Part shown: positions 1 through 64,000 of the stretch, piece by piece | Layout: each line of letters begins with the position of its first letter | Numbering within the stretch: the first letter of the stretch is position 1 | DNA from: a virus | Virus record (IMG/VR): IMGVR_UViG_3300015202_000006 | Span: 1 to 64,000 of that record | Reading direction: 5' to 3' (one strand) | Length of the DNA: 64,000 nt | Program-made: the position numbers and the translations under genes | Notes under the pieces: generated by a model | Told to the model about the DNA's origin: nothing | The model's input: the letters and a program-made list of their open reading frames with translations, nothing else | Databases searched by the model: none

Positions 1-3000
1 TGCTTTGCGGCCATCTTCACGACGTCGAGCTGTCTCCAGGTATTCCACTCTTCGTCGGCGACCGGGGTGCCTTGGGGTGTCTCAACGTAGAAGTCGACCA
101 CCATGGTGTTGGTGTCCAAGGTCCCGTCGAAACGGATCTGAGGTTCCATATGATGTCCGGCAGCCTTCAAGATGGGGATTAGCGCGTCGTTCGCACCGAA
201 ACGGATCCGCTGGATGAAATACCGAGAATAGGCGGCGTGGATGCCTTCGGTAACGTCCATCACCTTAGAGATGGTGCCTGAAGGCTTAATCACCGTAGTT
301 CGAATGCTCTCAGGGATGTTGAGCTGTTTGGAATAGTCGCGGTTTTCCTTTTGAATGGCGTCGTAAACACGGTCAAGGACCGAAGGATTGAAGAACTGAG
401 GAGCCTGGAGGCACCCTGTAATGCCGGTTCCCACGCGACGATTCCTGCCAATCACTTCCATAACCTGCGGATGATGATAAAATTCAGTCGTGACCCGCTT
501 ACCCCAGCGGTGCATGAGAATCCCTGCCTCTTCGAACTCTTCGACTGAATCGAGATTAGGAAGAGGGATTTCTTGGAGATTGCAGGGCTCGAAATTTTCG
601 AGCGTAGCTTCGGCGCATTGCCCCGTTAAAACTCCATTGAAACATCCAAGGTTGCGCTTGGGCTCCGTAAAGCAGTAGACGACATCCGCTACGCCCGCCG
701 GCTCTACTGAGATAACTGTGGTGAATCTGATTGCCTCTCGTTGAGGAGAGGCCTCGAAGCTCACTCGCTCAGTATTCATCCCAAGCGACAGAAGGTCCTG
801 AATTTGAGTGGACCCGATCAAGATGCGTTTCGATTCTTTGCACATGTACATGGCTGTTCCGCCCCTGCCATTCGGCATAGACCTTTCGCCAGCGTCTCTT
901 CCGTCGCAAACTTTCGACTGTACGCCGAGGGTCGTAAGCATGCGCTGCACCTTACTCAAGAAGGCGTGATCAACTGACACGATCTGACAGCCTCCCTCGA
1001 TAGTCCTCGTACCATCGGCGTCAATCAACCCGGCCAGCCAATCTAAAGAAGACTGCACGTCCCACGTTTCTGGAACAAAGTTTTTAGGCTTGGGATCGAA
1101 CCGAAGAGATACATATGTTCGGTCTTGGGATTCTGAGTATGCCCCAATTTCTACATTCATGCGTGGGATGCATTTCACCTTTTCACCATACACAGTGAAA
1201 CCCGTGTAGCCGTCCATCCCATCACCGGACAGGAAGCCCTGGCCGTAGGCCCACTTGATCGCCTCACCGCCTTCGATAACAGGAAATTTGTGCTTGATCA
1301 GCTTATCGCCGGGGACAAGGTCCTGAGCGTCCTTCCGTTCGGCCCCACCTCGATAGTCGGTCGACAAGACGAATTTGTGCGCGATGGTGCAAGTCAGCGA
1401 TCTGCCGTCACTCAAGGCGACCTTGACCATTTCTTGGTTGTGTCCGGTCACGCGAGGAGTAACCATCGACCATTCAAAACCATTCCATACGTTGATGGTC
1501 TTACCGACAAGCGTCTGGATTTCCTCGTAACCGGTCTCGGTCAAAATCTCGGTTCCAGCTGGCACGCAAGGGTTTACTCCGACCGCAGTGTCCTTTTTCT
1601 TTTCGCCCATCCGACCGTAAGTCTGGATGTTCTTGCGATTGACGATTCCAAAGGGCTCGCCATTCTCGTAGGTCTTCCAGAAGAGTGGTGTCAGGTCCTC
1701 GTCAACGTCTTCACAAACGACAGACAAATTGGCGAACGCACGCCAAGTCGGGATCGGACCGAGGTCCCAGCGCTTCGACTTCAGGTATTCCTTGTCGAAG
1801 GGGTCACCGAGGATAATGATGGCCGATCGGCGTACGTTGCCGGCAACGACCATTTCTCCCGTGCAACAAAGGAGGTCCATGGCGTCGATTGGCCGGATGT
1901 GCTTGCCTTCACGGGCGAGTAGAAGGGCGCAAACGTTCTCAATGAACTTGATGAGCGGGATTGGGCCTGAGGCGGTTCCGCCAAACCCGACAATGGATTC
2001 GCCGTATCCACGAACGCAAACCGTGGAATAGGTGAAGCCCTTGCCAGTTACGAAGAACGCTTCCAACGTACGGCGAAAAAGCTCGCACCAGCCTTCACGA
2101 GAGTCAGGGACGATGAAGTCAGCATCCTTGGTGCCTTTGTGTTGGATGACGACACTTCTTTTGATCTTAGGCAGCTTCGAGGCGAAGCGCTGCTCTACGG
2201 ACATCCCTACGCCTCCTCCGAGCATCAGGAGATCCATGGCGATGACAAAGTTGTTCCACTCTTCCGAGGTAACGAACCAGCAGTTGCCAGTGACGGTTCC
2301 GTACTCAAGTGTGAACGAGCGAGTTTCGGGTTCTGTGACGCAGTAAACGGGCTCGACGATATTTAAATCTTCAATAGATCGCACAAAGAGAAGTGACGAC
2401 TCGTTTTTGATCGTGAGTGTTCGAATCTGATTTGACCGCACTCCAAAATTTGTCTCAAGATTCGAGTCTATGATGTCGCCGGTGATCACTACCCCGAGTA
2501 GTGGGGCGCGCTCGCGCAGCCAGTCGATAGCGGCGTGGTCGGTTGACCCCAGGCGGCCTCGTGTCGATCCGTCCGCAGCGAACCATCCGTTATAAAATCC
2601 GGCCTGGTAATCCCACGAAGTCCCATCACCCGGAACTTCCTTGAGATTAATTTGTGATTTCAAAGTTACAACAGCTTCAAAATTCGAAGATAGGTGTCTG
2701 GCCACCGAAACAAAACCGTCCTGCTTCATCAGGGCATCTAAGTGTTTAGATTTGTCGCCGCATAGACGGATCGCAAAGCGTTCTGGGTAGTAGGTGTGCC
2801 GAGTCCCGTCGCCGAAAATTAGACCGTGTGCGAACCCATTTTTAAAATCCTGAGAATCTTCAAGAGCCTCTCGTGGGTTAACTCGGACCTGGTCGCCGAC
2901 TTGAAGGTCGGTAGTATCCCCACGTTCGGTCAGCCACATATGGTTTCGAGTCGCGTAAAAATATTGCTCGGCCCCGCCGCCCCGTGGAGACATCGTAATT

Positions 3001-3422
3001 TTGAATAGCGCCTGCTCACCGAACTTCGAGACAACCGCCTTACGCTGTTTTCCGTCAGCGCATATGACTGAAACGCTACGTCCAACGACCTCCTTAAAGG
3101 ATTGAAGCCTTCCGTCTGCGAAGAATCGAGTATCTCCGGAGAAGCAATTATTAAGCGCTACGCCGCCAATGCGTGCGTGGGATGGCGCTCCCGAGAACCA
3201 ATAGCCGCGTCCTGCAGGACCTGCTTTGCGGTTGAGCATGAGGTAACGGAGTCGATCTTCTTCATTTGGAAGGAGATGTTTAGTTCCGCGAAACCGTCCA
3301 ATGTTGCCTTCGATTACTCGATCGATGGTCTGGGTCCAGGTTTCAGTAGGACCAAAGTCTTTACGGGCGTAGGTGCGTTTGTAAACAACCTTGGCAAGGT
3401 TGCTCCACAGCTTAACTGACAT
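1..3422 (-). CDS. nrdJ: Class II (B12-dependent) ribonucleotide reductase with two inteins, partial
   Basis: Reduces ribonucleotides to deoxyribonucleotides for phage DNA synthesis. The minus frame is open from ATG at 3422 to the window edge (about 1140 codons, 3' end missing). Host-protein segments read ALNN, then CWFVTSEEW...LGGGVGMSVE, GNVRRSA, ANLSVVC, then GVNP, CAEATLENFEPCNLQEIP and VIKPSGTISKV. These match adenosylcobalamin-dependent NrdJ-type enzymes. Two inteins interrupt it: 3146-2283 sits just before the Cys of LNN^CWF, and 1568-618 just before the Cys of NP^CAE. Both insertion points are conserved active-site segments. The start is supported by AGAGG about 8 nt upstream and a variant phage promoter some 50 nt upstream. 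NrdJ identity is certain from the motifs; splicing activity is inferred. Confidence 0.93.
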   Translation of the reverse strand, partial: MSVKLWSNLAKVVYKRTYARKDFGPTETWTQTIDRVIEGNIGRFRGTKHLLPNEEDRLRYLMLNRKAGPAGRGYWFSGAPSHARIGGVALNNCFSGDTRFFADGRLQSFKEVVGRSVSVICADGKQRKAVVSKFGEQALFKITMSPRGGGAEQYFYATRNHMWLTERGDTTDLQVGDQVRVNPREALEDSQDFKNGFAHGLIFGDGTRHTYYPERFAIRLCGDKSKHLDALMKQDGFVSVARHLSSNFEAVVTLKSQINLKEVPGDGTSWDYQAGFYNGWFAADGSTRGRLGSTDHAAIDWLRERAPLLGVVITGDIIDSNLETNFGVRSNQIRTLTIKNESSLLFVRSIEDLNIVEPVYCVTEPETRSFTLEYGTVTGNCWFVTSEEWNNFVIAMDLLMLGGGVGMSVEQRFASKLPKIKRSVVIQHKGTKDADFIVPDSREGWCELFRRTLEAFFVTGKGFTYSTVCVRGYGESIVGFGGTASGPIPLIKFIENVCALLLAREGKHIRPIDAMDLLCCTGEMVVAGNVRRSAIIILGDPFDKEYLKSKRWDLGPIPTWRAFANLSVVCEDVDEDLTPLFWKTYENGEPFGIVNRKNIQTYGRMGEKKKDTAVGVNPCVPAGTEILTETGYEEIQTLVGKTINVWNGFEWSMVTPRVTGHNQEMVKVALSDGRSLTCTIAHKFVLSTDYRGGAERKDAQDLVPGDKLIKHKFPVIEGGEAIKWAYGQGFLSGDGMDGYTGFTVYGEKVKCIPRMNVEIGAYSESQDRTYVSLRFDPKPKNFVPETWDVQSSLDWLAGLIDADGTRTIEGGCQIVSVDHAFLSKVQRMLTTLGVQSKVCDGRDAGERSMPNGRGGTAMYMCKESKRILIGSTQIQDLLSLGMNTERVSFEASPQREAIRFTTVISVEPAGVADVVYCFTEPKRNLGCFNGVLTGQCAEATLENFEPCNLQEIPLPNLDSVEEFEEAGILMHRWGKRVTTEFYHHPQVMEVIGRNRRVGTGITGCLQAPQFFNPSVLDRVYDAIQKENRDYSKQLNIPESIRTTVIKPSGTISKVMDVTEGIHAAYSRYFIQRIRFGANDALIPILKAAGHHMEPQIRFDGTLDTNTMVVDFYVETPQGTPVADEEWNTWRQLDVVKMAAK
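618..1568 (-). other. Intein 2 in RNR, with LAGLIDADG homing endonuclease
   Basis: 317 residues between GVNP and CAEA. Begins CVPAGTEILTETGYEEI (block A). The block-B-like segment is SLTCTIAHKFVLS. It carries GQGFLSGDGMDG and an exact LAGLIDADG (WLAGLIDADGT), so the homing endonuclease is probably intact. It ends VVYCFTEPKRNLGCFNGVLTGQ before Cys+1, when the gap-free junction is read in two pieces: VVYCFTEPKRN and LGCFNGVLTGQ. The terminal residue is Gln rather than Asn and the penultimate residue is Gly, an unusual C-terminus known only from a minority of inteins. Confidence 0.88.
2283..3146 (-). other. Intein 1 in RNR, with LAGLIDADG-type homing endonuclease
   Basis: 288 residues between ALNN and CWFV. 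Begins Cys-Phe-Ser-Gly-Asp-Thr, the classic intein block A. A block-B-like ATRNHMWLTERG follows. Two dodecapeptide-like motifs, GFAHGLIFGDGT and GFYNGWFAADGS, mark a DOD homing endonuclease. The C-terminal block is FTLEYGTVTGN followed by Cys+1. The penultimate residue is Gly, where most inteins have His, so the final Asn-cyclisation step may use another helper residue or be slow. Boundaries are set by aligning the flanks with RNR. Confidence 0.88.
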
Positions 3423-3472
3423 TCAAGATACCTCTGAGTGGGATAAAATTTGCGAAGTAGACCGCTATGAAT

Positions 3473-3483
3473 TTTATACGAAA
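3473..3483 (-). promoter_or_regulatory. Phage promoter motif (variant) upstream of RNR
   Basis: Minus strand reads TTTCGTATAAAA, one base off the phage consensus TCCGTATAAA. It lies 50 nt before the RNR ATG, leaving a leader with an AGAGG ribosome binding site. Confidence 0.6.
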
Positions 3484-3552
3484 GAGGACGGATGCCTTTT
3501 GTCCGTTAGAAACAGGCGTTATCCGTTAGAATTATTGAAGAATTAAATACAT

Positions 3553-3601
3553 CATTAATGCTGAATATAGCTTACGTTCGAAAATATTCTTTGGCAGAAT
3601 T
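3553..3601 (+). promoter_or_regulatory. Sigma70-like promoter with CATTAATGCTGAA element
   Basis: CATTAATGCTGAA at 3553-3565 is identical to half of the palindrome at 10885-10902. It is followed by TTACGT (3572-3577), an 18-bp spacer and AGAATT (3596-3601). The ATG of the broken small gene is 6 nt downstream. The match to the -35 and -10 consensus is moderate. Confidence 0.45.
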
Positions 3602-3607
3602 AAACGC

Positions 3608-3742
3608 ATGAAGACTCAAGCAATCACAGCTCTTGAGATCGAACCGGGAATGCTAATCTAGGACCGCGACTTCTGGTCGTATGTTGTCGGCGTCTCTAAG
3701 CTTCTCATCAGTGGCCTATCTAGAGTGTGCAGCTGGTCTTGA
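3608..3742 (+). pseudogene. Small gene interrupted by an in-frame amber codon
   Basis: ATG at 3608 reads MKTQAITALEIEPGMLI, then TAG (3659-3661), then DRDFWSYVVGVSKLLISGL and so on to TGA at 3740-3742 in the same frame. The sequence on both sides looks like one 44-residue protein cut by a single base change. Other genes here end in TAG (10633, 17416, 19707, 55843), so general amber recoding is unlikely. It could be a true stop after 17 residues, a mutated gene, or readthrough. Confidence 0.4.
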
Positions 3743-3744
3743 GA

Positions 3745-4508
3745 GAGGTTCTTATGGAACTCTCCTCTCTACCGCTCACTCTTACGATACGTCTCTCCTA
3801 GAGGCTTATGAGAGGGCTATCAGGGGCTTCTTCTCTTAGAGAGGGTATTCTCTTTCTCTCTAAGTTCCCTCTCAAGACGTGACAATCCCTTTTTATTACC
3901 ACCACTCTTGTCCCCCGGAAGGGTAAAAGCTTTAGGTAGCTGTCTAAGGGTTAGTTCCTATTACCTCTTAGAGAATCTTGTAGAGACATTGGCCATGATA
4001 GGAAGGCTAATTACAGCCCTTCGATTTTCATTGTTGTTCTATCCTCTCAATCACATTGAGAAGATTGCTACCGGTAACGGTAAGGATTACTCCCCTGATT
4101 CACAGGCTTAGATGGAAGAACCATCATGTGCTTTTAGACAAGCGAACATACAACGCAGTCTCAGAAACAACACGGGAGTTACACCCGCCGAAGTGTCCTG
4201 AACAGTAACTCTGAAAATCAGCCTTTATCTTTATGCTCGGAGATTACTTTGGGCGGGGTTCGCGTCAATGATTGTCCTGGAATGTTCCACCAGAGGCGGC
4301 CCTACACTTAGCCCGGATCACCAACCCGGGTTCATTTCTCTCTTAGTTGAGGGTTGTTTCCTCTATGGTCACAGAAGCCGCCTAAGCAGCCGTAGCCCAC
4401 TGTCTTATCAACCTTCAATTTCAATCTCACTTGAGATTAACGGCATTTCTATAACGGAAGCTGCCGTGGCCCACCCGGACACATAAAGGACTGAGCCCAA
4501 TACACGTC
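3745..4508 (-). ncRNA. Candidate large structured non-coding RNA
   Basis: No convincing intact gene occupies this stretch. A full phage promoter motif at 4515-4524 points into it on the minus strand. The sequence is dense in complementary segments: perfect hairpins at 4423-4438, 4312-4330 (5-bp CCCGG/CCGGG), 4044-4060 and 4002-4022; 8-bp pairing of 3836-3843 with 3856-3863; and a nested long-range stem of 4184-4189 with 4252-4257 enclosing 4205-4211 with 4240-4247. Size and phage context recall the giant ornate RNAs GOLLD and ROOL, but I recognise no family consensus. The 3' end is a guess: structure fades near 3741, where a GAGAGG hairpin (3741-3770) sits. Confidence 0.55.
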
Positions 4509-4514
4509 ATAGAT

Positions 4515-4524
4515 TTTATACGGA
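4515..4524 (-). promoter_or_regulatory. Phage promoter for the candidate structured RNA
   Basis: Minus strand TTTCCGTATAAAATC is a perfect copy of the motif. Expected transcription start is near 4508. An ATG at 4510 opens only a 27-codon frame (to 4430), so a coding role is weak. Confidence 0.65.
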
Positions 4525-4548
4525 AATGGGATGGGTTGGATTTTCGGA

Positions 4549-4644
4549 TTAGAAATGGAGGAGGAAGGAGAATAGGTAGGCGAGTGTGAGGGATGGGATG
4601 ATGAGCGAGATGAGGACGAGCAGTGGGAGAGCGAAAACCTTCAT
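4549..4644 (-). CDS. 31-residue membrane micro-protein
   Basis: MKVFALPLLVLISLIIPSLT and a further 11 residues. Almost the whole chain is hydrophobic and would span the inner membrane once. Its ATG overlaps the stop of the 41-residue gene in an ATGA junction, so the two are probably translationally coupled. Function unknown; a lysis or membrane-effector role is only a guess. It is the last gene of the minus-strand micro-operon. Confidence 0.6.
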   Translation of the reverse strand: MKVFALPLLVLISLIIPSLTLAYLFSFLLHF

Positions 4645-4766
4645 AGAAGGATAAGTTTTTGGACAAGAGCGGAGATTGCCATGAGACAAACACCCGTACC
4701 AAAGAGAATGAACGCGATGAATGTTCCGAGCGCGAATGCCACGAAGATGTTTCTAATTGGGCTCAT
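4641..4766 (-). CDS. 41-residue membrane micro-protein
   Basis: Starts MSPIRNIFVAFALGTFIAFI, with one clear hydrophobic span in the first half and a second hydrophobic stretch (LVQKLILL) at the end. Its start overlaps the end of the preceding CxxC protein gene by 14 nt, and its stop overlaps the next gene. Unknown function; it is probably an inner-membrane peptide made by coupled translation. Confidence 0.62.
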   Translation of the reverse strand: MSPIRNIFVAFALGTFIAFILFGTGVCLMAISALVQKLILL

Positions 4767-4965
4767 TGGGCGCGTCTTTCGTTTTGGTTCGGTTTAGATG
4801 CTCTTCGATTGATTGGGCGGTTTGTGGGTCGCCCATAGAATTATTCATGTGACAGGTCGTACAAAGATCGAGGTCCGTGCCGTCTTCTTCTTTGGCAGGA
4901 GACTGAGTAATGATGCGACAGACATCGCAAAGTACGGCCCCGTTACCGGAATTGAATTTGAACAT
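4753..4965 (-). CDS. Small CxxC/CxxC zinc-binding-like protein
   Basis: 70 residues starting MFKFNSGNGAVLCDVC. Two CxxC pairs (CDVC and CTTC, about 25 residues apart) suggest a single zinc-ribbon or treble-clef fold. The chosen ATG at 4965 shares its A with the TAA of the upstream lipoprotein gene (TAATG), and AGGA lies about 12 nt upstream. A longer in-frame start at 5043 would run deep into the upstream gene and is unlikely. Possible nucleic-acid or protein adaptor; no known family recognised. Confidence 0.68.
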   Translation of the reverse strand: MFKFNSGNGAVLCDVCRIITQSPAKEEDGTDLDLCTTCHMNNSMGDPQTAQSIEEHLNRTKTKDAPNEPN

Positions 4966-5174
4966 TATTTCCGGTTTCCTGTCCGGTCCGCCTGGCGCTC
5001 GGTCCGTTCTTCTCTTGCGAGAGCTTTTCCGTAGGGGGAGCAATCAACGATTTCCTTGTCGTTCTGATTAGTTGAGTGCAGGCAGTCCCAGGTGGGGTTT
5101 GTTGCACAATTGTTCAGGACGAACGTCAGGAGGATCAGTAAAGAGATCGTTCCGTAGGGTTTCAGGTTGTTCAT
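4965..5174 (-). CDS. Small predicted lipoprotein
   Basis: 69 residues. Starts MNNLKPYGTISLLILLTFVL, then NNCATN: a signal peptide ending in a lipobox-like FVLNNC. Lipidation would anchor it to a membrane facing the periplasm. AGGAAGG precedes the ATG closely. The C-terminal half is polar and charged (ALAREERTERQADRT). Outer-membrane spanin is one possibility, but no paired inner-membrane spanin is clear beside it. Confidence 0.66.
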   Translation of the reverse strand: MNNLKPYGTISLLILLTFVLNNCATNPTWDCLHSTNQNDKEIVDCSPYGKALAREERTERQADRTGNRK

Positions 5175-5347
5175 AAACCTTCCTGGTCTAGATAGATTTC
5201 GTGGGCGTTTCCTTTCCACATATTTCCGTCGGTAAGGAGAACCATCACTTCTTTGCCCCAAACAGCGACAACAGTGCCCTTACTTTCCGTTTCACGGATT
5301 TCAGAGTCTTTCTTTCTTGCTACAATCACGACATCGCCTTCTTTCAC
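5171..5347 (-). CDS. Small hypothetical protein, beta-rich
   Basis: 58 residues, GTG start read as MKEGDVVIVARKKDSEIRET. The alternation of hydrophobic and polar residues (GTVVAVWGKEVMVLL) suggests a small SH3-like beta barrel. GTG overlaps the preceding stop (GTGA) and its own stop overlaps the lipoprotein ATG (ATGA), which supports the reading. Function unknown. Confidence 0.6.
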   Translation of the reverse strand: MKEGDVVIVARKKDSEIRETESKGTVVAVWGKEVMVLLTDGNMWKGNAHEIYLDQEGL

Positions 5348-5499
5348 TCGGTTTCCTTTTTTTCTTCTTCCAGCATTGTTTCGACTAATTCGACATGTTG
5401 CGGGTTGACGGTTTCGGTGTTGATCAATTCTCTGAGACCTTTTCTGGCCTCAAACTTGGTAAGTTTTCCTAATTGCCACTGAACGCAAACTGCGCACAT
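5344..5499 (-). CDS. Small hypothetical protein with N-terminal CxxC
   Basis: 51 residues starting MCAVCVQWQLGKLTKFEARK. The C-terminus is acidic and helical (ETMLEEEKKETE). Start overlaps the preceding stop as TGATG. One CxxC pair near the N-terminus could be redox-active or half of a metal site. Function unknown. Confidence 0.58.
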   Translation of the reverse strand: MCAVCVQWQLGKLTKFEARKGLRELINTETVNPQHVELVETMLEEEKKETE

Positions 5500-5615
5500 C
5501 AGGACTGTCTCCAAAGAACGGCCTTCTTACGGGTAGAGAAGTATTTAACTTTGAACCCGGCGTAGTGGACTTCGGTATACTCGACCGTCCAGGCGGGGAA
5601 CCTCTTGGCGGCCAT
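5499..5615 (-). CDS. Small basic hypothetical protein
   Basis: 38 residues, MAAKRFPAWTVEYTEVHYAG and then FKVKYFSTRKKAVLWRQS. Basic and aromatic. Linked to both neighbours by one-base overlaps (TAATG upstream, TGATG downstream). No family recognised. Confidence 0.55.
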   Translation of the reverse strand: MAAKRFPAWTVEYTEVHYAGFKVKYFSTRKKAVLWRQS

Positions 5616-5812
5616 TAAAAGCCACCGTCGCCGTATTGGCCATCGTCAAGCTCGAGTACGCTTGCGATGCTGTAGGAGGTTTTGCTGTCTCGCGCGATTC
5701 GTACGGCTTCTAGCTCGGTACGGGCGTTGACGTAGCAAAGGACAGTACGAAGGAGAATCGTATCGTAGAGAACAACTTCGAACTGGAGAATGGGAAGTGC
5801 TGAAACAGTCAT
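5615..5812 (-). CDS. Hypothetical protein, first gene of micro-operon
   Basis: 65 residues starting MTVSALPILQFEVVLYDTIL. Preceded by GAGAGGG as ribosome binding site and a perfect phage promoter motif 20 nt upstream. It heads a chain of eight overlapping minus-strand genes ending at 4549. The C-terminus is acidic (LELDDGQYGDGGF). Function unknown. Confidence 0.62.
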   Translation of the reverse strand: MTVSALPILQFEVVLYDTILLRTVLCYVNARTELEAVRIARDSKTSYSIASVLELDDGQYGDGGF

Positions 5813-5832
5813 AGACCCTCTCTTCCGTAACT

Positions 5833-5842
5833 TTTATACGGA
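5833..5842 (-). promoter_or_regulatory. Phage promoter for the minus-strand micro-operon
   Basis: Minus strand TTTCCGTATAAAAG. The sequence also forms an inverted repeat with TTCCGTA just downstream (5823-5829), so the promoter could fold or bind a dimer. The leader is about 20 nt with a ribosome binding site. Confidence 0.7.
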
Positions 5843-5896
5843 AAGGAGGGTCTAGCTGTTTTGGTTCAGGTATTTAGAAAGGTAAGTGTCGAAAGA

Positions 5897-6370
5897 TTAG
5901 GCAGCGCCACTCAGACCGGTAGGGCCACAAGTATCATCATCATCATCGTCGTCGTCGAGACACGCGTCGAGCAGATCGTCTTCGGTGAGAGGAGGCTCCT
6001 CCTGTCTTAAACCTTTTGGGTTAATGAGATCGTTTAAGAAAGTAGCAAACTTTTTAAGATCAAAAGGCTTATCGATAACGACGATGTTATGGCCTAATTT
6101 GAAAAGCCGGGATTTGGCTTCTGTGCCTAATGCCGTGATCATGATGATTGGGATGTTTGCCTTTAGGGCCGCCTCCACCAGAACGTCTCCACGAACTCCA
6201 GGCATCTGAAAGTCGGTCACTATCATGTCGGGCTCTTGGGTCTTGAGGAACTCGAATGCCTCATGAACGTTCGTCACGCTCGTCACCCTCATTTTTGCTC
6301 GACGTAAAATTTTCGTAATAATCAGTCGAATCTCATCGTTATCTTCGACCAGAAGAATGTGTTTACTCAT
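5897..6370 (-). CDS. Response-regulator receiver protein with poly-Asp tail
   Basis: 157 residues. CheY-like receiver domain at 1-115: acidic pair in LLVEDNDE, phospho-acceptor Asp in VTDFQMPG, conserved Thr/Ser region IIMITA, and Lys in VIDKPF. There is no output domain; a short linker leads to a run of eight Asp near the C-terminus. It could accept phosphate from a host histidine kinase and act by protein contact, as CheY and Spo0F do. It is unusual in a phage and is one of three receiver-like proteins here. A variant box (TGTATAAAT, 6386-6395) lies upstream. Confidence 0.88.
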   Translation of the reverse strand: MSKHILLVEDNDEIRLIITKILRRAKMRVTSVTNVHEAFEFLKTQEPDMIVTDFQMPGVRGDVLVEAALKANIPIIMITALGTEAKSRLFKLGHNIVVIDKPFDLKKFATFLNDLINPKGLRQEEPPLTEDDLLDACLDDDDDDDDTCGPTGLSGAA

Positions 6371-6526
6371 GTTGCGTCTCGCTCCGATTTATACAACCAA
6401 GCACGATAGCCTTTGTTGCTTGTTATAAGAGTATCGTCCTTATTTTCTTATTATTAAATGTGTCCGAGATGACAGATTGAAAAACATATACAATCGTTGG
6501 TTTGCTAACTTTAGTGGGTCACTCGG
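6371..6526. other. Divergent intergenic region
   Basis: 156 nt separating the minus-strand receiver gene from the plus-strand aminotransferase. It is AT-rich and contains TTGTATAAATC reading minus (6386-6396). Apart from the flanking promoters I see no gene. Confidence 0.4.
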
Positions 6527-6537
6527 TTCCGTATAAA
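6527..6537 (+). promoter_or_regulatory. Leaderless phage promoter, aminotransferase
   Basis: TTCCGTATAAA; TATAAA ends at 6537 and the ATG is at 6544, a 6-nt gap. AGGAG touches the ATG directly, too close for a normal ribosome binding site. Confidence 0.75.
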
Positions 6538-6543
6538 AAGGAG

Positions 6544-7521
6544 ATGATTGACACACGCATAGGGAACCCTGAGTTCATGAAACCCTATTGGCAGGCCTCT
6601 GAGGAGACGTTCCCGGGGCTTAATGTCCCTGTCTCCAGGGGCATGCGCTACGACCGTTCCCCGGAAGAACGCCAGCTTAAGGAAGAGATCGTTCGGATTC
6701 ATCAAAATATTAAGAACGTGGCCAATCCCGGATCGTATGAAATCGTCATTGGCTGTGGGGCCACGCAGCTACTCGCTGCCGCTCTCTACACGGCAAAGCG
6801 CTCCGGTATCGATGAGGTATACGCTCGCCCTCCTTATTATTTTAGATTTCCGTTTATGGCAGACGCTGCCGGCCTAACCCTCACCGGAAGTGGTATCGGT
6901 ATTCGAGCCCGTCCGCACGCCGAAATCATTACCGTCCCAAGTAATCCAGACAATGTCGTTTACGAACAGAGTGATCTCGCGTTCCCTATTTTTGATCTCT
7001 GCTACAATTGGCCCCAGTACGGGCAGGTCATTGCCCGCGATGACGATCTGATGATTTATGGGATGTCTAAAGCCACAGGTCATTCGAGCTGTCGGATTGG
7101 TTGGGCTCTTGTAAAAGACAAGAGCGTCGCAGAACAGATGCGTTTCTACATTGAAATCGCTTCAGGCGGATCGTCCATTGAATCCTTGATTCACGCAAAA
7201 ATGATTCTGAGTGATCAGTCGCACCTCTATGATGAAGGGTCCGAAACGGACTCAGTCTTTGAATACGGGAAAGAAATCTTGAACGATCGCTGGGAACAAA
7301 TCAAAGCGCTCGATGTTCCTTGTCTGGAGGTGCTGAACACATCCGGCATGTTCCTCTGGGCGACATACAAGGATGGAATGGCCAGTCTTCGTCAAGACAC
7401 TCAGATCCATGGGACTGACGGTTCGCTTTGTGGAGGCAGCTCAAAACACGTTCGCATTAGTATTGGCGGTTCGAATGAGAACTTTCGGGAAGTTATCAAT
7501 TCCTTTAAAGGACTAGAATAA
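6544..7521 (+). CDS. PLP-dependent aminotransferase, class I/II, alliinase/TAA-like
   Basis: 325 residues of fold-type I PLP enzyme. Residues fit the cofactor site: IGCGATQLLAAAL (phosphate side), SNPDN, IFDLCYNWPQY, and the Schiff-base Lys in YGMSKATGH followed by SSCRIGWALV. The pattern (cGATQ, YNWPQY, SKATGHSS.RIGWA) recalls alliinase and plant tryptophan aminotransferase families more than AspC. The start at 6544 was chosen over 6502 because it lies exactly 6 nt after the promoter box. Substrate unknown. Lying upstream of an IPNS-like oxygenase and ThyX, it may serve nucleotide modification or a small-molecule step. Cytoplasmic. Confidence 0.85.
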   Translation: MIDTRIGNPEFMKPYWQASEETFPGLNVPVSRGMRYDRSPEERQLKEEIVRIHQNIKNVANPGSYEIVIGCGATQLLAAALYTAKRSGIDEVYARPPYYFRFPFMADAAGLTLTGSGIGIRARPHAEIITVPSNPDNVVYEQSDLAFPIFDLCYNWPQYGQVIARDDDLMIYGMSKATGHSSCRIGWALVKDKSVAEQMRFYIEIASGGSSIESLIHAKMILSDQSHLYDEGSETDSVFEYGKEILNDRWEQIKALDVPCLEVLNTSGMFLWATYKDGMASLRQDTQIHGTDGSLCGGSSKHVRISIGGSNENFREVINSFKGLE

Positions 7522-7778
7522 TGGCTCATCCAAGAATGCTCGGCGCTACCTTTGAAACACGGGATGGATTGATCAGCCGAGATTCCACGCTCGTCTCTTT
7601 TCCGCCGCCCCATGAGTATCTTAGACCAATGCGGATCGAAGGACGCCAAATCAGAGAACTCGGCCCAAACGTCATCGAGATTGCTCCGATTCGAAAATAC
7701 CGACTCGAGAAGATCCTTTTTAAAAACGACGAGTTCGGAAACCGCGTTCCCGTACGCGCCTGGTACGTCGAAACGTGA
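7521..7778 (+). CDS. Hypothetical protein
   Basis: 85 residues starting MAHPRMLGATFETRDGLISR. The ATG shares its A with the aminotransferase TAA (TAATG), so it is probably co-translated. Predicted to be mostly beta with a basic mid-section (IEIAPIRKYRLEKILF). Not recognised. Confidence 0.65.
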   Translation: MAHPRMLGATFETRDGLISRDSTLVSFPPPHEYLRPMRIEGRQIRELGPNVIEIAPIRKYRLEKILFKNDEFGNRVPVRAWYVET

Positions 7779-7864
7779 GCGCCGTCATCCTTTCTGATCT
7801 GAGATTCGTTCATACCCCTAAGACCAGAGAGTTCACCATCTGGCATAATGAGGTCGAAGAGTGA
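7775..7864 (+). CDS. 29-residue micro-protein
   Basis: GTG start overlapping the preceding TGA (GTGA). Reads MSAVILSDLRFVHTPKTREF then TIWHNEVEE. Its TGA overlaps the GTG of the phosphoesterase gene. Coupled position on both sides is the main support; it could instead be a spacer. Confidence 0.42.
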   Translation: MSAVILSDLRFVHTPKTREFTIWHNEVEE

Positions 7865-8511
7865 AAATAGTCATTGTTTCGGACACTCACGGTTTTGAAG
7901 GTATTGAAGTCCCTGATGGGGACTTGCTCATTCACGCCGGAGACTTCTCTGGACGTGGAACTGAAAAGGACCTGATCCGTTTCAATGCCTGGATGGGAAG
8001 ACTCCCTCATTCCAACAAGTTGGTTATTCCAGGAAACCACGATCTATTCGTGGAAAAGGACCCTGACCTAGCCAGAGTCATTGCGACCAACTTCAGGTTT
8101 CTGATCGACGAAGAAATATCAATCAACGGCATCCGTATCTTCGGTTCACCCTGGACCCCTCAATTCGGCCCTTGGGCGTACATGCGTGACCCCTGCCAAA
8201 TGAAAGAGGTCTGGGAGCGTCTACCAAGCGGTCTCGATATATTAGTCACTCACGGACCTCCTCATGGCGTTCTGGATGAGGTTATTTCCTACGAGGAAAA
8301 AAGCGGGAAGACTGGGATTGGTCATGCCGGATGTGTTTCACTTTTTAATCGAGTGATGGAAATAAAACCCAAACACCATCTTTTCGGACACATCCACGAG
8401 GGGTATGGCGAGCTGGAAATGTACGGCACTAAGTTTATCAACGCCTCAATATGCACGAGATGGCACAAGCCTACGAATCCTCCGATCGTCCTCGAGATCG
8501 AATCCGTATAA
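7861..8511 (+). CDS. Calcineurin-like metallophosphoesterase
   Basis: 216 residues, GTG start. Two-metal phosphoesterase motifs in order: SDTHG (residues 7-11), HAGDFSG, PGNHD, THGPPHG and FGHIHEG. The set resembles the MPPED/YfcE-type small phosphodiesterases. Likely hydrolyses a phosphodiester or cyclic nucleotide; substrate unknown. The gene is coupled to upstream micro-genes and ends in the codons Glu-Ser-Val-stop, whose bases form the next promoter. It stands beside a receiver-like protein of the cyclic-phosphate-associated type, which may not be chance. Confidence 0.87.
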   Translation: MKIVIVSDTHGFEGIEVPDGDLLIHAGDFSGRGTEKDLIRFNAWMGRLPHSNKLVIPGNHDLFVEKDPDLARVIATNFRFLIDEEISINGIRIFGSPWTPQFGPWAYMRDPCQMKEVWERLPSGLDILVTHGPPHGVLDEVISYEEKSGKTGIGHAGCVSLFNRVMEIKPKHHLFGHIHEGYGELEMYGTKFINASICTRWHKPTNPPIVLEIESV

Positions 8512-8512
8512 A
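8503..8512 (+). promoter_or_regulatory. Leaderless phage promoter inside the 3' end of the phosphoesterase gene
   Basis: TCCGTATAAA encodes Ser-Val-stop of the upstream gene and lies 6 nt before the ATG at 8519. Confidence 0.78.
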
Positions 8513-8518
8513 ACAGGC

Positions 8519-8887
8519 ATGCCCATTCAAAAGGAAGTTTTACTCGTCGACGATCTTCGGGATCCGAGTGATGTCCGTAAGCATCAAGATGAGCTTACTA
8601 ACGAATGGATCTGTTTCGAAGATGAAGAAGTAGAGATTGCTCGTACTGGTGAAGAGGGGATTAATCTCCTTCAGACACGCCGCTGGGAAACTCTCCTCCT
8701 GGATAACGACATGGGTGCAGGGATTGAAGGCCATGAAGTCCTAAGTTTTCTTCAAGACAATCCCCAGCACCTTCCTTCAGTAATTATTTTAGTCACAGCG
8801 AATATCATAGCCGGCAATCGCATGTCTGATGACCTCCGGATTCTAAAAGCCAATGGTCTTATCCGTGACTTCGGATGGAGACGGTAA
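8519..8887 (+). CDS. Receiver-like protein, possibly cyclic-phosphate receiver type
   Basis: 122 residues starting MPIQKEVLLVDDLRDPSD. The alternating fold and acidic residues (LLVDD; LLLDNDMGAG; IILVTAN) are receiver-like, but the core LDNDMG..G.EVLSFL and TANxxxGNRM fits the atypical cREC type reported near nucleotide-signalling systems better than CheY. The start at 8519 is set by the promoter; a longer frame from 8405 would overlap the phosphoesterase gene. The phosphoesterase next door would suit a shared signalling role (inference). Confidence 0.65.
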   Translation: MPIQKEVLLVDDLRDPSDVRKHQDELTNEWICFEDEEVEIARTGEEGINLLQTRRWETLLLDNDMGAGIEGHEVLSFLQDNPQHLPSVIILVTANIIAGNRMSDDLRILKANGLIRDFGWRR

Positions 8888-9726
8888 TGAACGTTTTAAA
8901 GGTGGACTACACCGATCCCGAGGCGGCTCTTAAGCTCGATCAGTCTCTTCGTGAGACGGGTTTCGCTGTTTTGGTGAACCACCGGATCGATCCGGGCTTG
9001 CTTGCTGCGGCCTATGCCGATTGGGCAGTCTTCTTCGCTAGCGAGAAAAAATATCGATACACGTTTGATCCGAAGGATCAGAGTGGGTTCTTTCCTTTCA
9101 AGACCGAGCACGCCAAAGACTCTTCTATCAAGGACCTAAAGGAGTTCTTCCACATGTTTCCCGATACCGATCTTCCGGTCGGAATGAGCAATGCCACTAA
9201 GAAGCTTGCTAAAGCGCTTATGGGTCTTGGTGAAGAGATTTTGATCGCACTCGATAACGTTCTCCCTAAAAAGATTTCAGATAAGCTCGACGAGCCTTTA
9301 GTGTCCATGATTCAGAGGAGCGAGGGCACGCTCTTCCGGATCCTCCATTACCCACCATTGAACGGTTCCGAAGAAACCGGTGCTGTAAGAGCGTTTGCTC
9401 ACGAAGACATCAATCTCATCACCCTATTGCCAGCAGCCACCGCATCAGGCCTCCAGGTTCGGGATATGAACGGTAACTGGGTGGATGTGCCCGTCGATCC
9501 CGGAAGCATCGTTATCAATGCTGGAGACATGCTGAAGGAGGCCACAGACGGCTATTACCCGTCCACTACCCACCGAGTGATGAATCCGGTGGGTGAGGAA
9601 GCGATTTTGTCTCGTTACTCGATGCCGATGTTCATCCATCCTCGTCCGGGCGTCGTTCTCTCTGAACGATACACTGCCGGACAGTATTTAACCGAGCGCC
9701 TCGCTGAGATCGGACTACTTAAATGA
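8887..9726 (+). CDS. 2-oxoglutarate/Fe(II) oxygenase, isopenicillin-N-synthase-like
   Basis: 279 residues. N-terminal dioxygenase segment (LRETGFAVLVNHRI), then the iron triad His-x-Asp in AHEDINLITLLP and distal His in STTHRVMNP, followed by Arg-x-Ser in LSRYSMP, which binds 2-oxoglutarate in this family. The length is close to plant-type and bacterial IPNS-like oxygenases. The TAATG junction with the receiver gene sets the start. It could hydroxylate or desaturate a small molecule or a base; substrate unknown. It lies between an upstream aminotransferase and ThyX. Confidence 0.85.
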   Translation: MNVLKVDYTDPEAALKLDQSLRETGFAVLVNHRIDPGLLAAAYADWAVFFASEKKYRYTFDPKDQSGFFPFKTEHAKDSSIKDLKEFFHMFPDTDLPVGMSNATKKLAKALMGLGEEILIALDNVLPKKISDKLDEPLVSMIQRSEGTLFRILHYPPLNGSEETGAVRAFAHEDINLITLLPAATASGLQVRDMNGNWVDVPVDPGSIVINAGDMLKEATDGYYPSTTHRVMNPVGEEAILSRYSMPMFIHPRPGVVLSERYTAGQYLTERLAEIGLLK

Positions 9727-10403
9727 GTTCTGGAGAAGATATGGAAAACCCAAAAGACCTCAGCGCACAGTACGTCGATTCGATGGGATCCGATTTAACG
9801 CCTGTGAACGCGGCGAGAATCTCCTTTAATAACTCCTCAGAAGAGCTGACCGAGAAAGACAAGAAGCTCATCAACTATCTGGCCAAGCACCAGCACATGT
9901 CTGTTTTTGAACATTGTTCTCTTACGGTGATTGTCCATTGTCCTCTCTACATCCGGTCTCAGTGGCATCGCCACCGCACGATGTCCTACAATGAGGTGTC
10001 TCGCCGCTACACCGCAGACGATGTCGAGTTCTATGTTCCGCCAGTTGATGACATCCGGTTACAGAGCAAATCCAATAAGCAGGGGAGTGAAGGCCCGATG
10101 GACCCGGCCCAGGCTGAACTCGCTCAGGCAGCAATGGTTGAGATCTCAATGAAGGCCAATGAAGTGTTCGAAAAGCTCATTGCTCTTGGTGTCGCACGCG
10201 AACAGGCCCGGGCCATCCTCCCTCAAAACGTCATGACGAAGTTCTACGCCACCGCAAACCTTCGTAACTGGGCCGCGTTCCTTAAGCTTCGTCTGGACCC
10301 GCATGCGCAGAAGGAGATTCGGGTTCTTGCCGAGCAGGTGTCCGAGATCATCAAAGAACGCTGGCCAGTGAGTTACAAGGCTCTTGTGGAAAGCGATGAA
10401 TGA
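9723..10403 (+). CDS. thyX: Flavin-dependent thymidylate synthase
   Basis: 226 residues. Carries the ThyX signature RHRTMSYNEVSRRY (RHRx7S), plus RAILPQNVMTKFYATANLRN and an N-terminal LINYLAKHQHMSVFEH. Converts dUMP to dTMP using FAD, NADPH and methylene-tetrahydrofolate. Supports phage DNA synthesis with the RNR and dUTPase also encoded here. ATGA overlap with the oxygenase gene. A second possible start is the Met 6 codons in. Confidence 0.95.
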   Translation: MSSGEDMENPKDLSAQYVDSMGSDLTPVNAARISFNNSSEELTEKDKKLINYLAKHQHMSVFEHCSLTVIVHCPLYIRSQWHRHRTMSYNEVSRRYTADDVEFYVPPVDDIRLQSKSNKQGSEGPMDPAQAELAQAAMVEISMKANEVFEKLIALGVAREQARAILPQNVMTKFYATANLRNWAAFLKLRLDPHAQKEIRVLAEQVSEIIKERWPVSYKALVESDE

Positions 10404-10633
10404 TCGACTCTCTTAAGTTTCGGTGTCGTTACTGCGACAAGCTATTTACGAAATCGGCACACGAAATAAAAAGAGAAGGCTCGATCAGGTGTACATACTG
10501 CAACGACCCTTGCGACGAAACTACTGTCGTAGAAGAAAAATCTATTCGGACCGATGTGTTTGGATATCGATTCAGTCCCGATTTTCAAAAGCAGTCGAAC
10601 GATCCTGATGCCTGGACCGAGTTCGTGGACTAG
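10400..10633 (+). CDS. Small zinc-ribbon protein
   Basis: 77 residues. CRYC and CTYC pairs (about 22 residues apart) at the N-terminus suggest one zinc ribbon, followed by an acidic, aromatic tail (FGYRFSPDFQKQSNDPDAW). ATGA overlap with thyX. Possible adaptor or nucleic-acid-binding protein; not recognised further. Confidence 0.72.
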   Translation: MIDSLKFRCRYCDKLFTKSAHEIKREGSIRCTYCNDPCDETTVVEEKSIRTDVFGYRFSPDFQKQSNDPDAWTEFVD

Positions 10634-10662
10634 CTGCGTATTAAACAGGAAGAAGTTACTTT

Positions 10663-10800
10663 ATGAACTCAGAAATATTGATCCGACTTGGTTTCAAATC
10701 AGGTTTTATGTTTGCTCTTGGGGCGCTGAGCGCAATGCTCGCCATGCAGCTTCTTCAGTTCGGATTCGGGTACTTGAGCCTGCTGGTTTCTAGCCACTAA
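10663..10800 (+). CDS. 45-residue single-span membrane protein
   Basis: Starts MNSEILIRLGFKSGFMFALG; the hydrophobic stretch at 13-42 would cross the membrane once. AGGAAGAAG lies upstream as a weak ribosome binding site, and GCGTATTAAACAGG at 10636-10649 resembles a degraded phage promoter. Function unknown. Confidence 0.58.
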   Translation: MNSEILIRLGFKSGFMFALGALSAMLAMQLLQFGFGYLSLLVSSH

Positions 10801-10884
10801 AGATTATCTCCATCCCTTCTTGTCCTAACCATGAATGATTTCAGCATGTGTCATTTATTCTATTTAATAAAAACTAAACGGTAA

Positions 10885-10938
10885 TTCAGCATTAATGCTG
10901 AAAATGAGCTTGCTCAAATAAAGTAGTCAAGCTAATAT
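10885..10938 (+). promoter_or_regulatory. Sigma70-like promoter with 18-bp palindromic operator
   Basis: TTCAGCATTAATGCTGAA (10885-10902) is a perfect palindrome. It is followed by TTGCTC (10910-10915), a 17-bp spacer and TAATAT (10933-10938). This is a good host-type promoter with an operator-like site just upstream. Half of the palindrome recurs at 3553-3565 and a short part at 18631-18637. Confidence 0.65.
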
Positions 10939-10969
10939 CTTTTTAGGTGGTTAAACACCTGGAGAGAAC

Positions 10970-11410
10970 ATGAACCGAAATAATCTGTACTCGAAAATAG
11001 CTCTGGAAGATTTCTACCAGATCTATCTCGATGAGCCAGGTGCTCTCCTTGTCGACAGTCACTTTATGGGAGCGGCCCATCACTTGAATTGTTGGATTAA
11101 TTCAAGGGATCTGCACCCTAGTCTTTGCGAGTTTCATTTGGTACGCTTTGGTGCTCACCTGAGGCATCTCTATGAGACGGTTTACGTTACTGGCGACTTC
11201 TTGCTAGCCGTGGACCCATCAGAGAGGAATCTGCATCAGAGGAAAACCTGGAGCCCTAACCTTTTGAGTTATCCTCACGAGACAATGTTCAAGGATATGG
11301 TTTCAGACGAAAGAGTTCCGATGGGTAAAGAACACCCCTACGATCGTCTGCTACATAGTCTAGCCCCGCCCCAAACCCTAGCGAGTAGCTGTTTAGCACT
11401 CGCCTCATGA
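10970..11410 (+). CDS. Hypothetical protein under a host-type promoter
   Basis: 146 residues starting MNRNNLYSKIALEDFYQIYL. It has a well placed GGAG ribosome binding site after a small hairpin (GGTGG/CACC). His- and Trp-rich middle (GAAHHLNCWINSRDL). No family recognised. A sigma70-like promoter with an operator suggests early expression. Confidence 0.66.
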   Translation: MNRNNLYSKIALEDFYQIYLDEPGALLVDSHFMGAAHHLNCWINSRDLHPSLCEFHLVRFGAHLRHLYETVYVTGDFLLAVDPSERNLHQRKTWSPNLLSYPHETMFKDMVSDERVPMGKEHPYDRLLHSLAPPQTLASSCLALAS

Positions 11411-11435
11411 TGAGAGCATAAGAAGGAACCCCCTC

Positions 11436-11762
11436 ATGTCTAAGCAGAACGTAAAGTCGGGACTGACGCTTGATTCTAAAAACTTCGATATCAAGCTTCC
11501 TGGCGATGACTGGCAGAACATAGCCAAGTACTTAGGCGAGGCTCTTTACGTCGCCGCAAAGAAAATTCAGGTTCACTACAAGGGCGAGACTCCGGTGTCG
11601 GTCCAGCAAATTTATATGGAGCTAGTACAGAAGGCGACCGACCATGCCGAAGACCTGATAAACAATGAAGCGGAAGTGGAGCTGGGCCTGGCCGAAGAAG
11701 ATTCGGATGAGGAAGATGATAGTGAGCAGCCACCGAAAGGGCACTCTGCCTGGAAGCCATAG
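11436..11762 (+). CDS. Acidic hypothetical protein
   Basis: 108 residues starting MSKQNVKSGLTLDSKNFDIK. Helical middle, then a strongly acidic tail (AEEDSDEEDDSEQ). A DNA-mimic or chaperoned structural role is conceivable but unproven. GGAACC-like site upstream. Same direction as the preceding gene, 25 nt apart. Confidence 0.64.
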   Translation: MSKQNVKSGLTLDSKNFDIKLPGDDWQNIAKYLGEALYVAAKKIQVHYKGETPVSVQQIYMELVQKATDHAEDLINNEAEVELGLAEEDSDEEDDSEQPPKGHSAWKP

Positions 11763-11866
11763 GCTAAAAAGGTGGCTGAAGAGCGTTTGATGCTACTTGC
11801 AAGTTTAGATGCGATAAAAATGCATCGCCAAAGCCATTCAAATTGTCTGCGCTGATAGCTAAGAAG

Positions 11867-11953
11867 TGGTCCCCGCGAATCGACTCGAACGATCATGCCC
11901 TTGCGAGCGCCGCGCCCTGAACACGGTGTGTCTACCAATTCCACCACGCGGGG
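11867..11953 (-). tRNA. tRNA-Leu (CAG)
   Basis: Minus strand folds as a type II tRNA. The acceptor CCCCGCG pairs with CGCGGGG, followed by A and an encoded CCA. The anticodon stem is CCGTG/CGCGG with loop TTCAGGG (anticodon CAG). A long variable arm GCTC-GCAA-GGGC and a T arm with TTCGAGT complete it. Total 87 nt, normal for leucine tRNA. It lies 9 nt from the integrase 3' end. It could serve translation of CTG codons or as an integration site. Confidence 0.93.
11926..11939 (+). repeat. Direct repeat copy within tRNA-Leu (att-like)
   Basis: GTGTGTCTACCAAT, identical to 13285-13298. Similarity extends leftward over CCCTGAA with four mismatches in 25 nt. In the tRNA it covers the D arm and part of the anticodon stem. 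Confidence 0.6.
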
Positions 11954-11962
11954 ATTTACGGG

Positions 11963-13075
11963 TCAAAAAGCCTTGACCATAAGTGTGATCCGGTCAATAG
12001 CACGATCGGTCAGGACGTATCCAGTGTAATACTTTCTGACTGTCGTTTCGTCGTCGCCAAGAAGCATCGCGATGTCGCTTAAAGTGGCTCCTTTTTCAAG
12101 CATGTAGATGGCGTAGGAGTGCCGTAGATCGTGCGGCGAGATCCACTTTGAACGGTCCTTCGGGAACGCTTTCTTTGCCGCTCTAGTAATTTGCTGACAG
12201 GCGATGTCCTTCCTAATTCGTCTCTTTTTTTCTAGGGAAAGGTCGCACCATTGAGCAAATTCTTCTTTGCCGAATGGAAGAATTACGGTCGTGTGCGGGT
12301 TGCCATTCTTCAAATAGCCAACGATCTCGCCGGTTGCTTTGACCATTTGCTTATGAACATAGATCCCGCCATTGGGCTTCAGGACTTTTTTGTCGTTAAA
12401 AGCAAAGGCTTCGCCCGACCGGACCCCGGTGCAAAAGAGGGTGGCGGCCAAAAGCTTCACTTCCTCAGAGTGGATGTGTGGGATTATCTTCTGAAGCTCA
12501 TCCCAGGTAACGTAGCTCACTTCTTTGTATTCTTTTTCAGAGACCAAAAGTTGAATGTCGCGCTTCAGGAATCTAAGGAGCTGGTTCACCCGTATCGAGG
12601 TATTCCTTTGGTCACGGTTGCCCTTAAGCTTATCTGACTTGGCCTGAAGGTCGGCCTTTGTGGCGACGTGGACACTGAGGGGCTCGATGTTTCGGATTGA
12701 TCTAAGAAAGTCGTAATAGGCGGCTGCGGTTCCAGTTTCTCTGCGCCTCTTATTGCCTTTAATTGGACGAACCTTTTCTACCTCCCAAAACTTTCTGAAG
12801 ACATCAAGATTGTCGTCCGAAATCAGGCTCTCTAACGCGACCCGGTCCTTGATCCCGGCTGCGACTTTGAGTCTGGTAATGATCTTTTCTTTGATCAAAA
12901 TCTCCGCGACGGCAGGGCTGGTCACCTTGCTCTTTACGGCCTCATTTAGACTATCTAATTCTTTGTCATCTACTTGGGTCTGCTCGCGGCGGCCATCGGC
13001 GTATTTAACGTCCTTGATGATCGCGAATGTTCGCCGCTTCTTCCCGGGCTTCTTCAAGCTGTATCTGATTTTCAC
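11963..13075 (-). CDS. int: Tyrosine recombinase / phage integrase
   Basis: 370 residues. The C-terminal catalytic domain shows Arg in CTGVRSGEAF, the HDLRHSYA box (His-x-x-Arg), a GDDETTVRKYY segment holding the likely nucleophile Tyr, and a Lys-bearing beta region between. The usual second His/Trp of GH is Asp (LLGDDE). The N-terminal part is a typical core- and arm-binding region. Catalyses site-specific recombination. The neighbouring tRNA-Leu and flanking repeats suggest its attachment site. A minus-strand phage promoter sits upstream near 13380. Confidence 0.9.
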   Translation of the reverse strand: MKIRYSLKKPGKKRRTFAIIKDVKYADGRREQTQVDDKELDSLNEAVKSKVTSPAVAEILIKEKIITRLKVAAGIKDRVALESLISDDNLDVFRKFWEVEKVRPIKGNKRRRETGTAAAYYDFLRSIRNIEPLSVHVATKADLQAKSDKLKGNRDQRNTSIRVNQLLRFLKRDIQLLVSEKEYKEVSYVTWDELQKIIPHIHSEEVKLLAATLFCTGVRSGEAFAFNDKKVLKPNGGIYVHKQMVKATGEIVGYLKNGNPHTTVILPFGKEEFAQWCDLSLEKKRRIRKDIACQQITRAAKKAFPKDRSKWISPHDLRHSYAIYMLEKGATLSDIAMLLGDDETTVRKYYTGYVLTDRAIDRITLMVKAF

Positions 13076-13208
13076 GCCATAGCTCCTTCAAGGGCGGACG
13101 GCGACCGTAGACCCTCGCTATTACATCGGCGAGTTGCTTCAATCGCTTAAGGTCCTGAAAGGAGACTATGTGTGAATCAGGTGAAGTAAAATCTACCACT
13201 GAACTCAT
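13005..13208 (-). CDS. Small protein upstream of integrase, possible directionality factor
   Basis: 67 residues starting MSSVVDFTSPDSHIVSFQDL. Overlaps the integrase start by 71 nt. Basic helical centre (RLKQLADVIARVYGRR). Location and size fit an excisionase or regulator, but no HTH signature is clear. A longer form from 13259 is possible. Weak ribosome binding site. Confidence 0.45.
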   Translation of the reverse strand: MSSVVDFTSPDSHIVSFQDLKRLKQLADVIARVYGRRPPLKELWRENQIQLEEAREEAANIRDHQGR

Positions 13209-13284
13209 TTTTCCGTCTACCAAACTTGCATAACTAATTGAAACTATTGGTAAAAGCACATAGGCATTTTCGCCCCTGAAACGA

Positions 13285-13298
13285 GTGTGTCTACCAAT
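13285..13298 (+). repeat. Second copy of att-like direct repeat
   Basis: GTGTGTCTACCAAT, the same orientation as in the tRNA-Leu gene, 1.36 kb away. The two copies flank the integrase unit. No complete second tRNA is present here. Confidence 0.6.
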
Positions 13299-13374
13299 CG
13301 CGTTATTTTGTCAATGGTTTCAGTAAGAACGAAAGAAGGTTGACCCGTGCTTCCCGCGTGGTTCGGACAAGGGT

Positions 13375-13384
13375 TTTATACGGG
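13375..13384 (-). promoter_or_regulatory. Phage promoter toward the integrase operon
   Basis: Minus strand CCCGTATAAAACCC. No start codon lies close, so the transcript would have a leader of about 160 nt running over the att-like repeat. Confidence 0.55.
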
Positions 13385-13464
13385 AGGCGATTCATGAGCC
13401 CGGCGCGGGAGGACTCTGGTTCGGGCGGGCGAGAGGCCGGGCGATTTATGCGGGCGGTGCCTTT

Positions 13465-13474
13465 TCCGTATAAA
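13465..13474 (+). promoter_or_regulatory. Leaderless phage promoter, methyltransferase-like gene
   Basis: TTCCGTATAAA with GTG at 13481, exactly 6 nt after TATAAA. Confidence 0.75.
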
Positions 13475-13480
13475 ATCGAT

Positions 13481-14119
13481 GTGGCACAGAACTTATCTCA
13501 AGCACTCATTACGCGACTTCCATACGCGGCTTCACACGACTCAAAAGTCATTTTCGAGCAGTGTAAAAAGGTCGATCTCCGGGGACTAATTTGTCTCTCC
13601 ATCCCGATCTTCGTGGAGGCCCCAAATAGTGGGGGCAAACTCATCACGGAGCTTGAGGCGATGGGTCTCGTCTTGGTGGCCAAGATCGCCTGGTACCGCG
13701 ATCGTCACATTGTCTGCTCAAGGTCCCGCCGGCTGACTAATACCTGGGAAGAGATCGCCATTTTCTCGCGGTCCAAAAACTACATTTTCGATCGCGCTTC
13801 GGTCACCAAGATCAAAGCCCACTACGCCAACAAGACCGATTCCTTCACCGAAGAAGAGTTCCTCACTTGTGTTGGCGATCACTGGGGAGTGCCAAACGAT
13901 CGTCGCGACCGGCGCTACCTTCCAGAGCAGATCGTCCTCAACTGCGCAAACCTGGCCCAGCTTCAGCCCGACGACACCGTTCTAGATCCGTACGGAAACC
14001 CAGGAGTGCAAGACGCCTGCGACCATTACGGGTGGACCTACAAAGACGGGCTCCTCCCAAGCGAACTTCGAACCACAAGAAAGGCTCCTAAGAAAGAGCC
14101 TGGCCTCAAATCCGTATAA
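13481..14119 (+). CDS. DNA methyltransferase-like protein, motifs degenerate
   Basis: 212 residues from a GTG placed 6 nt after the promoter. The C-terminal PEQIVLNCANLAQLQPDDTV and LDPYGNPGV resemble the end of beta-class N4/N6 adenine/cytosine methyltransferases (PxxL...VLDPFxGSGT). The SAM loop lacks its usual Gly-rich FxGxG, and no clear DPPY catalytic motif is visible. It may be inactive, divergent, or a binding-only relative. Ends Lys-Ser-Val-stop, overlapping the next promoter. Confidence 0.5.
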   Translation: MAQNLSQALITRLPYAASHDSKVIFEQCKKVDLRGLICLSIPIFVEAPNSGGKLITELEAMGLVLVAKIAWYRDRHIVCSRSRRLTNTWEEIAIFSRSKNYIFDRASVTKIKAHYANKTDSFTEEEFLTCVGDHWGVPNDRRDRRYLPEQIVLNCANLAQLQPDDTVLDPYGNPGVQDACDHYGWTYKDGLLPSELRTTRKAPKKEPGLKSV

Positions 14120-14120
14120 A
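14111..14120 (+). promoter_or_regulatory. Phage promoter for the chaperonin gene
   Basis: TCCGTATAAA embedded in the Ser-Val-stop of the upstream gene; the ATG is 12 nt after TATAAA, twice the usual gap. Confidence 0.7.
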
Positions 14121-14132
14121 ATTAAGAGTCGT

Positions 14133-15848
14133 ATGAAACTTGTTACCTACCTAGATTCAGCTGAGTTCCGAAAAGAAGTGCTTAAAGGCATCACCGATCT
14201 CTCGTTGATTGTCGGCCAAACCCTCGGGCCCGGCGGACGACCGATTCTGATCGAGCAAGAGAATGGCGTATTGGCCACTAAAGACGGCGTCACCGTAGCG
14301 CTTGCCTATGCCGCTCATACTCCTATTCAAAAGATCGTTGCCCAGGCGGCGGTCGAAGCGTCTACCCGCACAGTAAAAGCCTGTGGAGACGGCACTACTA
14401 CCTCGCTGGTACTTGCAGCCGCAATTACGCAAGCCGGACAGGAGTGGCTCCAAAGGAATCCGACCTACAGCCCTCAGCGTCTCGCTCGCGAGCTAAAAGA
14501 CATTCTGAAGACCCAGATCGAGCCAATGGTCACGAAGCTCTCAAAAGGCATTAAGAACCTTCCTGTAGATGAAGCTCGTAAGGCGATCTACCACGTCGCC
14601 ATGGTGTCTTCGAACTCTGACGAAAATATCGCAAACTCCGTTGTTGAAGCGACCGACTATGTTGGCCAAGACGGATTCGTCGTTATTGAAGAAGGCGCAG
14701 GCGGCACCGAAACCTCTGTTCAACACAAGGACGGGTTCCCAGTTAATTCTGGTCTCGCTGATCTCGGTGGAGCGGCATCCACTGCTTTCGTGAACCGTAA
14801 GAACTACGGGGACTGTGTTCTATCCGGTGCCTACGTCACGCTCTACGACGGCGAAATTAATGATATCGAAACCGTTACCTCGCTCCTCCAGCGTGTAGCT
14901 TCCGAACAGGACGAACGCGGGAACGTCACTCGCCGCCCGCTTGTTATTTTTGCACACGGCTTCGGCGATACGGTCCTTCGGATTTTCGCTAACAACTTCC
15001 GTAAGGGAACTCTCAGTGTAGTTCCAATGGTCACCCCAAGGTCCGGACAGGCCAATGGCCGCCAGAGCTTCCTTTACGACATGCTCGCATACGTTGGCGG
15101 AAATGTTTTTGATCCCACTGAGCGGCATCTCACTGAAGCATCGCCAGCAACCATCGGCTTTTGCGAAGAAGTGAAAGTTACCATGAGCGATGCAGTCTTC
15201 ATGACTTCGCCCGATGAAGAGGCTGTCGCTTCCCGTATCCAGGAGCTTAAGGACCAAATGGAAGGTCAGAGCGAGTTTGATTGCGATAAAATGCGTTATC
15301 GTATCGGACGTCTTACGGGTGGTGTCGCAACTATTTACGCTGGCGGCGCTACGGCACTCGAAGCAAAAGAACGCCGCGATCGTATCGTGGATGCTGTCAG
15401 TTCAGTTCGATGCAGTGTTGATCTCGGGATCGTACCCGGAGGAGGAGCAACTCTTCTTCATATCGCCCGAAACCTTCCGCAAGTAGGCCCGTCCCAGATC
15501 TTTGTTCAAGCACTCACCCGGCCGTTCGTACAAATTCTCCTCAATGCCGGCATCACTACCACTGAGGATGACGCTCTTATCAATTTCGGATCCAAGGTTG
15601 GCGAACAACCTGACGGCCTATTCTATGTCTTCGACGCCCTCAAGCGCGAACAGGTGGAGTGGTATACGTCGGGAATTTTCGATCCTGCCAAGGTGACGCT
15701 ATCCGCCCTGAGTAATTCTTTGTCCGTTGCTCAGACACTCATGACTACTGGCGGGGCAATTGCCCGCACGTTGAATGATGGCGAACATCAAGCGCGGGCA
15801 ATGCAAGAGGCCATGCTTAAGGCCGTAAACAATGGAGAATTAGAGTGA
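14133..15848 (+). CDS. groEL: GroEL-like chaperonin (Hsp60)
   Basis: 571 residues, slightly longer than bacterial GroEL (about 548). ATP-site signatures are present: LGPGGRPILI, KDGVTVA, ACGDGTTTSLVLA, VPGGGATLLHIA, and the catalytic Asp in LEAKERRDRIVDAV. Apical and intermediate domains are divergent. Folds phage proteins, possibly the capsid, in the cytoplasm, as proposed for other large-phage chaperonins. No GroES-like gene lies next to it, so it may work alone or with host GroES. A trypsin-like protease gene overlaps its end. Confidence 0.95.
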   Translation: MKLVTYLDSAEFRKEVLKGITDLSLIVGQTLGPGGRPILIEQENGVLATKDGVTVALAYAAHTPIQKIVAQAAVEASTRTVKACGDGTTTSLVLAAAITQAGQEWLQRNPTYSPQRLARELKDILKTQIEPMVTKLSKGIKNLPVDEARKAIYHVAMVSSNSDENIANSVVEATDYVGQDGFVVIEEGAGGTETSVQHKDGFPVNSGLADLGGAASTAFVNRKNYGDCVLSGAYVTLYDGEINDIETVTSLLQRVASEQDERGNVTRRPLVIFAHGFGDTVLRIFANNFRKGTLSVVPMVTPRSGQANGRQSFLYDMLAYVGGNVFDPTERHLTEASPATIGFCEEVKVTMSDAVFMTSPDEEAVASRIQELKDQMEGQSEFDCDKMRYRIGRLTGGVATIYAGGATALEAKERRDRIVDAVSSVRCSVDLGIVPGGGATLLHIARNLPQVGPSQIFVQALTRPFVQILLNAGITTTEDDALINFGSKVGEQPDGLFYVFDALKREQVEWYTSGIFDPAKVTLSALSNSLSVAQTLMTTGGAIARTLNDGEHQARAMQEAMLKAVNNGELE

Positions 15849-16762
15849 ACCTTTCCGAATTTAAGAATCAAACAAAAGCGCTGATGCAAAACCGGCGTGC
15901 CCAACTGACACTCCTTGGAGTAGCGTTGATTAGCTTCGGTATTTCGGCCGCCCTTTCAACGACAATAAAACCCACCTCAACGGCGGACATGTCTCGCACC
16001 TCCGTCAAGATCACTCGTAACGACGGTCGATCGGGTGGAACTGGGGTAATTCTATCTAGTGAAAATTCTGAATCGCTAATCCTTACCAATAGTCACGTCT
16101 GTGGTGTTGTTGAAAAAGGCGGAGTTGTCACTACAGACGATGGTGTCGGGCATGCAGTCACTAGCTACCGCCGCTCTAAAGAATCGGATCTTTGCGTCGT
16201 TACCGTCGCGGCAAATCTTCGAATTCATACCGTGATCGCGACAAGCGCTCCGAATCTCTATGAGGATGCGGCGATCTCTGGCCACCCTTCGCTCCTTCCT
16301 AACATCGTCACTCGCGGACATTTCTCGGGGAAGATGATTGTCGAAGTGATGAAGGGATTGAAAAAATGTACCGAAGAGGACGAAAAAGGACCCCTGGGCA
16401 TCCTTTGTCTACTTATGGGCGGACTCCCGGAAATTCAGCGCTACGAAGCTCAGGCCGTCTCCGCCACGATTAAACCGGGCTCCTCTGGCTCGGCCATTTT
16501 TAATAGCAAAGGCGAGATCTCGGCTCTTGTGTTCGCAGGATCTGGCGATCTCGGCTACGCAATGGCTGTTCCGCAAGAAGCGATTCAAAACTTCATGAAC
16601 GCTGAGCTTAAAACGATTCAACGTGTGGCCCCCAACAACACGGTGGATCTAGCAGCGCTAGACGCCTCATCGAAGCTTCGTGAGTTCTGTGTCAATTACT
16701 CTGAAGAGTATCGAGAAATCTGTGAAGCAGCTGAAAGAGACATGACGTGGAACAATTTTTAG
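15845..16762 (+). CDS. Membrane-anchored trypsin-like serine protease
   Basis: 305 residues, GTG start overlapping the chaperonin stop (GTGA). An N-terminal membrane span (LTLLGVALISFGISAAL) precedes a chymotrypsin-fold domain. The triad fits His in LTNSHVCG, Asp in KESDLCVV and Ser in IKPGSSGSAIF. Similar to the protease part of HtrA/DegQ, without a PDZ domain. Probably faces the periplasm. Coupling to GroEL suggests protein quality control or processing (inference). Confidence 0.85.
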   Translation: MNLSEFKNQTKALMQNRRAQLTLLGVALISFGISAALSTTIKPTSTADMSRTSVKITRNDGRSGGTGVILSSENSESLILTNSHVCGVVEKGGVVTTDDGVGHAVTSYRRSKESDLCVVTVAANLRIHTVIATSAPNLYEDAAISGHPSLLPNIVTRGHFSGKMIVEVMKGLKKCTEEDEKGPLGILCLLMGGLPEIQRYEAQAVSATIKPGSSGSAIFNSKGEISALVFAGSGDLGYAMAVPQEAIQNFMNAELKTIQRVAPNNTVDLAALDASSKLREFCVNYSEEYREICEAAERDMTWNNF

Positions 16763-17061
16763 AACGATTTAAATCAATGAGTTTGTTCGGGAAGATCCTT
16801 CTGGGTCTCCCGTTCCTCATCCTCCTCATTCTTAAAGTAGTGGGAGAGCTTAGTGGGATGGTTGATAAGCACGATCGGACGAAGGCTGACGACGCCTCCT
16901 CTGTCATCGATAAGCAAAAACAGGAAACCGATAACGCTATCGCTGTTGATGAAGGAAAACTTCAACAGCTAGAAGCGGATAAGCAAAATGCTGTTGAAGG
17001 AGTAAAAAATGAAGATCAAAGCAATTTCATTAATAATCGTTTCAATCCTCCTAAGCAATAA
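16747..17061 (+). CDS. Small membrane protein with coiled coil
   Basis: 104 residues, GTG start. One span at about 12-32 (LFGKILLGLPFLILLILKVV), then a heptad-rich helical region (DDASSVIDKQKQETDNAI). This is the architecture of an inner-membrane spanin. The next gene overlaps it by 53 nt and encodes an exported protein, as in Rz/Rz1 pairs, though that partner has no lipobox. Role in lysis is possible, not shown. Confidence 0.68.
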   Translation: MEQFLERFKSMSLFGKILLGLPFLILLILKVVGELSGMVDKHDRTKADDASSVIDKQKQETDNAIAVDEGKLQQLEADKQNAVEGVKNEDQSNFINNRFNPPKQ

Positions 17062-17416
17062 TCTTGCATTAGCAGACTGTGCACCCGCCCTGGATTTAAA
17101 AGTTGGAGATAAGGTTACTGACTGTGATCGGGTAGGCGTTCGTAAGGACGTTATCGAGAAAATGAACAAAGATCTCGTCACCGGAGATTTCGATAAGCAA
17201 ATCGCTGACGAGCAAAAGCGGGTAATCGAACTTAAAGATCTTCGTATTGCCGAGTCAGATAAGCAGGGTTCGTTGTGGAAGACGGAGGCTGATCGCGAGC
17301 GGGACGCCTACGATAAAGAGCGCAATCACGGTGACACCAAGTTCTGGATTGGAATCGGACTCGGAGCATTTACAATACTGGCGGGCGCATGGGCAGTGAA
17401 GCAAGTAGCGAAGTAG
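17009..17416 (+). CDS. Exported protein with C-terminal membrane anchor
   Basis: 135 residues. Signal peptide MKIKAISLIIVSILLSNNLA then ADCAPAL. The middle is charged and helical (EADRERDAYDKERNHGD), ending in a span (FWIGIGLGAFTILAGAWAV). It resembles spanin- or holin-associated proteins in build only. It overlaps the preceding coiled-coil gene. Confidence 0.68.
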   Translation: MKIKAISLIIVSILLSNNLALADCAPALDLKVGDKVTDCDRVGVRKDVIEKMNKDLVTGDFDKQIADEQKRVIELKDLRIAESDKQGSLWKTEADRERDAYDKERNHGDTKFWIGIGLGAFTILAGAWAVKQVAK

Positions 17417-17453
17417 TGACTACTCCGGTTTATTTTCGACTGCGAGACAACTG

Positions 17454-17780
17454 ATGCCATTCTATCGATTCGTGTGTCTTAAGTGCCACACCGAAAGCAG
17501 CAGGCTCCTTAGTTTCGTTAAGGCAAAGGAGCATAAAGGCCCATGCAAGGAGTGCGAGGGAGAACTCAGTCTTACTGTGGGCTCTGCAAGCTCTCAGGCA
17601 ATGGAGGCTACTGATGAGTATAGAGGCAAGTCGAATCCTCAGGGGCTCAAGAAGCAGCTTCTGGAGCGCTCTACGGAGCATTTCAAAAAGCACGAGCTTC
17701 CTCGCATCATAGAAAAAGAAGGCAAAGAAGTCGCAATACGTCAGGGCTGGCTGGATATCGAAGGTCGCCCCAAGAAATAA
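17454..17780 (+). CDS. FmdB-like zinc-ribbon protein
   Basis: 108 residues. The N-terminal MPFYRFVCLKCHTE and CKEC pair match the FmdB/CxxC_CxxC regulatory ribbon. The rest is basic and helical (GLKKQLLERSTEHFKKHEL). FmdB-type proteins are found in many phages; role unknown. Gap of 37 nt after the previous gene. Confidence 0.78.
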   Translation: MPFYRFVCLKCHTESSRLLSFVKAKEHKGPCKECEGELSLTVGSASSQAMEATDEYRGKSNPQGLKKQLLERSTEHFKKHELPRIIEKEGKEVAIRQGWLDIEGRPKK

Positions 17781-17805
17781 CTACGGAATTCATCCCGTGT
17801 GCCCT

Positions 17806-17816
17806 TTCCGTATAAC
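17806..17816 (+). promoter_or_regulatory. Phage promoter motif (TATAAC variant)
   Basis: TTCCGTATAAC, 23 nt before the ATG at 17839, leaving room for an AGAGGG ribosome binding site. Confidence 0.6.
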
Positions 17817-17838
17817 AACCGGCAGAGGGATACGAAAA

Positions 17839-18150
17839 ATGAAAAAAGACAAAGGTCCGAAGCTTCCAGCCGGTATTACGCAAGAATTCGTCGAAGAAAT
17901 CGACAGTCTTGGCCCTGACAACCTCAAGACTCGCATCGTTCAGATGCAGGGCCAAATCGAAGAAACTCGAGCATTTTTAAACTGCGACGAAGAGCGCCTT
18001 CCCGAAGAGCAGCTGAAAGGCGCGATTGAGCTTAAGGAGATGAAGGCCTCCTACAATGAAGCGGCCGCCCCCGCTCGCGAGACCGTGCGCACGCTTCGCG
18101 CTCGCACCAAATGGATTGTCGAAGCCCTCAAGAAAAACGGAGCGCTCTAA
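17839..18150 (+). CDS. Helical hypothetical protein
   Basis: 103 residues starting MKKDKGPKLPAGITQEFVEE. Long charged helices (IVQMQGQIEETRAFLNCDEE) suggest a coiled coil. The start at 17839 was chosen for its AGAGGG site; a start at 17797 would lie before the promoter box. Unknown function. Confidence 0.66.
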   Translation: MKKDKGPKLPAGITQEFVEEIDSLGPDNLKTRIVQMQGQIEETRAFLNCDEERLPEEQLKGAIELKEMKASYNEAAAPARETVRTLRARTKWIVEALKKNGAL

Positions 18151-18151
18151 T

Positions 18152-18595
18152 ATGGCATCCATCGAACAGTCTGGAACTTTTCATCTGGCTCGCCGTATAG
18201 CTAAAACGGTTGCTCCAGAATTTCGAATCTTCGCTACTGACCAGCTTAAGCCAGGCGAAATCGTGCTCGATTTACGTCGCAAAACTATCGAAATTTGCGA
18301 GACTTGCGATGAAATGCAAGCTGTTGCGGGAGTATTGTTTCAGCTCGGACACGTTCGTCTTATGGGACGGGATGGGACAGATCTCGAAGCGCATTTCGGT
18401 AAGATCAGCCCTACTGCCGATGAGACGTTCCTTGTAAAAGATATAATCAAGCAAGGCATCATCGCGGACAAACTCGCCTCAGAGTGGGCCACAAGCGTTC
18501 TTTCCAACACTTGGAACATGGATGTGTCGGCCGCCGCATCATTGATTGATGAATACGTTTGGACCGAAGCTGACTGGCGATCCTACTACCGCTAA
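18152..18595 (+). CDS. Hypothetical protein
   Basis: 147 residues starting MASIEQSGTFHLARRIAKTV. Mixed alpha/beta with VAGVLFQLGHVRLMG, faintly like the helix of a metallopeptidase but without a full HExxH. Two aromatic residues close the chain (DWRSYYR). It begins one base after the preceding stop. Confidence 0.64.
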   Translation: MASIEQSGTFHLARRIAKTVAPEFRIFATDQLKPGEIVLDLRRKTIEICETCDEMQAVAGVLFQLGHVRLMGRDGTDLEAHFGKISPTADETFLVKDIIKQGIIADKLASEWATSVLSNTWNMDVSAAASLIDEYVWTEADWRSYYR

Positions 18596-18630
18596 AGTCG
18601 GGGAAGTGTCTAAAATATATACATCTAAAA

Positions 18631-18685
18631 TGCTGAATTATTGCTAAATAAAAGCTAGACATCCACGGATGGGAGATGCTATCCT
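18631..18685 (+). promoter_or_regulatory. Sigma70-like promoter upstream of primase
   Basis: TGCTGAA (18631-18637) recalls the operator at 10885. TAGACA (18656-18661), an 18-bp spacer and TATCCT (18680-18685) make a plausible host-type promoter. Confidence 0.5.
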
Positions 18686-18696
18686 AAATTAGTAGT

Positions 18697-18717
18697 GAGG
18701 GAGTTTTTACGAAACTC
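18697..18717 (+). promoter_or_regulatory. Ribosome binding site bridged to primase ATG by a hairpin
   Basis: GAGGGAG (18697-18703) is over 20 nt from the ATG at 18724, but GAGTTT-TTAC-GAAACTC (18701-18717) can fold and bring it near. Folding and ribosome binding would compete for GAG. Confidence 0.4.
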
Positions 18718-18723
18718 GATCTG

Positions 18724-19707
18724 ATGAAAAAGCGATTCCTTGAGAATGGAATCACTGTGAAAGAGACTCAGCGATCCTGGTACTTTACGTGCCCGGGCTG
18801 CGGCAAAGAAGACAAGGCCTGGCTGATCAAATCATCAGGCTACACTTCTTGCTGGAGCTGCGGACGTAACTGGTACAACTGGGCGCAGGTTCTCAAACAG
18901 ATCTTCAAGGGCGACTCAGAAGAAGTTCTAGAGGCGGTCAATGAAGTTCAGACAGGAGATGTCTTAAATCATCTTCCTTTCATCATTCACCGTACTGGTG
19001 ACGAAGAAATTGAAGAAACGACACTCGTGGATTTTGAGCCGATCGAATTACCGATCGACTTTATTCCGGTGGAACAATCGGAGACCGGTATGGCGTATTT
19101 AATTGAGAGAGGAATAAATAGCGCAGAACAGGTTGCTCAGTTCGACATTCGTTACAGCAGCAATATGAACGCAATCGTATTTCCTGTGAAAAAGGGCGGT
19201 TTAGCTTATGGCTGGCAGGCACGTCGAATCAGACCCACCGGAAATCTTCCGAAAGTACAGACGTCTAAAGGGTTTAAGAAAGCCGAATTCTTGTTAAATT
19301 TTAATACCATTCAGGATCGCATACAATATTCTGACGAAATCTTGACAGCGCGCGTTAAGAATCTAATACTGGTTGAAGGCCCAGTTGACTGTATTCACGC
19401 AAATGTCCTTCCCCAAGCGGTGGCAGTTGCGAGTTTCGGAAAACTGGTTTCTCGGCAGCAGCTGGATCTTTTGATTCAGTCGGAGGCCGAAAATATCTAT
19501 CTCGGACTAGACCGGGACGCAGGACGTGAGCTGATGAAACTAGCAGAAGCACTACATTCGCATAAGAGAATTTTCAGAATGCTGCCTCCAGAGCATAGGA
19601 AAGATATGGGCGAGTGTACGCCCGAAGAGATCCAGGAAAGCTTCGACGGCGCAGTAGAGATATCTGCGATCAGAGCACAGTGGATGGAGGTCTATCTCAA
19701 GGAATAG
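18724..19707 (+). CDS. DNA primase (zinc finger plus Toprim)
   Basis: 327 residues. The N-terminal zinc motif CPGC...CWSC (residues 24-48) is followed by a Toprim domain with Glu in LILVEGPVDCI and the Asp pair in LGLDRDAGRE. The linker region VFPVKKGGLAYGWQARRI fits DnaG-like catalytic cores. Makes RNA primers for lagging-strand synthesis, presumably with the DnaB-like helicase at 50013. It has a sigma70-like promoter, suggesting early expression. Confidence 0.9.
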   Translation: MKKRFLENGITVKETQRSWYFTCPGCGKEDKAWLIKSSGYTSCWSCGRNWYNWAQVLKQIFKGDSEEVLEAVNEVQTGDVLNHLPFIIHRTGDEEIEETTLVDFEPIELPIDFIPVEQSETGMAYLIERGINSAEQVAQFDIRYSSNMNAIVFPVKKGGLAYGWQARRIRPTGNLPKVQTSKGFKKAEFLLNFNTIQDRIQYSDEILTARVKNLILVEGPVDCIHANVLPQAVAVASFGKLVSRQQLDLLIQSEAENIYLGLDRDAGRELMKLAEALHSHKRIFRMLPPEHRKDMGECTPEEIQESFDGAVEISAIRAQWMEVYLKE

Positions 19708-19766
19708 GGGGAAAAGATTTACAGGGGCTTTGGGTTCATAAATTTAAAGATTCGAAGGAACGCAAT

Positions 19767-20648
19767 ATGAGCAACAGCAGCGCTTTTAAGAGACCTCCAA
19801 AGAAGAGAAAGAAAGTTAAAAAGGCAAAATCTTTTGTCTTGTTGGACTACGCTCAACTTGAGGCTGAGCATATGCAAACAGTTCACTTCTTCATGAAGAA
19901 GAAGTTCCCTCTCGGTCGCGGCCCGGGCCTCCCAACCCGCGAAGACATCAAACAGCAGATGATGATTCAGATCATCAAGGCCATGCATAAGTTCGATCCT
20001 GAACGCTATTTGACCACCTCTTCGTACAACGAAGAATTGATCAAGGATCCAAAAACCAAGCAGATGCGCCCAAATAAATTCTATAATCCTGCCAAGGGTG
20101 CGGAGCAAATTGCCATGAAGCAAGTATGCCCCGAAGCTTCCCTGAAACAGGGTCGTATTCAATATGGATTTGGAGCACTTACCAACTGGTGCCGCCGATT
20201 CCTCAGCGAGAATCATCCGGATAAGCTGGGGGGCATGGAAGTGAACCTGACGGACTTTATGGCGAACACCGATCTCGGCCAGCTGGCGAACCCAGAAGAT
20301 AGCTATATCGAAACGGAAAGCTCGGTTTCGATGCAGATGTCTTCTTCGGAAGACTCGCTCTCTTTCTACAGCGAAGAAGCCAGGGAGGAGCTTGAGTTCC
20401 TTCTTGCCGCTGCAGAGAAAGAAGACTCGATGGCGATTAAGCGCCTGTTTGCTGCCATGGATGAAGAAACCAAGGCCGCAGTTGGCGCAATGATCCATAT
20501 CGTTTGTCGTCAGGCCGATCAGCGCAAGTATCTTGGCGCCAACGGAGAGGCCAAATTCGACAAGTACCAAAAACTTGTGGTCGAACAAAAAGAAGAAGAG
20601 ACTCCCCAGTCCTCTTCCGGCTTCGAAGAGTCCGACGACGAAACGTAA
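19767..20648 (+). CDS. Possible phage sigma factor (region 2-like segment)
   Basis: 293 residues starting MSNSSAFKRPPKKRKKVKKA. After a basic N-terminus, REDIKQQMMIQIIKAMHKFD followed by PER resembles sigma region 2 (helices contacting core polymerase and the -10). A loop and ALTNWCRRFLSEN follow. No clear region 4 is seen; the C-terminus is acidic (EEETPQSSSGFEESDDE). T4 gp55 is likewise a small sigma reading a single TATAAATA box, much like the motif here. This link is inference. AAGGAA precedes the ATG. Confidence 0.42.
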   Translation: MSNSSAFKRPPKKRKKVKKAKSFVLLDYAQLEAEHMQTVHFFMKKKFPLGRGPGLPTREDIKQQMMIQIIKAMHKFDPERYLTTSSYNEELIKDPKTKQMRPNKFYNPAKGAEQIAMKQVCPEASLKQGRIQYGFGALTNWCRRFLSENHPDKLGGMEVNLTDFMANTDLGQLANPEDSYIETESSVSMQMSSSEDSLSFYSEEAREELEFLLAAAEKEDSMAIKRLFAAMDEETKAAVGAMIHIVCRQADQRKYLGANGEAKFDKYQKLVVEQKEEETPQSSSGFEESDDET

Positions 20649-20670
20649 TTCCTGACAGTCCTACCGGGTC

Positions 20671-20707
20671 GGGCCTCCAGTCTAAATCGGCTGGGGGCCC
20701 TTCTCGT
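20671..20707 (+). terminator. Probable intrinsic terminator
   Basis: GGGCCTCCAG and CTGGGGGCCC form a 10-bp stem with one mismatch and a 10-nt loop, followed by a weak TTCTCGTTT tract. It ends the primase-sigma unit. Confidence 0.6.
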
Positions 20708-20721
20708 TTGTGCCGATAGAA

Positions 20722-20731
20722 TCCGTATAAA
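20722..20731 (+). promoter_or_regulatory. Phage promoter with leader
   Basis: TCCGTATAAA, then a 30-nt leader with AAGGAG before the ATG at 20762. Confidence 0.7.
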
Positions 20732-20761
20732 TTCCTTGAGACCAAAACCTTAAGGAGATTT

Positions 20762-21067
20762 ATGTTCAATCGAAACACTGGCAAATACGAATACTCTAAG
20801 CTTTTCCGTTCCACAGGGGCCCTGATTAAAGGCGAGGGCAATACGCCAGAAGAGGCTCGCTCAGCGTTTAAGGCCGCCAAAGAGGCCTATAAAAGGCAGC
20901 CTTTGGTCCCCACTGGCGAATATGTGAATAGCCCAGGCTTCGTCGCTGTCGAGTACGAGGGCGGGCGGGTTGGCTACGAATTCCGCGCAGATCGCAAGGC
21001 CCAGGTCTTGGCGTGCCCTCAGCTTGCTGAGGCGATTAAGAAGGCCCAGGAAAATGGGAAAGCCTAA
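20762..21067 (+). CDS. Hypothetical protein
   Basis: 101 residues starting MFNRNTGKYEYSKLFRSTGA. Strong AAGGAG site. Helix with EEARSAFKAAKEAYKR followed by a beta segment (GFVAVEYEGGRVGYEF). Lies between a terminator and the polymerase gene. Not recognised. Confidence 0.66.
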   Translation: MFNRNTGKYEYSKLFRSTGALIKGEGNTPEEARSAFKAAKEAYKRQPLVPTGEYVNSPGFVAVEYEGGRVGYEFRADRKAQVLACPQLAEAIKKAQENGKA

Positions 21068-21281
21068 TCATCCGTTCAAAGACGGGGCTCGTTTCCGTCA
21101 CGATGCCTGTCTAGACATGGATCTTGAGATTCTTTCTATTCGTTACGCAGGCCCAGACTATGTGGTCGCTAACGTCATTTACCTCAATCGCAATTGGGAA
21201 AATGGCGAATTCGTAATCGATAAGGAAAACAACGTCCGCTTGCTGAAGGAACACTGGCCGCGCTGGAACCGTATAAAGTAG
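21054..21281 (+). CDS. Small beta-rich hypothetical protein
   Basis: 75 residues starting MGKPNHPFKDGARFRHDACL. Overlaps the preceding gene by 14 nt. Ends ...Asn-Arg-Ile-Lys-stop, whose codons contain the polymerase promoter CCGTATAAA in a different frame from the Ser-Val cases. It may fold as a small barrel; function unknown. Confidence 0.64.
   Translation: MGKPNHPFKDGARFRHDACLDMDLEILSIRYAGPDYVVANVIYLNRNWENGEFVIDKENNVRLLKEHWPRWNRIK
21269..21277 (+). promoter_or_regulatory. Leaderless phage promoter, DNA polymerase
   Basis: ACCGTATAAA, first T replaced by A; ATG at 21284 is exactly 6 nt after TATAAA. Confidence 0.75.
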
Positions 21282-21283
21282 GT

Positions 21284-24200
21284 ATGTCGAAGTCGCCCAC
21301 CAGTATTCAGCTCTGCCCTCTGCATGTACACAGTCAGTACTCGGTCCTAGACGGGGCAAGCAGTTTGGACGACTTCATTAATTGGGCGAAGCAAAATGGT
21401 GCGACGACGGTTGGGGTAACCGATCACGGTTTTCAGATCGGGCTTCTAGAGCTGTACACGAAGGCAAAGAAGGCTGGCCTCAACGCTGCCCCAGGATGTG
21501 AGTTCTACGTTGCACCTCCTAGCGACTGGAAGTTCAACAAGAAGCCCTACGATTATTTCCATGTCACCGTCTGGTGCTCAAGCGAAATTGGTTACCGAAA
21601 CCTGATGAAATTGGGGTCGAAGTCGTTCGCCCAAGATGAGATCAACGGCAAAAAGCGCGTCGTAAGTAAGTTTGGTCAGGTCAAGCCTCGCATCACCTTT
21701 GACGAACTCTTTGAGCACAACGAGGGCCTGGTGATCGGGAGCGGGTGCCTTATTGGGGCTGTAAATAAAGCTCTCTTGCAAGGTGAGACAACCGGCGCGG
21801 AACTGAATCTTCTTAGACTTCTCGAAGTGTTCAAGGGCCGGATGTTCATTGAAATTCTGCCGCACAATTGCACCCATGACTGGGATCGCAAGGGCAAGAA
21901 GTTTGTGGAAAATCGACCATCTAATGAATGTGCCGATTTCTCTCACGATGGAGACCTTCAAAAAGCGGCAAATTTAAAGAACATCGAGTACGCCAGAAAA
22001 TACGACATTCCGCTTTTGATGACCACTGACGCCCACATGGTGAAGCCTTCACAGAAGGCTATCCAGGATATCCTGCTGCAAAATGGCGATCCCGACGGGT
22101 GGAGGTTCTACACCACATACGATTGCCTCACAACCGACCAGGCGTGGACCCACTGGGTAGAAAATTACGGCAATGATATTGAGCAGAGGAAGATTTTCAC
22201 CGAAGCAATCGAGAACAATAATGTTCTGGGCGAGATGTGCAAAGACCTCACGATCAAAGATAAGTACCATCAGCCGGAGCCAAAGATTGACCAGGAGATT
22301 CTGGAGATCACCTCAAACGAGGGCGATGCCATTCGTCTGCAGATCCTCAAGCAAATCGACTTCCATGGCAGAATGAAGAACGATCCGATCTGGCAAGAAC
22401 GCCTGGACCGCGAGCTAAACACGATTCTAGATAACCCGACGATGTCTTTCGGGCGCTACTTCCTGTTCTTGGAACAATGGTGCCGGACGATGCGCGGATA
22501 CTCTTCCATTAGCGCCCCAGGGCGCGGCTCGGCAGCGGGTTGCTTGGTAGCATACCTCCTGAAAATCACTCACCTGGATCCGATTAAATACAACCTGCCG
22601 TTCGAGCGTTTTCTTTCAAACGCTCGTATTCAACGTGGTAAATTTCCGGATATCGACTGGGATCAAGGCTCAAAAGGCCGCGATCTTATGATCGCTCTGA
22701 TGAAACAGGAGTATGGCGATAAGATCGCCCAATGCTCTACGCTTGGCACTCTCAAGGTTAAGGGCGCCCTAAAGGACGTATGCCGAATTTTACTCGGTTG
22801 GAATAGTGCCGATCCTCGAATTAACGAAATCACCAAAACGATTCCCAATACTCCACAGGGTGTACCGGACGGCAAGTGGCTGACTGGCTATCAGGATCAG
22901 GATGGAATCATTCACGATGGCCACATTCTTCAGAATCCAGTTCTAGACGCCTTCTTTAAGGCCCATCCGGAAGTCTATGATGCAGTGATGGGAGTACTTA
23001 ATACTCCAAGGTCCATCGGCTCTCATGCCAGTGCCTATCTGATTTCGGACGAGTCAATTTTCAATTCCGTTCCCACGATGCAGTTCAAGGACGGAACGCT
23101 TCTTACTCAATACAATGCGGCTGCTTCTTTCAACTCAGTTGAAAAGGCGGGTCTCGTGAAATTCGACTTCCTGAGTGTTCGAGTGCTGGACACGGTCTCT
23201 CAGACGATCCGGCTCGTTCAGCAACAGGCCGGCTACAAGGTTTGGGACGAAGAAATTAAGGTAGGGGATGAGACCTTCACTGTCACTCGTGGCGAACTCC
23301 CTATCGAGATGATTCCCACTCCGGACGGCAGGCTTACAGACATCTACGAGCTTCCCGAAATTGCAGGCGTCTTCCAGATGATCTCTGAAGGCAAAACCGA
23401 ATCACTCTTTCAGATCAATACCCCCATCATGACCCCGGCCTGCCGCCAGGTAAAGCCGCACTCGATCATGTGTCTGTCTGATTTGGTGGCAGGAATTCGT
23501 CCAGGTCCACTCGAAGCCATTATCGAAGACGGTAAAACCACAATGTGGGGAGCCTACGTTAAACGTCGTGCCGGTAAAATGGCGACCACATATGCCCATC
23601 CGGACATGGAGCCAATCCTCAGGGGCTCATACGGAGTCGCTCTCTATCAAGAGGATCTCCAGCTGATGTTCCAGGATCTAGCGGGTTACAGTGCGACAGA
23701 GGCCGATGAGCTTCGTGAAATTTTGGCTAAAAAGCAGAAAGAAAAGGTTCAGCAGCGTATCCCCGAACTCCGCCAGAGGCTCAAGGACAAAGGCTGGACG
23801 GATGCACAGGCCCAGGTTTTCGTTAACCTTTGTATAGCATCTTCGGCTTACAGTTTTAACCGAGCCCATTCGGCCAGTTACGCAATGGTCGCCTATATTA
23901 CAGCTTATTTGCGCTATCACTTCCCGACCCCATATTGGTGCTCGGTTCTATCCTGTGAAAAATTGGAAGATATCAAGGAGCAGAATTACGCCAAGACCAT
24001 TAAGGATCTTCTTCTGCTCCCAAGCGTAAACGGATCTCTGCATAAATTTGAGATGATTGACGATAAGGTTCATGCGCCACTCATCATCATCAGCGGCGTA
24101 GGCCCTGCAGCGGTTGAGGGTATCTCAAGGGCGCGCAGGGATAGCGGCCCATTCATCAGCTTTCAGGACTTTTTCGAACGAGTGAACCGAAGCGCTGTCG

Positions 24201-24883
24201 ACCAGAGCGTAATGCACAACCTGATCCTCTGTGAGTCCTTCGCGTCTATTGAGCCCGATAAGAGCCCGAATGAACTCATGGAAGAGTACCACTACCTGAA
24301 GAGGGTTACGGCACTCAAGGTCGGTAAGGGAAAGACGGGCGAAGATCTTTTTAATGCAGTCATTGAATACCGCATCAAGGAAATGGAAAAAGGACAGAAA
24401 CTCGACATTCCAGAAGAATGCTTCCGTGATCGACTTCAGACCGAAGTGGCCAGGCTCTCGGCACTTCCCATTTACAGGATCAACGTTCATGAGGACTTCA
24501 AAGACCTCCTTGCGGCGAAGGGAGTTCTTTACGATGAACATAAGGCGACACTTCGAGTTCAGGGCAGCGCTATCCGTGTGTACAAAAACGTACCAGAACT
24601 AACCGGAAATATTGACGGACAAAAAGGCACTATTGGCGTTTTTGCCGGAATGATTCAGGAGTCAGATACCTTCCAGTTTTCTAAGGATGGTTCCAAGGTG
24701 ACCGCTCTTAAAATGACAATCACTAACGACGGTGACTCAATTGAGGCCGTTCTGTGGCCTGAACAATATGCCGAGCTGGGCGCTCCGAAAACTGATCGGA
24801 TCGTTTTCGTAATTGGGAAAATTAAAGAAGCCCGCGATCCTGGCAAGTGGTCCATGAGCGTAAATCAGCTTAGATACGTCTGA
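21284..24883 (+). CDS. dnaE: DNA polymerase III alpha subunit (C family, DnaE-like)
   Basis: 1199 residues, close to bacterial DnaE. An N-terminal PHP domain begins with LHVHSQYSVLDG and VTDHG. The polymerase core has the pocket GRGSAAGCLVAYLL and the catalytic Asp pair in FPDIDWDQGSKGRD. The fingers carry CIASSAYSFNRAHSASYAMV. A helix-hairpin-helix-like GPAAVEGISRAR and a C-terminal OB-like domain follow. This is the phage replicative polymerase. A bacterial-type C-family enzyme alongside T4-like recombination genes is an unusual combination. No intein is visible. Confidence 0.96.
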   Translation: MSKSPTSIQLCPLHVHSQYSVLDGASSLDDFINWAKQNGATTVGVTDHGFQIGLLELYTKAKKAGLNAAPGCEFYVAPPSDWKFNKKPYDYFHVTVWCSSEIGYRNLMKLGSKSFAQDEINGKKRVVSKFGQVKPRITFDELFEHNEGLVIGSGCLIGAVNKALLQGETTGAELNLLRLLEVFKGRMFIEILPHNCTHDWDRKGKKFVENRPSNECADFSHDGDLQKAANLKNIEYARKYDIPLLMTTDAHMVKPSQKAIQDILLQNGDPDGWRFYTTYDCLTTDQAWTHWVENYGNDIEQRKIFTEAIENNNVLGEMCKDLTIKDKYHQPEPKIDQEILEITSNEGDAIRLQILKQIDFHGRMKNDPIWQERLDRELNTILDNPTMSFGRYFLFLEQWCRTMRGYSSISAPGRGSAAGCLVAYLLKITHLDPIKYNLPFERFLSNARIQRGKFPDIDWDQGSKGRDLMIALMKQEYGDKIAQCSTLGTLKVKGALKDVCRILLGWNSADPRINEITKTIPNTPQGVPDGKWLTGYQDQDGIIHDGHILQNPVLDAFFKAHPEVYDAVMGVLNTPRSIGSHASAYLISDESIFNSVPTMQFKDGTLLTQYNAAASFNSVEKAGLVKFDFLSVRVLDTVSQTIRLVQQQAGYKVWDEEIKVGDETFTVTRGELPIEMIPTPDGRLTDIYELPEIAGVFQMISEGKTESLFQINTPIMTPACRQVKPHSIMCLSDLVAGIRPGPLEAIIEDGKTTMWGAYVKRRAGKMATTYAHPDMEPILRGSYGVALYQEDLQLMFQDLAGYSATEADELREILAKKQKEKVQQRIPELRQRLKDKGWTDAQAQVFVNLCIASSAYSFNRAHSASYAMVAYITAYLRYHFPTPYWCSVLSCEKLEDIKEQNYAKTIKDLLLLPSVNGSLHKFEMIDDKVHAPLIIISGVGPAAVEGISRARRDSGPFISFQDFFERVNRSAVDQSVMHNLILCESFASIEPDKSPNELMEEYHYLKRVTALKVGKGKTGEDLFNAVIEYRIKEMEKGQKLDIPEECFRDRLQTEVARLSALPIYRINVHEDFKDLLAAKGVLYDEHKATLRVQGSAIRVYKNVPELTGNIDGQKGTIGVFAGMIQESDTFQFSKDGSKVTALKMTITNDGDSIEAVLWPEQYAELGAPKTDRIVFVIGKIKEARDPGKWSMSVNQLRYV

Positions 24884-24900
24884 TTCGGGCACTGCTCACT

Positions 24901-24910
24901 TCCGTATAAA
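24901..24910 (+). promoter_or_regulatory. Phage promoter with long structured leader
   Basis: TTCCGTATAAA; the next ATG is 97 nt downstream, after a strong stem-loop (24920-24988). Confidence 0.7.
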
Positions 24911-24919
24911 TCTCTGTAA

Positions 24920-24988
24920 GGCGCGGAAAGTGAGTCAGGCGGGTATCTCTCCCACCATCTACCTCATCCGGAATACCCACTCCGCGCC
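24920..24988 (+). promoter_or_regulatory. Structured 5' leader RNA
   Basis: GGCGCGGA (24920-24927) pairs with TCCGCGCC (24981-24988), extended by GTG/CAC after a bulge. Inside, GGGTAT (24941-24946) pairs with ATACCC (24973-24978). The fold lies in the leader of the gene at 25008 and leaves TTAAGGAAATT free as ribosome binding site. Not a tRNA: no T arm. It could be a regulatory element, a small RNA, or a processing site. Confidence 0.55.
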
Positions 24989-25007
24989 GTAATTTATTAA
25001 GGAAATT

Positions 25008-25493
25008 ATGGCTATTACGAAAAAGAAACTCATCATCAATCCAAGCTCAGAAGAACAGGCGGGCATCGTGATGCTTAATCCGGGACCTCTTCTAGAAGAG
25101 ATCGTGACCAAGGTTTTGCAAAAAGGACCCAAGGATCGCTTCGACCCCTTTTATGTAAGTGCCGCCCAAGTTACGCGTTTCCTGTCCAATGTGGAGAACA
25201 AAACCATTGGAGCCCAGAAGTACGCCGGGGTCGAAATTAAGTCATACGATGAGGCGCTAAAGTTCTTCTCCGAAACCGCCAGCGACGTCTATGGGCCTGG
25301 TTGGATGGCGAAAGTAATTAGTAACGAAATTCATCTCTCCTCCGGGCCTAGTAAGGTCTTTGGCGTGATGGTTCCCTCCTCTGAAAACATTGAGGTTCTT
25401 AAGAAAGAGATCTCGATCTTTGCCGACGTACAGATCGGCGAACAGGCCGCCTCTGATACGTCGAAAAAGAAGACGAAGAAGCAATCCGTATAA
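25008..25493 (+). CDS. Hypothetical protein of the recombination cluster
   Basis: 161 residues starting MAITKKKLIINPSSEEQAGI. Alpha/beta with a basic C-terminal tail (SDTSKKKTKKQSV). Preceded by a structured leader and AAGGAAA. Lies between polymerase and SSB. Ends Gln-Ser-Val-stop, containing the next promoter. Not recognised. Confidence 0.68.
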   Translation: MAITKKKLIINPSSEEQAGIVMLNPGPLLEEIVTKVLQKGPKDRFDPFYVSAAQVTRFLSNVENKTIGAQKYAGVEIKSYDEALKFFSETASDVYGPGWMAKVISNEIHLSSGPSKVFGVMVPSSENIEVLKKEISIFADVQIGEQAASDTSKKKTKKQSV

Positions 25494-25494
25494 C
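25485..25494 (+). promoter_or_regulatory. Phage promoter (TATAAC variant) for SSB gene
   Basis: TCCGTATAAC inside the last codons of the upstream gene, 42 nt before the SSB ATG. Confidence 0.6.
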
Positions 25495-25536
25495 ACCAGT
25501 ACGCAACTAGAAACGATCCCCGAAAGGACAAATGAC

Positions 25537-26511
25537 ATGAGTAATCTCGAACTTGGTTTTGACTTGGACGCCCTTAAAAATCAGGGCAAGCGTAAACGTC
25601 TTGTAAACTTTGAATACATCAAGGATGGCACGTCCGTTTACCATCTTGTGCCAGCCTACGCCTCCACCAGTCGTGAGCTTTCTCATCTCTATCGCTCCCA
25701 CCGCATGACCGGGCCTACTGGAAATTTCATGTCGGTTTCCTGCACCTACTACAGTCCTGAACGCTACTGCCCACTTTGCGAGTCTCGCAAACAAACGATG
25801 GAAGCGATTGATCGCGCGAAGCGTGAAGGAAATGAAGACGAGGCCACTCGTTTGAGCGAGCAAGAAAAGGGTCTCCGCGTTTGGAGTAATGTTTACTACA
25901 ATGCTGTTAATGCGGCTAACGAAGTGGTCATTCTCCAACTCTCGTCCACGGTCGCAAACGATTTAAATATGCTCGTCGCCGAAGCGGTTGAAAAACGTAA
26001 GTTTGATCCGTCTAGCCCTACTACGGGAGTGTGGTTCAAATTCCGCAAGACCGGAAAAGGTCAGGGAAGCACGAAAGTGGAATTCAGTCGCATCACAGCC
26101 ATCAGTGAGAGCGGCGAGGAGATTGAGAAGCTCGATCGCAGTTCAATTCATGCCGACGTTCTCAATGGTCTCGACGAAAAGGTCGCCGATATTCATAGTC
26201 CTTCTTCGATGTTTATCAAGGAATACACGGCAGCCCAGCTCGTTAACGTAATGCGGGGAGTGCCTGCAGAAGGAGAGTCTACGGCTAAGCCGACGATTGC
26301 ACAGGTCACTTCGCCGATCAAAGCGGTCGCTGACGTAAAGGCTCCGGCGGTCGAGATGGATGTTCCTGACTTTGTGGCTAAGGTCGCGGCTGCGCCCACG
26401 GCCATTCCTGCAGCTCAGGCTCCCATCTCCACACCAAAAACCACCAACTACGCAGCTGAAATCGCCCGACTCAAGGCCTTTCAGGAAAAAGCGAAGTCGA
26501 AACAGGGCTAA
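25537..26511 (+). CDS. Single-stranded DNA-binding protein, T4 gp32-like
   Basis: 324 residues. N-terminal VNFEYIKDGTSVYHLVPAYA and a zinc-like segment with ...RYCPLCESRK match the core of gp32-type proteins (T4 gp32 is 301 residues). The C-terminal half is Ala/Pro-rich and flexible, where gp32 has an acidic partner-binding tail. Coats ssDNA in replication and recombination. Start at 25537 follows GAAAGGA. Neighbours are a possible UvsY and UvsX, the expected partners. Confidence 0.82.
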   Translation: MSNLELGFDLDALKNQGKRKRLVNFEYIKDGTSVYHLVPAYASTSRELSHLYRSHRMTGPTGNFMSVSCTYYSPERYCPLCESRKQTMEAIDRAKREGNEDEATRLSEQEKGLRVWSNVYYNAVNAANEVVILQLSSTVANDLNMLVAEAVEKRKFDPSSPTTGVWFKFRKTGKGQGSTKVEFSRITAISESGEEIEKLDRSSIHADVLNGLDEKVADIHSPSSMFIKEYTAAQLVNVMRGVPAEGESTAKPTIAQVTSPIKAVADVKAPAVEMDVPDFVAKVAAAPTAIPAAQAPISTPKTTNYAAEIARLKAFQEKAKSKQG

Positions 26512-26514
26512 TCG

Positions 26515-27045
26515 ATGAGCAATAGTTTCAACGGGGACGACTCTCTGTCGTCCCCGTCCCTCTATCACGAACACCCTGCCGGAATGCCGGTGCCTCTAGA
26601 CATGACCGCGCTCTACGCGATCGAACGTCAGATGAACGACATCACCCGAACAAATTCGATCACAGGGCCTCTGCTGATGCAGAGCTTCTTGAGGGGCATG
26701 GAGCTTGCCGCTTCGTTTCTTGCCCGGCTGACCTTTGACTACGAACAGGCAAAGACCAAAACGAAAGAGGCCTATTCTATAGCGATTCTCGACAAAGCCG
26801 ATGGCGAGTTAGAGAAACGCAAACTCAAGTCGACCGAAGAAAACCGTAAGGCAGTTGCGCTTCTGGATGCGGACTACCGAACTTCAAAAAACCAAGAAGA
26901 CCTTCTAAAGGCGCTTGTAACTCTCATGGAGAACAAACTCTCCAGATACGAACACGCACACAACGACGTAAAGAAAATTTACGATAAGTCCCCAGAGCCT
27001 CGCGGCTCATCGGGGTCTCTCCCGAGCAGTAAGGATACCCAATGA
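26515..27045 (+). CDS. Possible recombination mediator, UvsY-like
   Basis: 176 residues, strongly helical. A long central helix region with AYSIAILDKADGELEKRKLK and DLLKALVTLMENKLSRYEHA recalls UvsY (T4: 137 residues). Placed between the gp32-like SSB and the UvsX-like recombinase, where a loader would fit. Sequence similarity is not decisive. The Ser-rich C-terminus looks disordered. Confidence 0.48.
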   Translation: MSNSFNGDDSLSSPSLYHEHPAGMPVPLDMTALYAIERQMNDITRTNSITGPLLMQSFLRGMELAASFLARLTFDYEQAKTKTKEAYSIAILDKADGELEKRKLKSTEENRKAVALLDADYRTSKNQEDLLKALVTLMENKLSRYEHAHNDVKKIYDKSPEPRGSSGSLPSSKDTQ

Positions 27046-27323
27046 GCGATACCCCTAATTTTATTTGGAATCGAATGATGACCGTCCGTAAGCAAGCGAT
27101 GGTCGTTCGTAAGGATAGCGAGGGCAACGATGTCTCCGTACAAGAGGAGGGCATCGCTAATATGACTCTTAAGGAAATTCTGAGTGAACCCGAGGGCGTT
27201 GACCACATGGCCATCCTCGAGTCGGTCCGCGTCGTTGTCCTCCAGTCTATCCTCATCGCTGAGGCTCAAGTGGCTCAAGCCGAGGCTAACGCAAAGTCGC
27301 CAGTAGATGAGAACGAAAAATGA
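27042..27323 (+). CDS. Hypothetical protein
   Basis: 93 residues starting MSDTPNFIWNRMMTVRKQAM. ATGA overlap with the preceding gene and with the next. The C-terminal helix is Ala/Glu-rich (LIAEAQVAQAEANAK). Not recognised. Confidence 0.62.
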   Translation: MSDTPNFIWNRMMTVRKQAMVVRKDSEGNDVSVQEEGIANMTLKEILSEPEGVDHMAILESVRVVVLQSILIAEAQVAQAEANAKSPVDENEK

Positions 27324-27523
27324 TTGTCGACTTCAGATCCTCAAGCCTCATTTTTGCGAAGGCTCTTGAAGAGGCGATCAAAGACCGGGGCGCAGAAGAA
27401 AACGACGAGCGCACTTTAGAAGATTTTAAGGAAGGGTTCACCGCTGGCTGGATCCAATCAAAAATTCACACGTTAGATGTTTTAAGTTCATTTCAGAAGG
27501 AGTCCCCAGATGGCGAAGAATAA
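27320..27523 (+). CDS. Small hypothetical protein
   Basis: 67 residues starting MIVDFRSSSLIFAKALEEAI. Acidic and helical. ATGA overlap upstream and a 14-nt overlap with the recombinase gene downstream; AAGGAG for the recombinase lies within it. Unknown function. Confidence 0.6.
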   Translation: MIVDFRSSSLIFAKALEEAIKDRGAEENDERTLEDFKEGFTAGWIQSKIHTLDVLSSFQKESPDGEE

Positions 27524-28607
27524 ATGGATGCAGATGTTGTTGAAGGACGAGAAGTCCGTTTTGGCAAGCGAGGCGGTCCAAAAGGGGCGAGTGATTCTTC
27601 CGAGCCCATCCCTTAACTGGGCCCTATCGGGAGGATTCTATAAGGGTTACGCGACCTGCTTGTATGGACCAGAGCAGTCTGGGAAGAGTTTAATCTCTAT
27701 GATGGCAATTGGTTCGATGCACCAGTCAGATCCAGAAGCCATTGCGATGTTGATCTCGACTGAAATGCGCGTGCCTTCAAAAGAACGTCTCATAAAAATG
27801 GGCGTGGACCCTGATCGTCTGGTGGTTCGTCAGGTGAATCGACTGGAAGACGTATTCGATTACATCGCGAGCGTCGATGAGTCGTTTGAGAATACCGACG
27901 GTTCCAAAGCCGGTCCCGGACTCTTCTACCTTCTGAAAGAAGGTGCTCCAATCAAGGCCCTGATTATTGATTCAGTGAAAGGTATCGTCGGAAACCGCGA
28001 AAACTCATCTGAATCTGTGGCCAAAGAGATTATGGGCGATTTGTCTAAATCGCTTGGGCCTGCGCTCCGCAAGATTCTTCCGGTCATCCGCGAGCACGAC
28101 TTGCTCTGCCTGTTGGTCCAGCAGGTCTCGATGAACATGAATCCTGACGAAGTTAAGTATCAAAATAAGAAGTGGATCATTCCATCGGGACAAGCGCTTA
28201 AGCACTTTTGCGAAACGATGATGCTGGTCGAACGTGTCGAAAGCAAAGACAGTAAAATCTTCAGCGAAGACAATTTCTCTATGCGCGATGTCGCCCTTCA
28301 GGACGGTCACTCGATTCGCTGTCGCCTTGATAAGCAAAACCTTGATGCTCCGTTTCGGGAAGCCCAGTTCCAGGTCCACTACCGCAAGGGTATCGTGAAT
28401 ACGGGCCAAGAAGTGGCGCTACTCGCAAAGGGCCTCGGCGTGATTAAGCACCCTGTCAATGAAACGACTGGCAAAGAGATCGTCGCTCAGTGGTTGTTCG
28501 GAGAGAAGAAATGGATCGGATGGGACCGAATGGTCGATGAGATTGAAGCCAATCCAGAACTTCAGCGCCAGGTGATGTCGGAGATCCACGATCTTGATCG
28601 AAAATGA
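27510..28607 (+). CDS. uvsX: RecA/UvsX-like recombinase
   Basis: 365 residues. Walker A in YGPEQSGKSLISM (about residues 52-60), a Walker-B-like strand ALIIDSVKGI, and a RecA-like LLCLLVQQVSMN followed by the ssDNA-binding loop and PSGQALKHFCE. The length is near T4 UvsX (391). Forms filaments on ssDNA and drives strand exchange. Works with the SSB and possible UvsY encoded just upstream, and with the gp46/gp47-like nuclease. Confidence 0.88.
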   Translation: MAKNKWMQMLLKDEKSVLASEAVQKGRVILPSPSLNWALSGGFYKGYATCLYGPEQSGKSLISMMAIGSMHQSDPEAIAMLISTEMRVPSKERLIKMGVDPDRLVVRQVNRLEDVFDYIASVDESFENTDGSKAGPGLFYLLKEGAPIKALIIDSVKGIVGNRENSSESVAKEIMGDLSKSLGPALRKILPVIREHDLLCLLVQQVSMNMNPDEVKYQNKKWIIPSGQALKHFCETMMLVERVESKDSKIFSEDNFSMRDVALQDGHSIRCRLDKQNLDAPFREAQFQVHYRKGIVNTGQEVALLAKGLGVIKHPVNETTGKEIVAQWLFGEKKWIGWDRMVDEIEANPELQRQVMSEIHDLDRK

Positions 28608-28761
28608 TCCCCAATTCGTCGTAGAGATTGAAAAAGAGAATCCAAGTCGGCCCGGGAAATCAAACCGGGTCGTTTTTATGTTTGTAGATGAGGACGACGC
28701 AAAGAAGAAGCTGGCTGAAGCTCTGAAGAAAGGACTGAAGGCCAAGATCCGTATAAAATAG
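28594..28761 (+). CDS. Small basic protein with TTG start
   Basis: 55 residues read from TTG at 28594: MIENDPQFVVEIEKENPSRP, then GKSNRVVFMFVDEDDAKKKL and so on to KIRIK. GGAG lies 10 nt upstream within the recombinase 3' end. Composition is protein-like and it ends Arg-Ile-Lys-stop over the next promoter, as at 21281. A hairpin in its middle looks like a terminator, which argues against it. A shorter form from ATG at 28678 is possible. Confidence 0.5.
   Translation: MIENDPQFVVEIEKENPSRPGKSNRVVFMFVDEDDAKKKLAEALKKGLKAKIRIK
28648..28678 (+). terminator. Possible intrinsic terminator after recombinase
   Basis: CGGCCCGG and CCGGGTCG form an 8-bp stem (one G-T pair) with a 9-nt loop, followed by TTTTTA. 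It lies inside a small candidate gene. Confidence 0.5.
28748..28757 (+). promoter_or_regulatory. Leaderless phage promoter, gp47-like gene
   Basis: TCCGTATAAA, ATG at 28764 exactly 6 nt after TATAAA. Confidence 0.78.
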
Positions 28762-28763
28762 GC

Positions 28764-29771
28764 ATGAGGCTTTTGGTAATAGGTGATGCCCACCTTAAGA
28801 TCAACATTCTGAGTGAAGCTCGATCGTTCATCGATCAGCTCCTTATTCGGATTAGGACCATGGAATACGACCACGTTGTCCTCCTTGGAGACCAGTTCGA
28901 TACATTCGCGGTCGTCAGAACGGAGGTGCTCGGCCTCTGGACCAAGTTCTTTCAGGAAGCGTCAAAACACACCAAGGTTATCGCCCTGGTTGGAAACCAT
29001 GACCTCGCAGGAGCTGAGGGCGGTTCTAACCCGATGGAGCCTTTCAGTAGCTACAAGAACGTTCGGGTCGTGTCTAAACCTGTCCTAATTGATGGGATGT
29101 GGTTCGTGCCCTTCATGCGATCCAACGACGACTTTGCGTTTACTCTCGCTCACATTGACGAAGGCTCACACGTTTTTTGTCATCAATCCTTTAACGGATG
29201 TCAGTTTGAGAACGGTTTTTATGACCCAAACGGAGCCGACGTCCAGTGTGCCGAGCACCTCGCTTCCGTCATTTCCGGTCACGTTCACAAGCAACAGACC
29301 CTCGGTAATATTTGGTACCCGGGTACCCCGTTCCAGCACACGTTCAATGATGCTGACGAGGTCAAATTCATCTACGAAATCAGTCTGAGTGCCGAGGGTT
29401 ACAATGTAACAGATCGAATTATCTTGGAAATGCCTCGTTTTGTTGTGTTTGAGCAAGAAACAATTCCCGAGCTTCTATTGCAGGTTGAGCGTCTGGCTAG
29501 TCCTCAGGCTCACTTTAATTACAAATTTATCGCCAGAGGCACTCCTTCAGAAATTGCACAGTTCTGGGCAGATCCGAAGGTTAAGGATTTCAAGTCCAAG
29601 GCAAAGAGGGTGGTCGATGCGCTCGTCTCGATCAAACCTGACACCGTTTTAACTCCCGTCACCGGGAAGACCCATCAAGAGAAATTGCACGAATATGTCC
29701 AAAACAGAAAATGGCGGACGCAAGAATCTGCCAGACTTATCCTACTCGCAGAAAAGTACCTCACTAACTGA
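28764..29771 (+). CDS. SbcD/Mre11/T4 gp47-like nuclease subunit
   Basis: 335 residues, near T4 gp47 (339). Metallophosphoesterase motifs: GDAHLK, LGDQFDTF, VGNHDLAG, CHQSF and SGHVHKQ. With an SbcC/gp46 ATPase it processes DNA ends for recombination-dependent replication. The partner gene is 25 kb away at 53762. Both have the same perfect leaderless promoter, which could coordinate them. Confidence 0.88.
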   Translation: MRLLVIGDAHLKINILSEARSFIDQLLIRIRTMEYDHVVLLGDQFDTFAVVRTEVLGLWTKFFQEASKHTKVIALVGNHDLAGAEGGSNPMEPFSSYKNVRVVSKPVLIDGMWFVPFMRSNDDFAFTLAHIDEGSHVFCHQSFNGCQFENGFYDPNGADVQCAEHLASVISGHVHKQQTLGNIWYPGTPFQHTFNDADEVKFIYEISLSAEGYNVTDRIILEMPRFVVFEQETIPELLLQVERLASPQAHFNYKFIARGTPSEIAQFWADPKVKDFKSKAKRVVDALVSIKPDTVLTPVTGKTHQEKLHEYVQNRKWRTQESARLILLAEKYLTN

Positions 29772-30141
29772 GTTCCTAGCTGCTGAGCATTTCCTATTTC
29801 AAAGCGGGCTCATCACAGCCACTGCAGGCGATAATCTTTTATCCTACGCTTACGCCCAGCCCGGTGTTCGGCACGCGACCATTCACATCCCTAATGAAGA
29901 AGAGAAGCAAATATCTCAAATCACATTTGAGATCTCGCTCGAAAAGAAATTTGGGGCTCGTTACGCAAAGCTCCGCGAACTCTGGGATAAACCTGGGCTC
30001 TTCAACAAGCTCAGACTCCTCTGGCTCTTAAAAAAAGGAATTCCGTCCCCAGGCCAGCTCGAAAAAATTATTCAGTTTCATGCAAAAAACTACGTGCCAG
30101 CCGGTATCCAGGTAATTGTAAATGTCACAAACTGGTCTTGA
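29695..30141 (+). CDS. Hypothetical protein before the terminase genes
   Basis: 148 residues starting MSKTENGGRKNLPDLSYSQK. Overlaps the gp47-like gene by 77 nt. Contains TEFLAAEHFLFQSGLITATA and a basic Leu-rich segment (LFNKLRLLWLLKKGI). No family recognised; a start further in is possible. Confidence 0.62.
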   Translation: MSKTENGGRKNLPDLSYSQKSTSLTEFLAAEHFLFQSGLITATAGDNLLSYAYAQPGVRHATIHIPNEEEKQISQITFEISLEKKFGARYAKLRELWDKPGLFNKLRLLWLLKKGIPSPGQLEKIIQFHAKNYVPAGIQVIVNVTNWS

Positions 30142-30730
30142 AATTTACACAACTAAGTCTCTCAGCAGTGAAGAGGCTAAAGTTGTTGAAAGCTTTGAAG
30201 AACGAGGAAGGCCTGGGGTCGTAAGACTTCGCGTGGATTTTCTTCAGTCGGTCTACAACCTCGGTTATTCCTGCCAAGAGATCAACTCTCAGATGCCCGA
30301 GTATCCGCTAGACGCACTCTTGTGGGCCCGGTGGAAGTACGATTGGGACAAGAAGCGGGACGACTACCAGGCCTCTGTCCAAAACCGTGTACTTCCAAAC
30401 GCCACTCACGCTCGTGTAGACGGACTTCAGTTCCTAAGTGAGATCATGGGTGCGACCCATGCGATGTGGCGCCAGCAGCTGCTGAAGTATCTTGCGGCCC
30501 CAGATCGTGAAAAGGCCCCTGAATTTCTGCCTAAAACACTGCATCAGTACAGCTCTCTCGCTGCTCTGATGAAGGATCTCATGACTCCGGACAACAAAAC
30601 CGCAGGTGCAGGCTCCATGGCCCAGCCCTTGGTTTCAGTGAACATTTCTGGAGACTCAAGGACGGTCGAAGTGAGAGCAGGGGACGTTAAAGACGCACTC
30701 AAGAAATCACTCGGAAAAGACAAGAAGTAA
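30122..30730 (+). CDS. Probable small terminase subunit
   Basis: 202 residues. Placed directly before the large terminase, with a one-base stop/start overlap. N-terminal helices (FLQSVYNLGYSCQEINSQMP) could form a DNA-binding HTH, and a middle Trp/Arg-rich helical part could oligomerise. No diagnostic motif. Recognises phage DNA for packaging if correct. Confidence 0.5.
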   Translation: MSQTGLEIYTTKSLSSEEAKVVESFEERGRPGVVRLRVDFLQSVYNLGYSCQEINSQMPEYPLDALLWARWKYDWDKKRDDYQASVQNRVLPNATHARVDGLQFLSEIMGATHAMWRQQLLKYLAAPDREKAPEFLPKTLHQYSSLAALMKDLMTPDNKTAGAGSMAQPLVSVNISGDSRTVEVRAGDVKDALKKSLGKDKK

Positions 30731-32640
30731 TGAGTGACGGGAAGATACCACAGGCACTCACTGATGCGGAACTGCTCATGGCTCCGATCTTGGACCGCGA
30801 GCATATGCAGCTTTGGATCGAGAAGTTCATCGGCCTAGAGGGTGGGCTTCCTGATTGCACAGTGACTTCGAAGGCCAACTCAAATCCCCTCGATTTCGTT
30901 TATGAGGTCTATCGGGCGGTTATGGACGGGAAACCGCTCGGGATTCTCGCACTTGCTGGGCGTGATTCGGGCAAGACCCTTGCGTTGTCGATCATCGATC
31001 TTTTGGTATTTCTTCACGACAATCGCGACGGCGTCCACTTTGCTATGACTAAAGGCCAAGGCCTACGAGCGCGGGTTTATCTCGAACAATTCATACAGCG
31101 CATTCCTGCACTTCAGGCGGCTGTCGTAAAACAAAATAATTCCAAGGTGTCTCTGAACATTAACGGCGAAGAGGTGGGGCTCGAAGTTTTGCCTTGTACC
31201 CCGAAGGCCGCTCAGGGAGCACACGCCGCATTTGTTTCATTCGATGAGCTTGCCTCCTCGATGGATCCGATGAACATACGCGGGTACCGAGATGCTCACG
31301 GGGTCGCAGGAACGAGTCGTAAGGGAAAGCCTGCTGTCATAGTAAAGATCACTTCTCGTCAGAGTTCTGCTTCTTTGGCTGAGGAGGAACTTGAAAACGC
31401 ACCTCGAAGCGGACTTCAGGTTCGTACCTGGACCACGATCGATTCAATGGAGAGATGCCCAGACGAAAGGTCCGGCACCGAGCTAACTCCTCTCTGGATC
31501 AATATCATGACTGGCGAGCGGTACACCGAGGCCGAGTTTGAAATGATGCCGGTCAGTAACCGCGACGGCTTCGAGCGTTCGGTCGATACGCGGAACAAAT
31601 GCTTCACCTGTCCAATCGTGTCTCTCTGTCAGGGATCGAGTAAAAAGCAGACCTCTACGAGCCCCATCCTCCGTAAGGTTGAAGACGTAATTTCAAAATA
31701 CTCATTTGCAGGCGTCCACGACTGGGGTGTTTCGCAGCTGATGAGCTTAAAGCCCAACTCCGAATCTCTGGTCTATGCCCGATTTGACAACAAGATCCAC
31801 GTCGTAAACTGGGACGTGATGTGGGAGCGCCTGACGGGCGAGCCTCCAAAGAAGCCTGGAGTGACAAGGCAGCAATGGATGGAACGAGCGAAGCGAGCTG
31901 GCATTACGTTCATCGCAGGCGTCGACTGGGGTTGGACCAGCCCTTCCACCTGCGTCGTCCTTGGGATCGACCGTAGAGACAATGTGTACGTCGTAGAGGC
32001 TCGCGGTGCCCTTCGTAAGGACGACGCTGAGTGGGTGAAGTTCATTAAAGACAACATCCATCAGACTTATGACGTTCAAATGTACTGCCCGGATTCAGAG
32101 AGCAAGTCAGGCGTTAACTTTTTCCGAAAAGAAGATCTTCCGGTCGTTGATATCGACAAAGGACCCGGCAGCGTATTAGCCGGCGTAAATTTAGTGAGAG
32201 GTTTTGTCCGCGTCCCGGGGACCAACAAAGAGACCAAACTTTTTATTGCCTCAGACATCGTTTCTTCAATCCCAAACGTCCCTGGCATCATCGAAGAATT
32301 CGCAAAGTACTCTAAAGAGGTCGACGCTGCAGGAAGCGTCCTCGACGATAAGTTCAAAAAAGGATTCGACCATTATCTCGACGCTCTAAGATATTGTATT
32401 TACTGGTATTTCGGTAAGGCTACCGTCCGCTCACTGATGGGTGAAGGCGATACAAGAAGTCTCGATTCCCCAAATGCCGATATGGTCGCTCTCGCAAAAG
32501 CTCAGGGCATTAACTTCAACGACAACCGCCAAGGCTTCGACCATATGGGCCCGCAAGCCGATCCAGACGATGACGACGACGATGACGACGACCCAAATAA
32601 AGGCGGCGGAGGGTCCGGCCTTCAATGGGCGTGGACGTGA
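30730..32640 (+). CDS. terL: Terminase large subunit (packaging ATPase-nuclease)
   Basis: 636 residues. ATPase half: Walker A ILALAGRDSGKTLALS, with Walker B near AFVSFDELASS. Nuclease half: ITFIAGVDWGWTSPSTCVVL with the metal-binding Asp, and later acidic residues (YCPDSES; DHYLDALRYC). Pumps DNA into proheads and cuts it. A Cys-rich insert (NKCFTCPIVSLCQG) may bind zinc. It ends in an unusual run of nine Asp before a Gly-rich tail. Confidence 0.93.
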   Translation: MSDGKIPQALTDAELLMAPILDREHMQLWIEKFIGLEGGLPDCTVTSKANSNPLDFVYEVYRAVMDGKPLGILALAGRDSGKTLALSIIDLLVFLHDNRDGVHFAMTKGQGLRARVYLEQFIQRIPALQAAVVKQNNSKVSLNINGEEVGLEVLPCTPKAAQGAHAAFVSFDELASSMDPMNIRGYRDAHGVAGTSRKGKPAVIVKITSRQSSASLAEEELENAPRSGLQVRTWTTIDSMERCPDERSGTELTPLWINIMTGERYTEAEFEMMPVSNRDGFERSVDTRNKCFTCPIVSLCQGSSKKQTSTSPILRKVEDVISKYSFAGVHDWGVSQLMSLKPNSESLVYARFDNKIHVVNWDVMWERLTGEPPKKPGVTRQQWMERAKRAGITFIAGVDWGWTSPSTCVVLGIDRRDNVYVVEARGALRKDDAEWVKFIKDNIHQTYDVQMYCPDSESKSGVNFFRKEDLPVVDIDKGPGSVLAGVNLVRGFVRVPGTNKETKLFIASDIVSSIPNVPGIIEEFAKYSKEVDAAGSVLDDKFKKGFDHYLDALRYCIYWYFGKATVRSLMGEGDTRSLDSPNADMVALAKAQGINFNDNRQGFDHMGPQADPDDDDDDDDDPNKGGGGSGLQWAWT

Positions 32641-32712
32641 AGGTCTGCGCATTCACCCAGATAATAGACCCAGAGCGCTCATCCAAACACTCACTCTTTC
32701 GAAGGTATTTTC

Positions 32713-33639
32713 ATGTCTCTTATTAACGTCAATGTAGCTGTGCTTTGTTATTCGGATGGTCCCGCATCCAACCAGCCCAACATCCGGCTGGCAGATATTA
32801 AGTGGAGTCTGATGGGCCTTCAGACCGACAACTTCCGTAACATGCCAATCAGTTTGGCTCCTGGCGAACAGCTCGACATTGTCTCGAACGTCCGTACGCT
32901 CCCAGCCGCCCCTTCAGTAGTGACTGTTACTCAGTCCGGATCAAAGATGACCCTCACTGGCGCTCGCGGAAGCTTCAGGACCGCCCGCGCCTCTGCAAGC
33001 GGCGACAACACAACCGCGTGGAGCGTGAGCATCGATGTCTCCGGACTCGTCACTCTAGCGTTTCACGGCGGTACCGCACCGGATATGTCCGCAGTTCAGC
33101 TCGGAGATCAGGTTTCGCTCGGAACCGCATTTCAGATTTATAATCAGGGCGACTTCACGGTCCTCACGAAGACCTCCACACAGGTTCAATTCAAAAATCC
33201 GCTTGGCCAAACGGAAGCAGGTACCGCAGGACAGGTCTCGGTCTATTCGAATGGTCCGGTCCAGGCTGGCGACGTGCTGGATATCTCGGGAGCGCCATTC
33301 GCCGCTCCAAACCAAGGCACCTTTCAAATCACTCGAGTTACCGACTCAACGATCGAAGTTATCAACCAAAACGGCATTGCCCAGGCCTCACTCTCGGGAG
33401 CGGCAAGCGTAATCAACGTTTATCCTTTCGCGTTCAAATGGATGGCAATGGCAGTGGATGGAAAAGTAAAGGTTGGTCTCAACGGAGATGCGCCCGGAAA
33501 CCTTGAAGTGGAACCGCATGTCGAGGGCGATATCGTTCGTGCGCCCGGACTATTCATAAAACGCGGCAAGCTGTTTCGATTAAGCATTTTAAATCCGGGC
33601 ATTATGCCAGTCAGCGGATTTGTAATACTGGCGGAGTAA
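32713..33639 (+). CDS. Beta-rich structural protein
   Basis: 308 residues starting MSLINVNVAVLCYSDGPASN. Thr/Ser/Gly/Val-rich with repeated short strands, like head-decoration, fibre or baseplate proteins. The end (GLFIKRGKLFRLSILNPGIM) recalls the C-terminal part of the protein at 61085. It lies between terminase and portal. About 70 nt of leader precede it. Confidence 0.6.
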   Translation: MSLINVNVAVLCYSDGPASNQPNIRLADIKWSLMGLQTDNFRNMPISLAPGEQLDIVSNVRTLPAAPSVVTVTQSGSKMTLTGARGSFRTARASASGDNTTAWSVSIDVSGLVTLAFHGGTAPDMSAVQLGDQVSLGTAFQIYNQGDFTVLTKTSTQVQFKNPLGQTEAGTAGQVSVYSNGPVQAGDVLDISGAPFAAPNQGTFQITRVTDSTIEVINQNGIAQASLSGAASVINVYPFAFKWMAMAVDGKVKVGLNGDAPGNLEVEPHVEGDIVRAPGLFIKRGKLFRLSILNPGIMPVSGFVILAE

Positions 33640-33641
33640 GC

Positions 33642-34175
33642 GTGAAGCCGAAGTTCAACGAGAATTCTGCGATAAGAGGTGCGATCAGGCGCATGTTTTC
33701 TCGCTCTCCGGTCGTTAGAGAAGTTCAAGCAAAGGTTCGGCGTGAAGTTCCTAAGTATAACAAAGATGGGTCTAGGGCCAAAAAGAACGCAGTTCAATAT
33801 CAGTGCAATCTCTGTAAGCAGTGGACAAAGTCGACGGCAATTGCAGTGGATCACATCGAGCCGGTGATTGATGTGGAGCATGGGTTTACGGACTGGAACG
33901 CTTTCGTGAAGCGGCTCTTTTGTGAGGCCAGCAACTTACAAGTGGTTTGCGATGACTGTCACCAAAAGAAGACCAACAAGGAAAGACACGATCGGCAGCT
34001 CCTGAAAGACAAAGAGCTATTGGGGAAACTAGAAAAGCTCTCTGACTCTAGTTCGGTGATCGAAGGTCTCAAGAAGTTTACCAAGAAAAAACTTTTGACC
34101 TATCCAGCAGAAATTGTAACCCGCGTCTTAGCCCTGAAAGAAAACCACGGCAAAGCGAAGCGGGGCAGGAAGTAA
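33642..34175 (+). CDS. HNH endonuclease
   Basis: 177 residues, GTG start. HNH/treble-clef layout: CNLCKQW, then AIAVDHIEPV (catalytic His), Asn in EASNLQVVCDDCHQKKT. Basic tail. HNH genes beside terminase and portal often aid packaging, or act as homing endonucleases; position favours the first. Confidence 0.85.
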   Translation: MKPKFNENSAIRGAIRRMFSRSPVVREVQAKVRREVPKYNKDGSRAKKNAVQYQCNLCKQWTKSTAIAVDHIEPVIDVEHGFTDWNAFVKRLFCEASNLQVVCDDCHQKKTNKERHDRQLLKDKELLGKLEKLSDSSSVIEGLKKFTKKKLLTYPAEIVTRVLALKENHGKAKRGRK

Positions 34176-34178
34176 ATT

Positions 34179-36209
34179 ATGGCCAACATATTCTCTAAAC
34201 TATACGACTACGCCGATGCTAGCTTGGATAGCCGAATTGGAGGTCTCCGTAAGGACGACACTGATGCCGGTACCGAAGTCCTTGCCAAGGGCGAAAAGGT
34301 CGATGGCACAATTGGCCGAAAAGGCCTGCTTTTTGACCCGATCGTTGATGTCGCATACGCCAGCGGCGGACTCTATCAGCCAAGAGGCTCCCTTATAACT
34401 AACGTTGCGCTTAAGCAGGTATCTCGCAAGAATCCGATCGTAGCCATCGCTATCGACGTTCGTGCTTCCCAGGCTGCATCAGCTGCGAAACTCCCTGAGA
34501 ACCGATTTGAAATGGGGATCGAAATCGGTCCTAAGGTAAAAGGCGAGCAGGTCGATCCCGAAGAAAAACGCAAGATCGAAGAGTTCATTCTAAATTGCGG
34601 GTTTACCGAAAATAGATCAGAACCCGACCGAATGACATTCGATCAATGGTGCTACGCGATCGTACGCGACTTCATGATTTATGGTCATGCTGCAGTGGAA
34701 AAGGTCCGCAAAAAAGACGGATCGCTATACTGCTTCCTTCCGCTGCCCGGCGAATCAATTTTCTTCGCTACAAAAGATGCCGATAAAGGAATGATTGAAT
34801 CGATGAAGGCGTCATTCGCTCTTCGGTTGGATCCCAATAAGGCCGAAGTAGACGATACGAACGATGACAATATCGAGTACGTTCAGGTCATTGAAGGCAA
34901 GGTCGTCGAAGGATTCTCCAGTAAGGAACTCGCGTTTGTTAAGCTCTACACCGAATCAGATTTGGATCTTCGTTCTTATTGCGTCGGCCCGTTAGAGCGC
35001 GCTATTTCCGCAATTATTTCTTCGATGCAAATTGAAAATCATCAAAGACAGTTTTTTGCGAACGGCACTGCCAGCCGAGGCGTATTCACGATCAACGGCG
35101 ACTGCACCCCTAATCAACTTCGGACTCTCCAGGCTCAGTGGAATCAAATCACTGGTCCGGTAAACGCATGGAGAACTCCAGTCCTTGCAGGTATCAAGTC
35201 GGCGTCTTTCATTCCCCTGACGATGAGCAACCGGGACATGGAATACGCTGCTTACCAAGACCATATTCTACGCATTCTATTTAGCTGTTTCGCAATGGAT
35301 CCAGAGGAAGCAGGCTTTGGGCACCTCTCTAAGGGTACTGAACAGCGTTCGATGAGTGAGAGTTCGAACGAATGGCGCATGACTGCCTCCAGGGACCGTG
35401 GACTTCGTCCGGTACTTGGACGCATCGAAGCACTTATTAATGAAACGATTATTCCGGATGCTTTCGGTAAGGCCGTATCCGAGCGAGTCCATTTCAGATT
35501 CGTAGGATTAGACAGCGAAACTCGGATGGAAGAGCTTTCTCGCCAACAGGTAGAAGTAAGCCTTCACACCACTCTGAATGAAGCTCGTCGTGAGGCTGAA
35601 CGTAAGGAACTTCCGATCGGCGGGAACCTCATCCTTAATCCTCTTCTCCTCCAGATCCTCCAAAACAATATGACAAAAGGTCAGTTTATGGAGCAGTTCA
35701 TGGGCATTCAGGGTGCTGCACAAGATCCTCAGTACTCCTATCTCCCGGACCCGATGTGGTTCCAGTGGCAGCAAATGCAGATTCAGCTCACACAAATGCA
35801 GTCCGGCGGTGAACCGCAGGATCCAAACGGCGATGACGACGCTCCAAAGGAAACCGATAAGAAATCGAAATCCAGGTCCGACGACAGTGCAGCGGAAGGC
35901 GACGAGCCTTCTGAGGAAGAGCAAGAGGCCGCCCAGCAACAGGCCCAGCAACAGTCTTCGGCAGTTGAGCAATACATTGCCGCGAACCCGACTCTTTTCA
36001 AATCGATGCTCACTAATTGGAAGACCGATAGCGATCTGAAGAAGACCGAGTTCAAGCATCGTAAGATCCGAAACGATCATGTCGAGAAGATGACCAGCAG
36101 TCTTGTAAAAGACTTCCGCCAGTCCTCCAGCCTTTTAATCAAGGAGATTCTGGAAGTGGTTAAAGAAGACATGGATGCGCAGACAAAAAAGCCTAAGAAG
36201 GACACCTAA
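34179..36209 (+). CDS. Portal protein
   Basis: 676 residues. Typical place after terminase and before head morphogenesis. Portal-like segments: NPIVAIAIDVRASQAASAAK, FMIYGHAAVEKVRKKDG, and ILRILFSCFAMDPEEAGFGH. A Gln-rich stretch near the C-terminus (EEEQEAAQQQAQQQ) and an acidic linker precede a helical end. Forms the dodecameric DNA gate of the head (family knowledge). Confidence 0.85.
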   Translation: MANIFSKLYDYADASLDSRIGGLRKDDTDAGTEVLAKGEKVDGTIGRKGLLFDPIVDVAYASGGLYQPRGSLITNVALKQVSRKNPIVAIAIDVRASQAASAAKLPENRFEMGIEIGPKVKGEQVDPEEKRKIEEFILNCGFTENRSEPDRMTFDQWCYAIVRDFMIYGHAAVEKVRKKDGSLYCFLPLPGESIFFATKDADKGMIESMKASFALRLDPNKAEVDDTNDDNIEYVQVIEGKVVEGFSSKELAFVKLYTESDLDLRSYCVGPLERAISAIISSMQIENHQRQFFANGTASRGVFTINGDCTPNQLRTLQAQWNQITGPVNAWRTPVLAGIKSASFIPLTMSNRDMEYAAYQDHILRILFSCFAMDPEEAGFGHLSKGTEQRSMSESSNEWRMTASRDRGLRPVLGRIEALINETIIPDAFGKAVSERVHFRFVGLDSETRMEELSRQQVEVSLHTTLNEARREAERKELPIGGNLILNPLLLQILQNNMTKGQFMEQFMGIQGAAQDPQYSYLPDPMWFQWQQMQIQLTQMQSGGEPQDPNGDDDAPKETDKKSKSRSDDSAAEGDEPSEEEQEAAQQQAQQQSSAVEQYIAANPTLFKSMLTNWKTDSDLKKTEFKHRKIRNDHVEKMTSSLVKDFRQSSSLLIKEILEVVKEDMDAQTKKPKKDT

Positions 36210-36214
36210 GTCTC

Positions 36215-37075
36215 ATGGCACTGTCTGGAGATGCACAAAAGAAGATCATGGACCTCATCAAGGCTTTCAAGGCGCTGATGAAGCTCAAGTCATCGGGTCC
36301 TCAGCGGCTCACTCAGTCCGAGTGGAAGGCGTTGATCAATTCAGAGTTTTGGAAAAAGGGTAACCCGGAAATCACCGCTCCTGTCGGAGAGGCCTATCTT
36401 CTTACCCACCAGCAGGTAGTGGGAGAAAACGGACCCGCTCCTAAGGCCATGCGCGATGGGGCCATGCAATTCCTTGAGCGGACTATGGAACGATACTCCG
36501 GCAAAGCTGTTGATCAGCTTTCCACCGACATCCTCTCTACCGTCGAAACACAGTTGTTTCCGTTTGAAGACCGCAGGGAAGGCGAGGCTATTTACGAAGC
36601 GCTCAAAGACCCTAACATTTATAAGAAGAACCTTCGCTCACTCCTCGAGGACAAGGTTGATAACTGGACGGCCCGCTACAAGACCGTAGTGAAGACAGAA
36701 TTGAATCGTGCTTCAAACTGGGGATCGATGGACGCAATCCTCCATAATAACCCTGATAAAGAGCCTCATCAGCTGACCGTCTATAAGCAGGGGAATAAGC
36801 CTGGCCACGGGGCGTGTAAGTACTGCGAGAAGTTCTGGTACATGGACGACAGAATCACACCTCGCACATACCGCCTCTCTGAACTCATCGCCAATGGAAG
36901 TAATCTCGGAAAGAAAGCAGCCGATTGGCAGCCCACCGTTGATTCTACTCATCCCAACGAATCCCATTTGCTGAACGAACTGCGCCCGGGATTCGGATTC
37001 GATAACGGCGGAAATATCACTTACGTCCGTGAAGATCATGACGAGTACAAAAAGCAAAAAGGCGACAATGAGTAG
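36215..37075 (+). CDS. Head morphogenesis protein, MuF/gp7-like
   Basis: 286 residues. The segment VVKTELNRASNWGSMDAIL, then CKYCEKFW and TVDSTHPNESHLLNELRPGF, fits the minor head protein (SPP1 gp7/MuF) fold with its conserved Cys and His residues. Placed straight after the portal as expected. Usually present in few copies inside the head. Confidence 0.72.
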   Translation: MALSGDAQKKIMDLIKAFKALMKLKSSGPQRLTQSEWKALINSEFWKKGNPEITAPVGEAYLLTHQQVVGENGPAPKAMRDGAMQFLERTMERYSGKAVDQLSTDILSTVETQLFPFEDRREGEAIYEALKDPNIYKKNLRSLLEDKVDNWTARYKTVVKTELNRASNWGSMDAILHNNPDKEPHQLTVYKQGNKPGHGACKYCEKFWYMDDRITPRTYRLSELIANGSNLGKKAADWQPTVDSTHPNESHLLNELRPGFGFDNGGNITYVREDHDEYKKQKGDNE

Positions 37076-37706
37076 CAAGATCGAAGATCTAAAGAAAAAA
37101 CTCGAAACCGCTCGTGACTCCATCAGGTCCTATCGCGAAGAAGAACTCGACAAGAGCTTCAAGGACCTTGCGATCGGCGCTGCAATGGGCGCATCCATCC
37201 TTCACGGTCATACAGCGACCTCATTTGAAGACAGGGCTCCTCAGGTGGCCTATCAGCACCACTCCGTCATGCATGATGATCTAAGACGCATCTCAATGAT
37301 CGAATCTTCGGGCGGCAAGAATAAAAACCACGAGATGACGACTGTAGGAGTGAATGCCGGACACACTGCGGGCGGGTCCACTGGACTGATGCCAATCACC
37401 ATCGCCGAAACGGTAGCCAAAACCCCTGAATTAAAAGCTAAATATCAGCACCTGCTATCGATGAAGCCTGATCAGGTTACTGCGGCCATCAACCAGCACC
37501 CAGACATGGAAACGGACATCGCCAATCACCACTGGAAGAGACTGTCGAACGTATTCCGTAATGATCGACCTCGGATGGCATTCGCGTGGAGAAACGGCAT
37601 TACAGCTGCCAAGAATGCTACGTCTGAGCAGATTAGCAACCACCCGTATGTACAAAAATTTATGGGCCTTAGTAAGGCCGAGGACCCGGAATCAACTCCG
37701 GTTTAA
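37068..37706 (+). CDS. Lytic-transglycosylase-like protein
   Basis: 212 residues starting MSSKIEDLKKKLETARDSIR. RRISMIESSGGKNKNHEMTT and later AGGSTGLMPITIAETVAK match the SLT lysozyme core (catalytic Glu in ESSGG, then GLMP). Cuts peptidoglycan strands, probably at infection as a virion protein because it lies among head genes. Overlaps the previous gene by 8 nt, which fixes the start. Confidence 0.72.
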   Translation: MSSKIEDLKKKLETARDSIRSYREEELDKSFKDLAIGAAMGASILHGHTATSFEDRAPQVAYQHHSVMHDDLRRISMIESSGGKNKNHEMTTVGVNAGHTAGGSTGLMPITIAETVAKTPELKAKYQHLLSMKPDQVTAAINQHPDMETDIANHHWKRLSNVFRNDRPRMAFAWRNGITAAKNATSEQISNHPYVQKFMGLSKAEDPESTPV

Positions 37707-37713
37707 TACCAGT

Positions 37714-38025
37714 ATGAAAAAAATCACCTTCTTAATAAATAGGGCTAGGGGTTTGATGGCGGATCTAAAGAAGGCCTCTGTTTCCGACTCGGTCGGTAAG
37801 ACAAGATCGGGCAAGACCGTATATTCGAAGCCCGATAATCCTTCCCACTCAAAGTTCGACTCAGACGACCACCGCGATGCATACACTCTTCATAAAGAAG
37901 CTGCAGCGGAACAAAAAGAAAACTCTAAGATGTGCGCTAATGGCAGCAGGTCAGAGGCGCATTTTTTGGAGCTATCTGAAAGGCACGGAGAATGCGCCCG
38001 GATTCATCTCGCGGAGTGCGGATAG
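37714..38025 (+). CDS. Small hypothetical protein
   Basis: 103 residues starting MKKITFLINRARGLMADLKK. Contains VGKTRSGKTVYSKPDNPSHS and DDHRDAYTLHKEAA, a His/Lys-rich pattern seen in short phage proteins near head genes. A second start at MADLKK (37756) is possible. Stops just before the convergent deformylase gene. Confidence 0.6.
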   Translation: MKKITFLINRARGLMADLKKASVSDSVGKTRSGKTVYSKPDNPSHSKFDSDDHRDAYTLHKEAAAEQKENSKMCANGSRSEAHFLELSERHGECARIHLAECG

Positions 38026-38062
38026 GGCCTATGTCGAATGGCATGCTCGCCATTCAGTTTGG

Positions 38063-38563
38063 TCATCCTTGGGGCGAGAACTGAGCCAGTTTTTTCGCGC
38101 GTTTAAAGGCAAGCTCCCGTTTTAAAGGGCTCAAGCGATCAATGAACAGCTTCCCTGCCAAATGGTCAGTCTCGTGCTGTATCGCTCTGGCAAAAAGCCC
38201 TTCTGCCGTTCCCTTGTGGGAAGCCCCGTCCACGTCCTGGTAGTCGAAATCGACTTTCTCAAAACGTTTCACTGTTTCATGGATGTGATCGACGCTGAGA
38301 CATCCTTCGACCTCCTGAAGCTCCCCATAGGACTTCGTGATGGTGCAGTTGCAGAACGCCTTGGGGCCTTCTCCGATATCTAAAACAAACACATTCAATC
38401 TGACGCCGATTTGGTTGGCCGCAAGACCGATGCCCCTATTGGAATACATCGTCTCGGTCATGTCCCGGACCAAGGCTCTCAGCTCATCGGTTGAAAAAGC
38501 TTGAACCTTTTCTGAAGCCTTTTTCAGTATTGGGTTCGGAAACTTGATCAGGAGATAATTCAT
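38063..38563 (-). CDS. def: Peptide deformylase
   Basis: 166 residues with all three motifs: GIGLAANQIG, EGCLSV and QHETDHL. Removes the N-formyl group from new proteins using a metal bound by Cys and two His. Phage deformylases usually lack the bacterial C-terminal helix; here a basic tail remains. It is transcribed against the head genes with two small genes upstream. Confidence 0.95.
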   Translation of the reverse strand: MNYLLIKFPNPILKKASEKVQAFSTDELRALVRDMTETMYSNRGIGLAANQIGVRLNVFVLDIGEGPKAFCNCTITKSYGELQEVEGCLSVDHIHETVKRFEKVDFDYQDVDGASHKGTAEGLFARAIQHETDHLAGKLFIDRLSPLKRELAFKRAKKLAQFSPQG

Positions 38564-38566
38564 AAG

Positions 38567-38788
38567 CTATTCCCGAGTAAGATCTTCAAGATCCTTGAGG
38601 ATCTTCTCAATGTCGGCATGGATCTGAGAGAGCTTGTCTATCTCGACCTGCACATCGGACTTGGCGCTAGGCCTCTTTGGTATCGCGATAGGTCCGGTGA
38701 GAGAGGTGTCTTTTCCGAGCTTATAGAGCGCGTAATAATTTATGTCGCTGAAAACAAATTTCTGACTCATATCCCTACTTGCGCTCAT
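38567..38788 (-). CDS. Small hypothetical protein
   Basis: 73 residues starting MSASRDMSQKFVFSDINYYA. AGAAGGA lies 8 nt upstream. Helical acidic C-terminus (DIEKILKDLEDLTRE). Between the promoter-proximal gene at 39146 and deformylase. Unknown function. Confidence 0.6.
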   Translation of the reverse strand: MSASRDMSQKFVFSDINYYALYKLGKDTSLTGPIAIPKRPSAKSDVQVEIDKLSQIHADIEKILKDLEDLTRE

Positions 38789-38813
38789 TGCTTTGTTCCT
38801 TCTGTAGAACTCA

Positions 38814-39146
38814 TTAAAAGCCCCAATTTAAAGAGATTGAACCAACGCCCGGTGCCGCTGATAGGCTAAGCTTCTGAACCAACGGCACCCGACGCGTACT
38901 AAAACGGATCTCGCGCTTAACTCCAATGACGTAGGCAGATGCCAGGAGCCCTTGCGTGTCTTTATCTAAAAAGTAGCTGATGCGCCTCTGACCCTCGCCC
39001 TGAACGTATACGTTCACTTTGGATTCAAGATGAGTGGCGCCGGACTGAAGCATAAAAGCCTGTCCGGCTTTGTTGCACGCTTCAGGAGCGGTTCCATTAA
39101 GAGCGAAACTGGCACAGGAGATTGCGACTAATTCGTTAAGTCCCAT
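38814..39146 (-). CDS. Hypothetical protein, leaderless
   Basis: 110 residues starting MGLNELVAISCASFALNGTA. Beta-rich with several Arg-rich strands (GEGQRRISYFLDKDTQ; RRVPLVQKL). The ATG lies exactly 6 nt after TATAAG of a minus-strand promoter. First gene of the deformylase unit. Not recognised. Confidence 0.62.
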   Translation of the reverse strand: MGLNELVAISCASFALNGTAPEACNKAGQAFMLQSGATHLESKVNVYVQGEGQRRISYFLDKDTQGLLASAYVIGVKREIRFSTRRVPLVQKLSLSAAPGVGSISLNWGF

Positions 39147-39152
39147 GCTCCT

Positions 39153-39162
39153 CTTATACGGA
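39153..39162 (-). promoter_or_regulatory. Leaderless phage promoter, deformylase unit
   Basis: Minus TTCCGTATAAG; 6 nt to ATG at 39146. Back to back with the plus promoter at 39192. Confidence 0.72.
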
Positions 39163-39191
39163 ACGTCCCCAGGTCAAGAGATGTGCCTGCT

Positions 39192-39201
39192 TCCGTATAA
39201 A
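39192..39201 (+). promoter_or_regulatory. Phage promoter for ClpP-like unit
   Basis: TTCCGTATAAA; 9 nt to ATG at 39211, slightly longer than the usual 6. Confidence 0.7.
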
Positions 39202-39210
39202 ACAGGCAAG

Positions 39211-39417
39211 ATGGCTAAACAGTTAAAAGTACAAAAAAGCGAAGAGGGAACACCAGTGGTGCAATGCCCTCGATGCGACGAAGTAATCACTCCGAACTAT
39301 TTTGAGATATTCGATGGGTACCACTGCCCCGAATGTGACCAAACATTAGACAGCGGGGCACTTCGAGCTTACCGACGAGCGGCTAAGGACTTCGAAGACT
39401 CGGGCGGCATGGAATGA
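39211..39417 (+). CDS. Small zinc-ribbon protein
   Basis: 68 residues starting MAKQLKVQKSEEGTPVVQCP. CPRC and CPEC pairs form one zinc ribbon; helical C-terminus. ATGA overlap with the protease gene. Possibly an adaptor; function unknown. Confidence 0.72.
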   Translation: MAKQLKVQKSEEGTPVVQCPRCDEVITPNYFEIFDGYHCPECDQTLDSGALRAYRRAAKDFEDSGGME

Positions 39418-39998
39418 GACTCCACCGCGATTCTATCGATCGATTCTTCGAATACGATTTTCATCTCGAGACCCGAACAATTTTCATCTCGGATCATGAG
39501 GACGGAACTGGCGTAGGCCCATTAATGGCCGAAAAGGTCATTAAAGCCCTTCATCTTTTCGTTGCGGCCAATCCCTCCGAAGAAGCCACCATCAAAATTA
39601 TCATGAACTCGAAAGGTGGCTCTTGGGATGACGGCATGGCCATTTTCGATGCCATTATCGCTTGTCCTTGCCACGTAATAATCGAGTCCTACGGCAGCTG
39701 CATGTCTATGGCCACGGTTATCCTGCAGGCTGCCGACGAGCGGATCCTTCATCCGAATTCGACTTTTATGGTTCATGATGGAAGCGATTATTTCGAAGGG
39801 GAGTCTAAGAACTTCGAAGCCTGGGGCAAGCACTCTCACTACATCCGTGGGCGCATGTACGAGATCTACTCTGAGGCGAGTGAAAAAGACGAGACGTTTT
39901 GGCGAAAGAAGTGCGCGACCGACTTCATCGTCACTGCAAAAGAAGCCGTTGAACTCGGGTTGGCCGACAGAGTTGCGGGCGAAGGAAAAGATGAATAA
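39414..39998 (+). CDS. ClpP-like serine protease
   Basis: 194 residues, ClpP length. Oxyanion-side IIMNSKGGSWDDGMAIFDAI; catalytic Ser in SYGSCMSMATVILQAA (GxCxSM in place of GxAASM); catalytic His in STFMVHDGSD; later KEAVELGLADRV, typical of the family end. It could act as prohead protease, or as a Clp-like processing enzyme. Located some 6 kb before the capsid genes. Confidence 0.88.
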   Translation: MRLHRDSIDRFFEYDFHLETRTIFISDHEDGTGVGPLMAEKVIKALHLFVAANPSEEATIKIIMNSKGGSWDDGMAIFDAIIACPCHVIIESYGSCMSMATVILQAADERILHPNSTFMVHDGSDYFEGESKNFEAWGKHSHYIRGRMYEIYSEASEKDETFWRKKCATDFIVTAKEAVELGLADRVAGEGKDE

Positions 39999-40015
39999 CC
40001 AAAAAGGAGACTCCT

Positions 40016-40474
40016 ATGGGAAGTCGTGACCACAGAATTGACAAGATCAACGCTTACCGAAAACTCTTGAGTAGCCGGAAGCTTCCAAAGTTCGACGAAA
40101 ATGCTGATAAAACGCTCGAATCCGAACTAAATGACGAATTCAATTCCTGGGTTGAGGACCAAATCTCAGACCTCTTGGGAGAGAAAGTAACTCAGGGCGA
40201 ATACGGCGTATTCACTCAGTCCGAAGTGGAATTCATTAAAGCGTTCGCCGCCCGAGCTTTAGCGAAGGCAGCGCCTGCGCCCCAGGCGAACGCCCAGGCG
40301 GTCGAGCCCCAAGTCCGTATAAATCCAGATGTGAGGCAAAAGCCCACTCAAGTAAAGCCTCAGGCCCCTCGTTCAAAATCGGACGATTCTGCCGTGAGAG
40401 CAAAGGACCGCTGGGTCCGGCAGCTTGATCAAATGGAAGACGACAATAACGTCCCTGATTTTCTTAAGGAGTAG
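40016..40474 (+). CDS. Hypothetical protein with internal promoter motif
   Basis: 152 residues starting MGSRDHRIDKINAYRKLLSS. Helical N-terminal part, then Ala/Pro/Gln-rich linker and a charged end (KDRWVRQLDQMEDDNNVPDF). AAGGAG upstream. A complete TCCGTATAAA lies inside at 40314, so a short C-terminal form from GTG 40331 is possible. Unknown function. Confidence 0.64.
   Translation: MGSRDHRIDKINAYRKLLSSRKLPKFDENADKTLESELNDEFNSWVEDQISDLLGEKVTQGEYGVFTQSEVEFIKAFAARALAKAAPAPQANAQAVEPQVRINPDVRQKPTQVKPQAPRSKSDDSAVRAKDRWVRQLDQMEDDNNVPDFLKE
40314..40323 (+). promoter_or_regulatory. Phage promoter motif inside a gene
   Basis: TCCGTATAAA; an in-frame GTG follows at 40331, 7 nt after TATAAA. It might drive the downstream gene at 40481 as well. 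Confidence 0.5.
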
Positions 40475-40480
40475 TTTGAA

Positions 40481-41095
40481 ATGAACAAGAACCCAAAGGC
40501 CCTAAATTACAGTAAGCGCAACATCCAACAGATTGGCGCTCAGGCCGAAGCGAATAATCAAAACATGTCTCAGATCCAACAAATGCTCCAGGGTCTGATG
40601 TACCAAAATTATCAAACCGCGAACACAATCCAAGACCTGAACCGTCAGATGAAGGCCAATACCTTCCGCTCCCAGGCTGCCGGTAAGATGCTTCAAAAGC
40701 TTGGCATCACGGAATCAGAGATTGAAGCGACCGTAGACACCCTGATCATTGCCGAATTTGATAAAAACAGTAATGACGACGATGCCGAGAAGAAGCTTTC
40801 TATCGTTAGTAGCGGCACTGCAACGATCGGGATGAACGCGATTCTGTCGCTCCGCCTATTCAAAGACGGCGCCGAACTTATTGAACAGCGTATCCTTCGC
40901 TCGAAGATTGAAATCGGAAAGTCTGAACTCCTTCCTCAAGTCGACGAGGTGCTCGTTGGTATGTCTGTAGGAGAAGCCAAGAAGTTCCTTATCGATCTTC
41001 AGGGCAAAACCGATGAGGCCGAAGTCACTCTTCTCGGTCTCCGCTCCCAGCCAGCAGCCGAAGCCACCTCTCAAACGGAAGCGAGCGGCTCCTAA
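40481..41095 (+). CDS. Coiled-coil hypothetical protein
   Basis: 204 residues starting MNKNPKALNYSKRNIQQIGA. Gln/Asn-rich helical N-terminus (QIQQMLQGLMYQNYQTANTI), then a compact domain with IVSSGTATIGMNAILSLRLF and DEVLVGMSVGEAKKF. Faintly like FKBP/trigger-factor inserts, not enough to name. Unknown. Confidence 0.62.
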   Translation: MNKNPKALNYSKRNIQQIGAQAEANNQNMSQIQQMLQGLMYQNYQTANTIQDLNRQMKANTFRSQAAGKMLQKLGITESEIEATVDTLIIAEFDKNSNDDDAEKKLSIVSSGTATIGMNAILSLRLFKDGAELIEQRILRSKIEIGKSELLPQVDEVLVGMSVGEAKKFLIDLQGKTDEAEVTLLGLRSQPAAEATSQTEASGS

Positions 41096-41096
41096 G

Positions 41097-42695
41097 ATGT
41101 CAAAACCGGATAAGCAGCTTACGGCCAAAGGAAAGGAGATCCTTTCGGCTTTTGTAAAAGCTGCAAGCAAACTTAAGCGTTTTCCAACCCGAGCGGACAT
41201 GATGTCCCTTGGATACTCTAGGGATGCTATCCGCGAAAATTTTACGTCCCTGGAGAAGCTTAAAGAGGTGGCCGTCGCTCAGAGACCGGTCCTGTTTGAT
41301 GAGATTGAACGAGGGCAGATCACATCTGACGATAGAGCCGCTGAGCTTAAGAAGGCGGTAAAGAAGTACAAACGTTATGTCGTCACGTCTGTTGTTGATG
41401 GCGCCCCTGTTCATAAAGGGATGCTTGCCAGTCTGAAGGGATACTGCGAGCACGAGAATGCTATCCTCTTGCTCCTTCCTTCTGGAAATACCTGGGACGA
41501 CATCGATCCGGCGCTTAGTTCCGAGCACTGGGTATTTGAATCTCTCTCTTTAAACTCAAACATCATGATCTCGTCGATCAGGGTGCCGTCAAAGACCGTA
41601 AATCCACTGACCGGACTCGGACGACTGGGCCAACGCAATGGCTCCACGATCATGGCTAGCCCAAAGCAGTTCTTTGAGCCGGTAGCAGTTGGCGACTCTA
41701 AGTTTCCGCATGTGATGATGTCTACAGGCGCGGTAACAAAGCCTTTTTACAGCTCTTTAAATGGCCAGATGAGAAAGACAGATACGGTCGCCTCTCACGA
41801 TCATATTCTCGGTGCTATCGTGGTGGAGATTGAAGACGACAAATTCTATCATTTCAGACAGCTTCAGGCCGAGCCGGATACGGGTGCAGTCGTTGATCTA
41901 GGCTATCGCTATTGCGGAGACAAGAAGAAGAAGTACGCCCCAAGTCACTTTGTCATCGGTGATTACCACGTCACAGAAACAGATCCCTTTGCCGCAAAAG
42001 CATGGGATGAAATCCAGAAGTTTACCGGGGTTCGTAAAAGAGTTCATCATGATGCGTTTAGCGGAGTGTCCATTAATAGGCACGAGCAGGATAACTACGT
42101 TCTTCGGGCCAAGCTCTCCCTCGAATGCAAACTAGATCTCGAAACAGAGCTTCGAGAGTTTGCAAAAATGCTCGATGTGGAAACCGCCAAATGTGACGAA
42201 GTGGTAATTGTTGACTCAAACCACCACGATTTTCTGACCAAACATTACCTTCAGCACGGCATTTATCTGAATGAGCCTAATAACTTCAAAATTGCACATA
42301 AACTGGTGGCTGCTGTCATGGAAGGGAAGGATCCTCTCCGGTATGCGGTCGAAGAAGTGATTGGCCTTAAATACCCAAAGAAAATTCGGTGGTTGAAGCG
42401 CGACGAGTCCTATTGCGCAGCCGGTATCGAAATGGGCGCACATGGTGATAAGGGAGCGAACGGATCGAAGGGTTCGCCTAATACACTTGAGAGAGCCTAC
42501 GGAAATTGCGTAGTAGGGCATAGCCATAGTCCGAGAATCGTACGCGGCTTTTGGCAGGTTGGAACTTCTACTCTTCTCCGTTTGCCTTATACTGTGGGCG
42601 CAAGTTCCTGGATGCAGACGTCTTGTCTCGTTTATCCAAACGGATCAAGGCAGCTCGTGAACTCCATTTGTGGTAAGTGGCGGGTAAAGAAGTGA
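41097..42695 (+). CDS. Calcineurin-like phosphoesterase, T5 A1-like in build
   Basis: 532 residues starting MSKPDKQLTAKGKEILSAFV. Metallophosphoesterase motifs are spread over the chain: FVIGDYHVTETDP, VVIVDSNHHDFLTKH, and NCVVGHSHSPRIVRGF, then VGTSTLLRLPYTVGASSW. Size and build recall T5 pre-early protein A1, linked to host DNA breakdown; this comparison is from memory and unchecked. An N-terminal helical domain (FPTRADMMSLGYSRDAIREN) may bind DNA. Its stop overlaps the next GTG. Confidence 0.62.
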   Translation: MSKPDKQLTAKGKEILSAFVKAASKLKRFPTRADMMSLGYSRDAIRENFTSLEKLKEVAVAQRPVLFDEIERGQITSDDRAAELKKAVKKYKRYVVTSVVDGAPVHKGMLASLKGYCEHENAILLLLPSGNTWDDIDPALSSEHWVFESLSLNSNIMISSIRVPSKTVNPLTGLGRLGQRNGSTIMASPKQFFEPVAVGDSKFPHVMMSTGAVTKPFYSSLNGQMRKTDTVASHDHILGAIVVEIEDDKFYHFRQLQAEPDTGAVVDLGYRYCGDKKKKYAPSHFVIGDYHVTETDPFAAKAWDEIQKFTGVRKRVHHDAFSGVSINRHEQDNYVLRAKLSLECKLDLETELREFAKMLDVETAKCDEVVIVDSNHHDFLTKHYLQHGIYLNEPNNFKIAHKLVAAVMEGKDPLRYAVEEVIGLKYPKKIRWLKRDESYCAAGIEMGAHGDKGANGSKGSPNTLERAYGNCVVGHSHSPRIVRGFWQVGTSTLLRLPYTVGASSWMQTSCLVYPNGSRQLVNSICGKWRVKK

Positions 42696-42934
42696 TCCTA
42701 GGTAGCGTCGACTCCCATGATGTACCGGACATGCTTCACGAAGAGGCTCCTAAGGGATACATCATGGGACTTGGTAGAGACTGTCCTGTTCCCAAGCGCT
42801 CACATCTCTATAAGGGAAACTTCGAAGATCCCGGGCGGCCCATGTGCCGATACGGATGGAATAGAAAAGAATACGGATACTCGATCTGGCGCGGCTATTG
42901 GCATTCTAGCGGTTCCAGTCTGATACCCTTCTAA
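42692..42934 (+). CDS. Small aromatic-rich hypothetical protein
   Basis: 80 residues, GTG start overlapping the previous stop (GTGA). Reads MILGSVDSHDVPDMLHEEAP and ends YSIWRGYWHSSGSSLIPF. Unusually rich in Trp, Tyr and Gly. Coupled to the phosphoesterase; function unknown. Confidence 0.58.
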   Translation: MILGSVDSHDVPDMLHEEAPKGYIMGLGRDCPVPKRSHLYKGNFEDPGRPMCRYGWNRKEYGYSIWRGYWHSSGSSLIPF

Positions 42935-43085
42935 GATTGCATGGCCTATTAGGACGCGCGTTAATTGTCGCATATCTTTTAGACAATTGATCAAAAGATC
43001 GACGACATTTTATGGCTGCTATTGGGCTAAGTTGCTAATATCGTTAATTCCCTATTTTGGCATTGGCCTTGCTATATAGTATGGC
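42935..43085. other. AT-rich intergenic region
   Basis: 151 nt without a gene. Near its end TGCTATATA (43070-43078) resembles an extended -10, 7 nt before the next ATG. Base composition drops in GC here and over the following micro-genes. Confidence 0.35.
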
Positions 43086-43415
43086 ATGACGAAACAAACT
43101 AAAACGGTCCTTCAGTTACTCGCCGAAAAACAAGCCGCCCAAGATGCGGTAATGAATGCCGATGCGGCTATGCGCCAAGTTCCATTCTATCGTGACATTG
43201 TGTCCATCGCGACCGACTTTGGCTTTGAATCGGAAGCGGGTCGGTTAGTCGTAGCTATCCAAGATCGTGAATCGCCTTTGTCCCGCGAAGAGATCCGCGC
43301 GGTATTCGTCGCATCGGGCTTTGACTTTGACGAATCCCACGTTGACGCTTGTAACCCGGATTCAGACAAAACGATTAAAAAGTTTGTAAGTGATCTTAAC
43401 TGGTCTATGCGATAA
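43086..43415 (+). CDS. Hypothetical protein
   Basis: 109 residues starting MTKQTKTVLQLLAEKQAAQD. Helical with alternating charged segments; DRESPLSREEIRAVFVASGF looks like a small helical domain. No ribosome binding site; possible leaderless start after TATATA. Unknown. Confidence 0.6.
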   Translation: MTKQTKTVLQLLAEKQAAQDAVMNADAAMRQVPFYRDIVSIATDFGFESEAGRLVVAIQDRESPLSREEIRAVFVASGFDFDESHVDACNPDSDKTIKKFVSDLNWSMR

Positions 43416-43425
43416 GGGGGATTCT

Positions 43426-43566
43426 ATGCTTAAAGTCAAGTTCGCTAAATACTTCGTTTCGGGCATGCTTAAAGACATAACCATTGACGTTAGTCTTCCC
43501 ATGGCCAATTTAGAAGCTGCTAACCTATATGCGGTTTTGCCATGTGCACGCCGAAAAACCAGTTAG
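43426..43566 (+). CDS. 46-residue hypothetical protein
   Basis: MLKVKFAKYFVSGMLKDITI and so on, ending LPCARRKTS. AAGGGGG lies 7 nt before the ATG. Looks like a truncated or minimal RNase-H-type or nitrogenase-like beta strand repeat, but too short to assign. Confidence 0.5.
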   Translation: MLKVKFAKYFVSGMLKDITIDVSLPMANLEAANLYAVLPCARRKTS

Positions 43567-43631
43567 TCCTATCGGTGGGAATAGTTCCTTTGTTATCCTA
43601 ACCGCTCGCATCGTATTGGAGTAAACTATAT

Positions 43632-43712
43632 ATGTTTAAAGCTAAACTGACTTTGGTTGACCTAACTTTGGTAGGGTCTACGTTTTGCCCGGTAGGTTAT
43701 ATGGAGATATGA
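43632..43712 (+). CDS. 26-residue micro-gene
   Basis: MFKAKLTLVDLTLVGSTFCP then VGYMEI. Its beginning resembles the start of the 46-residue protein at 43426 (MLKVKF). Stop overlaps the next ATG (ATGA). Low certainty. Confidence 0.35.
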   Translation: MFKAKLTLVDLTLVGSTFCPVGYMEI

Positions 43713-43885
43713 CCTTTAAGACCATTAAGGCGGCCAAGGCATGGGCCAAGTCTGCCGGTTATCGCATTGACCTTGTTTTGACTCATGCAAGTGACCTGCA
43801 AGGCGCAACGATGGACGTTTACATATTGGATTTTGGGAATTTCCGGACCCGAAGCGCGCCAGAGTTATCTGGCTCGAATACATGA
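43709..43885 (+). CDS. 58-residue hypothetical protein
   Basis: MTFKTIKAAKAWAKSAGYRI onward, ending APELSGSNT. A helix followed by beta strands (GATMDVYILDFGNFRT). ATGA overlaps on both sides support the start at 43709. Unknown. Confidence 0.55.
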   Translation: MTFKTIKAAKAWAKSAGYRIDLVLTHASDLQGATMDVYILDFGNFRTRSAPELSGSNT

Positions 43886-43983
43886 CATCCTCATGTCGCT
43901 GTAAAATCCTTACCGTCTGCAGCTTGTGTTTTACTTGGATTCATCCGGACTGTGCCGAAGCGCAGTCTGAGACTGAAGACTAA
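43882..43983 (+). CDS. 33-residue Cys-rich micro-protein
   Basis: MTSSCRCKILTVCSLCFTWI then HPDCAEAQSETED. Five Cys and one His could bind one zinc ion. ATGA overlap upstream; its stop overlaps the convergent gene by 4 nt. Low to moderate certainty. Confidence 0.42.
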   Translation: MTSSCRCKILTVCSLCFTWIHPDCAEAQSETED

Positions 43984-44162
43984 GCTGCTTCCTTCTTCTC
44001 TTCGTCAATCGATCCGTCCTCGTCGATATATCCCTTCACCTCGACGATCAAACACTCCGTCAAAGTACAGAACCTCTCAATAGACGTAGAGTCGACTGGC
44101 GACTTCTTAAAGTCCTCCAGAGCCTCAAGTACGAGCAATAATCTGTGTTTCGGGCCCCACAT
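43980..44162 (-). CDS. Hypothetical protein, single leaderless minus gene
   Basis: 60 residues starting MWGPKHRLLLVLEALEDFKK. Helical with an acidic end (DEDGSIDEEKKEAA). ATG is exactly 6 nt after the minus promoter's TATAAA. Isolated gene transcribed against its neighbours. Unknown. Confidence 0.6.
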   Translation of the reverse strand: MWGPKHRLLLVLEALEDFKKSPVDSTSIERFCTLTECLIVEVKGYIDEDGSIDEEKKEAA

Positions 44163-44168
44163 GCTTTT

Positions 44169-44178
44169 TTTATACGGA
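44169..44178 (-). promoter_or_regulatory. Leaderless phage promoter
   Basis: Minus GTCCGTATAAAAAAA; 6 nt to ATG at 44162. Confidence 0.75.
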
Positions 44179-44238
44179 CTCGCGCAGTGTCAGATCTACC
44201 TGCGGCTATCCCCGTACAATAAGACAAGAGGGCCCGCT

Positions 44239-44478
44239 GTGAAGAAACTCAAGAAAGAGTTGGAGAAACAGAGGAGGGAGATCAGTCGGTTAGAGAAGCT
44301 CCTACAGCGCTATGAGACGGAAGAATCACAGCACCTAGAAGAGACTCCCCAACTGCCCGCCCCCAAGAATAACATCGCGTCTTGTTCCAAATGTAAGGGA
44401 GAGACACGACGACTGGAGTTGGGAAAGTATTCATATCATGTTTGTGATTGGTGCAATTCCCGCGAAAAGATCAAATGA
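44239..44478 (+). CDS. Coiled-coil zinc-ribbon protein
   Basis: 79 residues from GTG. A basic coiled coil (KKLKKELEKQRREISRLEKL) leads to a zinc ribbon with CSKC and CDWC. A degenerate promoter box CCGTACAATAA lies about 20 nt upstream. Such build suits an adaptor or DNA-binding dimer. The next gene overlaps by ATGA. Confidence 0.6.
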   Translation: MKKLKKELEKQRREISRLEKLLQRYETEESQHLEETPQLPAPKNNIASCSKCKGETRRLELGKYSYHVCDWCNSREKIK

Positions 44479-44804
44479 AGACCGTTAAGGGATACAATAT
44501 TGCGAAGGTCGCAGAGACGTTTAGCGCCGTAAAGTCCCAAGAAATTATCAAAAGTATTAAGCAGTTAGAGGACAACCTCGATACCCTGCGCTCTTTCCGT
44601 ATAAAAATCGTGAGTCTATCAGAGTTCAAGAAGGCCGATGATGGCCTGGCAGTTCTTAGTGAAGTACTCAGGATGCGCAATGATGGACAGCAGGTGCCCG
44701 CGAAAACTCAAGACACTTCCTCAGGAACCCTGCCAAGAAGGCAGGAAAGCCGTGGACGCTGCCCGAAACGGCGAGCACCAAGGTTGTCCTTGGTTTGTGG
44801 TTGA
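44475..44804 (+). CDS. Hypothetical protein with internal promoter
   Basis: 109 residues starting MKTVKGYNIAKVAETFSAVK. The first 75 residues look helical and protein-like; the tail (LPRRQESRGRCPKRRAP) overlaps the next gene by 125 nt and looks out of frame, so the natural end is odd. A phage promoter box lies inside at 44596. Confidence 0.5.
   Translation: MKTVKGYNIAKVAETFSAVKSQEIIKSIKQLEDNLDTLRSFRIKIVSLSEFKKADDGLAVLSEVLRMRNDGQQVPAKTQDTSSGTLPRRQESRGRCPKRRAPRLSLVCG
44596..44605 (+). promoter_or_regulatory. Phage promoter motif inside a gene
   Basis: TTCCGTATAAAAA, with an in-frame GTG at 44610 only 4 nt after TATAAA. May produce a 64-residue form and the gene at 44680. Confidence 0.5.
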
Positions 44805-44979
44805 TCGCGAATCCAACTACTGCTTTTTTAAGTCGATGGCTGACAATGGACAACCCATGGAAACAGCCGATATCGCCCGCCAGCTCATGATGGACGACTC
44901 AGATGTGAAAAGGGTCGTTTCCAAATTCAGGAAAACCGCCGCCCTTATTAATGATCCTGATAAGGACCCGTCCGACTAA
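44680..44979 (+). CDS. Hypothetical protein
   Basis: 99 residues starting MMDSRCPRKLKTLPQEPCQE. Has CAGGA 6 nt upstream. Contains QGCPWFVVDRESNYCFF and ETADIARQLMMDDSDVKRVV, a helix-turn-helix-like segment (order ADIARQLMMDDSDVKRVVSK) suggesting DNA binding, perhaps as a small sigma-region-4-like or terminase-like module. Confidence 0.55.
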   Translation: MMDSRCPRKLKTLPQEPCQEGRKAVDAARNGEHQGCPWFVVDRESNYCFFKSMADNGQPMETADIARQLMMDDSDVKRVVSKFRKTAALINDPDKDPSD

Positions 44980-45039
44980 ACCCAACTATTTCTGACCCTT
45001 CCGAGCGCGGTCTGCGGGTCCTGACAGATCATTCTATAG

Positions 45040-45774
45040 ATGAGTCTTAGGAAAAGCACTGTCATCGAATGTGTCGCGTCCACTTCGGACCGGGACATCA
45101 CGAATGAGGTTTTAGATCTCGACGGTGCGGATATTTCGCCACTGCTGGAAGGCCGTGGTTTCGTCAATGCGGATCATAGACAGGGATTTGATTCCCTTCT
45201 TGGTCGGGTGATGGAAGCGAAAAAGATCACCAAGATGGAAGACTGTACTACTCCGACCCAGATTAAATACTGGCAAGAGTTACAGAGGCCCTTCTTGTGG
45301 ACCAAAGCAGAACTCTGGGACGGTGTAGGACATAAGGAAGCTGATTCTGTCGCTTCTATTTATAAGTTCTACAGCGCCAAGAATGAAGCTCCTCCTATTA
45401 AAGTCTCTGTCGAAGGCAAGACCATACAACGTGGCCCCGACGGAAAACTTAGTAAGACCCAGATTCGTGGCATTGCCTTAACAATTGCACCCTGCAATCG
45501 CAATACGCGAACCGAAGTCACTGCGATTAATAAATCAGTAGGCGCAGACGACTCTCTCATCAAGTCAGAAGATTACGAAGTTCCGTTCTTTCGAGAACAG
45601 AGCGTCGAACCACTACAGAAAATTTATCAGCTTGCGGTGACCGCTCGCGAGCTGCTGCGAGAGGCAAGGATTTCCTTGTCGAAAGCAGATTCTGGAATCG
45701 TGCTCCTAAAAAGCCCGGTTCTTTTAGAGCGGCTGAAACTAATGATCTCTGACTACAAAAAGTCAGATTTATAA
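45040..45774 (+). CDS. Possible prohead protease
   Basis: 244 residues starting MSLRKSTVIECVASTSDRDI. Lies directly before the scaffold-like and capsid genes. Segments GFVNADHRQGFDSLLGRVME and IRGIALTIAPCNRN could be parts of a herpes/HK97-type protease fold (His then Ser), but the Ser is not obvious. A structural core protein is the alternative. No strong ribosome binding site. Confidence 0.4.
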   Translation: MSLRKSTVIECVASTSDRDITNEVLDLDGADISPLLEGRGFVNADHRQGFDSLLGRVMEAKKITKMEDCTTPTQIKYWQELQRPFLWTKAELWDGVGHKEADSVASIYKFYSAKNEAPPIKVSVEGKTIQRGPDGKLSKTQIRGIALTIAPCNRNTRTEVTAINKSVGADDSLIKSEDYEVPFFREQSVEPLQKIYQLAVTARELLREARISLSKADSGIVLLKSPVLLERLKLMISDYKKSDL

Positions 45775-45791
45775 CTGGAGGATACTCTACA

Positions 45792-46241
45792 ATGGCTCTC
45801 CCAAATAACCATAGGGACCAAATGCTTCACCGCCTGATCGCCGACATGAATATGTTGGCTGCTGGCGATCTCGCGGCTGCTCCTGCTTACCTATCGGATG
45901 GAACTCCGGCTGCAACGATTAAAAGTGCAGCTGGCGACACCATCGCTCTTATTGCGCTGAAGCGCCGTACCTTTGCCGGTGCAGGCTTCAACATCGTTAA
46001 CGACATCTCTGCTTCGGCTGGCGAAGGCTATCCTGAAACCGAATGCTGGGTTGACATGAATTCTGACAACACGAAGGCCACTCTGGCGCGTCATGCGAAG
46101 ATCTTCAAGCTTGCTACGGCCATGGGCTGCAGCGTGATGAAGGTCCTTTCTTCGGCTGCCCCAGTTGAAGCGGATCTCGTGGACGCTAACGTCCAAGCTG
46201 AAATCGCTAACGACGCCCGCCTCGGTCAAGTCGGTAACTAA
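45792..46241 (+). CDS. Possible head decoration protein
   Basis: 149 residues starting MALPNNHRDQMLHRLIADMN. Strong GGAGG site. Ala-rich, with ATIKSAAGDTIALIALKRRT and AGAGFNIVNDISASAGEGYP. Position before capsid scaffold suggests a capsid-associated protein. No motif proves it. Confidence 0.48.
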   Translation: MALPNNHRDQMLHRLIADMNMLAAGDLAAAPAYLSDGTPAATIKSAAGDTIALIALKRRTFAGAGFNIVNDISASAGEGYPETECWVDMNSDNTKATLARHAKIFKLATAMGCSVMKVLSSAAPVEADLVDANVQAEIANDARLGQVGN

Positions 46242-46268
46242 ACTCCTTAGGAGAAAAAGGAGAACGTT

Positions 46269-47006
46269 ATGGAAAAAATCGAAGCAACACAAACTCAGAG
46301 CAAAGAAGAATTGCTTAAGGCCGTTGCCGACGTTCTAGAAGAGGCGCTCGCTGAGTACGAAGCGCTTTCCAAAGCTGACCTCTATATGGGAGAGCCCGAA
46401 GAAGGCGCTCCTATCGCTGAATCTAAAGACGAAGAGTCTGAAGAGAGCGAAGAGGAAAAAGAGAAGAAGAAGAAAAAGAAAGACGAAGATGAATCTGAAG
46501 ACGAAGAGTCTGAAGAAGCGTTGAAGTCTGAATTCGCAGCGATCTCCGCTAAAATGGCAGCTCGCGGTCTTCTTAATAAATCTCAAGAGACTAAGTCCGA
46601 AACAATCGCAGCTAAAGTTGAAGCTCACAAAGCTGAAACCGCGACGATTCAGAAGTCTGAAGCCGCTCCGGTTGCTCCAGCTGAAGACAAGACAGAGTCC
46701 CTTAAGAAAGCTTTCGATGAACGTTTCGACAGCGTGAGCAAAGCAATCGCTGCTTTATCGGAAACCGTCAACAAGATCGCGGCCCAACCCGCTTCACCTC
46801 GCAAGGGTGTTGCAGGCTACGCGCCTTCTCTCCGCAAGTCGGAAGAGGGTTCGGAACAGCCGCTTAAAAAGTCTGTGGTCCTTGAAGTGCTTCTGAAAGC
46901 GAAGCGCGAAGGGAACCGTGGGGTTGATTCAACCCTTATTAACCGAATCGAGACCAACAGGGCGACCCCTGCTGATCTTCAATTTGTCAAAGGATTGCTG
47001 GGTTAA
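46269..47006 (+). CDS. Scaffold-like charged protein
   Basis: 245 residues. Strongly helical and charged, with runs such as EESEESEEEKEKKKKKKDED, like phage head scaffolds, which lie just before the capsid gene. C-terminal basic region (EVLLKAKREGNRGVDS) would bind the coat protein in such a model. Good AAGGAG site. Confidence 0.6.
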   Translation: MEKIEATQTQSKEELLKAVADVLEEALAEYEALSKADLYMGEPEEGAPIAESKDEESEESEEEKEKKKKKKDEDESEDEESEEALKSEFAAISAKMAARGLLNKSQETKSETIAAKVEAHKAETATIQKSEAAPVAPAEDKTESLKKAFDERFDSVSKAIAALSETVNKIAAQPASPRKGVAGYAPSLRKSEEGSEQPLKKSVVLEVLLKAKREGNRGVDSTLINRIETNRATPADLQFVKGLLG

Positions 47007-47037
47007 TCCAGCTCCCCATTTACCAGGAGGAAACAAA

Positions 47038-48540
47038 ATGTTTCAAAATGATCCAATTATGAATGCTCAGAGCGGCGAACTTAGTACGGCCTCTCTCGAC
47101 ATGAACCAAGCCGAAGCGCTCGCGAAGACGCTTCAAGTTGGTCACGCGTACGCGAGTGGTTCGCCAACGTCGTTGACCGGTGCCGGCGCTCTCCAAATGG
47201 AAAGCATCGACGCGACCCTTAAGTCGGTACTGTACGAAGCTAAAAATCTCGTCCTCTATCCATCCCTTCCTCAGGATAAGGCCTATAGCCTGGTCGAACA
47301 ATTTGTTCGTACCAATTCCGTAGGAGATGGCGGATCCGTTTTCGTTAGCGAAAGCGCAAGCCCTGTCATGAACGACAGCGAGTTCCAACGGGCCGCTTCG
47401 AAAGTAGTTTTCTTCGCGACTCGTCGCGGAGTGAGCTTGCCAGCGACTCTCGTCCGAATGAACTTCGGCGGAGATCTCGAAGGCAAAGAAGCTGCTGCCG
47501 GAAGTCTCTGGATGCTCGAACGCGTCGAACGCGCTTGCTACAAGGCAATGAGCGATTACACGAACGACGGACACTTTGATGGCGCACTTGCTGCCATTCC
47601 AGGCGTCATTCAGAATCTCGAACTCGATGGTCTCGAAAGACAGATCCGCTCGGCGGATGCTGATTTCAGCCAACAAGTTCGTGCTTTCGACGGATACGGC
47701 GGCGCTCAAAGCGTTGTTAAGGATCTCGCGGGCAATGTCATCGACGAAACTTCGATCGAAGACGAAGCTGAAGTCATCATGGAAAACTTCGGCATGCCGC
47801 AAGAACTCCATTTGGCTCCTAAGCAGCTCTCTGATTTCGTGAAACAGTTTCTTCCTAAAGAACGCGTCATGCAACTCGGGATTCAAGATGCTCGTGCCGG
47901 CTACGTCGTGCGCACGTTCGCCACTTCCGCTGGAGACATCGGACTTAAGGCCAACATCTTCCTGAAGCCAAAAGAGAATCCGAAGTCCCAAAACGATCGC
48001 GCTAACGTACCAAACGCTCCGGCGTCTGTTACGCCAGCTACGTCGACTCCTTCTGATACGGCCTCGAAGCTTAAGGCTGGCGACAAGTATTCGTACTCTG
48101 TTGCTGCCTGCTCCGAAGCTGGCGAGTCTGCCTCTATCGCTGCTACCTCGGCTGATACCGTGATTGCTGTCGACGGAGATATCGTGACTCTCGCGATTGC
48201 TGCTCCTAGCTCTGGTGTTCGCGCTACGCACTTTGCTGTGTATCGTACGAGCAAAGCTGGCGGAACTGCTGCCCCGAAGAAATTCATTGGGTATGTTAAG
48301 ACCGCTGGAACGTCTACCGTGTTCAAAGATCGCGGCGAACGTACTGAAGGTTCGGCTACCGCGTTCATGCTCGATCTTCGCCCGGAGATTCTGGTTTGGA
48401 AGCAACTCGCCCCAATGATGAAGATCGCTCTTGCTCAGGTTTCCCTCAGCAAAGAGTTCATCCTGTGGATGGCTGCTACCCTGCAAGTGTTCAACGGACG
48501 CAAGCTCGGTGTGATCCAAAACATCGGCCGCTCCACCTAA
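47038..48540 (+). CDS. Major capsid protein with Ig-like insertion
   Basis: 500 residues. Position after scaffold, a perfect AGGAGG site and a strong terminator behind it all fit a highly made coat protein. Residues about 325-450 form a Thr/Ala/Ser-rich domain (KYSYSVAACSEAGESASIAA; ATHFAVYRTSKAGG) like fibronectin or Ig folds, inserted before the final FILWMAATLQVFNGRK. HK97-like fold is inferred, not visible. The domain may decorate the capsid surface. Confidence 0.8.
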   Translation: MFQNDPIMNAQSGELSTASLDMNQAEALAKTLQVGHAYASGSPTSLTGAGALQMESIDATLKSVLYEAKNLVLYPSLPQDKAYSLVEQFVRTNSVGDGGSVFVSESASPVMNDSEFQRAASKVVFFATRRGVSLPATLVRMNFGGDLEGKEAAAGSLWMLERVERACYKAMSDYTNDGHFDGALAAIPGVIQNLELDGLERQIRSADADFSQQVRAFDGYGGAQSVVKDLAGNVIDETSIEDEAEVIMENFGMPQELHLAPKQLSDFVKQFLPKERVMQLGIQDARAGYVVRTFATSAGDIGLKANIFLKPKENPKSQNDRANVPNAPASVTPATSTPSDTASKLKAGDKYSYSVAACSEAGESASIAATSADTVIAVDGDIVTLAIAAPSSGVRATHFAVYRTSKAGGTAAPKKFIGYVKTAGTSTVFKDRGERTEGSATAFMLDLRPEILVWKQLAPMMKIALAQVSLSKEFILWMAATLQVFNGRKLGVIQNIGRST

Positions 48541-48569
48541 TCCTGAATTAGGACAATAAAATATTAAGA

Positions 48570-48603
48570 AAGGCTCGTTCCCCATGGGAGCGGGCCTTTT
48601 TTA
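48570..48603 (+). terminator. Intrinsic terminator after the capsid gene
   Basis: AGGCTCGTTCCC pairs with GGGAGCGGGCCT around a CAT loop, followed by TTTTTT. Strong. Confidence 0.85.
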
Positions 48604-48676
48604 ATTTGTATACACATCAGCGCAAATACACTTATCGGGTTGCATTTATTCCTAAACACATCTATTTGTGGTCGGT

Positions 48677-49021
48677 ATGAGCGTTAGAATCTGTATCTCC
48701 GAATGCGATCAGGACGTCCTGTCGGCATTAGAGTCTGCATTGAATGATCATGGCTATTCTGTGCAAAACGGAGTCGATGTACAGTGCGATGTGGCTGTGA
48801 TCGTTTATCAGCCTTGGAGCCACAAGGAGTGCCTGGAGAGGGTGATCGAATTCAGGAAGGCTCATCCTAGAATCAAGATCGTACTCGCCTCAACGAGCCC
48901 ATCTACCGAAGCAATTAAAGGATTAAATCCGGACGCGTACCTCGATATGCCATTTAGTCTCGTACAATTTAACGAGATGATTAAGAAGATCATACCGCCC
49001 GATTGTGCCAAAGCCGTCTGA
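48677..49021 (+). CDS. Degenerate receiver-like protein
   Basis: 114 residues starting MSVRICISECDQDVLSALES. Receiver-like alternation: ECDQD acidic patch, ALNDHGYSVQNG, then VAVIVYQPWS where the phospho-Asp should be (Tyr instead), VLASTS, and LDMPFSLVQF with Met in place of Lys before Pro-Phe. Probably cannot be phosphorylated and may act as a decoy or structural partner. Third receiver-like protein here. Convergent with the dUTPase gene 2 nt away. Confidence 0.65.
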   Translation: MSVRICISECDQDVLSALESALNDHGYSVQNGVDVQCDVAVIVYQPWSHKECLERVIEFRKAHPRIKIVLASTSPSTEAIKGLNPDAYLDMPFSLVQFNEMIKKIIPPDCAKAV

Positions 49022-49022
49022 G

Positions 49023-49961
49023 TTACTTGCCGGTACTGCCGAATCCGCCCGAGCCGCGCTCGGTTTCGTCGAAACAGTCGACTTCCTCGATGTCTACCAT
49101 TGCATATCTTTTGGGTATAAACTGAGCGACCCTATCACCTACATTAATTGTTGCGTCTGTTCGGGTTTTAAAGAATACACAAATAATCTCACCAGTGTAT
49201 CCATTGTCGATCACACCAACGGAATTCATCAGCATGATCCCTTTTTTCGTATTGGAAGATCTCGAATAAACTTCTCCGTACCATCCAGCAGCGGGCTGAA
49301 CGGCAATACCCGTCCCAACCTTGATCCGGTCACCCAGATCTTCGACTGTCATGGCAGTTAGATCATACCCAGCGTCTCCAACCTTTGATCGCTCCGGGAC
49401 TCTTGAATCTGGATGCAGTTTAACAACTTTTATATGACAGGTGTTCGCGGTCCTTGCCTGGATGAAGTTGAGGAACCCCTGAAACTCTAGGGTATCAGAA
49501 GAGCCCTTGGCTTTATTGATGGCATTGCAGCAAAAGACAAAATTGCCTTCGACGTATCCTTTTGCGGAATCTATACGATCTACCGAAAGAATATCCAAAT
49601 CAGCCTGTCTTTTGGAGGTCCGGTCTCTTGTAGTGACGAGAGACATGGGTATTCCTGTGTAAAAACAAAGTCCGTTTTGTTTTTGATATTGGGAAAGGAG
49701 GATTTCTGGGGTTAGCCCATAGGCGATGCCCCGCTGCTCTGCTGGGTGAGCGAGCTTACTATGTTTGTCCGCAAAGAAGGCCTGGGCAGGAGTTAATCCT
49801 CGCCGTGCTTTAGAATTTGGGTTGTTTGCCCCAATGTAAAATGTTTTCCAATGTTCAGCCCTGCATATCCTTGAACAGGTTATTCCGGTCCTGACCCTCT
49901 CCAGTCTTGACGGCTTGACTCCAGCCACATCAACTCCGCACACGATACAGCTTTTGGTCAT
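49023..49961 (-). CDS. dut: HNH-like domain fused to dUTPase
   Basis: 312 residues from ATG 6 nt after the minus promoter. The N-terminal part (1-165) has CIVCGVDV and CSRIC zinc-like pairs, then an HNH-type segment QNGLCFYTGIPMS, LSVDRIDSAKGYVEGNFVFC. The C-terminal part is a full trimeric dUTPase: DAGYDLTA, YSRSSNTKKGI, GVIDNGYTGEI, VGDRVAQFI and RGSGGFGSTG. dUTPase removes dUTP and supplies dUMP for ThyX. The fusion with a nuclease-like domain is unusual. Confidence 0.88.
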   Translation of the reverse strand: MTKSCIVCGVDVAGVKPSRLERVRTGITCSRICRAEHWKTFYIGANNPNSKARRGLTPAQAFFADKHSKLAHPAEQRGIAYGLTPEILLSQYQKQNGLCFYTGIPMSLVTTRDRTSKRQADLDILSVDRIDSAKGYVEGNFVFCCNAINKAKGSSDTLEFQGFLNFIQARTANTCHIKVVKLHPDSRVPERSKVGDAGYDLTAMTVEDLGDRIKVGTGIAVQPAAGWYGEVYSRSSNTKKGIMLMNSVGVIDNGYTGEIICVFFKTRTDATINVGDRVAQFIPKRYAMVDIEEVDCFDETERGSGGFGSTGK

Positions 49962-49967
49962 GCAGTT

Positions 49968-49977
49968 TTTATACGGA
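49968..49977 (-). promoter_or_regulatory. Leaderless phage promoter, dUTPase fusion
   Basis: Minus GTCCGTATAAAAA; 6 nt to ATG at 49961. Back to back with the helicase promoter. Confidence 0.76.
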
Positions 49978-49995
49978 CCCGGCCACCGACCCCAG

Positions 49996-50005
49996 TCCGT
50001 ATAAA
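49996..50005 (+). promoter_or_regulatory. Phage promoter, helicase
   Basis: GTCCGTATAAAACAGG; ATG at 50013 is 7 nt after TATAAA, and a GTG at 50010 is 4 nt after. Confidence 0.75.
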
Positions 50006-50012
50006 ACAGGTG

Positions 50013-51389
50013 ATGACCAAAGAGATCCCTTACGGCCTCGATTTTCAGCGCGGAGTTTTCAAACTCATGGCCACAGACGAGGTGTTCTGTGCGAAGGCTT
50101 GCCACCATCTGAATGGTAAGTTTTTTACCGGAGAACTTAAGTGGTTCTTCAATGTGGCAAAAAGCCATTACGAGAACTTTAAGGAAGTGCCTTCTCAGGG
50201 AGTCTTTGAGACCGAAGCCCTGAAGCATGAGATCAAAAAGCAGCAATACTACTTTGACGAGGTCCAAAAGATCTTCCACTCAAGCCCTTCAATTGAGAAG
50301 ACTAAGCGGGAGCTGACAGGATTTATACGGGCCAACATCTTTGTCGATGCCTATCAGAGAGCGTCCGATCTCTTTAATGCAGGCTCGAAAGACAATGCCT
50401 ATGAGATCACCTCATTTGAGCTTGAACGACTGAACAAGATCGATTTCGAGCGAGAACGGGTCGTTCGGTTCGGTGATCACGAAAAGGTCCTTGGCATCCT
50501 CTCTTCTCAAAAGAGGGACGCCATCCCTACCGGGATCCGAGCTATCGATGATGCGATGAACGGAGGGCTGTATCCGGGCTCTTGGACGACGTTTATCGGC
50601 GGATCCAATTCTGGAAAGAGCCTTTTGACCTGCACGCTCGGCTACTTCGCGGTGATGTCTGGAAAGAAGGTATTCTGTACAATCCACGAAGACGAGGAGT
50701 TTCCAACCAAGTGTCGCTGGCTCTCTAGGTTCTCGGGCATTCCGTTTGCTCGTCTAATGACAGGCCTCGCTCTGCTTTCTCCTGAAGAACGAGAGATGCT
50801 CGCGCGCGCCGATGAGATCCTAAAGGAGAACGTCGTTCTTCGGTTCATGTACACTCAAGAAGCGATCGTTGAGCGCGTGCTCGAAGCGGCTCGCATGCTT
50901 CACAAGGAATGGCCGTTTCATCTCTTCCTTTGCGACTACGGGCAATGCCTCACCTCCTCACGCTTTAAGTCCATGGACAACCCACGGATGCTCCAGGAGT
51001 ACGTCTATGGGGAGCTGAAACAGATTTGTCTCGAACTCAATATTGCAGGTGCTGGCGGCGCTCAGACTAACCGTCAAGGCCATGCGCTCGCAAAGTCGGG
51101 GGCCGACTACATTCGCTGTACTGACGTGGCCGAAGCGTTCGGTATCGTTCGTAAGTCCTCAAACGTAATCACCATGAACCGTTCCAACTCAGATGCTGGC
51201 AAAGACCGCATTGTCTATCTTTTAGACAAGGTCAGAAATGGGATCTGCCCTATCGCTGTCGAGTGTGTAACCGACTACAACCGATGCCGCACTCATACCG
51301 ATGAAGTGGGCTCTCAGGCCATGGTTAACGTTGATGATGGGCCGAACAAGAAGGCCTCCAGAACTGAGGATGCGGAGCAATCCGTATAA
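50013..51389 (+). CDS. Replicative DNA helicase, DnaB/gp41-like
   Basis: 458 residues. N-terminal helical domain, then a RecA-fold motor: Walker A in FIGGSNSGKSLLTC, Walker B-like FHLFLCDYGQCL, and an arginine/glutamine region AGGAQTNRQGHALAKSGADY. The length matches T4 gp41 (475) and DnaB. Unwinds DNA at the fork with the primase at 18724. Ends Gln-Ser-Val-stop over the next promoter. GTG at 50010 is an alternative start. Confidence 0.87.
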   Translation: MTKEIPYGLDFQRGVFKLMATDEVFCAKACHHLNGKFFTGELKWFFNVAKSHYENFKEVPSQGVFETEALKHEIKKQQYYFDEVQKIFHSSPSIEKTKRELTGFIRANIFVDAYQRASDLFNAGSKDNAYEITSFELERLNKIDFERERVVRFGDHEKVLGILSSQKRDAIPTGIRAIDDAMNGGLYPGSWTTFIGGSNSGKSLLTCTLGYFAVMSGKKVFCTIHEDEEFPTKCRWLSRFSGIPFARLMTGLALLSPEEREMLARADEILKENVVLRFMYTQEAIVERVLEAARMLHKEWPFHLFLCDYGQCLTSSRFKSMDNPRMLQEYVYGELKQICLELNIAGAGGAQTNRQGHALAKSGADYIRCTDVAEAFGIVRKSSNVITMNRSNSDAGKDRIVYLLDKVRNGICPIAVECVTDYNRCRTHTDEVGSQAMVNVDDGPNKKASRTEDAEQSV

Positions 51390-51390
51390 A
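51381..51390 (+). promoter_or_regulatory. Leaderless phage promoter inside helicase 3' end
   Basis: TCCGTATAAA encodes the helicase's Ser-Val-stop; ATG at 51397 is 6 nt after TATAAA. Confidence 0.78.
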
Positions 51391-51396
51391 ACAGTC

Positions 51397-51663
51397 ATGG
51401 GTAAGCTGATCCGATCAACAGTCTTTATCGTCCTTCTCTCCTCGGTAATCGTGGGTGTGCTTGGAAATGCTCTCGGGCTGAATCCTTCTCAGCGTCAGAT
51501 CCTCGCACTTTTTAATGGGGTCCTTGTCTACGCAATCTACTTTGCTCCCGGTCTGGATAAGATTGTCCGGGCCAATAACGCGAAACTTGAGGCTGAGATG
51601 AAAGAGGATATTCGCAAAGCCAAAGAGGAACGCGAGAGGACCGACCATGATCAAAACTCTTGA
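51397..51663 (+). CDS. Two-span membrane protein
   Basis: 88 residues starting MGKLIRSTVFIVLLSSVIVG. Two hydrophobic spans (about 8-25 and 37-53), then a charged helical tail (EAEMKEDIRKAKEERERTDH) on one side. Holin-like size and build, unproven. Overlaps the next membrane-protein gene by 17 nt. Confidence 0.64.
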   Translation: MGKLIRSTVFIVLLSSVIVGVLGNALGLNPSQRQILALFNGVLVYAIYFAPGLDKIVRANNAKLEAEMKEDIRKAKEERERTDHDQNS

Positions 51664-51898
51664 TGGTATTAAGATCTTTGCAGTGATGCTCTTGGTCGTT
51701 ACCGGTACGACGACCTTGGTAAATGCGCTTGCAATCAGCATGATTGGGCACCATCTCAATGGCCCGGCTCAGATGACGGTGTGCTCGGGTGCCACGATCC
51801 TCGCTTATGTAGTTTATGGATACGGCGCAGTCTCTCGAGCCATTCGCCCTGAAAATATGCCTCCTTATCCGAAGTCTGGAGACGGGCGTGGGTTATAA
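51647..51898 (+). CDS. Two-span membrane protein
   Basis: 83 residues starting MIKTLDGIKIFAVMLLVVTG. Spans at about 10-28 and 44-60. Paired with the previous two-span protein. A holin/antiholin pair is possible but not shown. Confidence 0.62.
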   Translation: MIKTLDGIKIFAVMLLVVTGTTTLVNALAISMIGHHLNGPAQMTVCSGATILAYVVYGYGAVSRAIRPENMPPYPKSGDGRGL

Positions 51899-52421
51899 GA
51901 ATCGGGAAATCGAACGCAAGTTTGTCATAGCCGAAAAGGACTACAACAGCGGTGTCCGTCTCCTGAAACGCGCAATCGGTAACTGGGACCGTCTAGTTAC
52001 AGGTGATTCTACCGACATTTACTTTGAGGTCCCGAGTAATCTACCGGCTGATTTTGCTCGCGTGCGGATGATGCCAAGAGGCAAGGCGCAGCTCACCATT
52101 AAGTATCAGGACCGCGACTGTAATCTTGACCGAGTTGAGATTGACGTAAACGTTGATGATCCCGCTCAGGCCATAGCGTTCTGCACTCATCTTTTCGGAT
52201 ACCCTGCGCGGTCAGTAAGAAAGAAGTACCTCGTACTGTTCCTCGACGACAGGGATACGAACGTTTCCATCTATACGGTCAGGGGAGACAAGCGCGTCTT
52301 CATTGAAATTGAAGCTCGCACTGTTGAAAAGGTCGAAAAAATTACCAAACGTCTTGGTAAGAAACTCAGCATTGAAGTTGAAAAGCGTTCAATCTATCAG
52401 CTGTTTGTAAAAAGGAAGTAG
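51888..52421 (+). CDS. CYTH-domain protein (triphosphate-binding)
   Basis: 177 residues from GTG. Carries the CYTH signature Glu-x-Glu-x-Lys in REIERKFVI at the start, followed by basic strands (FARVRMMPRGKAQLTIKY; DRVEIDV) and YPARSVRKKY that line the triphosphate tunnel. Members hydrolyse inorganic or nucleoside triphosphates, or cyclise ATP. Start at 51888 is chosen because the signature follows at once; a longer form from 51816 is unlikely. Confidence 0.82.
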   Translation: MGYKNREIERKFVIAEKDYNSGVRLLKRAIGNWDRLVTGDSTDIYFEVPSNLPADFARVRMMPRGKAQLTIKYQDRDCNLDRVEIDVNVDDPAQAIAFCTHLFGYPARSVRKKYLVLFLDDRDTNVSIYTVRGDKRVFIEIEARTVEKVEKITKRLGKKLSIEVEKRSIYQLFVKRK

Positions 52422-52425
52422 TTCT

Positions 52426-52680
52426 ATGGAAAAGCGAATTAAGATCAAAATTGTTCATATGGGTTACGAGCTTTTAATTAAGCGTGAGCGCGGGGCTCTC
52501 GCACAAAAGGGACAGGGCAACCGCGAGACAAAGTTTTTGCGCGAAGGTTCGCTTTTTTTAGGCCGTGGCCTGGCCGAGACATTCGCAAAGAAGCATTTCC
52601 CTGATCTTCCATACCGGATTAAAGGCGTCCGCATCGATATGACCCCTGTATCATTCGTCGCCGCAAAAGACCGTGGATAA
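52426..52680 (+). CDS. Small basic hypothetical protein
   Basis: 84 residues starting MEKRIKIKIVHMGYELLIKR. Basic beta/alpha, with RETKFLREGSLFLGRGLAET. 4 nt after the CYTH gene. Unknown. Confidence 0.62.
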   Translation: MEKRIKIKIVHMGYELLIKRERGALAQKGQGNRETKFLREGSLFLGRGLAETFAKKHFPDLPYRIKGVRIDMTPVSFVAAKDRG

Positions 52681-52903
52681 TCCGCGAACTGTTGAAGAGC
52701 TGGAGAAAGAAAATACAGTTCTCAGAAACGCTCTCGCAGACGTACTTCTTCCTCTTTATGTGATTTGTCGCGCTCCCTGTAGGAATGGCTTCAGTTCTGT
52801 CGCGATTTCTGGTGCCGAAGAGGCTCTAAGACATGTCAGGCAGGCACTAGGAATGAATGAAAACATCACCTCTGATTCTGGTTCTGGTACTGACGGCCTG
52901 TAG
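52673..52903 (+). CDS. Small hypothetical protein
   Basis: 76 residues from GTG overlapping the preceding stop. MDNPRTVEELEKENTVLRNA is a leucine-zipper-like helix; two Cys follow (CRAPC). Overlaps the lipoprotein gene by 47 nt. Unknown. Confidence 0.52.
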   Translation: MDNPRTVEELEKENTVLRNALADVLLPLYVICRAPCRNGFSSVAISGAEEALRHVRQALGMNENITSDSGSGTDGL

Positions 52904-53105
52904 CTCTAAGAACTCTTGTGAGTTGCCTCGGAGCAATCTTGAGATGGCAGAGGTTTCGTATGAGACGGGATGCCTTAACTCAGCCCTTAGTTCGTGTTCA
53001 GGCACGATTGAACGAGGAGCCTGCTACGATCAGGCCATTCGTCTTTGCCCTGTTGAAGCCAAGGTCTTCCGGTCCTGGATCGCTAATTCAGGAGCCCGTA
53101 AATGA
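52857..53105 (+). CDS. Small Cys-rich lipoprotein
   Basis: 82 residues. Signal MKTSPLILVLVLTACSSKNS with lipobox LTAC, then Cys-rich mature part (six further Cys) likely stabilised by disulfides in the periplasm. Embedded in the end of the preceding gene, as Rz1-type genes are, but the partner lacks a membrane span. Confidence 0.66.
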   Translation: MKTSPLILVLVLTACSSKNSCELPRSNLEMAEVSYETGCLNSALSSCSGTIERGACYDQAIRLCPVEAKVFRSWIANSGARK

Positions 53106-53437
53106 GCGCATACAAAGACGACGGATTCGAACCTGCTTTTTGTCCTTATCTTCTCAACGTCCCTAGGAATGCGATGCTCATGACTCTACTGGAGTGTCAG
53201 TTTGATGAGCAAACTGATTATGAGGTGGCTAAAATGAGGGTAGACCTCAGGGATCTCAAGAGGGTCTATCTGTTTAAGGCGGCCCTATTTCCATTTGAAA
53301 TCACGTTTGGGACACTGATGTTTGGGAAGGGGTACTTTGTTCGTCGGTTGGCCCTGATGAAGGCTTCTCTTAAATTTCTTTTCGGACAGATGAGTATCGA
53401 CAAGTTCAGGGCCATCGCAGACTCATCGCAAGTTTAG
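53102..53437 (+). CDS. Hypothetical protein
   Basis: 111 residues starting MSAYKDDGFEPAFCPYLLNV. Helical, with hydrophobic segments (FKAALFPFEITFGTLMFG) that could touch a membrane. ATGA overlap with the lipoprotein gene. Convergent with the next minus gene by 4 nt. Confidence 0.6.
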   Translation: MSAYKDDGFEPAFCPYLLNVPRNAMLMTLLECQFDEQTDYEVAKMRVDLRDLKRVYLFKAALFPFEITFGTLMFGKGYFVRRLALMKASLKFLFGQMSIDKFRAIADSSQV

Positions 53438-53712
53438 CACTCAGAGTCCTCTTCGTCGGCATGCTCTTCGCTAGGCAAGAACCAACGTTTCTCGGTGTAA
53501 TTCCAATGGCGGTTGTCTTGAATCGCCAAATTAAAGAACAGCCCAAATAGACTGAAATTCGCGGAAAATCCTGCGTGGTCCTGAGAGTGGCTCCATCGAA
53601 TATCAAACTCGAAGTACTCACCAATTTTTGTAAATCGGACGAGCTGTATCTCCAGGCTCTTATTCACCGTGATTGGCAGGCTGGTACCGTAATTAAAGGT
53701 TCGTTGTTCCAT
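53434..53712 (-). CDS. Hypothetical protein, single leaderless minus gene
   Basis: 92 residues starting MEQRTFNYGTSLPITVNKSL. Beta-rich and aromatic (GEYFEFDIRWSHSQDHAGFS), acidic end (EEHADEEDSEC). ATG exactly 6 nt after the minus promoter. Unknown. Confidence 0.62.
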   Translation of the reverse strand: MEQRTFNYGTSLPITVNKSLEIQLVRFTKIGEYFEFDIRWSHSQDHAGFSANFSLFGLFFNLAIQDNRHWNYTEKRWFLPSEEHADEEDSEC

Positions 53713-53718
53713 ATCGAT

Positions 53719-53728
53719 TTTATACGGA
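53719..53728 (-). promoter_or_regulatory. Leaderless phage promoter
   Basis: Minus CTCCGTATAAAATCG; 6 nt to ATG at 53712. Back to back with 53746. Confidence 0.76.
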
Positions 53729-53745
53729 GATCTGGATGGTTCTAA

Positions 53746-53755
53746 TCCGTATAAA
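53746..53755 (+). promoter_or_regulatory. Leaderless phage promoter, gp46-like gene
   Basis: TCCGTATAAA; ATG at 53762 is 6 nt after TATAAA. Confidence 0.78.
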
Positions 53756-53761
53756 ACAAGC

Positions 53762-55843
53762 ATGAGGATTCTGTCAGTTGTAGCGCGGAATTTCCGGTCC
53801 TACGAAACAATCGACTGGAGCATTCCCAGTACCGGCCTGTTTTTAATCGATGGCGAAAACCTGGAAACAGGTCGCTCGAATATGGTGGGCAAGACCACCC
53901 TTTGCGATTCGATTTTCTGGTGCCTTTACGGATACCTTCCGAAATGGGGAGGTCCTAAGGGCGGACCGGTAGACGCTGTTATCAAACGCGGCCAAAAGAG
54001 TTGCAGAGTTGAGGTCATCGTCGAGCATGCTGGACGTTCGTACCGGATCGAGAGGTCAAGACCGGGAGGGCTAAAAATCTGGACTCCGGGAATTCACTCT
54101 CAAGAATCGCTCGATTCGTTTCAGGCCTTTGAGCATGGGGTTTGTGCCACGAATCAATTGCACGGCAAGACTTCCGATCTAGATGACCGCATTCCTGAAT
54201 TAATCGGGATGGATGACAAGCAGTTTCTGCTGGCCGTCTATATCTCCCAAGATCGAAACAAATCTTTCTTCTCAATGGGAGACGCCGAACGCGCCGCCCA
54301 CCTCTCAATCATCGCGGGTCTTGAATCTCTCAATCTGGCGCTCGAGCGGGTTAAAGAGGAGAAGAAGGCGATCGAATCTGAACTGGAAAGAGCCAATGGG
54401 TCACTCAAAGTTCTTCATGAACAATCAGTTAGTCTTCATACCGAGCGGGACGAGCTTGTATCTCGAACAGCAATCCTTTTTGAGGCAGTTGCTAAAGAGT
54501 CCGGCGATTTTATCGATCTTAAAGGAAGACTCGATCAAGACGAACGAGACGACCGGACCGAGCACGACAGCGTCGTCAGGGGTGCTCAAGAAAACCTCTC
54601 GGAAAGCCTCAAGATCTTAAACAACGAGTACACGGATCTTATGGGTCAAAAGATGACTCTCCAGGCCGGCCTCTCGCAACGGCCCAAGATCGATGCGGCA
54701 ACCTCCCAGCTGCTTTCTGAACTCACTGCCGAAGTAGACGCGGTTCAGTCTTCAAATTTCGTCAGGGAAAAGGTTGTTCGTGAAAACGCTCGCATCCAGG
54801 ACTCTCTGGACCGCGAGATCCGAGCCGTTGAAAACCTGCAAAAGGGCGCAAGCTGCGGCACCTGCAAGCAGCCCTTACCTTCAGAGGGTATCGATAGCGA
54901 GATTGAGTCTCATCTGAGACGTGCCGACTCATTGTCAGCGCAACTCAAGGAAGTGTTGGAGGAGCGAGACCTGGCCGCCATCATGAAGCGCCAGCGTGAG
55001 GCGTCCGAAGTCTATCACAGGACGGAGGCAGAGCTTAATGCCAGACCCAATGAGATCCGTGGCGAAATTCGTCTGATCGAACAAACGGCACTCATCGTAA
55101 AGCAGAAGGCTTCGACACTCGACAGCCAGTCTAAAGCCGAGATTGAGAAAGCAGGCCGTGTTCTTAGGGACTCCAAACGAAGGAACGACGATGCCCTTCG
55201 TGTCCTCGAGAATCAGATTAGGCTCAAGCAGACGCAGCTTGAAGCAGCAGAAAACAGCCTTAGTTCCTTCGATAAGCGGGCCGCAAAGATTCATGCCGAT
55301 GCGGGGGCAAATAAGATCAGGGTTAGAGATTTGCTAGTGGAAATCGATGAACTCATGGACCTCATTGATCTATTCGGACCGAAAGGCATCCGTCAGATCT
55401 ATTTCGATGGTTTGATTGAACGCATCGGTTCGCGTGCGGGACAGCTCTTCAGTCTCATGACGGATGGGATTTATTCGACTCGGATCGACCAGCTTGGAGA
55501 AACCGCTAAGGGCGAACAGCGGCTCATCCTGAAGCCGGTCATCACTAAGGGCGGGCTTGAGGTTCCTGAAGACGATCTGTCGGGAGGGGCCCGCCGAATG
55601 GCCATGCTTGCCTACGATGTGGCGGTTTCTGAAGCGATTGGCGAGTGCAACGTATTCTTCCTCGATGAGGCTCTCGACGGGCTGGATGCCCAGGGTAAGG
55701 CCGAGGCGGTCAGGCTTTTAGAAGAAGTGGCCAGGACCCGCGCAGTTTTCATGATTGACCACACCTCGGAAATTAAATCGTCCGTCCAGGCGATCATCAA
55801 GGTCACCTATAAAAACGAAACCTCCCAGATTGAGCGCGGGTAG
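53762..55843 (+). CDS. SbcC/Rad50/T4 gp46-like ATPase
   Basis: 693 residues. N-terminal MRILSVVARNFRSYETIDWS and Walker A-like NMVGKTTLCDSIFWCLYG, long coiled coils on each side of a zinc-hook-like SCGTCKQPLP, then the signature DDLSGGARRMAMLAYD and Walker B VFFLDEALDGLD. Partner of the gp47-like nuclease at 28764. Processes DNA ends in recombination and host DNA breakdown. Longer than T4 gp46 (560). Confidence 0.92.
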   Translation: MRILSVVARNFRSYETIDWSIPSTGLFLIDGENLETGRSNMVGKTTLCDSIFWCLYGYLPKWGGPKGGPVDAVIKRGQKSCRVEVIVEHAGRSYRIERSRPGGLKIWTPGIHSQESLDSFQAFEHGVCATNQLHGKTSDLDDRIPELIGMDDKQFLLAVYISQDRNKSFFSMGDAERAAHLSIIAGLESLNLALERVKEEKKAIESELERANGSLKVLHEQSVSLHTERDELVSRTAILFEAVAKESGDFIDLKGRLDQDERDDRTEHDSVVRGAQENLSESLKILNNEYTDLMGQKMTLQAGLSQRPKIDAATSQLLSELTAEVDAVQSSNFVREKVVRENARIQDSLDREIRAVENLQKGASCGTCKQPLPSEGIDSEIESHLRRADSLSAQLKEVLEERDLAAIMKRQREASEVYHRTEAELNARPNEIRGEIRLIEQTALIVKQKASTLDSQSKAEIEKAGRVLRDSKRRNDDALRVLENQIRLKQTQLEAAENSLSSFDKRAAKIHADAGANKIRVRDLLVEIDELMDLIDLFGPKGIRQIYFDGLIERIGSRAGQLFSLMTDGIYSTRIDQLGETAKGEQRLILKPVITKGGLEVPEDDLSGGARRMAMLAYDVAVSEAIGECNVFFLDEALDGLDAQGKAEAVRLLEEVARTRAVFMIDHTSEIKSSVQAIIKVTYKNETSQIERG

Positions 55844-55850
55844 GGCGCTT

Positions 55851-55860
55851 TCCGTATAAA
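55851..55860 (+). promoter_or_regulatory. Leaderless phage promoter
   Basis: TTCCGTATAAA; GTG at 55867 is 6 nt after TATAAA. Confidence 0.76.
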
Positions 55861-55866
55861 CCCTAG

Positions 55867-56040
55867 GTGAAGCTCAAACTCGTTTTCTTTACCTTTTTTG
55901 CGGTGTATTTCGGTTTGTATCTCATACCGACGCTCATTGCGGCCGTGGCAATTTCAGCCAGGCTGACCGCTCTGTCTACGGGTTCAATCGGACAATATGA
56001 GAATGATTCCTCAGTCCGATCCGGGCCTTCTGCTCATTGA
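55867..56040 (+). CDS. Single-span membrane protein
   Basis: 57 residues, GTG start: MKLKLVFFTFFAVYFGLYLI then PTLIAAVAISARL. One long hydrophobic region, polar tail. Overlaps the next gene by 44 nt. Start set by the promoter. Unknown; could be a membrane peptide or a leader for the next gene. Confidence 0.58.
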   Translation: MKLKLVFFTFFAVYFGLYLIPTLIAAVAISARLTALSTGSIGQYENDSSVRSGPSAH

Positions 56041-57859
56041 TCAACTCGTGATGTTGGCCTCTAGTCTTAAAGAAGAAGATCTTGAGGATCCGGAGACGTT
56101 TGCTCTATGCTCTCAGCTTGTCCAAATTCTAGACCCAAAGCCCGAGCCAATGCCTCAGGATGTAGTCGATCAGTTAAGCCAAATTCAAAACACCGCCGAT
56201 CGTTTCCGTCAGGCCGTCCAACTCTTTGGAGTGATGGACACTCCAGGCATGCAAAAACTCCTGGAGTCTATGAAGTCTGCAGGTCTTATGAAAGCCGAAA
56301 CACTTTTAAAGATGCCATTTGTTAGCCAACATAATTCTGATGTCGCTCAACGGATTGGCCCGCTGGTTCCTAAAGGAAAGCTTATTGGGACCTACAAAGT
56401 AGGTAGCCACACAGTATTTCATCACCAAGAAGAAAGCGGCGAATCTAATCATTTTACTATTCACCCTAAAAACGACTCCGGTGCAAGACCGATAGCAGGG
56501 CTTTTTACAAACTCCTTTTACGACCATGGGGCAGACGAAGGCCTCCATGGCCTTCAATACTCCGAACATATTGCAGTCGAACCTAGGCATCACGGAAAAG
56601 GGATGGGGGCCGCACTCGTAATTGCGGCCACAAAACACTTCGGAACACTGCTAAGTGGAAACACACTCTCTCCAGGCAGTGACGGCCTTTTTAGAGAAAT
56701 TGGTAAAAAGCATAAGCAAATTCGCGTCGAAGTTGGAACTGGAGACGATGCTCCTCATGTAGCCACTTGGACAAAACAAAAAAAGAACTCAAAATCTCAA
56801 GACGTTAATAAGTCCGAAGTCCTCATGAAGATGCCAATGATCCGGAACAACAAGTTCCCGGATCATCAGGAGCGGTTGAAGGGCGCCAGCAACGGCATGC
56901 AGTACGAAGGATCCGAGACGTTCGGTCGTCACACCATCCATAAGTATTCAAACCCGATCCTCGGACAACACGCTTACACGATTAATGAGGGCGGGCACGA
57001 ATCAGGCGAGCACGTCTCTGCAGTGATTGTTCATCACAACAAAGAATCCTTTGCTGGCGCACATCATTCCATCGAGTTTGCGGCCACTAAGACCAGTCAT
57101 TCCGGAAGAGGCCATTCCACCGCCCTCCATGCCTTTGCAACAACAAAGCATCAGAAGGTATCCTCTGCCGAGATCCTGACCGATTCGGGTGACAAGGTTT
57201 ACAAGAAACTTTCTCAGCTCCCTCATTTTGAGGTGAAGCGCCACGTTCACGGGGCCAATCGGCCCGCATCGAGCCCTTCTTCCGTTAAGGGAACTAGACA
57301 TGTGGTCATCAGCAATAAGGTCGCTGAGCATTTTGATAAAGTTAAACAAAACTGGGCCGGAAAATTCTTTAAAAAGTCTGAGACCGATGCCGACCATCTT
57401 GTCCATTATTCCGTTCATGCAAATGAGCTGAACACGATCGATCCTAGCTTTCATGGTACAGGCGCTGTCGGCCACGAAAGCCGTAGGACAAACCGGATAC
57501 CCCGCTCCTATTTTTATGAGCACGGAACTCAGCCCGAAGATGCGGTTACAGCCCAGTCAAAGCGAGTTTACAAGGTTAAGCGTCCGGAGAAGGTATTAGA
57601 TATCGCGAGCGAAGAAGCTCGTCCGGTCTATCATGCGGCCTTCGGTGAGGCTGACCGCACTAAAATTGATCGTCGTTCCATGGACGCCAGTCGTCTTGAA
57701 TTCGAAATCAAGAAGCAGGGCTTTCACGGCTACAAGAACTCCGAAGGGCCTCTTCCTAATGTGGTCGCTCTATTTCATTCGACCCCAGTCGAATCGAGCG
57801 AGCCGGTAGATCATGAGCATTTCGCAAAAATTCGGGATCTTGCCAGGAAGGCAAAGTAG
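55997..57859 (+). CDS. Multidomain protein, GNAT-like repeats (polyvalent-type)
   Basis: 620 residues. Helical N-terminus (1-95), then two units that each begin with a similar linker (ETLLKMPFVSQHN; EVLMKMPMIRNN). Both hold an acetyltransferase-like core: IAVEPRHHGKGMGAALVIAA in the first and SHSGRGHSTALHAFATTK in the second. A C-terminal unit HYSVHANELNTIDPSFHGTG and RSYFYEHGT recalls enzyme domains found in phage polyvalent proteins, perhaps ADP-ribosyltransferase-like. It may be packaged and injected with the DNA. Function inferred only. Confidence 0.6.
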   Translation: MRMIPQSDPGLLLIDQLVMLASSLKEEDLEDPETFALCSQLVQILDPKPEPMPQDVVDQLSQIQNTADRFRQAVQLFGVMDTPGMQKLLESMKSAGLMKAETLLKMPFVSQHNSDVAQRIGPLVPKGKLIGTYKVGSHTVFHHQEESGESNHFTIHPKNDSGARPIAGLFTNSFYDHGADEGLHGLQYSEHIAVEPRHHGKGMGAALVIAATKHFGTLLSGNTLSPGSDGLFREIGKKHKQIRVEVGTGDDAPHVATWTKQKKNSKSQDVNKSEVLMKMPMIRNNKFPDHQERLKGASNGMQYEGSETFGRHTIHKYSNPILGQHAYTINEGGHESGEHVSAVIVHHNKESFAGAHHSIEFAATKTSHSGRGHSTALHAFATTKHQKVSSAEILTDSGDKVYKKLSQLPHFEVKRHVHGANRPASSPSSVKGTRHVVISNKVAEHFDKVKQNWAGKFFKKSETDADHLVHYSVHANELNTIDPSFHGTGAVGHESRRTNRIPRSYFYEHGTQPEDAVTAQSKRVYKVKRPEKVLDIASEEARPVYHAAFGEADRTKIDRRSMDASRLEFEIKKQGFHGYKNSEGPLPNVVALFHSTPVESSEPVDHEHFAKIRDLARKAK

Positions 57860-57861
57860 TC

Positions 57862-59769
57862 ATGAAGGATCCAACTTTCTCTGCGATTTTAGCGAAAGCG
57901 CAAACCGTAATTGCAGGGCTTGAAACCCTTCATCTTAACTTTGAGGCGACTACACTCAAGAAGGCCGTCGACGATTTTGATTTCGATGCGGTTGATAAAG
58001 AGGTCAAAAGCGCTAGACGGAAGAACCTATCCTCTCATCCAGAAAAAGAGACTGATTCGGTCACTCCTGAAGCCAAAGACATACTGAACGACAAGGGCTT
58101 TCCGGAAGACAAGAAGAACACTCTCGACGAAAGTGCCAAGAAAGTCGTGGCGGACTTCAAGAACAGTGTTGGTGCCAAGAATCCATCCGCAGCATACGCC
58201 ACTGGCAATGAAGAGAATCCTGCCAAGGCGGTCCCTCATGCGATCAGCTCCTACGGTAATCACTGGCAGTTTGCCAGGAAGCTGGGTCATGGAACGGGCG
58301 AGGACTTCAAGGACTCCGGTCTTGTCGCAGTCAATACTCACAAATACGGCAGCGATACCGAACAGCTCGGTTCGCGCGTTCATCGCGAACTCCATAACGA
58401 ATACGGACAAGAGAACTTAATCCGGGTCAATCACCCGGACTACATCAAGTCGGCCAAGATCATTCATGGCGGAACTGATGCCATTCACGCCCACTTGCTA
58501 GACGCTCGAGATAATCATCCTGATCTTAACTCGCGCGCGCAGGCACACGAGGATCTCGAGAAGCTGCAGCGTAGGGGACTCATTAAGCCCGGCTCGTTTC
58601 CGAGTACCCAAGAGAGTAAAGGCGATTCGCGTTTCGGAATGGATGCTGAGGCCAATAAGGCCAAGCGTCTTGACGGATACAGTCGTTTCGCAAGCCAATT
58701 AGGCCTCGAAATTAAGACCGATCAGGCGGGCCGAAAATCCATGGGATCCATGGGTCCGAACGTCATCAATCCTACGACCGGCGGCAAGAAGGAAGAAGGC
58801 CCGATTGAACAGCAGGTTGTTCACGATATGGGCCATGGCATTTCTAATACGAACGTCGGCAATACCCTTGCTGAGACCCAGGACATTATCGGTAAGCCCG
58901 GCACGCACTTCTTCATGGACGATCCGACCAAATCGAAGAAGCGCCGTCTCGAAGGCTCGATGGAACAGACCGAAAAGTTTACGAAACAGTTTAAGAACCT
59001 GCCACAGCCTGCTCCCGGGTACAGCCGTAACGAGGCCGGCAAAAAGGTCATCACTAAGAATCCGGCCAAGGGCCGCATCTCAAACGAGGTCACCTCGCAG
59101 TATTCCGAGGCTACGATCGCAAGACGTTCTGGTAACGAAGTGTTCCGGGTTAAGCCTCATCTTCCGGCCCGTACGGAAACGAAGGCAGGCACCCTGCGCC
59201 CTCCGTCCGCTCAAGAGCGGGCCCTTCATGTCGGTCGCAACATGGTTGAGCTTGCTCATTCAGGAATTGCCGACTTTAAATCTCCCGACAAGTCGCTCAC
59301 CGTTCACAATAATCCAAACTCCCTAATCAACATGCGCGCTCTTGGCGCACCGAAGATGGCTCTTAAAGAGGCCTACAATCGTTACAAGAAGGGTCTTATT
59401 AAAGCCGAGATCATGATCCGGGTCCTTGAGAACGCCGGCTACCTCGATGAGGTCGCCCCGCTTAGGAAGTCGATCGATCGTATGCGGGAGAATCTAGAGG
59501 TGCTCGAGAAGGGCTGGTCCAGTAGCAAGAAGTACGGGATCAAGACAGATTGGAACACCCACACTCCGGAAGATCAAAAGAGCGCTCACCACAAGGCGAT
59601 GGAGGCTGCTGTTCGTGCGGTCGAAGAGAAGATTAAGCCGGTGAATCAGGGTCCGAAACCCAAGAAAAAGAAACAAACGATCTGTCCCAAGACAGGTGTC
59701 GTAACCGACGTTGAATCGCCAGCCGATAAGACGTCTGAAACGAAGGGAAACGAAGATGCGAACGATTGA
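57862..59769 (+). CDS. Large multidomain protein of unknown function
   Basis: 635 residues starting MKDPTFSAILAKAQTVIAGL, a helical N-terminus like that of its neighbour. The middle has His-rich segments (NHWQFARKLGHGTGEDFKDS; QQVVHDMGHGISNTN) that could form a metal-binding catalytic centre. The end is a coiled, lysine-rich tail. Two nt after the polyvalent-type gene. Likely an injected or virion-associated enzyme; no family recognised. Confidence 0.55.
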   Translation: MKDPTFSAILAKAQTVIAGLETLHLNFEATTLKKAVDDFDFDAVDKEVKSARRKNLSSHPEKETDSVTPEAKDILNDKGFPEDKKNTLDESAKKVVADFKNSVGAKNPSAAYATGNEENPAKAVPHAISSYGNHWQFARKLGHGTGEDFKDSGLVAVNTHKYGSDTEQLGSRVHRELHNEYGQENLIRVNHPDYIKSAKIIHGGTDAIHAHLLDARDNHPDLNSRAQAHEDLEKLQRRGLIKPGSFPSTQESKGDSRFGMDAEANKAKRLDGYSRFASQLGLEIKTDQAGRKSMGSMGPNVINPTTGGKKEEGPIEQQVVHDMGHGISNTNVGNTLAETQDIIGKPGTHFFMDDPTKSKKRRLEGSMEQTEKFTKQFKNLPQPAPGYSRNEAGKKVITKNPAKGRISNEVTSQYSEATIARRSGNEVFRVKPHLPARTETKAGTLRPPSAQERALHVGRNMVELAHSGIADFKSPDKSLTVHNNPNSLINMRALGAPKMALKEAYNRYKKGLIKAEIMIRVLENAGYLDEVAPLRKSIDRMRENLEVLEKGWSSSKKYGIKTDWNTHTPEDQKSAHHKAMEAAVRAVEEKIKPVNQGPKPKKKKQTICPKTGVVTDVESPADKTSETKGNEDAND

Positions 59770-60238
59770 TCCGAGCGCTAATGCCTCACAGCACTTTACT
59801 TTCAAAGAGTTGCTTTGGCTGCCCTCATGGGGCCGTCTTGCAAACGAGTCTGATGGTCTCACGGACGAGACTCTCGACCGTCTTGTATTCATGGCCCAGA
59901 AACTCGATGTCGTTCGCGAGTTTTTCGGTAAGCCAATCAACATCCATGTCTGGTACCGCCCACACGCTTACAACGCGCTTATAGGTGGCAAAGACAATAG
60001 CGCCCACATGGCCACTCAAAACGCCCATGGTGTGCCTCTGACGGCCGTGCAGATGGAAGCGGCAGTGGATTTTGATGTAGAGGGAATGTCTTGTGACGAC
60101 GCTCGCCAGATGATCCTAGACGCCGGAAAACTGCCCGAGTGGGGTCTTCGTATGGAGAACAACGGGCCTGGCTCCCCATGGATCCATTTGGACTGCCGCG
60201 CGCCCGTCATTCAAGATCATTGGTATTTTAACCCCTAA
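59756..60238 (+). CDS. M15-family peptidase endolysin
   Basis: 160 residues starting MRTIDPSANASQHFTFKELL. Zinc ligands fit His in KDNSAHM, Asp in AAVDFDVEG and His in PWIHLDCRA; Arg and Trp of VWYRPHAYN also match D-Ala-D-Ala peptidases/VanY-like L-alanyl-D-glutamate peptidases. Cleaves peptidoglycan cross-links for lysis. No signal peptide, so a holin would be needed. Overlaps the preceding gene by 14 nt; the Met at 59756 fits best. Confidence 0.88.
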   Translation: MRTIDPSANASQHFTFKELLWLPSWGRLANESDGLTDETLDRLVFMAQKLDVVREFFGKPINIHVWYRPHAYNALIGGKDNSAHMATQNAHGVPLTAVQMEAAVDFDVEGMSCDDARQMILDAGKLPEWGLRMENNGPGSPWIHLDCRAPVIQDHWYFNP

Positions 60239-60245
60239 CGTCATC

Positions 60246-60290
60246 ACTGGTACGTCAGTACGTTTATAGACTCGCTGAACGCATACCAGT
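60246..60290 (+). other. Stem-loop between genes
   Basis: ACTGGTA (60246-60252) pairs with TACCAGT (60284-60290); an inner GTAC/GTAC repeat lies in the loop. No T tract, so not a classic terminator. Could protect or process the endolysin mRNA end. Confidence 0.4.
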
Positions 60291-60309
60291 AGGATATACA
60301 ACCGCTCGC

Positions 60310-60558
60310 ATGGCCCAACCTAAACCAAAGATAAGCTTAGTACTCGACGGCAACCACTCCCACAATCCCGAGAGGGCATCGACCATCCAATATGGCGATG
60401 GTGGTCCTGATGGCGACCTGGTCGGCAAAGTTCAAATCCAGCTTGCTCAAAACGGGTACGTCCTCACTCTCTTTGGACCGACGAATACAGAGCCGCAAGT
60501 GTTCATCTTTCCAAATAAGTCTGACATGTTAGCTGTCTTGGCAAAGTGCTTAAAATAG
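60310..60558 (+). CDS. Hypothetical protein
   Basis: 82 residues starting MAQPKPKISLVLDGNHSHNP. Beta-rich (VGKVQIQLAQNGYVLTLFGP) with a helical end. No clear ribosome binding site; GGATATACAACC upstream may be a degraded promoter box. Unknown. Confidence 0.58.
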   Translation: MAQPKPKISLVLDGNHSHNPERASTIQYGDGGPDGDLVGKVQIQLAQNGYVLTLFGPTNTEPQVFIFPNKSDMLAVLAKCLK

Positions 60559-60560
60559 GT

Positions 60561-60570
60561 TCCGTATAAA
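60561..60570 (+). promoter_or_regulatory. Leaderless phage promoter
   Basis: TTCCGTATAAA; GTG at 60577 is 6 nt after TATAAA. Confidence 0.76.
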
Positions 60571-60576
60571 CCCTAT

Positions 60577-61014
60577 GTGGCACCAACATATTTTCTCGAC
60601 GAACACGGCAAATCGGTAGAGGTTCCGGATTCTCCAGGATCTCCCATCCTGACAATTACGGATAAAATCATCTCCGACATGGACCATGGTCCAATGTCCG
60701 CCGCTGCCAAGACCGCGCTTGTCGCATCGGTTCTCGCAAAGACCTTCCCGAAACACTTCAATGGCAAGTGGTACAGTCTGGAAAGAATCCGGGAACGAGC
60801 CCAGTCTCACTACGTCCATGGCCCGGCCTCACGCCAAGATAGAGGTCTGCTCGAAAGGGCTTTTATCCATGCCCTGGCCGACGACCTTCATGCCAGCGGT
60901 GAAACGTTTGAGCCGTTCTCTCTTTCATTCCCAATGATCGACAATTACGTCCGTCCAAGATGGCACGTCAGTGTTTCTGATGGGGCCGACTCTCAACCTG
61001 CGAAAACGCCCTGA
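60577..61014 (+). CDS. Hypothetical protein, leaderless GTG start
   Basis: 145 residues starting MAPTYFLDEHGKSVEVPDSP. Helical core with FPKHFNGKWYSLERIRERAQ and SRQDRGLLERAFIHALADDL. Followed by structural genes. Not recognised. Confidence 0.62.
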   Translation: MAPTYFLDEHGKSVEVPDSPGSPILTITDKIISDMDHGPMSAAAKTALVASVLAKTFPKHFNGKWYSLERIRERAQSHYVHGPASRQDRGLLERAFIHALADDLHASGETFEPFSLSFPMIDNYVRPRWHVSVSDGADSQPAKTP

Positions 61015-61084
61015 TAATTGATCTGTAGCCGAATACGCTTCCGTCTCAGCAAGGGTGCTGGGTTCGTCAAGGTTCTAGGGAAGT

Positions 61085-61999
61085 ATGATAGAGAAACGCC
61101 TTGCAGCGGTTCCTCCAATAGCGGTCACGGCCCCGTGTACCTTTGTTGGGGCGATCACGCTCACAACATCTTATCCGCTCAAGGTTAAACAGAAGATTAT
61201 CCTCAATGATTCTTCTATGCCCCAGCTGGAACTAGAAGTGAAGCGGGTGCCGAGCCCTAACGTCATCGAAGTCGGACCGGCAGGGGATATCAGCTTACGC
61301 GCGAACCTCACCGGCTACGGCACAACCTCCTTCGTTTATGCGATAGAGCAGTCTAGACCAAACGTCCCTCTCGATGATCGGCAACGCGCGGTCTACGAAG
61401 AAGAACCGATATTAGCTCTCCGTAACCTTCTTGTCGATCCGTTCGGAAATCCGGTTAGCCTAAAAAACCCGCTGCCAGTTCAGCTTTCAGACGGCTCGAT
61501 CAATATCGAGACGCTCAATGCCGAACTCAGAGTTCAGCTCTCGGCCAAAGACAACGATCCAAAAGCAGGGGATGTCCATTCTTCTGTTCGACTGGGCGAT
61601 GGTGCGAACGAACTGGTAGTTAATCCTGACGGCTCAGTTAACGTCAATGTTGTCCAGTCTTCTAGCATCCCGGTCTCAGGTCTCCTGTTCTTTCCGAACG
61701 AAGTGTCCGCAGTGCCTTCAAGCGTAGAAACAACGCTCATCAGTTTGATTGCGCCCCCACAAGGCTATCGTTTTACGAAAGTAGACGTATCTGGCGAGAA
61801 CATTGCGCTTTTTAAGCTGAAATTGAACGGATCCGTTCTGATGTGGAAGAGAACCTGGTGGAACCAGTTCAATCAGTCGTTCTCATTTGAGAACTTTCAG
61901 AACGGTCTCAAGCTTCTGCCGGGCGATGTCCTAACAGTGACCGTTTATCACCAGCGCCCTAACCCCGCCAATTTCGAGGTTACTTGCACGGCCGAGTGA
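61085..61999 (+). CDS. Structural protein, possible fibre or baseplate component
   Basis: 304 residues starting MIEKRLAAVPPIAVTAPCTF. N-terminal beta region, a middle with LKNPLPVQLSDGSINIETLN and SVRLGDGANELVVNPDGSVN, which is phage-fibre-like, and a jelly-roll-like end (GENIALFKLKLNGSVLMWKR). Shares phrases with the protein at 62254 (DGAGN/VN repeats). Confidence 0.6.
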   Translation: MIEKRLAAVPPIAVTAPCTFVGAITLTTSYPLKVKQKIILNDSSMPQLELEVKRVPSPNVIEVGPAGDISLRANLTGYGTTSFVYAIEQSRPNVPLDDRQRAVYEEEPILALRNLLVDPFGNPVSLKNPLPVQLSDGSINIETLNAELRVQLSAKDNDPKAGDVHSSVRLGDGANELVVNPDGSVNVNVVQSSSIPVSGLLFFPNEVSAVPSSVETTLISLIAPPQGYRFTKVDVSGENIALFKLKLNGSVLMWKRTWWNQFNQSFSFENFQNGLKLLPGDVLTVTVYHQRPNPANFEVTCTAE

Positions 62000-62044
62000 T
62001 CGTTCTGCGATTCTGCCCAGATAATCAAACAGTAAGGATTACCA

Positions 62045-62230
62045 ATGATGACACCATTTGAAATTAAAAAGTTGAAACTAGAAATCGCTCGGGTAACTAC
62101 GGCGAAAATGGAACTTGAGCTGCGTATGGACGAGCGGCTCCAGGAAATTGAAAACCTTAAGCAATACATCGCGGCTCAAGAGGCAAAAGAAAAAGAGCTT
62201 CAAGATAAATTGTCCGCAGATTCTCAATAA
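62045..62230 (+). CDS. Small coiled-coil protein
   Basis: 61 residues starting MMTPFEIKKLKLEIARVTTA. Almost pure heptad helix. Lies between two structural genes; may be an assembly chaperone or spacer. AAGGATT site upstream. Confidence 0.6.
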   Translation: MMTPFEIKKLKLEIARVTTAKMELELRMDERLQEIENLKQYIAAQEAKEKELQDKLSADSQ

Positions 62231-62253
62231 TTAGAAAAAGCCAGGAGGGCTAA

Positions 62254-63285
62254 ATGTCAGCAACCGATTTTAATTCATCTCAGCCAGTTCGTACCGAATC
62301 AAACGGAGATATAGCAGCGAAGATTGTCGACGGCACAGTACCGTCACAAGCATTAGGCGTAGATAGCGCTGGTCGCGTTACCGTTAAGCTCGACGACGGA
62401 GCGGGTAACGTAATCTCGTCTCAAACTAACGGAACCCAGCGCGCTCTCGATGTCGGTATCGACGTTGCCGGCGTTCAGATCGATCCTCGTCAGGTCCGTA
62501 CTCTTACGGCAGCCGATATCGTCACCGCCGCTCAGGGCGCGCCAAACACCATTGCGAATGCTTGGACTGTTAAGCCAACTGATGGCACTAACTCGCAGGC
62601 ATACACTGCTGCGAGCGAAGCAAAGGTGAGCGTAACTCAGCCTCTTCCGGCCGGAACTAATATCATTGGTTCAGTGAAGCTTGATGACGGCTCTGGTACT
62701 CCAATCACGTCTACTGCGATTAACGCAAAACAGACCTTGGACGCCAACCTTCCTTCGAGTGGTGTCAACGGTTCCGCCGTCCCATACGGAATTAACCTTA
62801 TCGCCGGTTCTGATGGAACGAACGCTCGTTCAATTTCTACTGATGCCAATGGTAAAGTTAAAGTTGACCTGAACGATGCTTCTGGTAATCCGTTCTCTGC
62901 TACGAACCCACTTCCTGTTTTGCTCTCGGCTACCGTTCCAGGTACTGCAGTGAACAACTACAGCGCTTCACTTACAAACGTCGCTGCCGGATCAAGCGAT
63001 CTTCATACCTACACGATCACTGCCGGTAAGACGTTCTTAGGCAAAAAGTGGATTATGTCCGCTTCTGGCCGCGCACGTTTTGACATTCAAGTGTCAACGA
63101 ACGGAACGACCTTCAATACGATCGCGACTGTTTGGACAACGGCTTCATGCCCAACCCAACAAGTCGACATGGGCCAGCTTGCTATCGCCGATGCCGGTAC
63201 CGGCGCCGCTGTTCAGGTTGTTCGCATCAACGAAGATAAACAGCCGTTTGGTCTCTACTCCTCGATCTGCGGCGTTGAACAATAA
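62254..63285 (+). CDS. Structural protein, tail/fibre type
   Basis: 343 residues starting MSATDFNSSQPVRTESNGDI. Repeating strands of the type AGRVTVKLDDGAGNVI, VKLDDGSGTPITS and KVKVDLNDASGNPFSATNPL, each about 60-80 residues apart. C-terminal domain FLGKKWIMSASGRARFDIQV. Typical of phage fibres or surface proteins. Strong AGGAGG site. Confidence 0.65.
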   Translation: MSATDFNSSQPVRTESNGDIAAKIVDGTVPSQALGVDSAGRVTVKLDDGAGNVISSQTNGTQRALDVGIDVAGVQIDPRQVRTLTAADIVTAAQGAPNTIANAWTVKPTDGTNSQAYTAASEAKVSVTQPLPAGTNIIGSVKLDDGSGTPITSTAINAKQTLDANLPSSGVNGSAVPYGINLIAGSDGTNARSISTDANGKVKVDLNDASGNPFSATNPLPVLLSATVPGTAVNNYSASLTNVAAGSSDLHTYTITAGKTFLGKKWIMSASGRARFDIQVSTNGTTFNTIATVWTTASCPTQQVDMGQLAIADAGTGAAVQVVRINEDKQPFGLYSSICGVEQ

Positions 63286-63319
63286 TCAATAGCCCGGATT
63301 CCTTAACCTGATTTGAGGA

Positions 63320-63356
63320 TGGCCCTGGGGTTAAAGCTCTGGGGCCATTTGTTTTT
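63320..63356 (+). terminator. Intrinsic terminator
   Basis: TGGCCC (63320-63325) and GGGCCA (63342-63347) flank a loop and are followed by TTTGTTTTTA. The next ATG at 63357 follows at once. Confidence 0.65.
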
Positions 63357-63755
63357 ATGGCAAGTACCGATTTACCACTAGATAGCTCAGCTCAACCCGT
63401 CGTCGTCGTTGGTGCAACCAACGCTGGCGTTACGGGTACGCCCGTTGGCTCCTCTGCCAATGGCGATGCCTTCGTTCGCGACTCGATCAACACGAGTTCG
63501 CTGAATGCTGCCATCTCTATTGCGACCACGGCTGCTGAAGCTAAAGTGGGAGCATCTCGCCTCACAAACCGTAAATTCCTTTCGATCACCCCGACTAACG
63601 GAACAATCTACTGGGGTTCAACCAATACCGTCACTACGGCTAACGGCACTCCGATTTTCAAAAACCAATGCATAACCATGGCTTTTACCGACAACGTTGC
63701 GGTGTGGTTGATTGGCGTTGCCACAACTGACGTTCGGATTGTTGAAGGTTCGTAA
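63357..63755 (+). CDS. Structural protein
   Basis: 132 residues starting MASTDLPLDSSAQPVVVVGA. Small residues dominate; pattern (KFLSITPTNGTIYWGSTNTV) resembles single-domain virion surface proteins. The ATG follows a terminator hairpin with no ribosome binding site, so the start could be reached by readthrough. Stop overlaps the next start (TAATG). Confidence 0.6.
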   Translation: MASTDLPLDSSAQPVVVVGATNAGVTGTPVGSSANGDAFVRDSINTSSLNAAISIATTAAEAKVGASRLTNRKFLSITPTNGTIYWGSTNTVTTANGTPIFKNQCITMAFTDNVAVWLIGVATTDVRIVEGS

Positions 63756-64000
63756 TGAATTATCCTTACGTTTCCAGCACTCAAGTAGCATCAAGTGTTC
63801 CATACGACAACTCTGTTTCAGGTCTTGGAACTGGTGACGTTCAAAGCGCAATTGATGTTCTTGCAAGCAAAGCTGGCGGCAACACGGGAGTAACTCCGTT
63901 TTTTCAATTAGGCATATCCGGCTCTGTGGGTGGGGGCCAATACTTAAGAAATGGGGTAGGAATACCTTCTAATCAAACTGGTCAACTCATACCGGGGCTA
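63755..64000 (+). CDS. Tail/fibre protein, partial
   Basis: 82 residues visible before the window ends, from MNYPYVSSTQVASSVPYDNS. VSGLGTGDVQSAIDVLASKA is a common opening of phage tail-fibre and collagen-like proteins. No stop inside the window. TAATG junction fixes the start. Confidence 0.6.
   Translation, partial: MNYPYVSSTQVASSVPYDNSVSGLGTGDVQSAIDVLASKAGGNTGVTPFFQLGISGSVGGGQYLRNGVGIPSNQTGQLIPGL

Follow-up and report, generated by a model that had tools for sequence, protein, structure and literature searches.

A phage B12-dependent ribonucleotide reductase gene with two homing-endonuclease inteins before active-site cysteines

Introduction

Inteins in phage ribonucleotide reductases (RNRs) are already known, and the gene considered here is in itself an ordinary one. 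It lies at the start of a 64,000-nucleotide stretch of viral DNA (the window), whose first letter is the first base of a 64,064-bp IMG/VR virus record. The reading favoured here, to which we give a probability of about 0.85 on sequence evidence, is that of a phage B12-dependent RNR with two homing-endonuclease inteins of different families, which are spliced out and mobile. The new element is the family of the first intein, which joins Cys1, a class 1 feature, to the complete Trp-Cys-Thr signature known from class 3, with a Cys at +1.

The host gene

The RNR is encoded in a single uninterrupted frame of 1140 codons, extending from window position 3422 down to 3 on the minus strand and running off the start of the contig. 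Its parts are as follows.

3..3422, minus strand: RNR gene, adenosylcobalamin-dependent (class II, monomeric RTPR/NrdJm type), 3' end missing at the contig start
3147..3422, minus strand: N-extein, 92 aa, ending ...GGVALNN and aligning with RTPR as far as N118
1569..2282, minus strand: middle extein, 238 aa, CWFVTSE...GVNP, between intein 1 and intein 2
3..617, minus strand: C-extein, 205 aa, incomplete, beginning CAEATLENFEPCNLQ, with the equivalents of C408, E410 and C419

The assignment is based on this frame, on a match to TIGR02505 (RTPR; E 2.2e-81), on above cut-off Pfam matches to RNR_Alpha and RNR-II_ins_dom, and on the alignment of the joined exteins with RTPR of PDB 1L1L (E 5.8e-75), in which LNNCWF falls at C119 and NPCxE at C408, and EPCNL is present. 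The TIGR02505 bit score is below the curated cut-off, as expected of a query which is interrupted by inteins and truncated. Further Pfam matches in the frame are to the barrel domain, LAGLIDADG_3 and Intein_splicing. These TIGR02505, Pfam and 1L1L matches bear out the original prediction of a class II RNR carrying two LAGLIDADG inteins. The active-site residues C119, C408, E410 and C419 (RTPR numbering) are all kept. With similarity to RTPR over the whole length, the thiyl-radical C408, E410 and the redox pair C119/C419, the frame is predicted to encode a monomeric B12-dependent (class II) RNR. The contig stops short of its C-terminal redox cysteines. A circular contig, with the 3' end of the gene at the opposite contig end, was considered and rejected, the missing end being absent there.

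Two inteins before active-site cysteines

The two inteins and their principal residues are listed below, with counts taken over 56 members of the intein 1 family and 55 of the intein 2 family.

2283..3146, minus strand: intein 1, 288 aa (aa 93-380), NN^C...TGN^CWF, before the Cys equivalent to RTPR C119
3144..3146, minus strand: intein 1 Cys1 (A:1), Cys in 55/56 and Pro in one
2934..2936, minus strand: intein 1 Trp71 (B:12), two residues past His69 (B:10), Trp in 56/56
2808..2810, minus strand: intein 1 first LAGLIDADG acidic residue, Asp113 (GLIFGDG), Asp in 54/56
2571..2573, minus strand: intein 1 second LAGLIDADG acidic residue, Asp192 (GWFAADG), Asp in 53/56
2340..2342, minus strand: intein 1 Cys269 (F:4), the class 3 nucleophile position, Cys in 56/56, an invariance inflated because most members were found via a pattern containing this Cys, the unbiased support being about nine sequences
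2283..2291, minus strand: intein 1 C-terminus, Thr286-Gly287-Asn288 (G:5-G:7), TGN
618..1568, minus strand: intein 2, 317 aa (aa 619-935), NP^C...TGQ^CAE, matching Pfam LAGLIDADG_3 and NCBIfam intein_Nterm
1371..1373, minus strand: intein 2 Phe66 (B:12), replacing the class 3 Trp; 46 Phe, 8 Trp and 1 Tyr among 55
1014..1016, minus strand: intein 2 second LAGLIDADG acidic residue, Asp185 (LAGLIDADG), Asp in 53/55
672..674, minus strand: intein 2 Cys299 (F:4), Cys in 55/55, partly preselected by the search pattern
618..626, minus strand: intein 2 C-terminus, Thr315-Gly316-Gln317; Thr 50/55, Gly 50/55, Gln 45/55

In each intein blocks A, B, F and G follow one another in order and in frame, two LAGLIDADG-type motifs retain both acidic residues, and exact empty alleles exist. 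A chance resemblance is excluded by a full-length match to intein 2 at the same site in a phage, L007 (317/317 residues aligned at 79% identity), and by the end-to-end alignment of intein 1 with inteins inside the RNRs of named phages. The lengths of 288 and 317 residues, the junctions and the terminal residues originally given for the two inteins are all correct. So too is their placement directly before conserved active-site cysteines, which the 1L1L alignment identifies as C119 and C408 of RTPR. The cysteine after intein 2 is the thiyl-radical Cys, equivalent also to C439 of E. coli NrdA.

The precursor RNR would be inactive, since both catalytic cysteines are held as intein +1 residues. 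The reading frame and boundaries are exact and empty relatives exist, and protein splicing would be expected to remove both inteins so as to restore LNNCWF and NPCAE. In the closing step of both, the terminal Asn288 or Gln317 would cyclise with no assisting His, either in the penultimate position or in block F. It is in this respect that one or both might be suspected of decay, leaving either a dead RNR or a precursor with some other use. Both histidines are absent from both inteins, the block F position being occupied by R276 in intein 1 (His in 33/56 relatives) and by N306 in intein 2 (His in 35/55), and splicing may be slower with Gln at the C-terminus (PMC4031507). Against such decay, which we regard as most improbable for one or both inteins, the frame is intact across both inteins and all exteins, every family-invariant splicing residue is present in both, and the active-site C119, C408, E410 and C419 are kept. 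Furthermore, the same termini prevail across whole families, with a penultimate Gly in 52/56 relatives of intein 1 and 50/55 of intein 2. The C-termini had been described as unusual, a view which the family counts do not bear out, since in both families Gly normally comes next to last and Asn or Gln last. Such ends are known to work: penultimate-Gly inteins, including those ending Gly-Asn, splice fully (PMC5050341), and the intein in the RNR of Chilo iridescent virus (CIV), which ends in Gln, is splicing-competent (PMC4031507). As described there, the latter also resembles intein 2 in residing in a viral RNR, although CIV is an insect virus.

Distribution and mobility

Five close relatives, 59-70% identical over the whole extein (L002-L006), have both sites empty with junctions as predicted. 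The check on intein-free relatives that had been proposed finds both junctions intact; L006 reads GGVALNNCWFVTSE and DTAVGVNPCAEATLE, the same as the joined flanks. The intein 1 site is empty throughout L002-L008, with L007 and L008 carrying intein 2 only, whilst both sites are filled in L036 and L114. These sites, from which precise loss had been supposed to be difficult, are empty in close relatives and occupied in others, a patchiness that is common among homing elements. The RNR genes of L002 and L008 are 88% identical in DNA, yet differ by intein 2; the comparison of these two genes shows no divergence peak adjoining the intein 2 site such as a co-conversion tract would leave.

Relative to L007, intein 2 is 79% identical and the RNR exteins 68-70%, whereas the major head protein and the DNA polymerase are only 34% identical. 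Relative to L008, intein 2 is 51% identical at the same extein identity as for L007. Intein 2 seems to outpace the gene in which it sits, the behaviour one would expect from a selfish element. The endonucleases are envisaged to copy each intein into vacant alleles, a step suggested by the intact motifs, by the patchy occurrence and by an intein whose similarity exceeds that of the surrounding gene.

It might be proposed instead that the inteins are kept not only as selfish elements but as regulators too, for example as redox sensors which keep the enzyme inactive until conditions become suitable. In each intein the +1 nucleophile is indeed a catalytic Cys and further cysteines are candidate nucleophiles, and the conditional splicing of a mycobacterial DnaB class 3 intein is reported as an oxidative stress sensor (PMC6195587). 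Close relatives manage without either intein, however, and the pace of intein 2 relative to its host gene is that of a selfish element, making a regulatory role very unlikely.

Splicing class of the inteins

Intein 1 unites features of two splicing classes. It has Cys1, as in class 1, the full class 3 signature of Trp at B:12, Cys at F:4 and Thr at G:5 (W71, C269 and T286), and Cys+1. H69-x-W71, C269 and T286 are kept in 55-56 of 56 relatives whose median pairwise identity is 34%, with the caveat on C269 given above. The H-x-W spacing is that of His65 and Trp67 in class 3 DnaB inteins (PMC5222942), and in its B:12 Trp, F:4 Cys and G:5 Thr intein 1 resembles the class 3 group that includes the inteins of mycobacteriophage Bethlehem DnaB, M. 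smegmatis DnaB-1, Bvi IcmO and AceL NrdHF. The last of these offers a further parallel: its host is a phage-like RNR gene, and it splices although both assisting histidines are absent (PMC7891396). Intein 1 differs from class 3 inteins in its Cys1, its Cys+1 and the Gly at G:6; in these inteins Cys1 is mostly missing and the +1 residue is usually Ser or Thr, and in 2016 Bvi IcmO was the sole known case of Cys+1 (PMC5222942).

The balance of this evidence leans towards a class 3 route, in which the internal Cys269 would start splicing and Cys1 would be a nucleophile that assists it or takes its place. A class 1 start from Cys1 is a less probable reading of intein 1, and use of both routes by this intein is unlikely. 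In its broader form the competing explanation holds that both inteins are ordinary class 1 elements: Cys1 starts, Cys+1 takes over, the F:4 Cys is a helper replacing the usual Asp, and in intein 1 Trp and Thr serve for packing, with no mechanistic role. Cys and Cys at positions 1 and +1 place both inteins within the class 1 pattern of Cys, Ser or Thr. Cys1 is present in 55/55 relatives of intein 2 and in 55/56 of intein 1, more than expected were it dispensable, Cys+1 is found throughout, and the Cys+1 of intein 1 is a class 1 habit which counts against a class 3 start. In addition, a large hydrophobic B:12 residue, including Trp, is frequent in class 1 inteins (PMC7891396), and Cys at F:4 occurs in some of them, where it is the second commonest residue after Asp (PMC4031507). 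Weighing against this, W71 is invariant among the intein 1 relatives, and class 3 inteins are the only ones for which strong conservation of G:5 Thr has been described (PMC7891396). The class 1 account for both inteins is given well under an even chance.

A further point against it comes from the L114 intein, at the same site as intein 1, which has Pro1 and hence no position 1 nucleophile, yet keeps W, C and T. The L114 RNR is 65-68% identical over most of its length; the intein itself forms a long branch. Mixed class 1/class 3 inteins, namely Catera Gp206, Nocardioides TOPRIM and Tfu2914, were reportedly described by Tori and Perler in 2011. They are reported to combine the WCT signature with a position 1 nucleophile, to have been placed in class 3 by mutation and to reside in different host proteins.

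Intein 2 departs from the class 3 signature in Phe66, although C299 and T315 are present. With Phe for Trp at B:12, a class 1 start via Cys1 is considered probable for this intein, notwithstanding that AceL NrdHF has Met at B:12 and is class 3 nonetheless (PMC7891396).

It is attractive, if doubtful, to consider that in the large viral family of intein 1 Cys1 and the F:4 Cys are both functional and selected, so that either splicing route is usable. Were this so, class 1 and class 3 would have a living link in this family, and L114, inserted at the same site, would be a member in which the class 1 route has already been lost. Such a reading would also contradict the argument that class 3 inteins are unable to evolve stepwise from class 1 (PMC7664689). 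The occurrence of both signatures in one natural protein makes the origin of class 3 directly testable by a few point mutants, and the lineage at C119, with its Cys+1, a good test case for the relation between the splicing mechanisms.

Intein families across RNR classes

A scan of viral contigs with the intein 1 family alignment (A1) gave 80 loci, and a 7-row alignment scan of genomes three. Intein 1 as a single query found no match among the viral contigs, where the short search patterns require close relatives, and no further relatives were found in 48 whole viral records.

Both families span RNR classes. The sites of the intein 1 family are C119 of class II (RTPR) and C79 of class III (T4 NrdD numbering), those of the intein 2 family C408 of class II and C439 of class I (E. 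coli NrdA). Each of the two intein lineages is found in front of active-site cysteines that correspond in structure, in RNR classes which share little sequence, and the intein 1 family appears to move between those of class II and class III.

The intein 2 family includes the inteins of ICP1 NrdA (Vibrio phage), Rheinheimera phage Barba, Staphylococcus phage St1.CM and Caulobacter phage CcrSwift. These share with intein 2 Cys1, the B:10 His, the F:4 Cys, a LAGLIDADG-type insert, a TGQ or TGN end and a site directly before the radical-site Cys. Their hosts are class I NrdA proteins, whereas intein 2 resides in a class II enzyme, as does its closest relative, the L007 intein.

To the intein 1 family belong the inteins of Morganella phage MP1, Vibrio phage V6Aob and Klebsiella phage FBKp34, at C79-type sites of class III RNRs, and that of the Thermobifida phage P318 RTPR, at a C119-type site. 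Most of the named hosts are class III enzymes. Although only about 27-30% identical to intein 1, all four have in common with it Cys1, HxW, the F:4 Cys, TG followed by Asn or Gln, Cys+1 and endonuclease motifs.

The RNR gene and its two inteins

The window comprises bases 1-64000 of a 64,064-bp IMG/VR virus record and begins at record base 1, so the class II ribonucleotide reductase (RNR) gene is cut off; its missing end was sought at the opposite end of the record and is not there. The features are:

3422 (ATG) down to the contig start, minus strand: class II RNR open reading frame (ORF), 1140 codons, ~3.4 kb, uninterrupted frame
2283-3146, minus strand: intein 1, 288 residues
618-1568, minus strand: intein 2, 317 residues

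TIGR02505 (adenosylcobalamin-dependent RTPR) is the top family for the ORF, with its match split into pieces, and Pfam recognises an RNR alpha domain, a class II insertion domain, LAGLIDADG_3 and, weakly, Intein_splicing. Removal of residues 93-380 and 619-935 leaves exteins of 535 residues, which when joined align with the L. leichmannii RTPR structure 1L1L (E 5.8e-75). In this alignment N118 and C119 flank intein 1, P407 and the thiyl-radical cysteine C408 flank intein 2, and the junctions are those of the original prediction, in which the intein lengths of 288 and 317 were also exact. The aligned active-site residues within reach of the contig, C119, C408, E410 and C419, are all in place in the joined exteins. 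Each intein holds a catalytic cysteine of the enzyme as its +1 residue, and thus the unspliced precursor cannot be active. The G+C content of the inteins (0.51 and 0.53) is similar to that of the exteins (0.52-0.55), giving no compositional sign of recent arrival.

Splicing class

Intein 1 combines Cys1 with H69-x-W71, C269 (F:4) and T286 (G:5). Trp-Cys-Thr (WCT) is the signature of class 3 inteins (PMC5222942, PMC7664689). Among 56 family members (median pairwise identity 34%), Cys1 and Thr are each found in 55, residue +1 is always Cys, and Trp and the F:4 Cys are present in all 56; the F:4 Cys belonged to the search pattern for viral contigs, so its invariance is informative solely for the seven hits from phage records and for loci L036 and L114, which were found independently of that pattern, whilst no selection was applied to Cys1, Trp or Thr. 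The sole exception to Cys1 is found in the viral contig L114, whose RNR is 65-68% identical to that of the window over most of its length:

IMGVR_UViG_3300035633_001076, 1818-2789: L114 site-1 intein, TSN^C end (^, intein/extein junction), in a class II RNR

Inserted at the NN^C site that intein 1 occupies, this intein has Pro at position 1 and retains W, C, T and C+1; if it splices, its start must resemble that of class 2 or class 3. Near relatives were sought in viral contigs and phage records, and none was found. Tori and Perler (2011) reportedly assigned three inteins that combine WCT with Cys1 or Ser1 to class 3. Together, the WCT signature, the Pro1 exception and these mixed inteins favour a class 3 start for intein 1, with a probability of about 0.55. 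The constancy of Cys1 is the chief argument against its dispensability, and a class 1 start is a lesser but real possibility; use of both routes is improbable. An entire family with Cys1, WCT and Cys+1 is less familiar: the literature was searched with partial coverage and no description was found, and class 3 surveys demanding no Cys at position 1 (PMC7891396) would not count such a family.

Intein 2 has Phe at B:12, C299 and T315, and position B:12 in its family is Phe in 46 of 55 members, Trp in eight and Tyr in one. On balance, it probably belongs to class 1. At the second RNR site of four other loci (L053, L071, L085, L111) are inteins with Asp at F:4 yet a TGN end; the same proteins also hold an intein 1-type intein with Cys at F:4, and two different chemistries possibly operate within one precursor.

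C-terminal residues

The Gly-Asn and Gly-Gln endings had been regarded as unusual, a view which the family counts do not support. In the intein 1 family G:6 is Gly in 52/56 (including L093, whose end was trimmed by the locus match and in full reads TGN^C), Ser in 4/56 and His in 0/56, and G:7 is Asn in 55/56 and Gln in one, from phage P318. In the intein 2 family G:6 is Gly in 50/55, and G:7 is Gln in 45/55 and Asn in 10/55. The window endings are therefore the norm of their families. The mycobacteriophage RDF intein splices with a penultimate Gly, and its change to His slows splicing (PMC5050341); the CIV RNR intein splices with a terminal Gln (PMC4031507). Both window inteins lack the block F His (R276 in intein 1, N306 in intein 2), which is present in many relatives. 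The AceL NrdHF intein, from a phage-like RNR gene, is without both histidines and splices well (PMC7891396).

Insertion sites across RNR classes

Relatives of intein 1 occupy 80 viral-contig loci (the majority class II RNRs, a few primase-like or unidentified proteins), the C119-type site of the Thermobifida phage P318 class II RNR, and class III RNRs of phages Morganella MP1, Vibrio V6Aob and Klebsiella FBKp34 and of two gut phage contigs. In class III RNRs the junction falls at C79 of T4 NrdD, which is equivalent to C119 in established RNR structure. The seven class III inteins do not cluster together in a maximum-likelihood tree built from 55 inteins: they fall in three groups amid class II ones, and the starred branches require the class III label to have changed at least twice. 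The lineage has thus moved between RNR classes whose sequences at the site have almost nothing in common past N^C.

Relatives of intein 2 are present in 328 phage records, mainly class I NrdA where the junction was read; the ICP1 junction corresponds to E. coli NrdA C439. In the intein 2 tree, hosts assigned to class I or class II from junction sequence lie largely apart, with three changes. Phage RNR inteins, including several per gene, have already been described (Dwivedi et al. 2013, PMC3653736), and the window gene adds one case; less familiar is one intein lineage at equivalent cysteines across RNR classes.

Outside phage records, intein 1 relatives were seen in a class II RNR of a Thaumarchaeota MAG (L193) and a helicase-like protein of a Bryobacteraceae MAG (L194, ending TGQ), with a further match in a MobF relaxase on a Skermanella plasmid (L196). 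Three family members of ~150 residues (L107, L108, L110), too short for an endonuclease, retain Cys1, HxW, Cys F:4 and TGN. In L033 and L034, the class II RNR encoded by a 1594-residue ORF from 3117 is interrupted by no fewer than three intein-like segments, which lie after GNVRR and at the C119- and C408-type sites.

Distribution and mobility

Intein-free relatives, proposed earlier as a check, do exist: five viral contigs (L002-L006) have this enzyme at 59-70% identity, and in all of them both sites are empty; the L006 sequences, GGVALNNCWFVTSE and DTAVGVNPCAEATLE, are identical to the joined flanks of the window. In L008 and in L007 (one locus with L013 and L113) intein 2 is present and site 1 empty, whilst both sites are occupied in L114 and in L036, which shares its contig with L122. 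The RNR genes of L002 and L008 share 88% DNA identity, with intein 2 in L008 only; the distribution is patchy even among close genes.

Between the window and L007, intein 2 is 79% identical and the exteins 68-70%, against just 34% for the major head protein and DNA polymerase; intein 2 of L008 is 51% identical at equal extein identity. The greater likeness of intein 2 than of the core genes suggests that it moved between these phage lineages, seemingly after the core genes had diverged. Both inteins retain both acidic LAGLIDADG residues, and the putative endonucleases would cut empty alleles.

The DNA polymerase ORFs of the L002 and L008 records are 1726 and 1721 residues long, against ~1197 in the window, L006 and L007 phages; the ~500 additional residues may be inteins.

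Other genes of the window

A 418-residue ORF (49023-50279, minus strand) has dUTPase confined to its last 125 residues; the N-terminal part, in frame with it, reads like an HNH-type endonuclease (LDILSVDRIDSAKGYVEGNFVFCCNAINKAKG). The window also carries a block of host-like genes:

5897-16762: response regulator, alliinase/aminotransferase-like protein, 2OG-Fe(II) oxygenase, ThyX-like ORF, phage integrase, GroEL-like chaperonin (14133-15848), protease-like protein

Follow-up and report, generated by a model that had tools for sequence, protein, structure and literature searches.

Giant RNAs encoded by phages are, to our knowledge, few in number, and each unrelated family provides an independent case on what such RNAs do. 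GOLLD forms a homo-oligomeric RNA cage, and it is frequently, though not universally, located near tRNA genes. The most abundant transcript of phage ICP1 is an ~800-nt noncoding RNA located in an ~1-kb ORF-less space between gp139 and gp140 (PMC7567579). In the case of phage K, two long noncoding RNAs (lnc001 and lnc002) have been described (PMC9241854).

The DNA that we analyzed (the window) was 64,000 nt long and covered nearly the whole of a 64,064-base virus record. Several of its proteins (portal, terminase, capsid, DNA polymerase, and GroEL) placed it with the large tailed phages. The portal was of a distant SPO1/Herelleviridae type, and the nearest relatives in IMG/VR (G003, G008, and G011) showed about 50% protein identity in the structural module. 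Genes ran leftward from 1 to 6370 and mostly rightward from 6502. The candidate stretch was flanked by the ribonucleotide reductase (RNR) gene, which started at 3422 on the minus strand, and by a micro-operon. The only tRNA gene was a tRNA-Leu at 11867-11953, ~7.4 kb from the candidate RNA. The RNR (1-3422, minus strand) was a class II enzyme that apparently carried two inteins, with a LAGLIDADG domain in the second. An inverted repeat (5820-5862) lay over the micro-operon promoter (GACCCTCCTTTCCGTATAAAAGTTACGGAAGAGAGGGTC), and an alliinase-like PLP enzyme was encoded at 6502-7521 (plus strand); a peptide-pattern search of IMG/VR found no relative of this protein. A replication origin at the candidate stretch was rejected because no clear skew change was found there.

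The original prediction described positions 3745-4508 as ~750 nt without a convincing intact gene, and our analysis of coding potential agreed. The gap at 3423-4426 was the longest ORF-poor gap in the window; the longest ORFs in the stretch (67 and 72 codons) were on the plus strand, and a PHROG search with the ORFs of the stretch returned no family match. With 28 genes as the training set, a codon model gave true frames an average of 0.17, whereas the maximum score from 3720 to 4500 was 0.04.

A perfect minus-strand phage promoter had also been placed at the edge of the stretch, and the sequence TCCGTATAAAA was indeed present at 4524-4514. The motif [CT]CGTATAAA occurred at ~23 sites in the window (for example, 8505, 28750, and 53748 on the plus strand and 49975 and 44176 on the minus strand), and nearly all of the sites besides that of the RNA directly preceded a gene start. 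In 12 other copies of the promoter, the offset from the C of CGTATAAA to the first base of the ATG or GTG was exactly 14 nt. When this 14-nt rule was applied to the site at 4522 (minus strand), G4508 was therefore predicted to be the first base of the RNA; G4508 was also the first base of the predicted helix that closes the whole RNA. A -10 element is usually located 6-8 nt upstream of the transcription start. Given this spacing and the fixed 14-nt offset, the genes of this promoter family are probably leaderless, and the fixed start-codon offset in the twelve cases suggests that leaderless mRNAs are widespread in the phage. The rule also allows exact transcript starts to be predicted phage-wide. 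Two promoters lacked a long ORF nearby (13382 on the minus strand and 24903 on the plus strand), and a candidate gene was located ~105-120 nt downstream in both cases; the site at 4522 was the only promoter of the family with ~900 nt of gene-free DNA downstream. We did not call the promoter late because the motif was also found before replication and metabolic genes. The TCCGTATAAAA promoter was almost missing in the relatives examined, and a motif search of IMG/VR yielded three single-site contigs.

Based on the promoter and the closing helix, we infer that the RNA extends leftward from 4508 to ~3603 (minus strand, ~905 nt), which replaces 3745-4508. Thus, the gene-free, structured stretch was retained and its extent was redrawn. 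The proposed parts and neighboring elements, listed from the promoter leftward, are as follows.

4514-4524, minus strand: promoter of the RNA, TCCGTATAAAA, a perfect copy of the motif
3603-4508, minus strand: proposed RNA of ~905 nt, with a putative start from the 14-nt offset rule and a putative 3' end from the closing helix
4492-4508, minus strand: closing helix P0, 5' side, predicted to pair with 3603-3618
4359-4490, minus strand: branched 5' domain, predicted minimum free energy (MFE) structure identical to the centroid (z -3.57, 0/200 shuffles)
4289-4308, minus strand: long-range helix P1, 5' side, predicted to pair with 3655-3677 over a span of ~650 nt
4169-4266, minus strand: predicted arm with a nested stem and ordinary energy (z -1.26)
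4029-4155, minus strand: predicted seven-way junction of six short hairpins and one closing helix (z -5.15, 0/200 shuffles)
3692-4003, minus strand: predicted 3' domain that includes the helices 4003-3991/3716-3703 and 3974-3963/3805-3794 as well as hairpins rich in GAGAG
3655-3677, minus strand: P1, 3' side, predicted to pair with 4289-4308
3603-3618, minus strand: P0, 3' side, predicted to pair with 4492-4508
3586-3600, minus strand: weak AU-rich hairpin (P 0.73) followed by ATATTTT, a possible 3' end
3473-3483, minus strand: next promoter, TTCGTATAAAA, a motif copy for the RNR gene

The predicted fold was well determined on the minus strand. The mean positional entropy was 0.56 on the minus strand versus 1.26 on the plus strand, and 203 pairs on the minus strand had a probability above 0.8 versus 81 on the plus strand; the best of 60 coding windows had an entropy of 0.59, and the best of 60 shuffles had an entropy of 0.56. 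P1 had a probability of 0.89-1.00 under every boundary variant, and the internal helices had probabilities of 0.83-1.0 under all assumed ends. P0 had a probability of 0.85-1.0 when the RNA started at the promoter and ended at 3490-3603, and 0.59-0.76 when the RNA was extended to 3300. This helix, in which 5 of 14 pairs were G-U, disappeared if the start was placed upstream of the promoter-derived start, and equally good pairing was found in 1 of 100 shuffled 5' ends.

Folding energy was less informative. For positions 3540-4530, the full-length z score was -3.98 on the minus strand and -2.90 on the plus strand, and for positions 3671-4512 the corresponding values were -3.43 and -3.93. The z scores of 32 coding controls had a mean of -1.24, a standard deviation of 1.53, and a minimum of -4.86. 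Because coding windows reached values of -3 to -4.9, energy alone did not set the stretch apart from other parts of the window or discriminate between its two strands, and pairing certainty is the better measure for this RNA candidate.

The strongest element of the minus-strand fold was the junction at 4155-4029 rather than the nested long-range stem highlighted in the original prediction. That stem exists as sequence (4184-4189 with 4252-4257, CCCGCC/GGCGGG; inner 4205-4211 with 4240-4247, with one bulge), but its local fold was not exceptional (z -1.26 on the minus strand and -1.91 on the plus strand). In the case of the junction, the hairpins were separated by linkers of 0-4 nt, and the MFE structure matched the centroid. 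Among 3,952 other 127-nt windows, six branches were found in 2, an equally low entropy was found in 1, and both were found in 0; none had at least four branches together with the entropy of the junction, which was picked post hoc from the fold. Ranked by energy, the junction came about ninth of the separate sites across the window. These junction statistics are uncorrected for the choice of the domain after the fold was known. The junction was mirrored on the plus strand because of complementarity, and the mirror was weaker (z -3.59, entropy 0.39).

A search of positions 3400-4700 with 4,227 Rfam models yielded no match at gathering thresholds or up to an E value of 10. Run on other phage contigs, this tool did recover a twister ribozyme, tmRNA, and tRNA. 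tmRNAs with tRNA clusters were located in two related phages (L083, 11380-11800, and L077, 10024-10433, both on the minus strand), and a Twister-P5 match was located in contig L092 (13650-13717, plus strand). OLE, HEARO, group I and II introns, tmRNA, and RNase P were rejected as identities on the basis of this search, in line with the earlier statement that no known consensus was recognizable. The covariance models of GOLLD (RF02032) and ROOL (RF03087) had no match in the record at an E value of 10. Identity with either family was rejected on this basis; the location near tRNA genes that is frequent for GOLLD was also lacking.

Searches for relatives were similarly negative. The stretch had no sequence similarity to phage or plasmid records, and no homologue of it was found at 29 loci of RNR relatives (mostly ≤65% identity over the N terminus) or at 12 loci of portal relatives (≤54% identity); the major capsid protein yielded no route to relatives. 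Exact 17- to 19-mers gave chance matches only, the junction pattern plus a covariance model had no match over 32 contigs, and two single-sequence covariance models run over 1.05 Mb of relatives recovered only the window itself and one chance-level match. One sequence of the RNA is therefore known from the collections searched (IMG/VR relatives, phages, and plasmids), which is weak evidence of rarity. The related 157-kb phage G003 has a 1.8-kb gap without ORFs of more than 75 codons (18582-20363, L080/L081), the longest ORF-less gap there; it showed no similarity to the stretch and no clearly comparable or exceptional fold.

The lack of homologues in these collections would also be expected if the stretch were debris left by decayed genes or by a decayed mobile element, in which the promoter is a relic and the fold arose by chance. 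We consider this explanation unlikely, though less so than the other rivals. The folding energy was inside the range of coding windows, and one frame was an exception to the low codon scores: plus-strand positions 3608-3739, which overlap the 3' end of the RNA, scored 0.14 and resemble a small gene interrupted by TAG (MKTQAITALEIEPGMLI, the in-frame TAG, and then DRDFWSYVVGVSKLLISGLSRVCSWS, *DRDFWSYVV...). Searches with this coding-like frame gave no match; the frame could be what is left of a gene or a product of chance. On the other hand, the junction and the certainty of the fold were outliers, the promoter copy was perfect, and the ORF remnants had no matches.

An improbable explanation is that transcription from 4508 continues into the RNR gene and that the stretch is a long, structured 5' leader that regulates the RNR mRNA in cis. 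The RNR gene follows farther along the same strand. A terminator scan identified no strong terminator either between the two or at the putative 3' end, and the hairpin at 3586-3600 was not among its hits. However, a separate promoter copy at 3481 serves RNR, 59 nt upstream of the start of that gene, a 900-nt fold with paired ends is unlike a leader, and most related RNR loci lack a comparable upstream gap.

Several phage and satellite noncoding RNAs are believed to act as antisense or sponge RNAs (PMC7567579), and such action could be directed here against phage or host transcripts. We find this very improbable, since the RNA showed no significant complementarity elsewhere in the window (phage sequence only) and neither its length nor its tight fold points to such a role. 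Least credible of all is that the stretch encodes unrecognized small proteins: besides the two plus-strand ORFs, there is a 27-codon ORF at the promoter, but there were no family matches, codon scores were low, and the only ORF on the strand of the promoter was the 27-codon ORF, whose ATG is off the 14-nt position.

The explanation that we favor, by a modest degree of confidence, is a free-standing structured noncoding RNA of ~905 nt that has its own promoter and a structural or scaffold role exerted through its fold. Its own promoter and the lack of an ORF, two traits of large free-standing phage noncoding RNAs, were both found here. Together with the strand-specific fold and the closing helix, they favor the original reading of a large structured noncoding RNA; with a single known sequence, however, the claim of a new family is premature. 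During infection, the RNA would be transcribed leftward from its own promoter, starting at G4508 and independently of RNR. Its two ends would pair, and the rest is predicted to fold into several branched domains, including the seven-way junction. More speculatively, the fold itself might give the RNA a structural or scaffolding role, either self-assembled or protein bound, much as has been suggested for phage RNAs of the GOLLD and ROOL types, rather than a role as an mRNA leader or an antisense RNA. The giant-RNA interpretation is plausible but unproven. It is a more tentative possibility that the locus represents an undescribed giant phage RNA family, with paired ends, a seven-way junction, a separate and possibly abundant transcript, and assembly or scaffolding like that of GOLLD and ROOL, though unrelated to them.

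The candidate resembles GOLLD (RF02032) in being longer than 800 nt, phage encoded, and composed of numerous branched domains, but the only tRNA gene of the window is ~7.4 kb away. Like ROOL (RF03087), it is large, multibranched, and phage encoded, but ROOL is ~660 nt long. By analogy, it is plausible that the RNA works like these two. With the ICP1 noncoding RNA, it shares an ~1-kb ORF-less gap, a large RNA, a lytic phage, and the lack of an adjoining tRNA gene; transcription was demonstrated in ICP1, whereas it is inferred here, and the two have no detectable sequence similarity. The likeness to lnc001 and lnc002 is that both are large noncoding RNAs from a Herelleviridae phage, the type to which the portal found here is distantly related, and that one of them is driven by a promoter of its own, but the phage K RNAs adjoin tRNA genes and have no sequence similarity to the candidate. 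The candidate is probably a real free-standing large RNA of the sort seen in ICP1 and phage K and typified by GOLLD and ROOL, but it belongs to neither of these two families and is an orphan.
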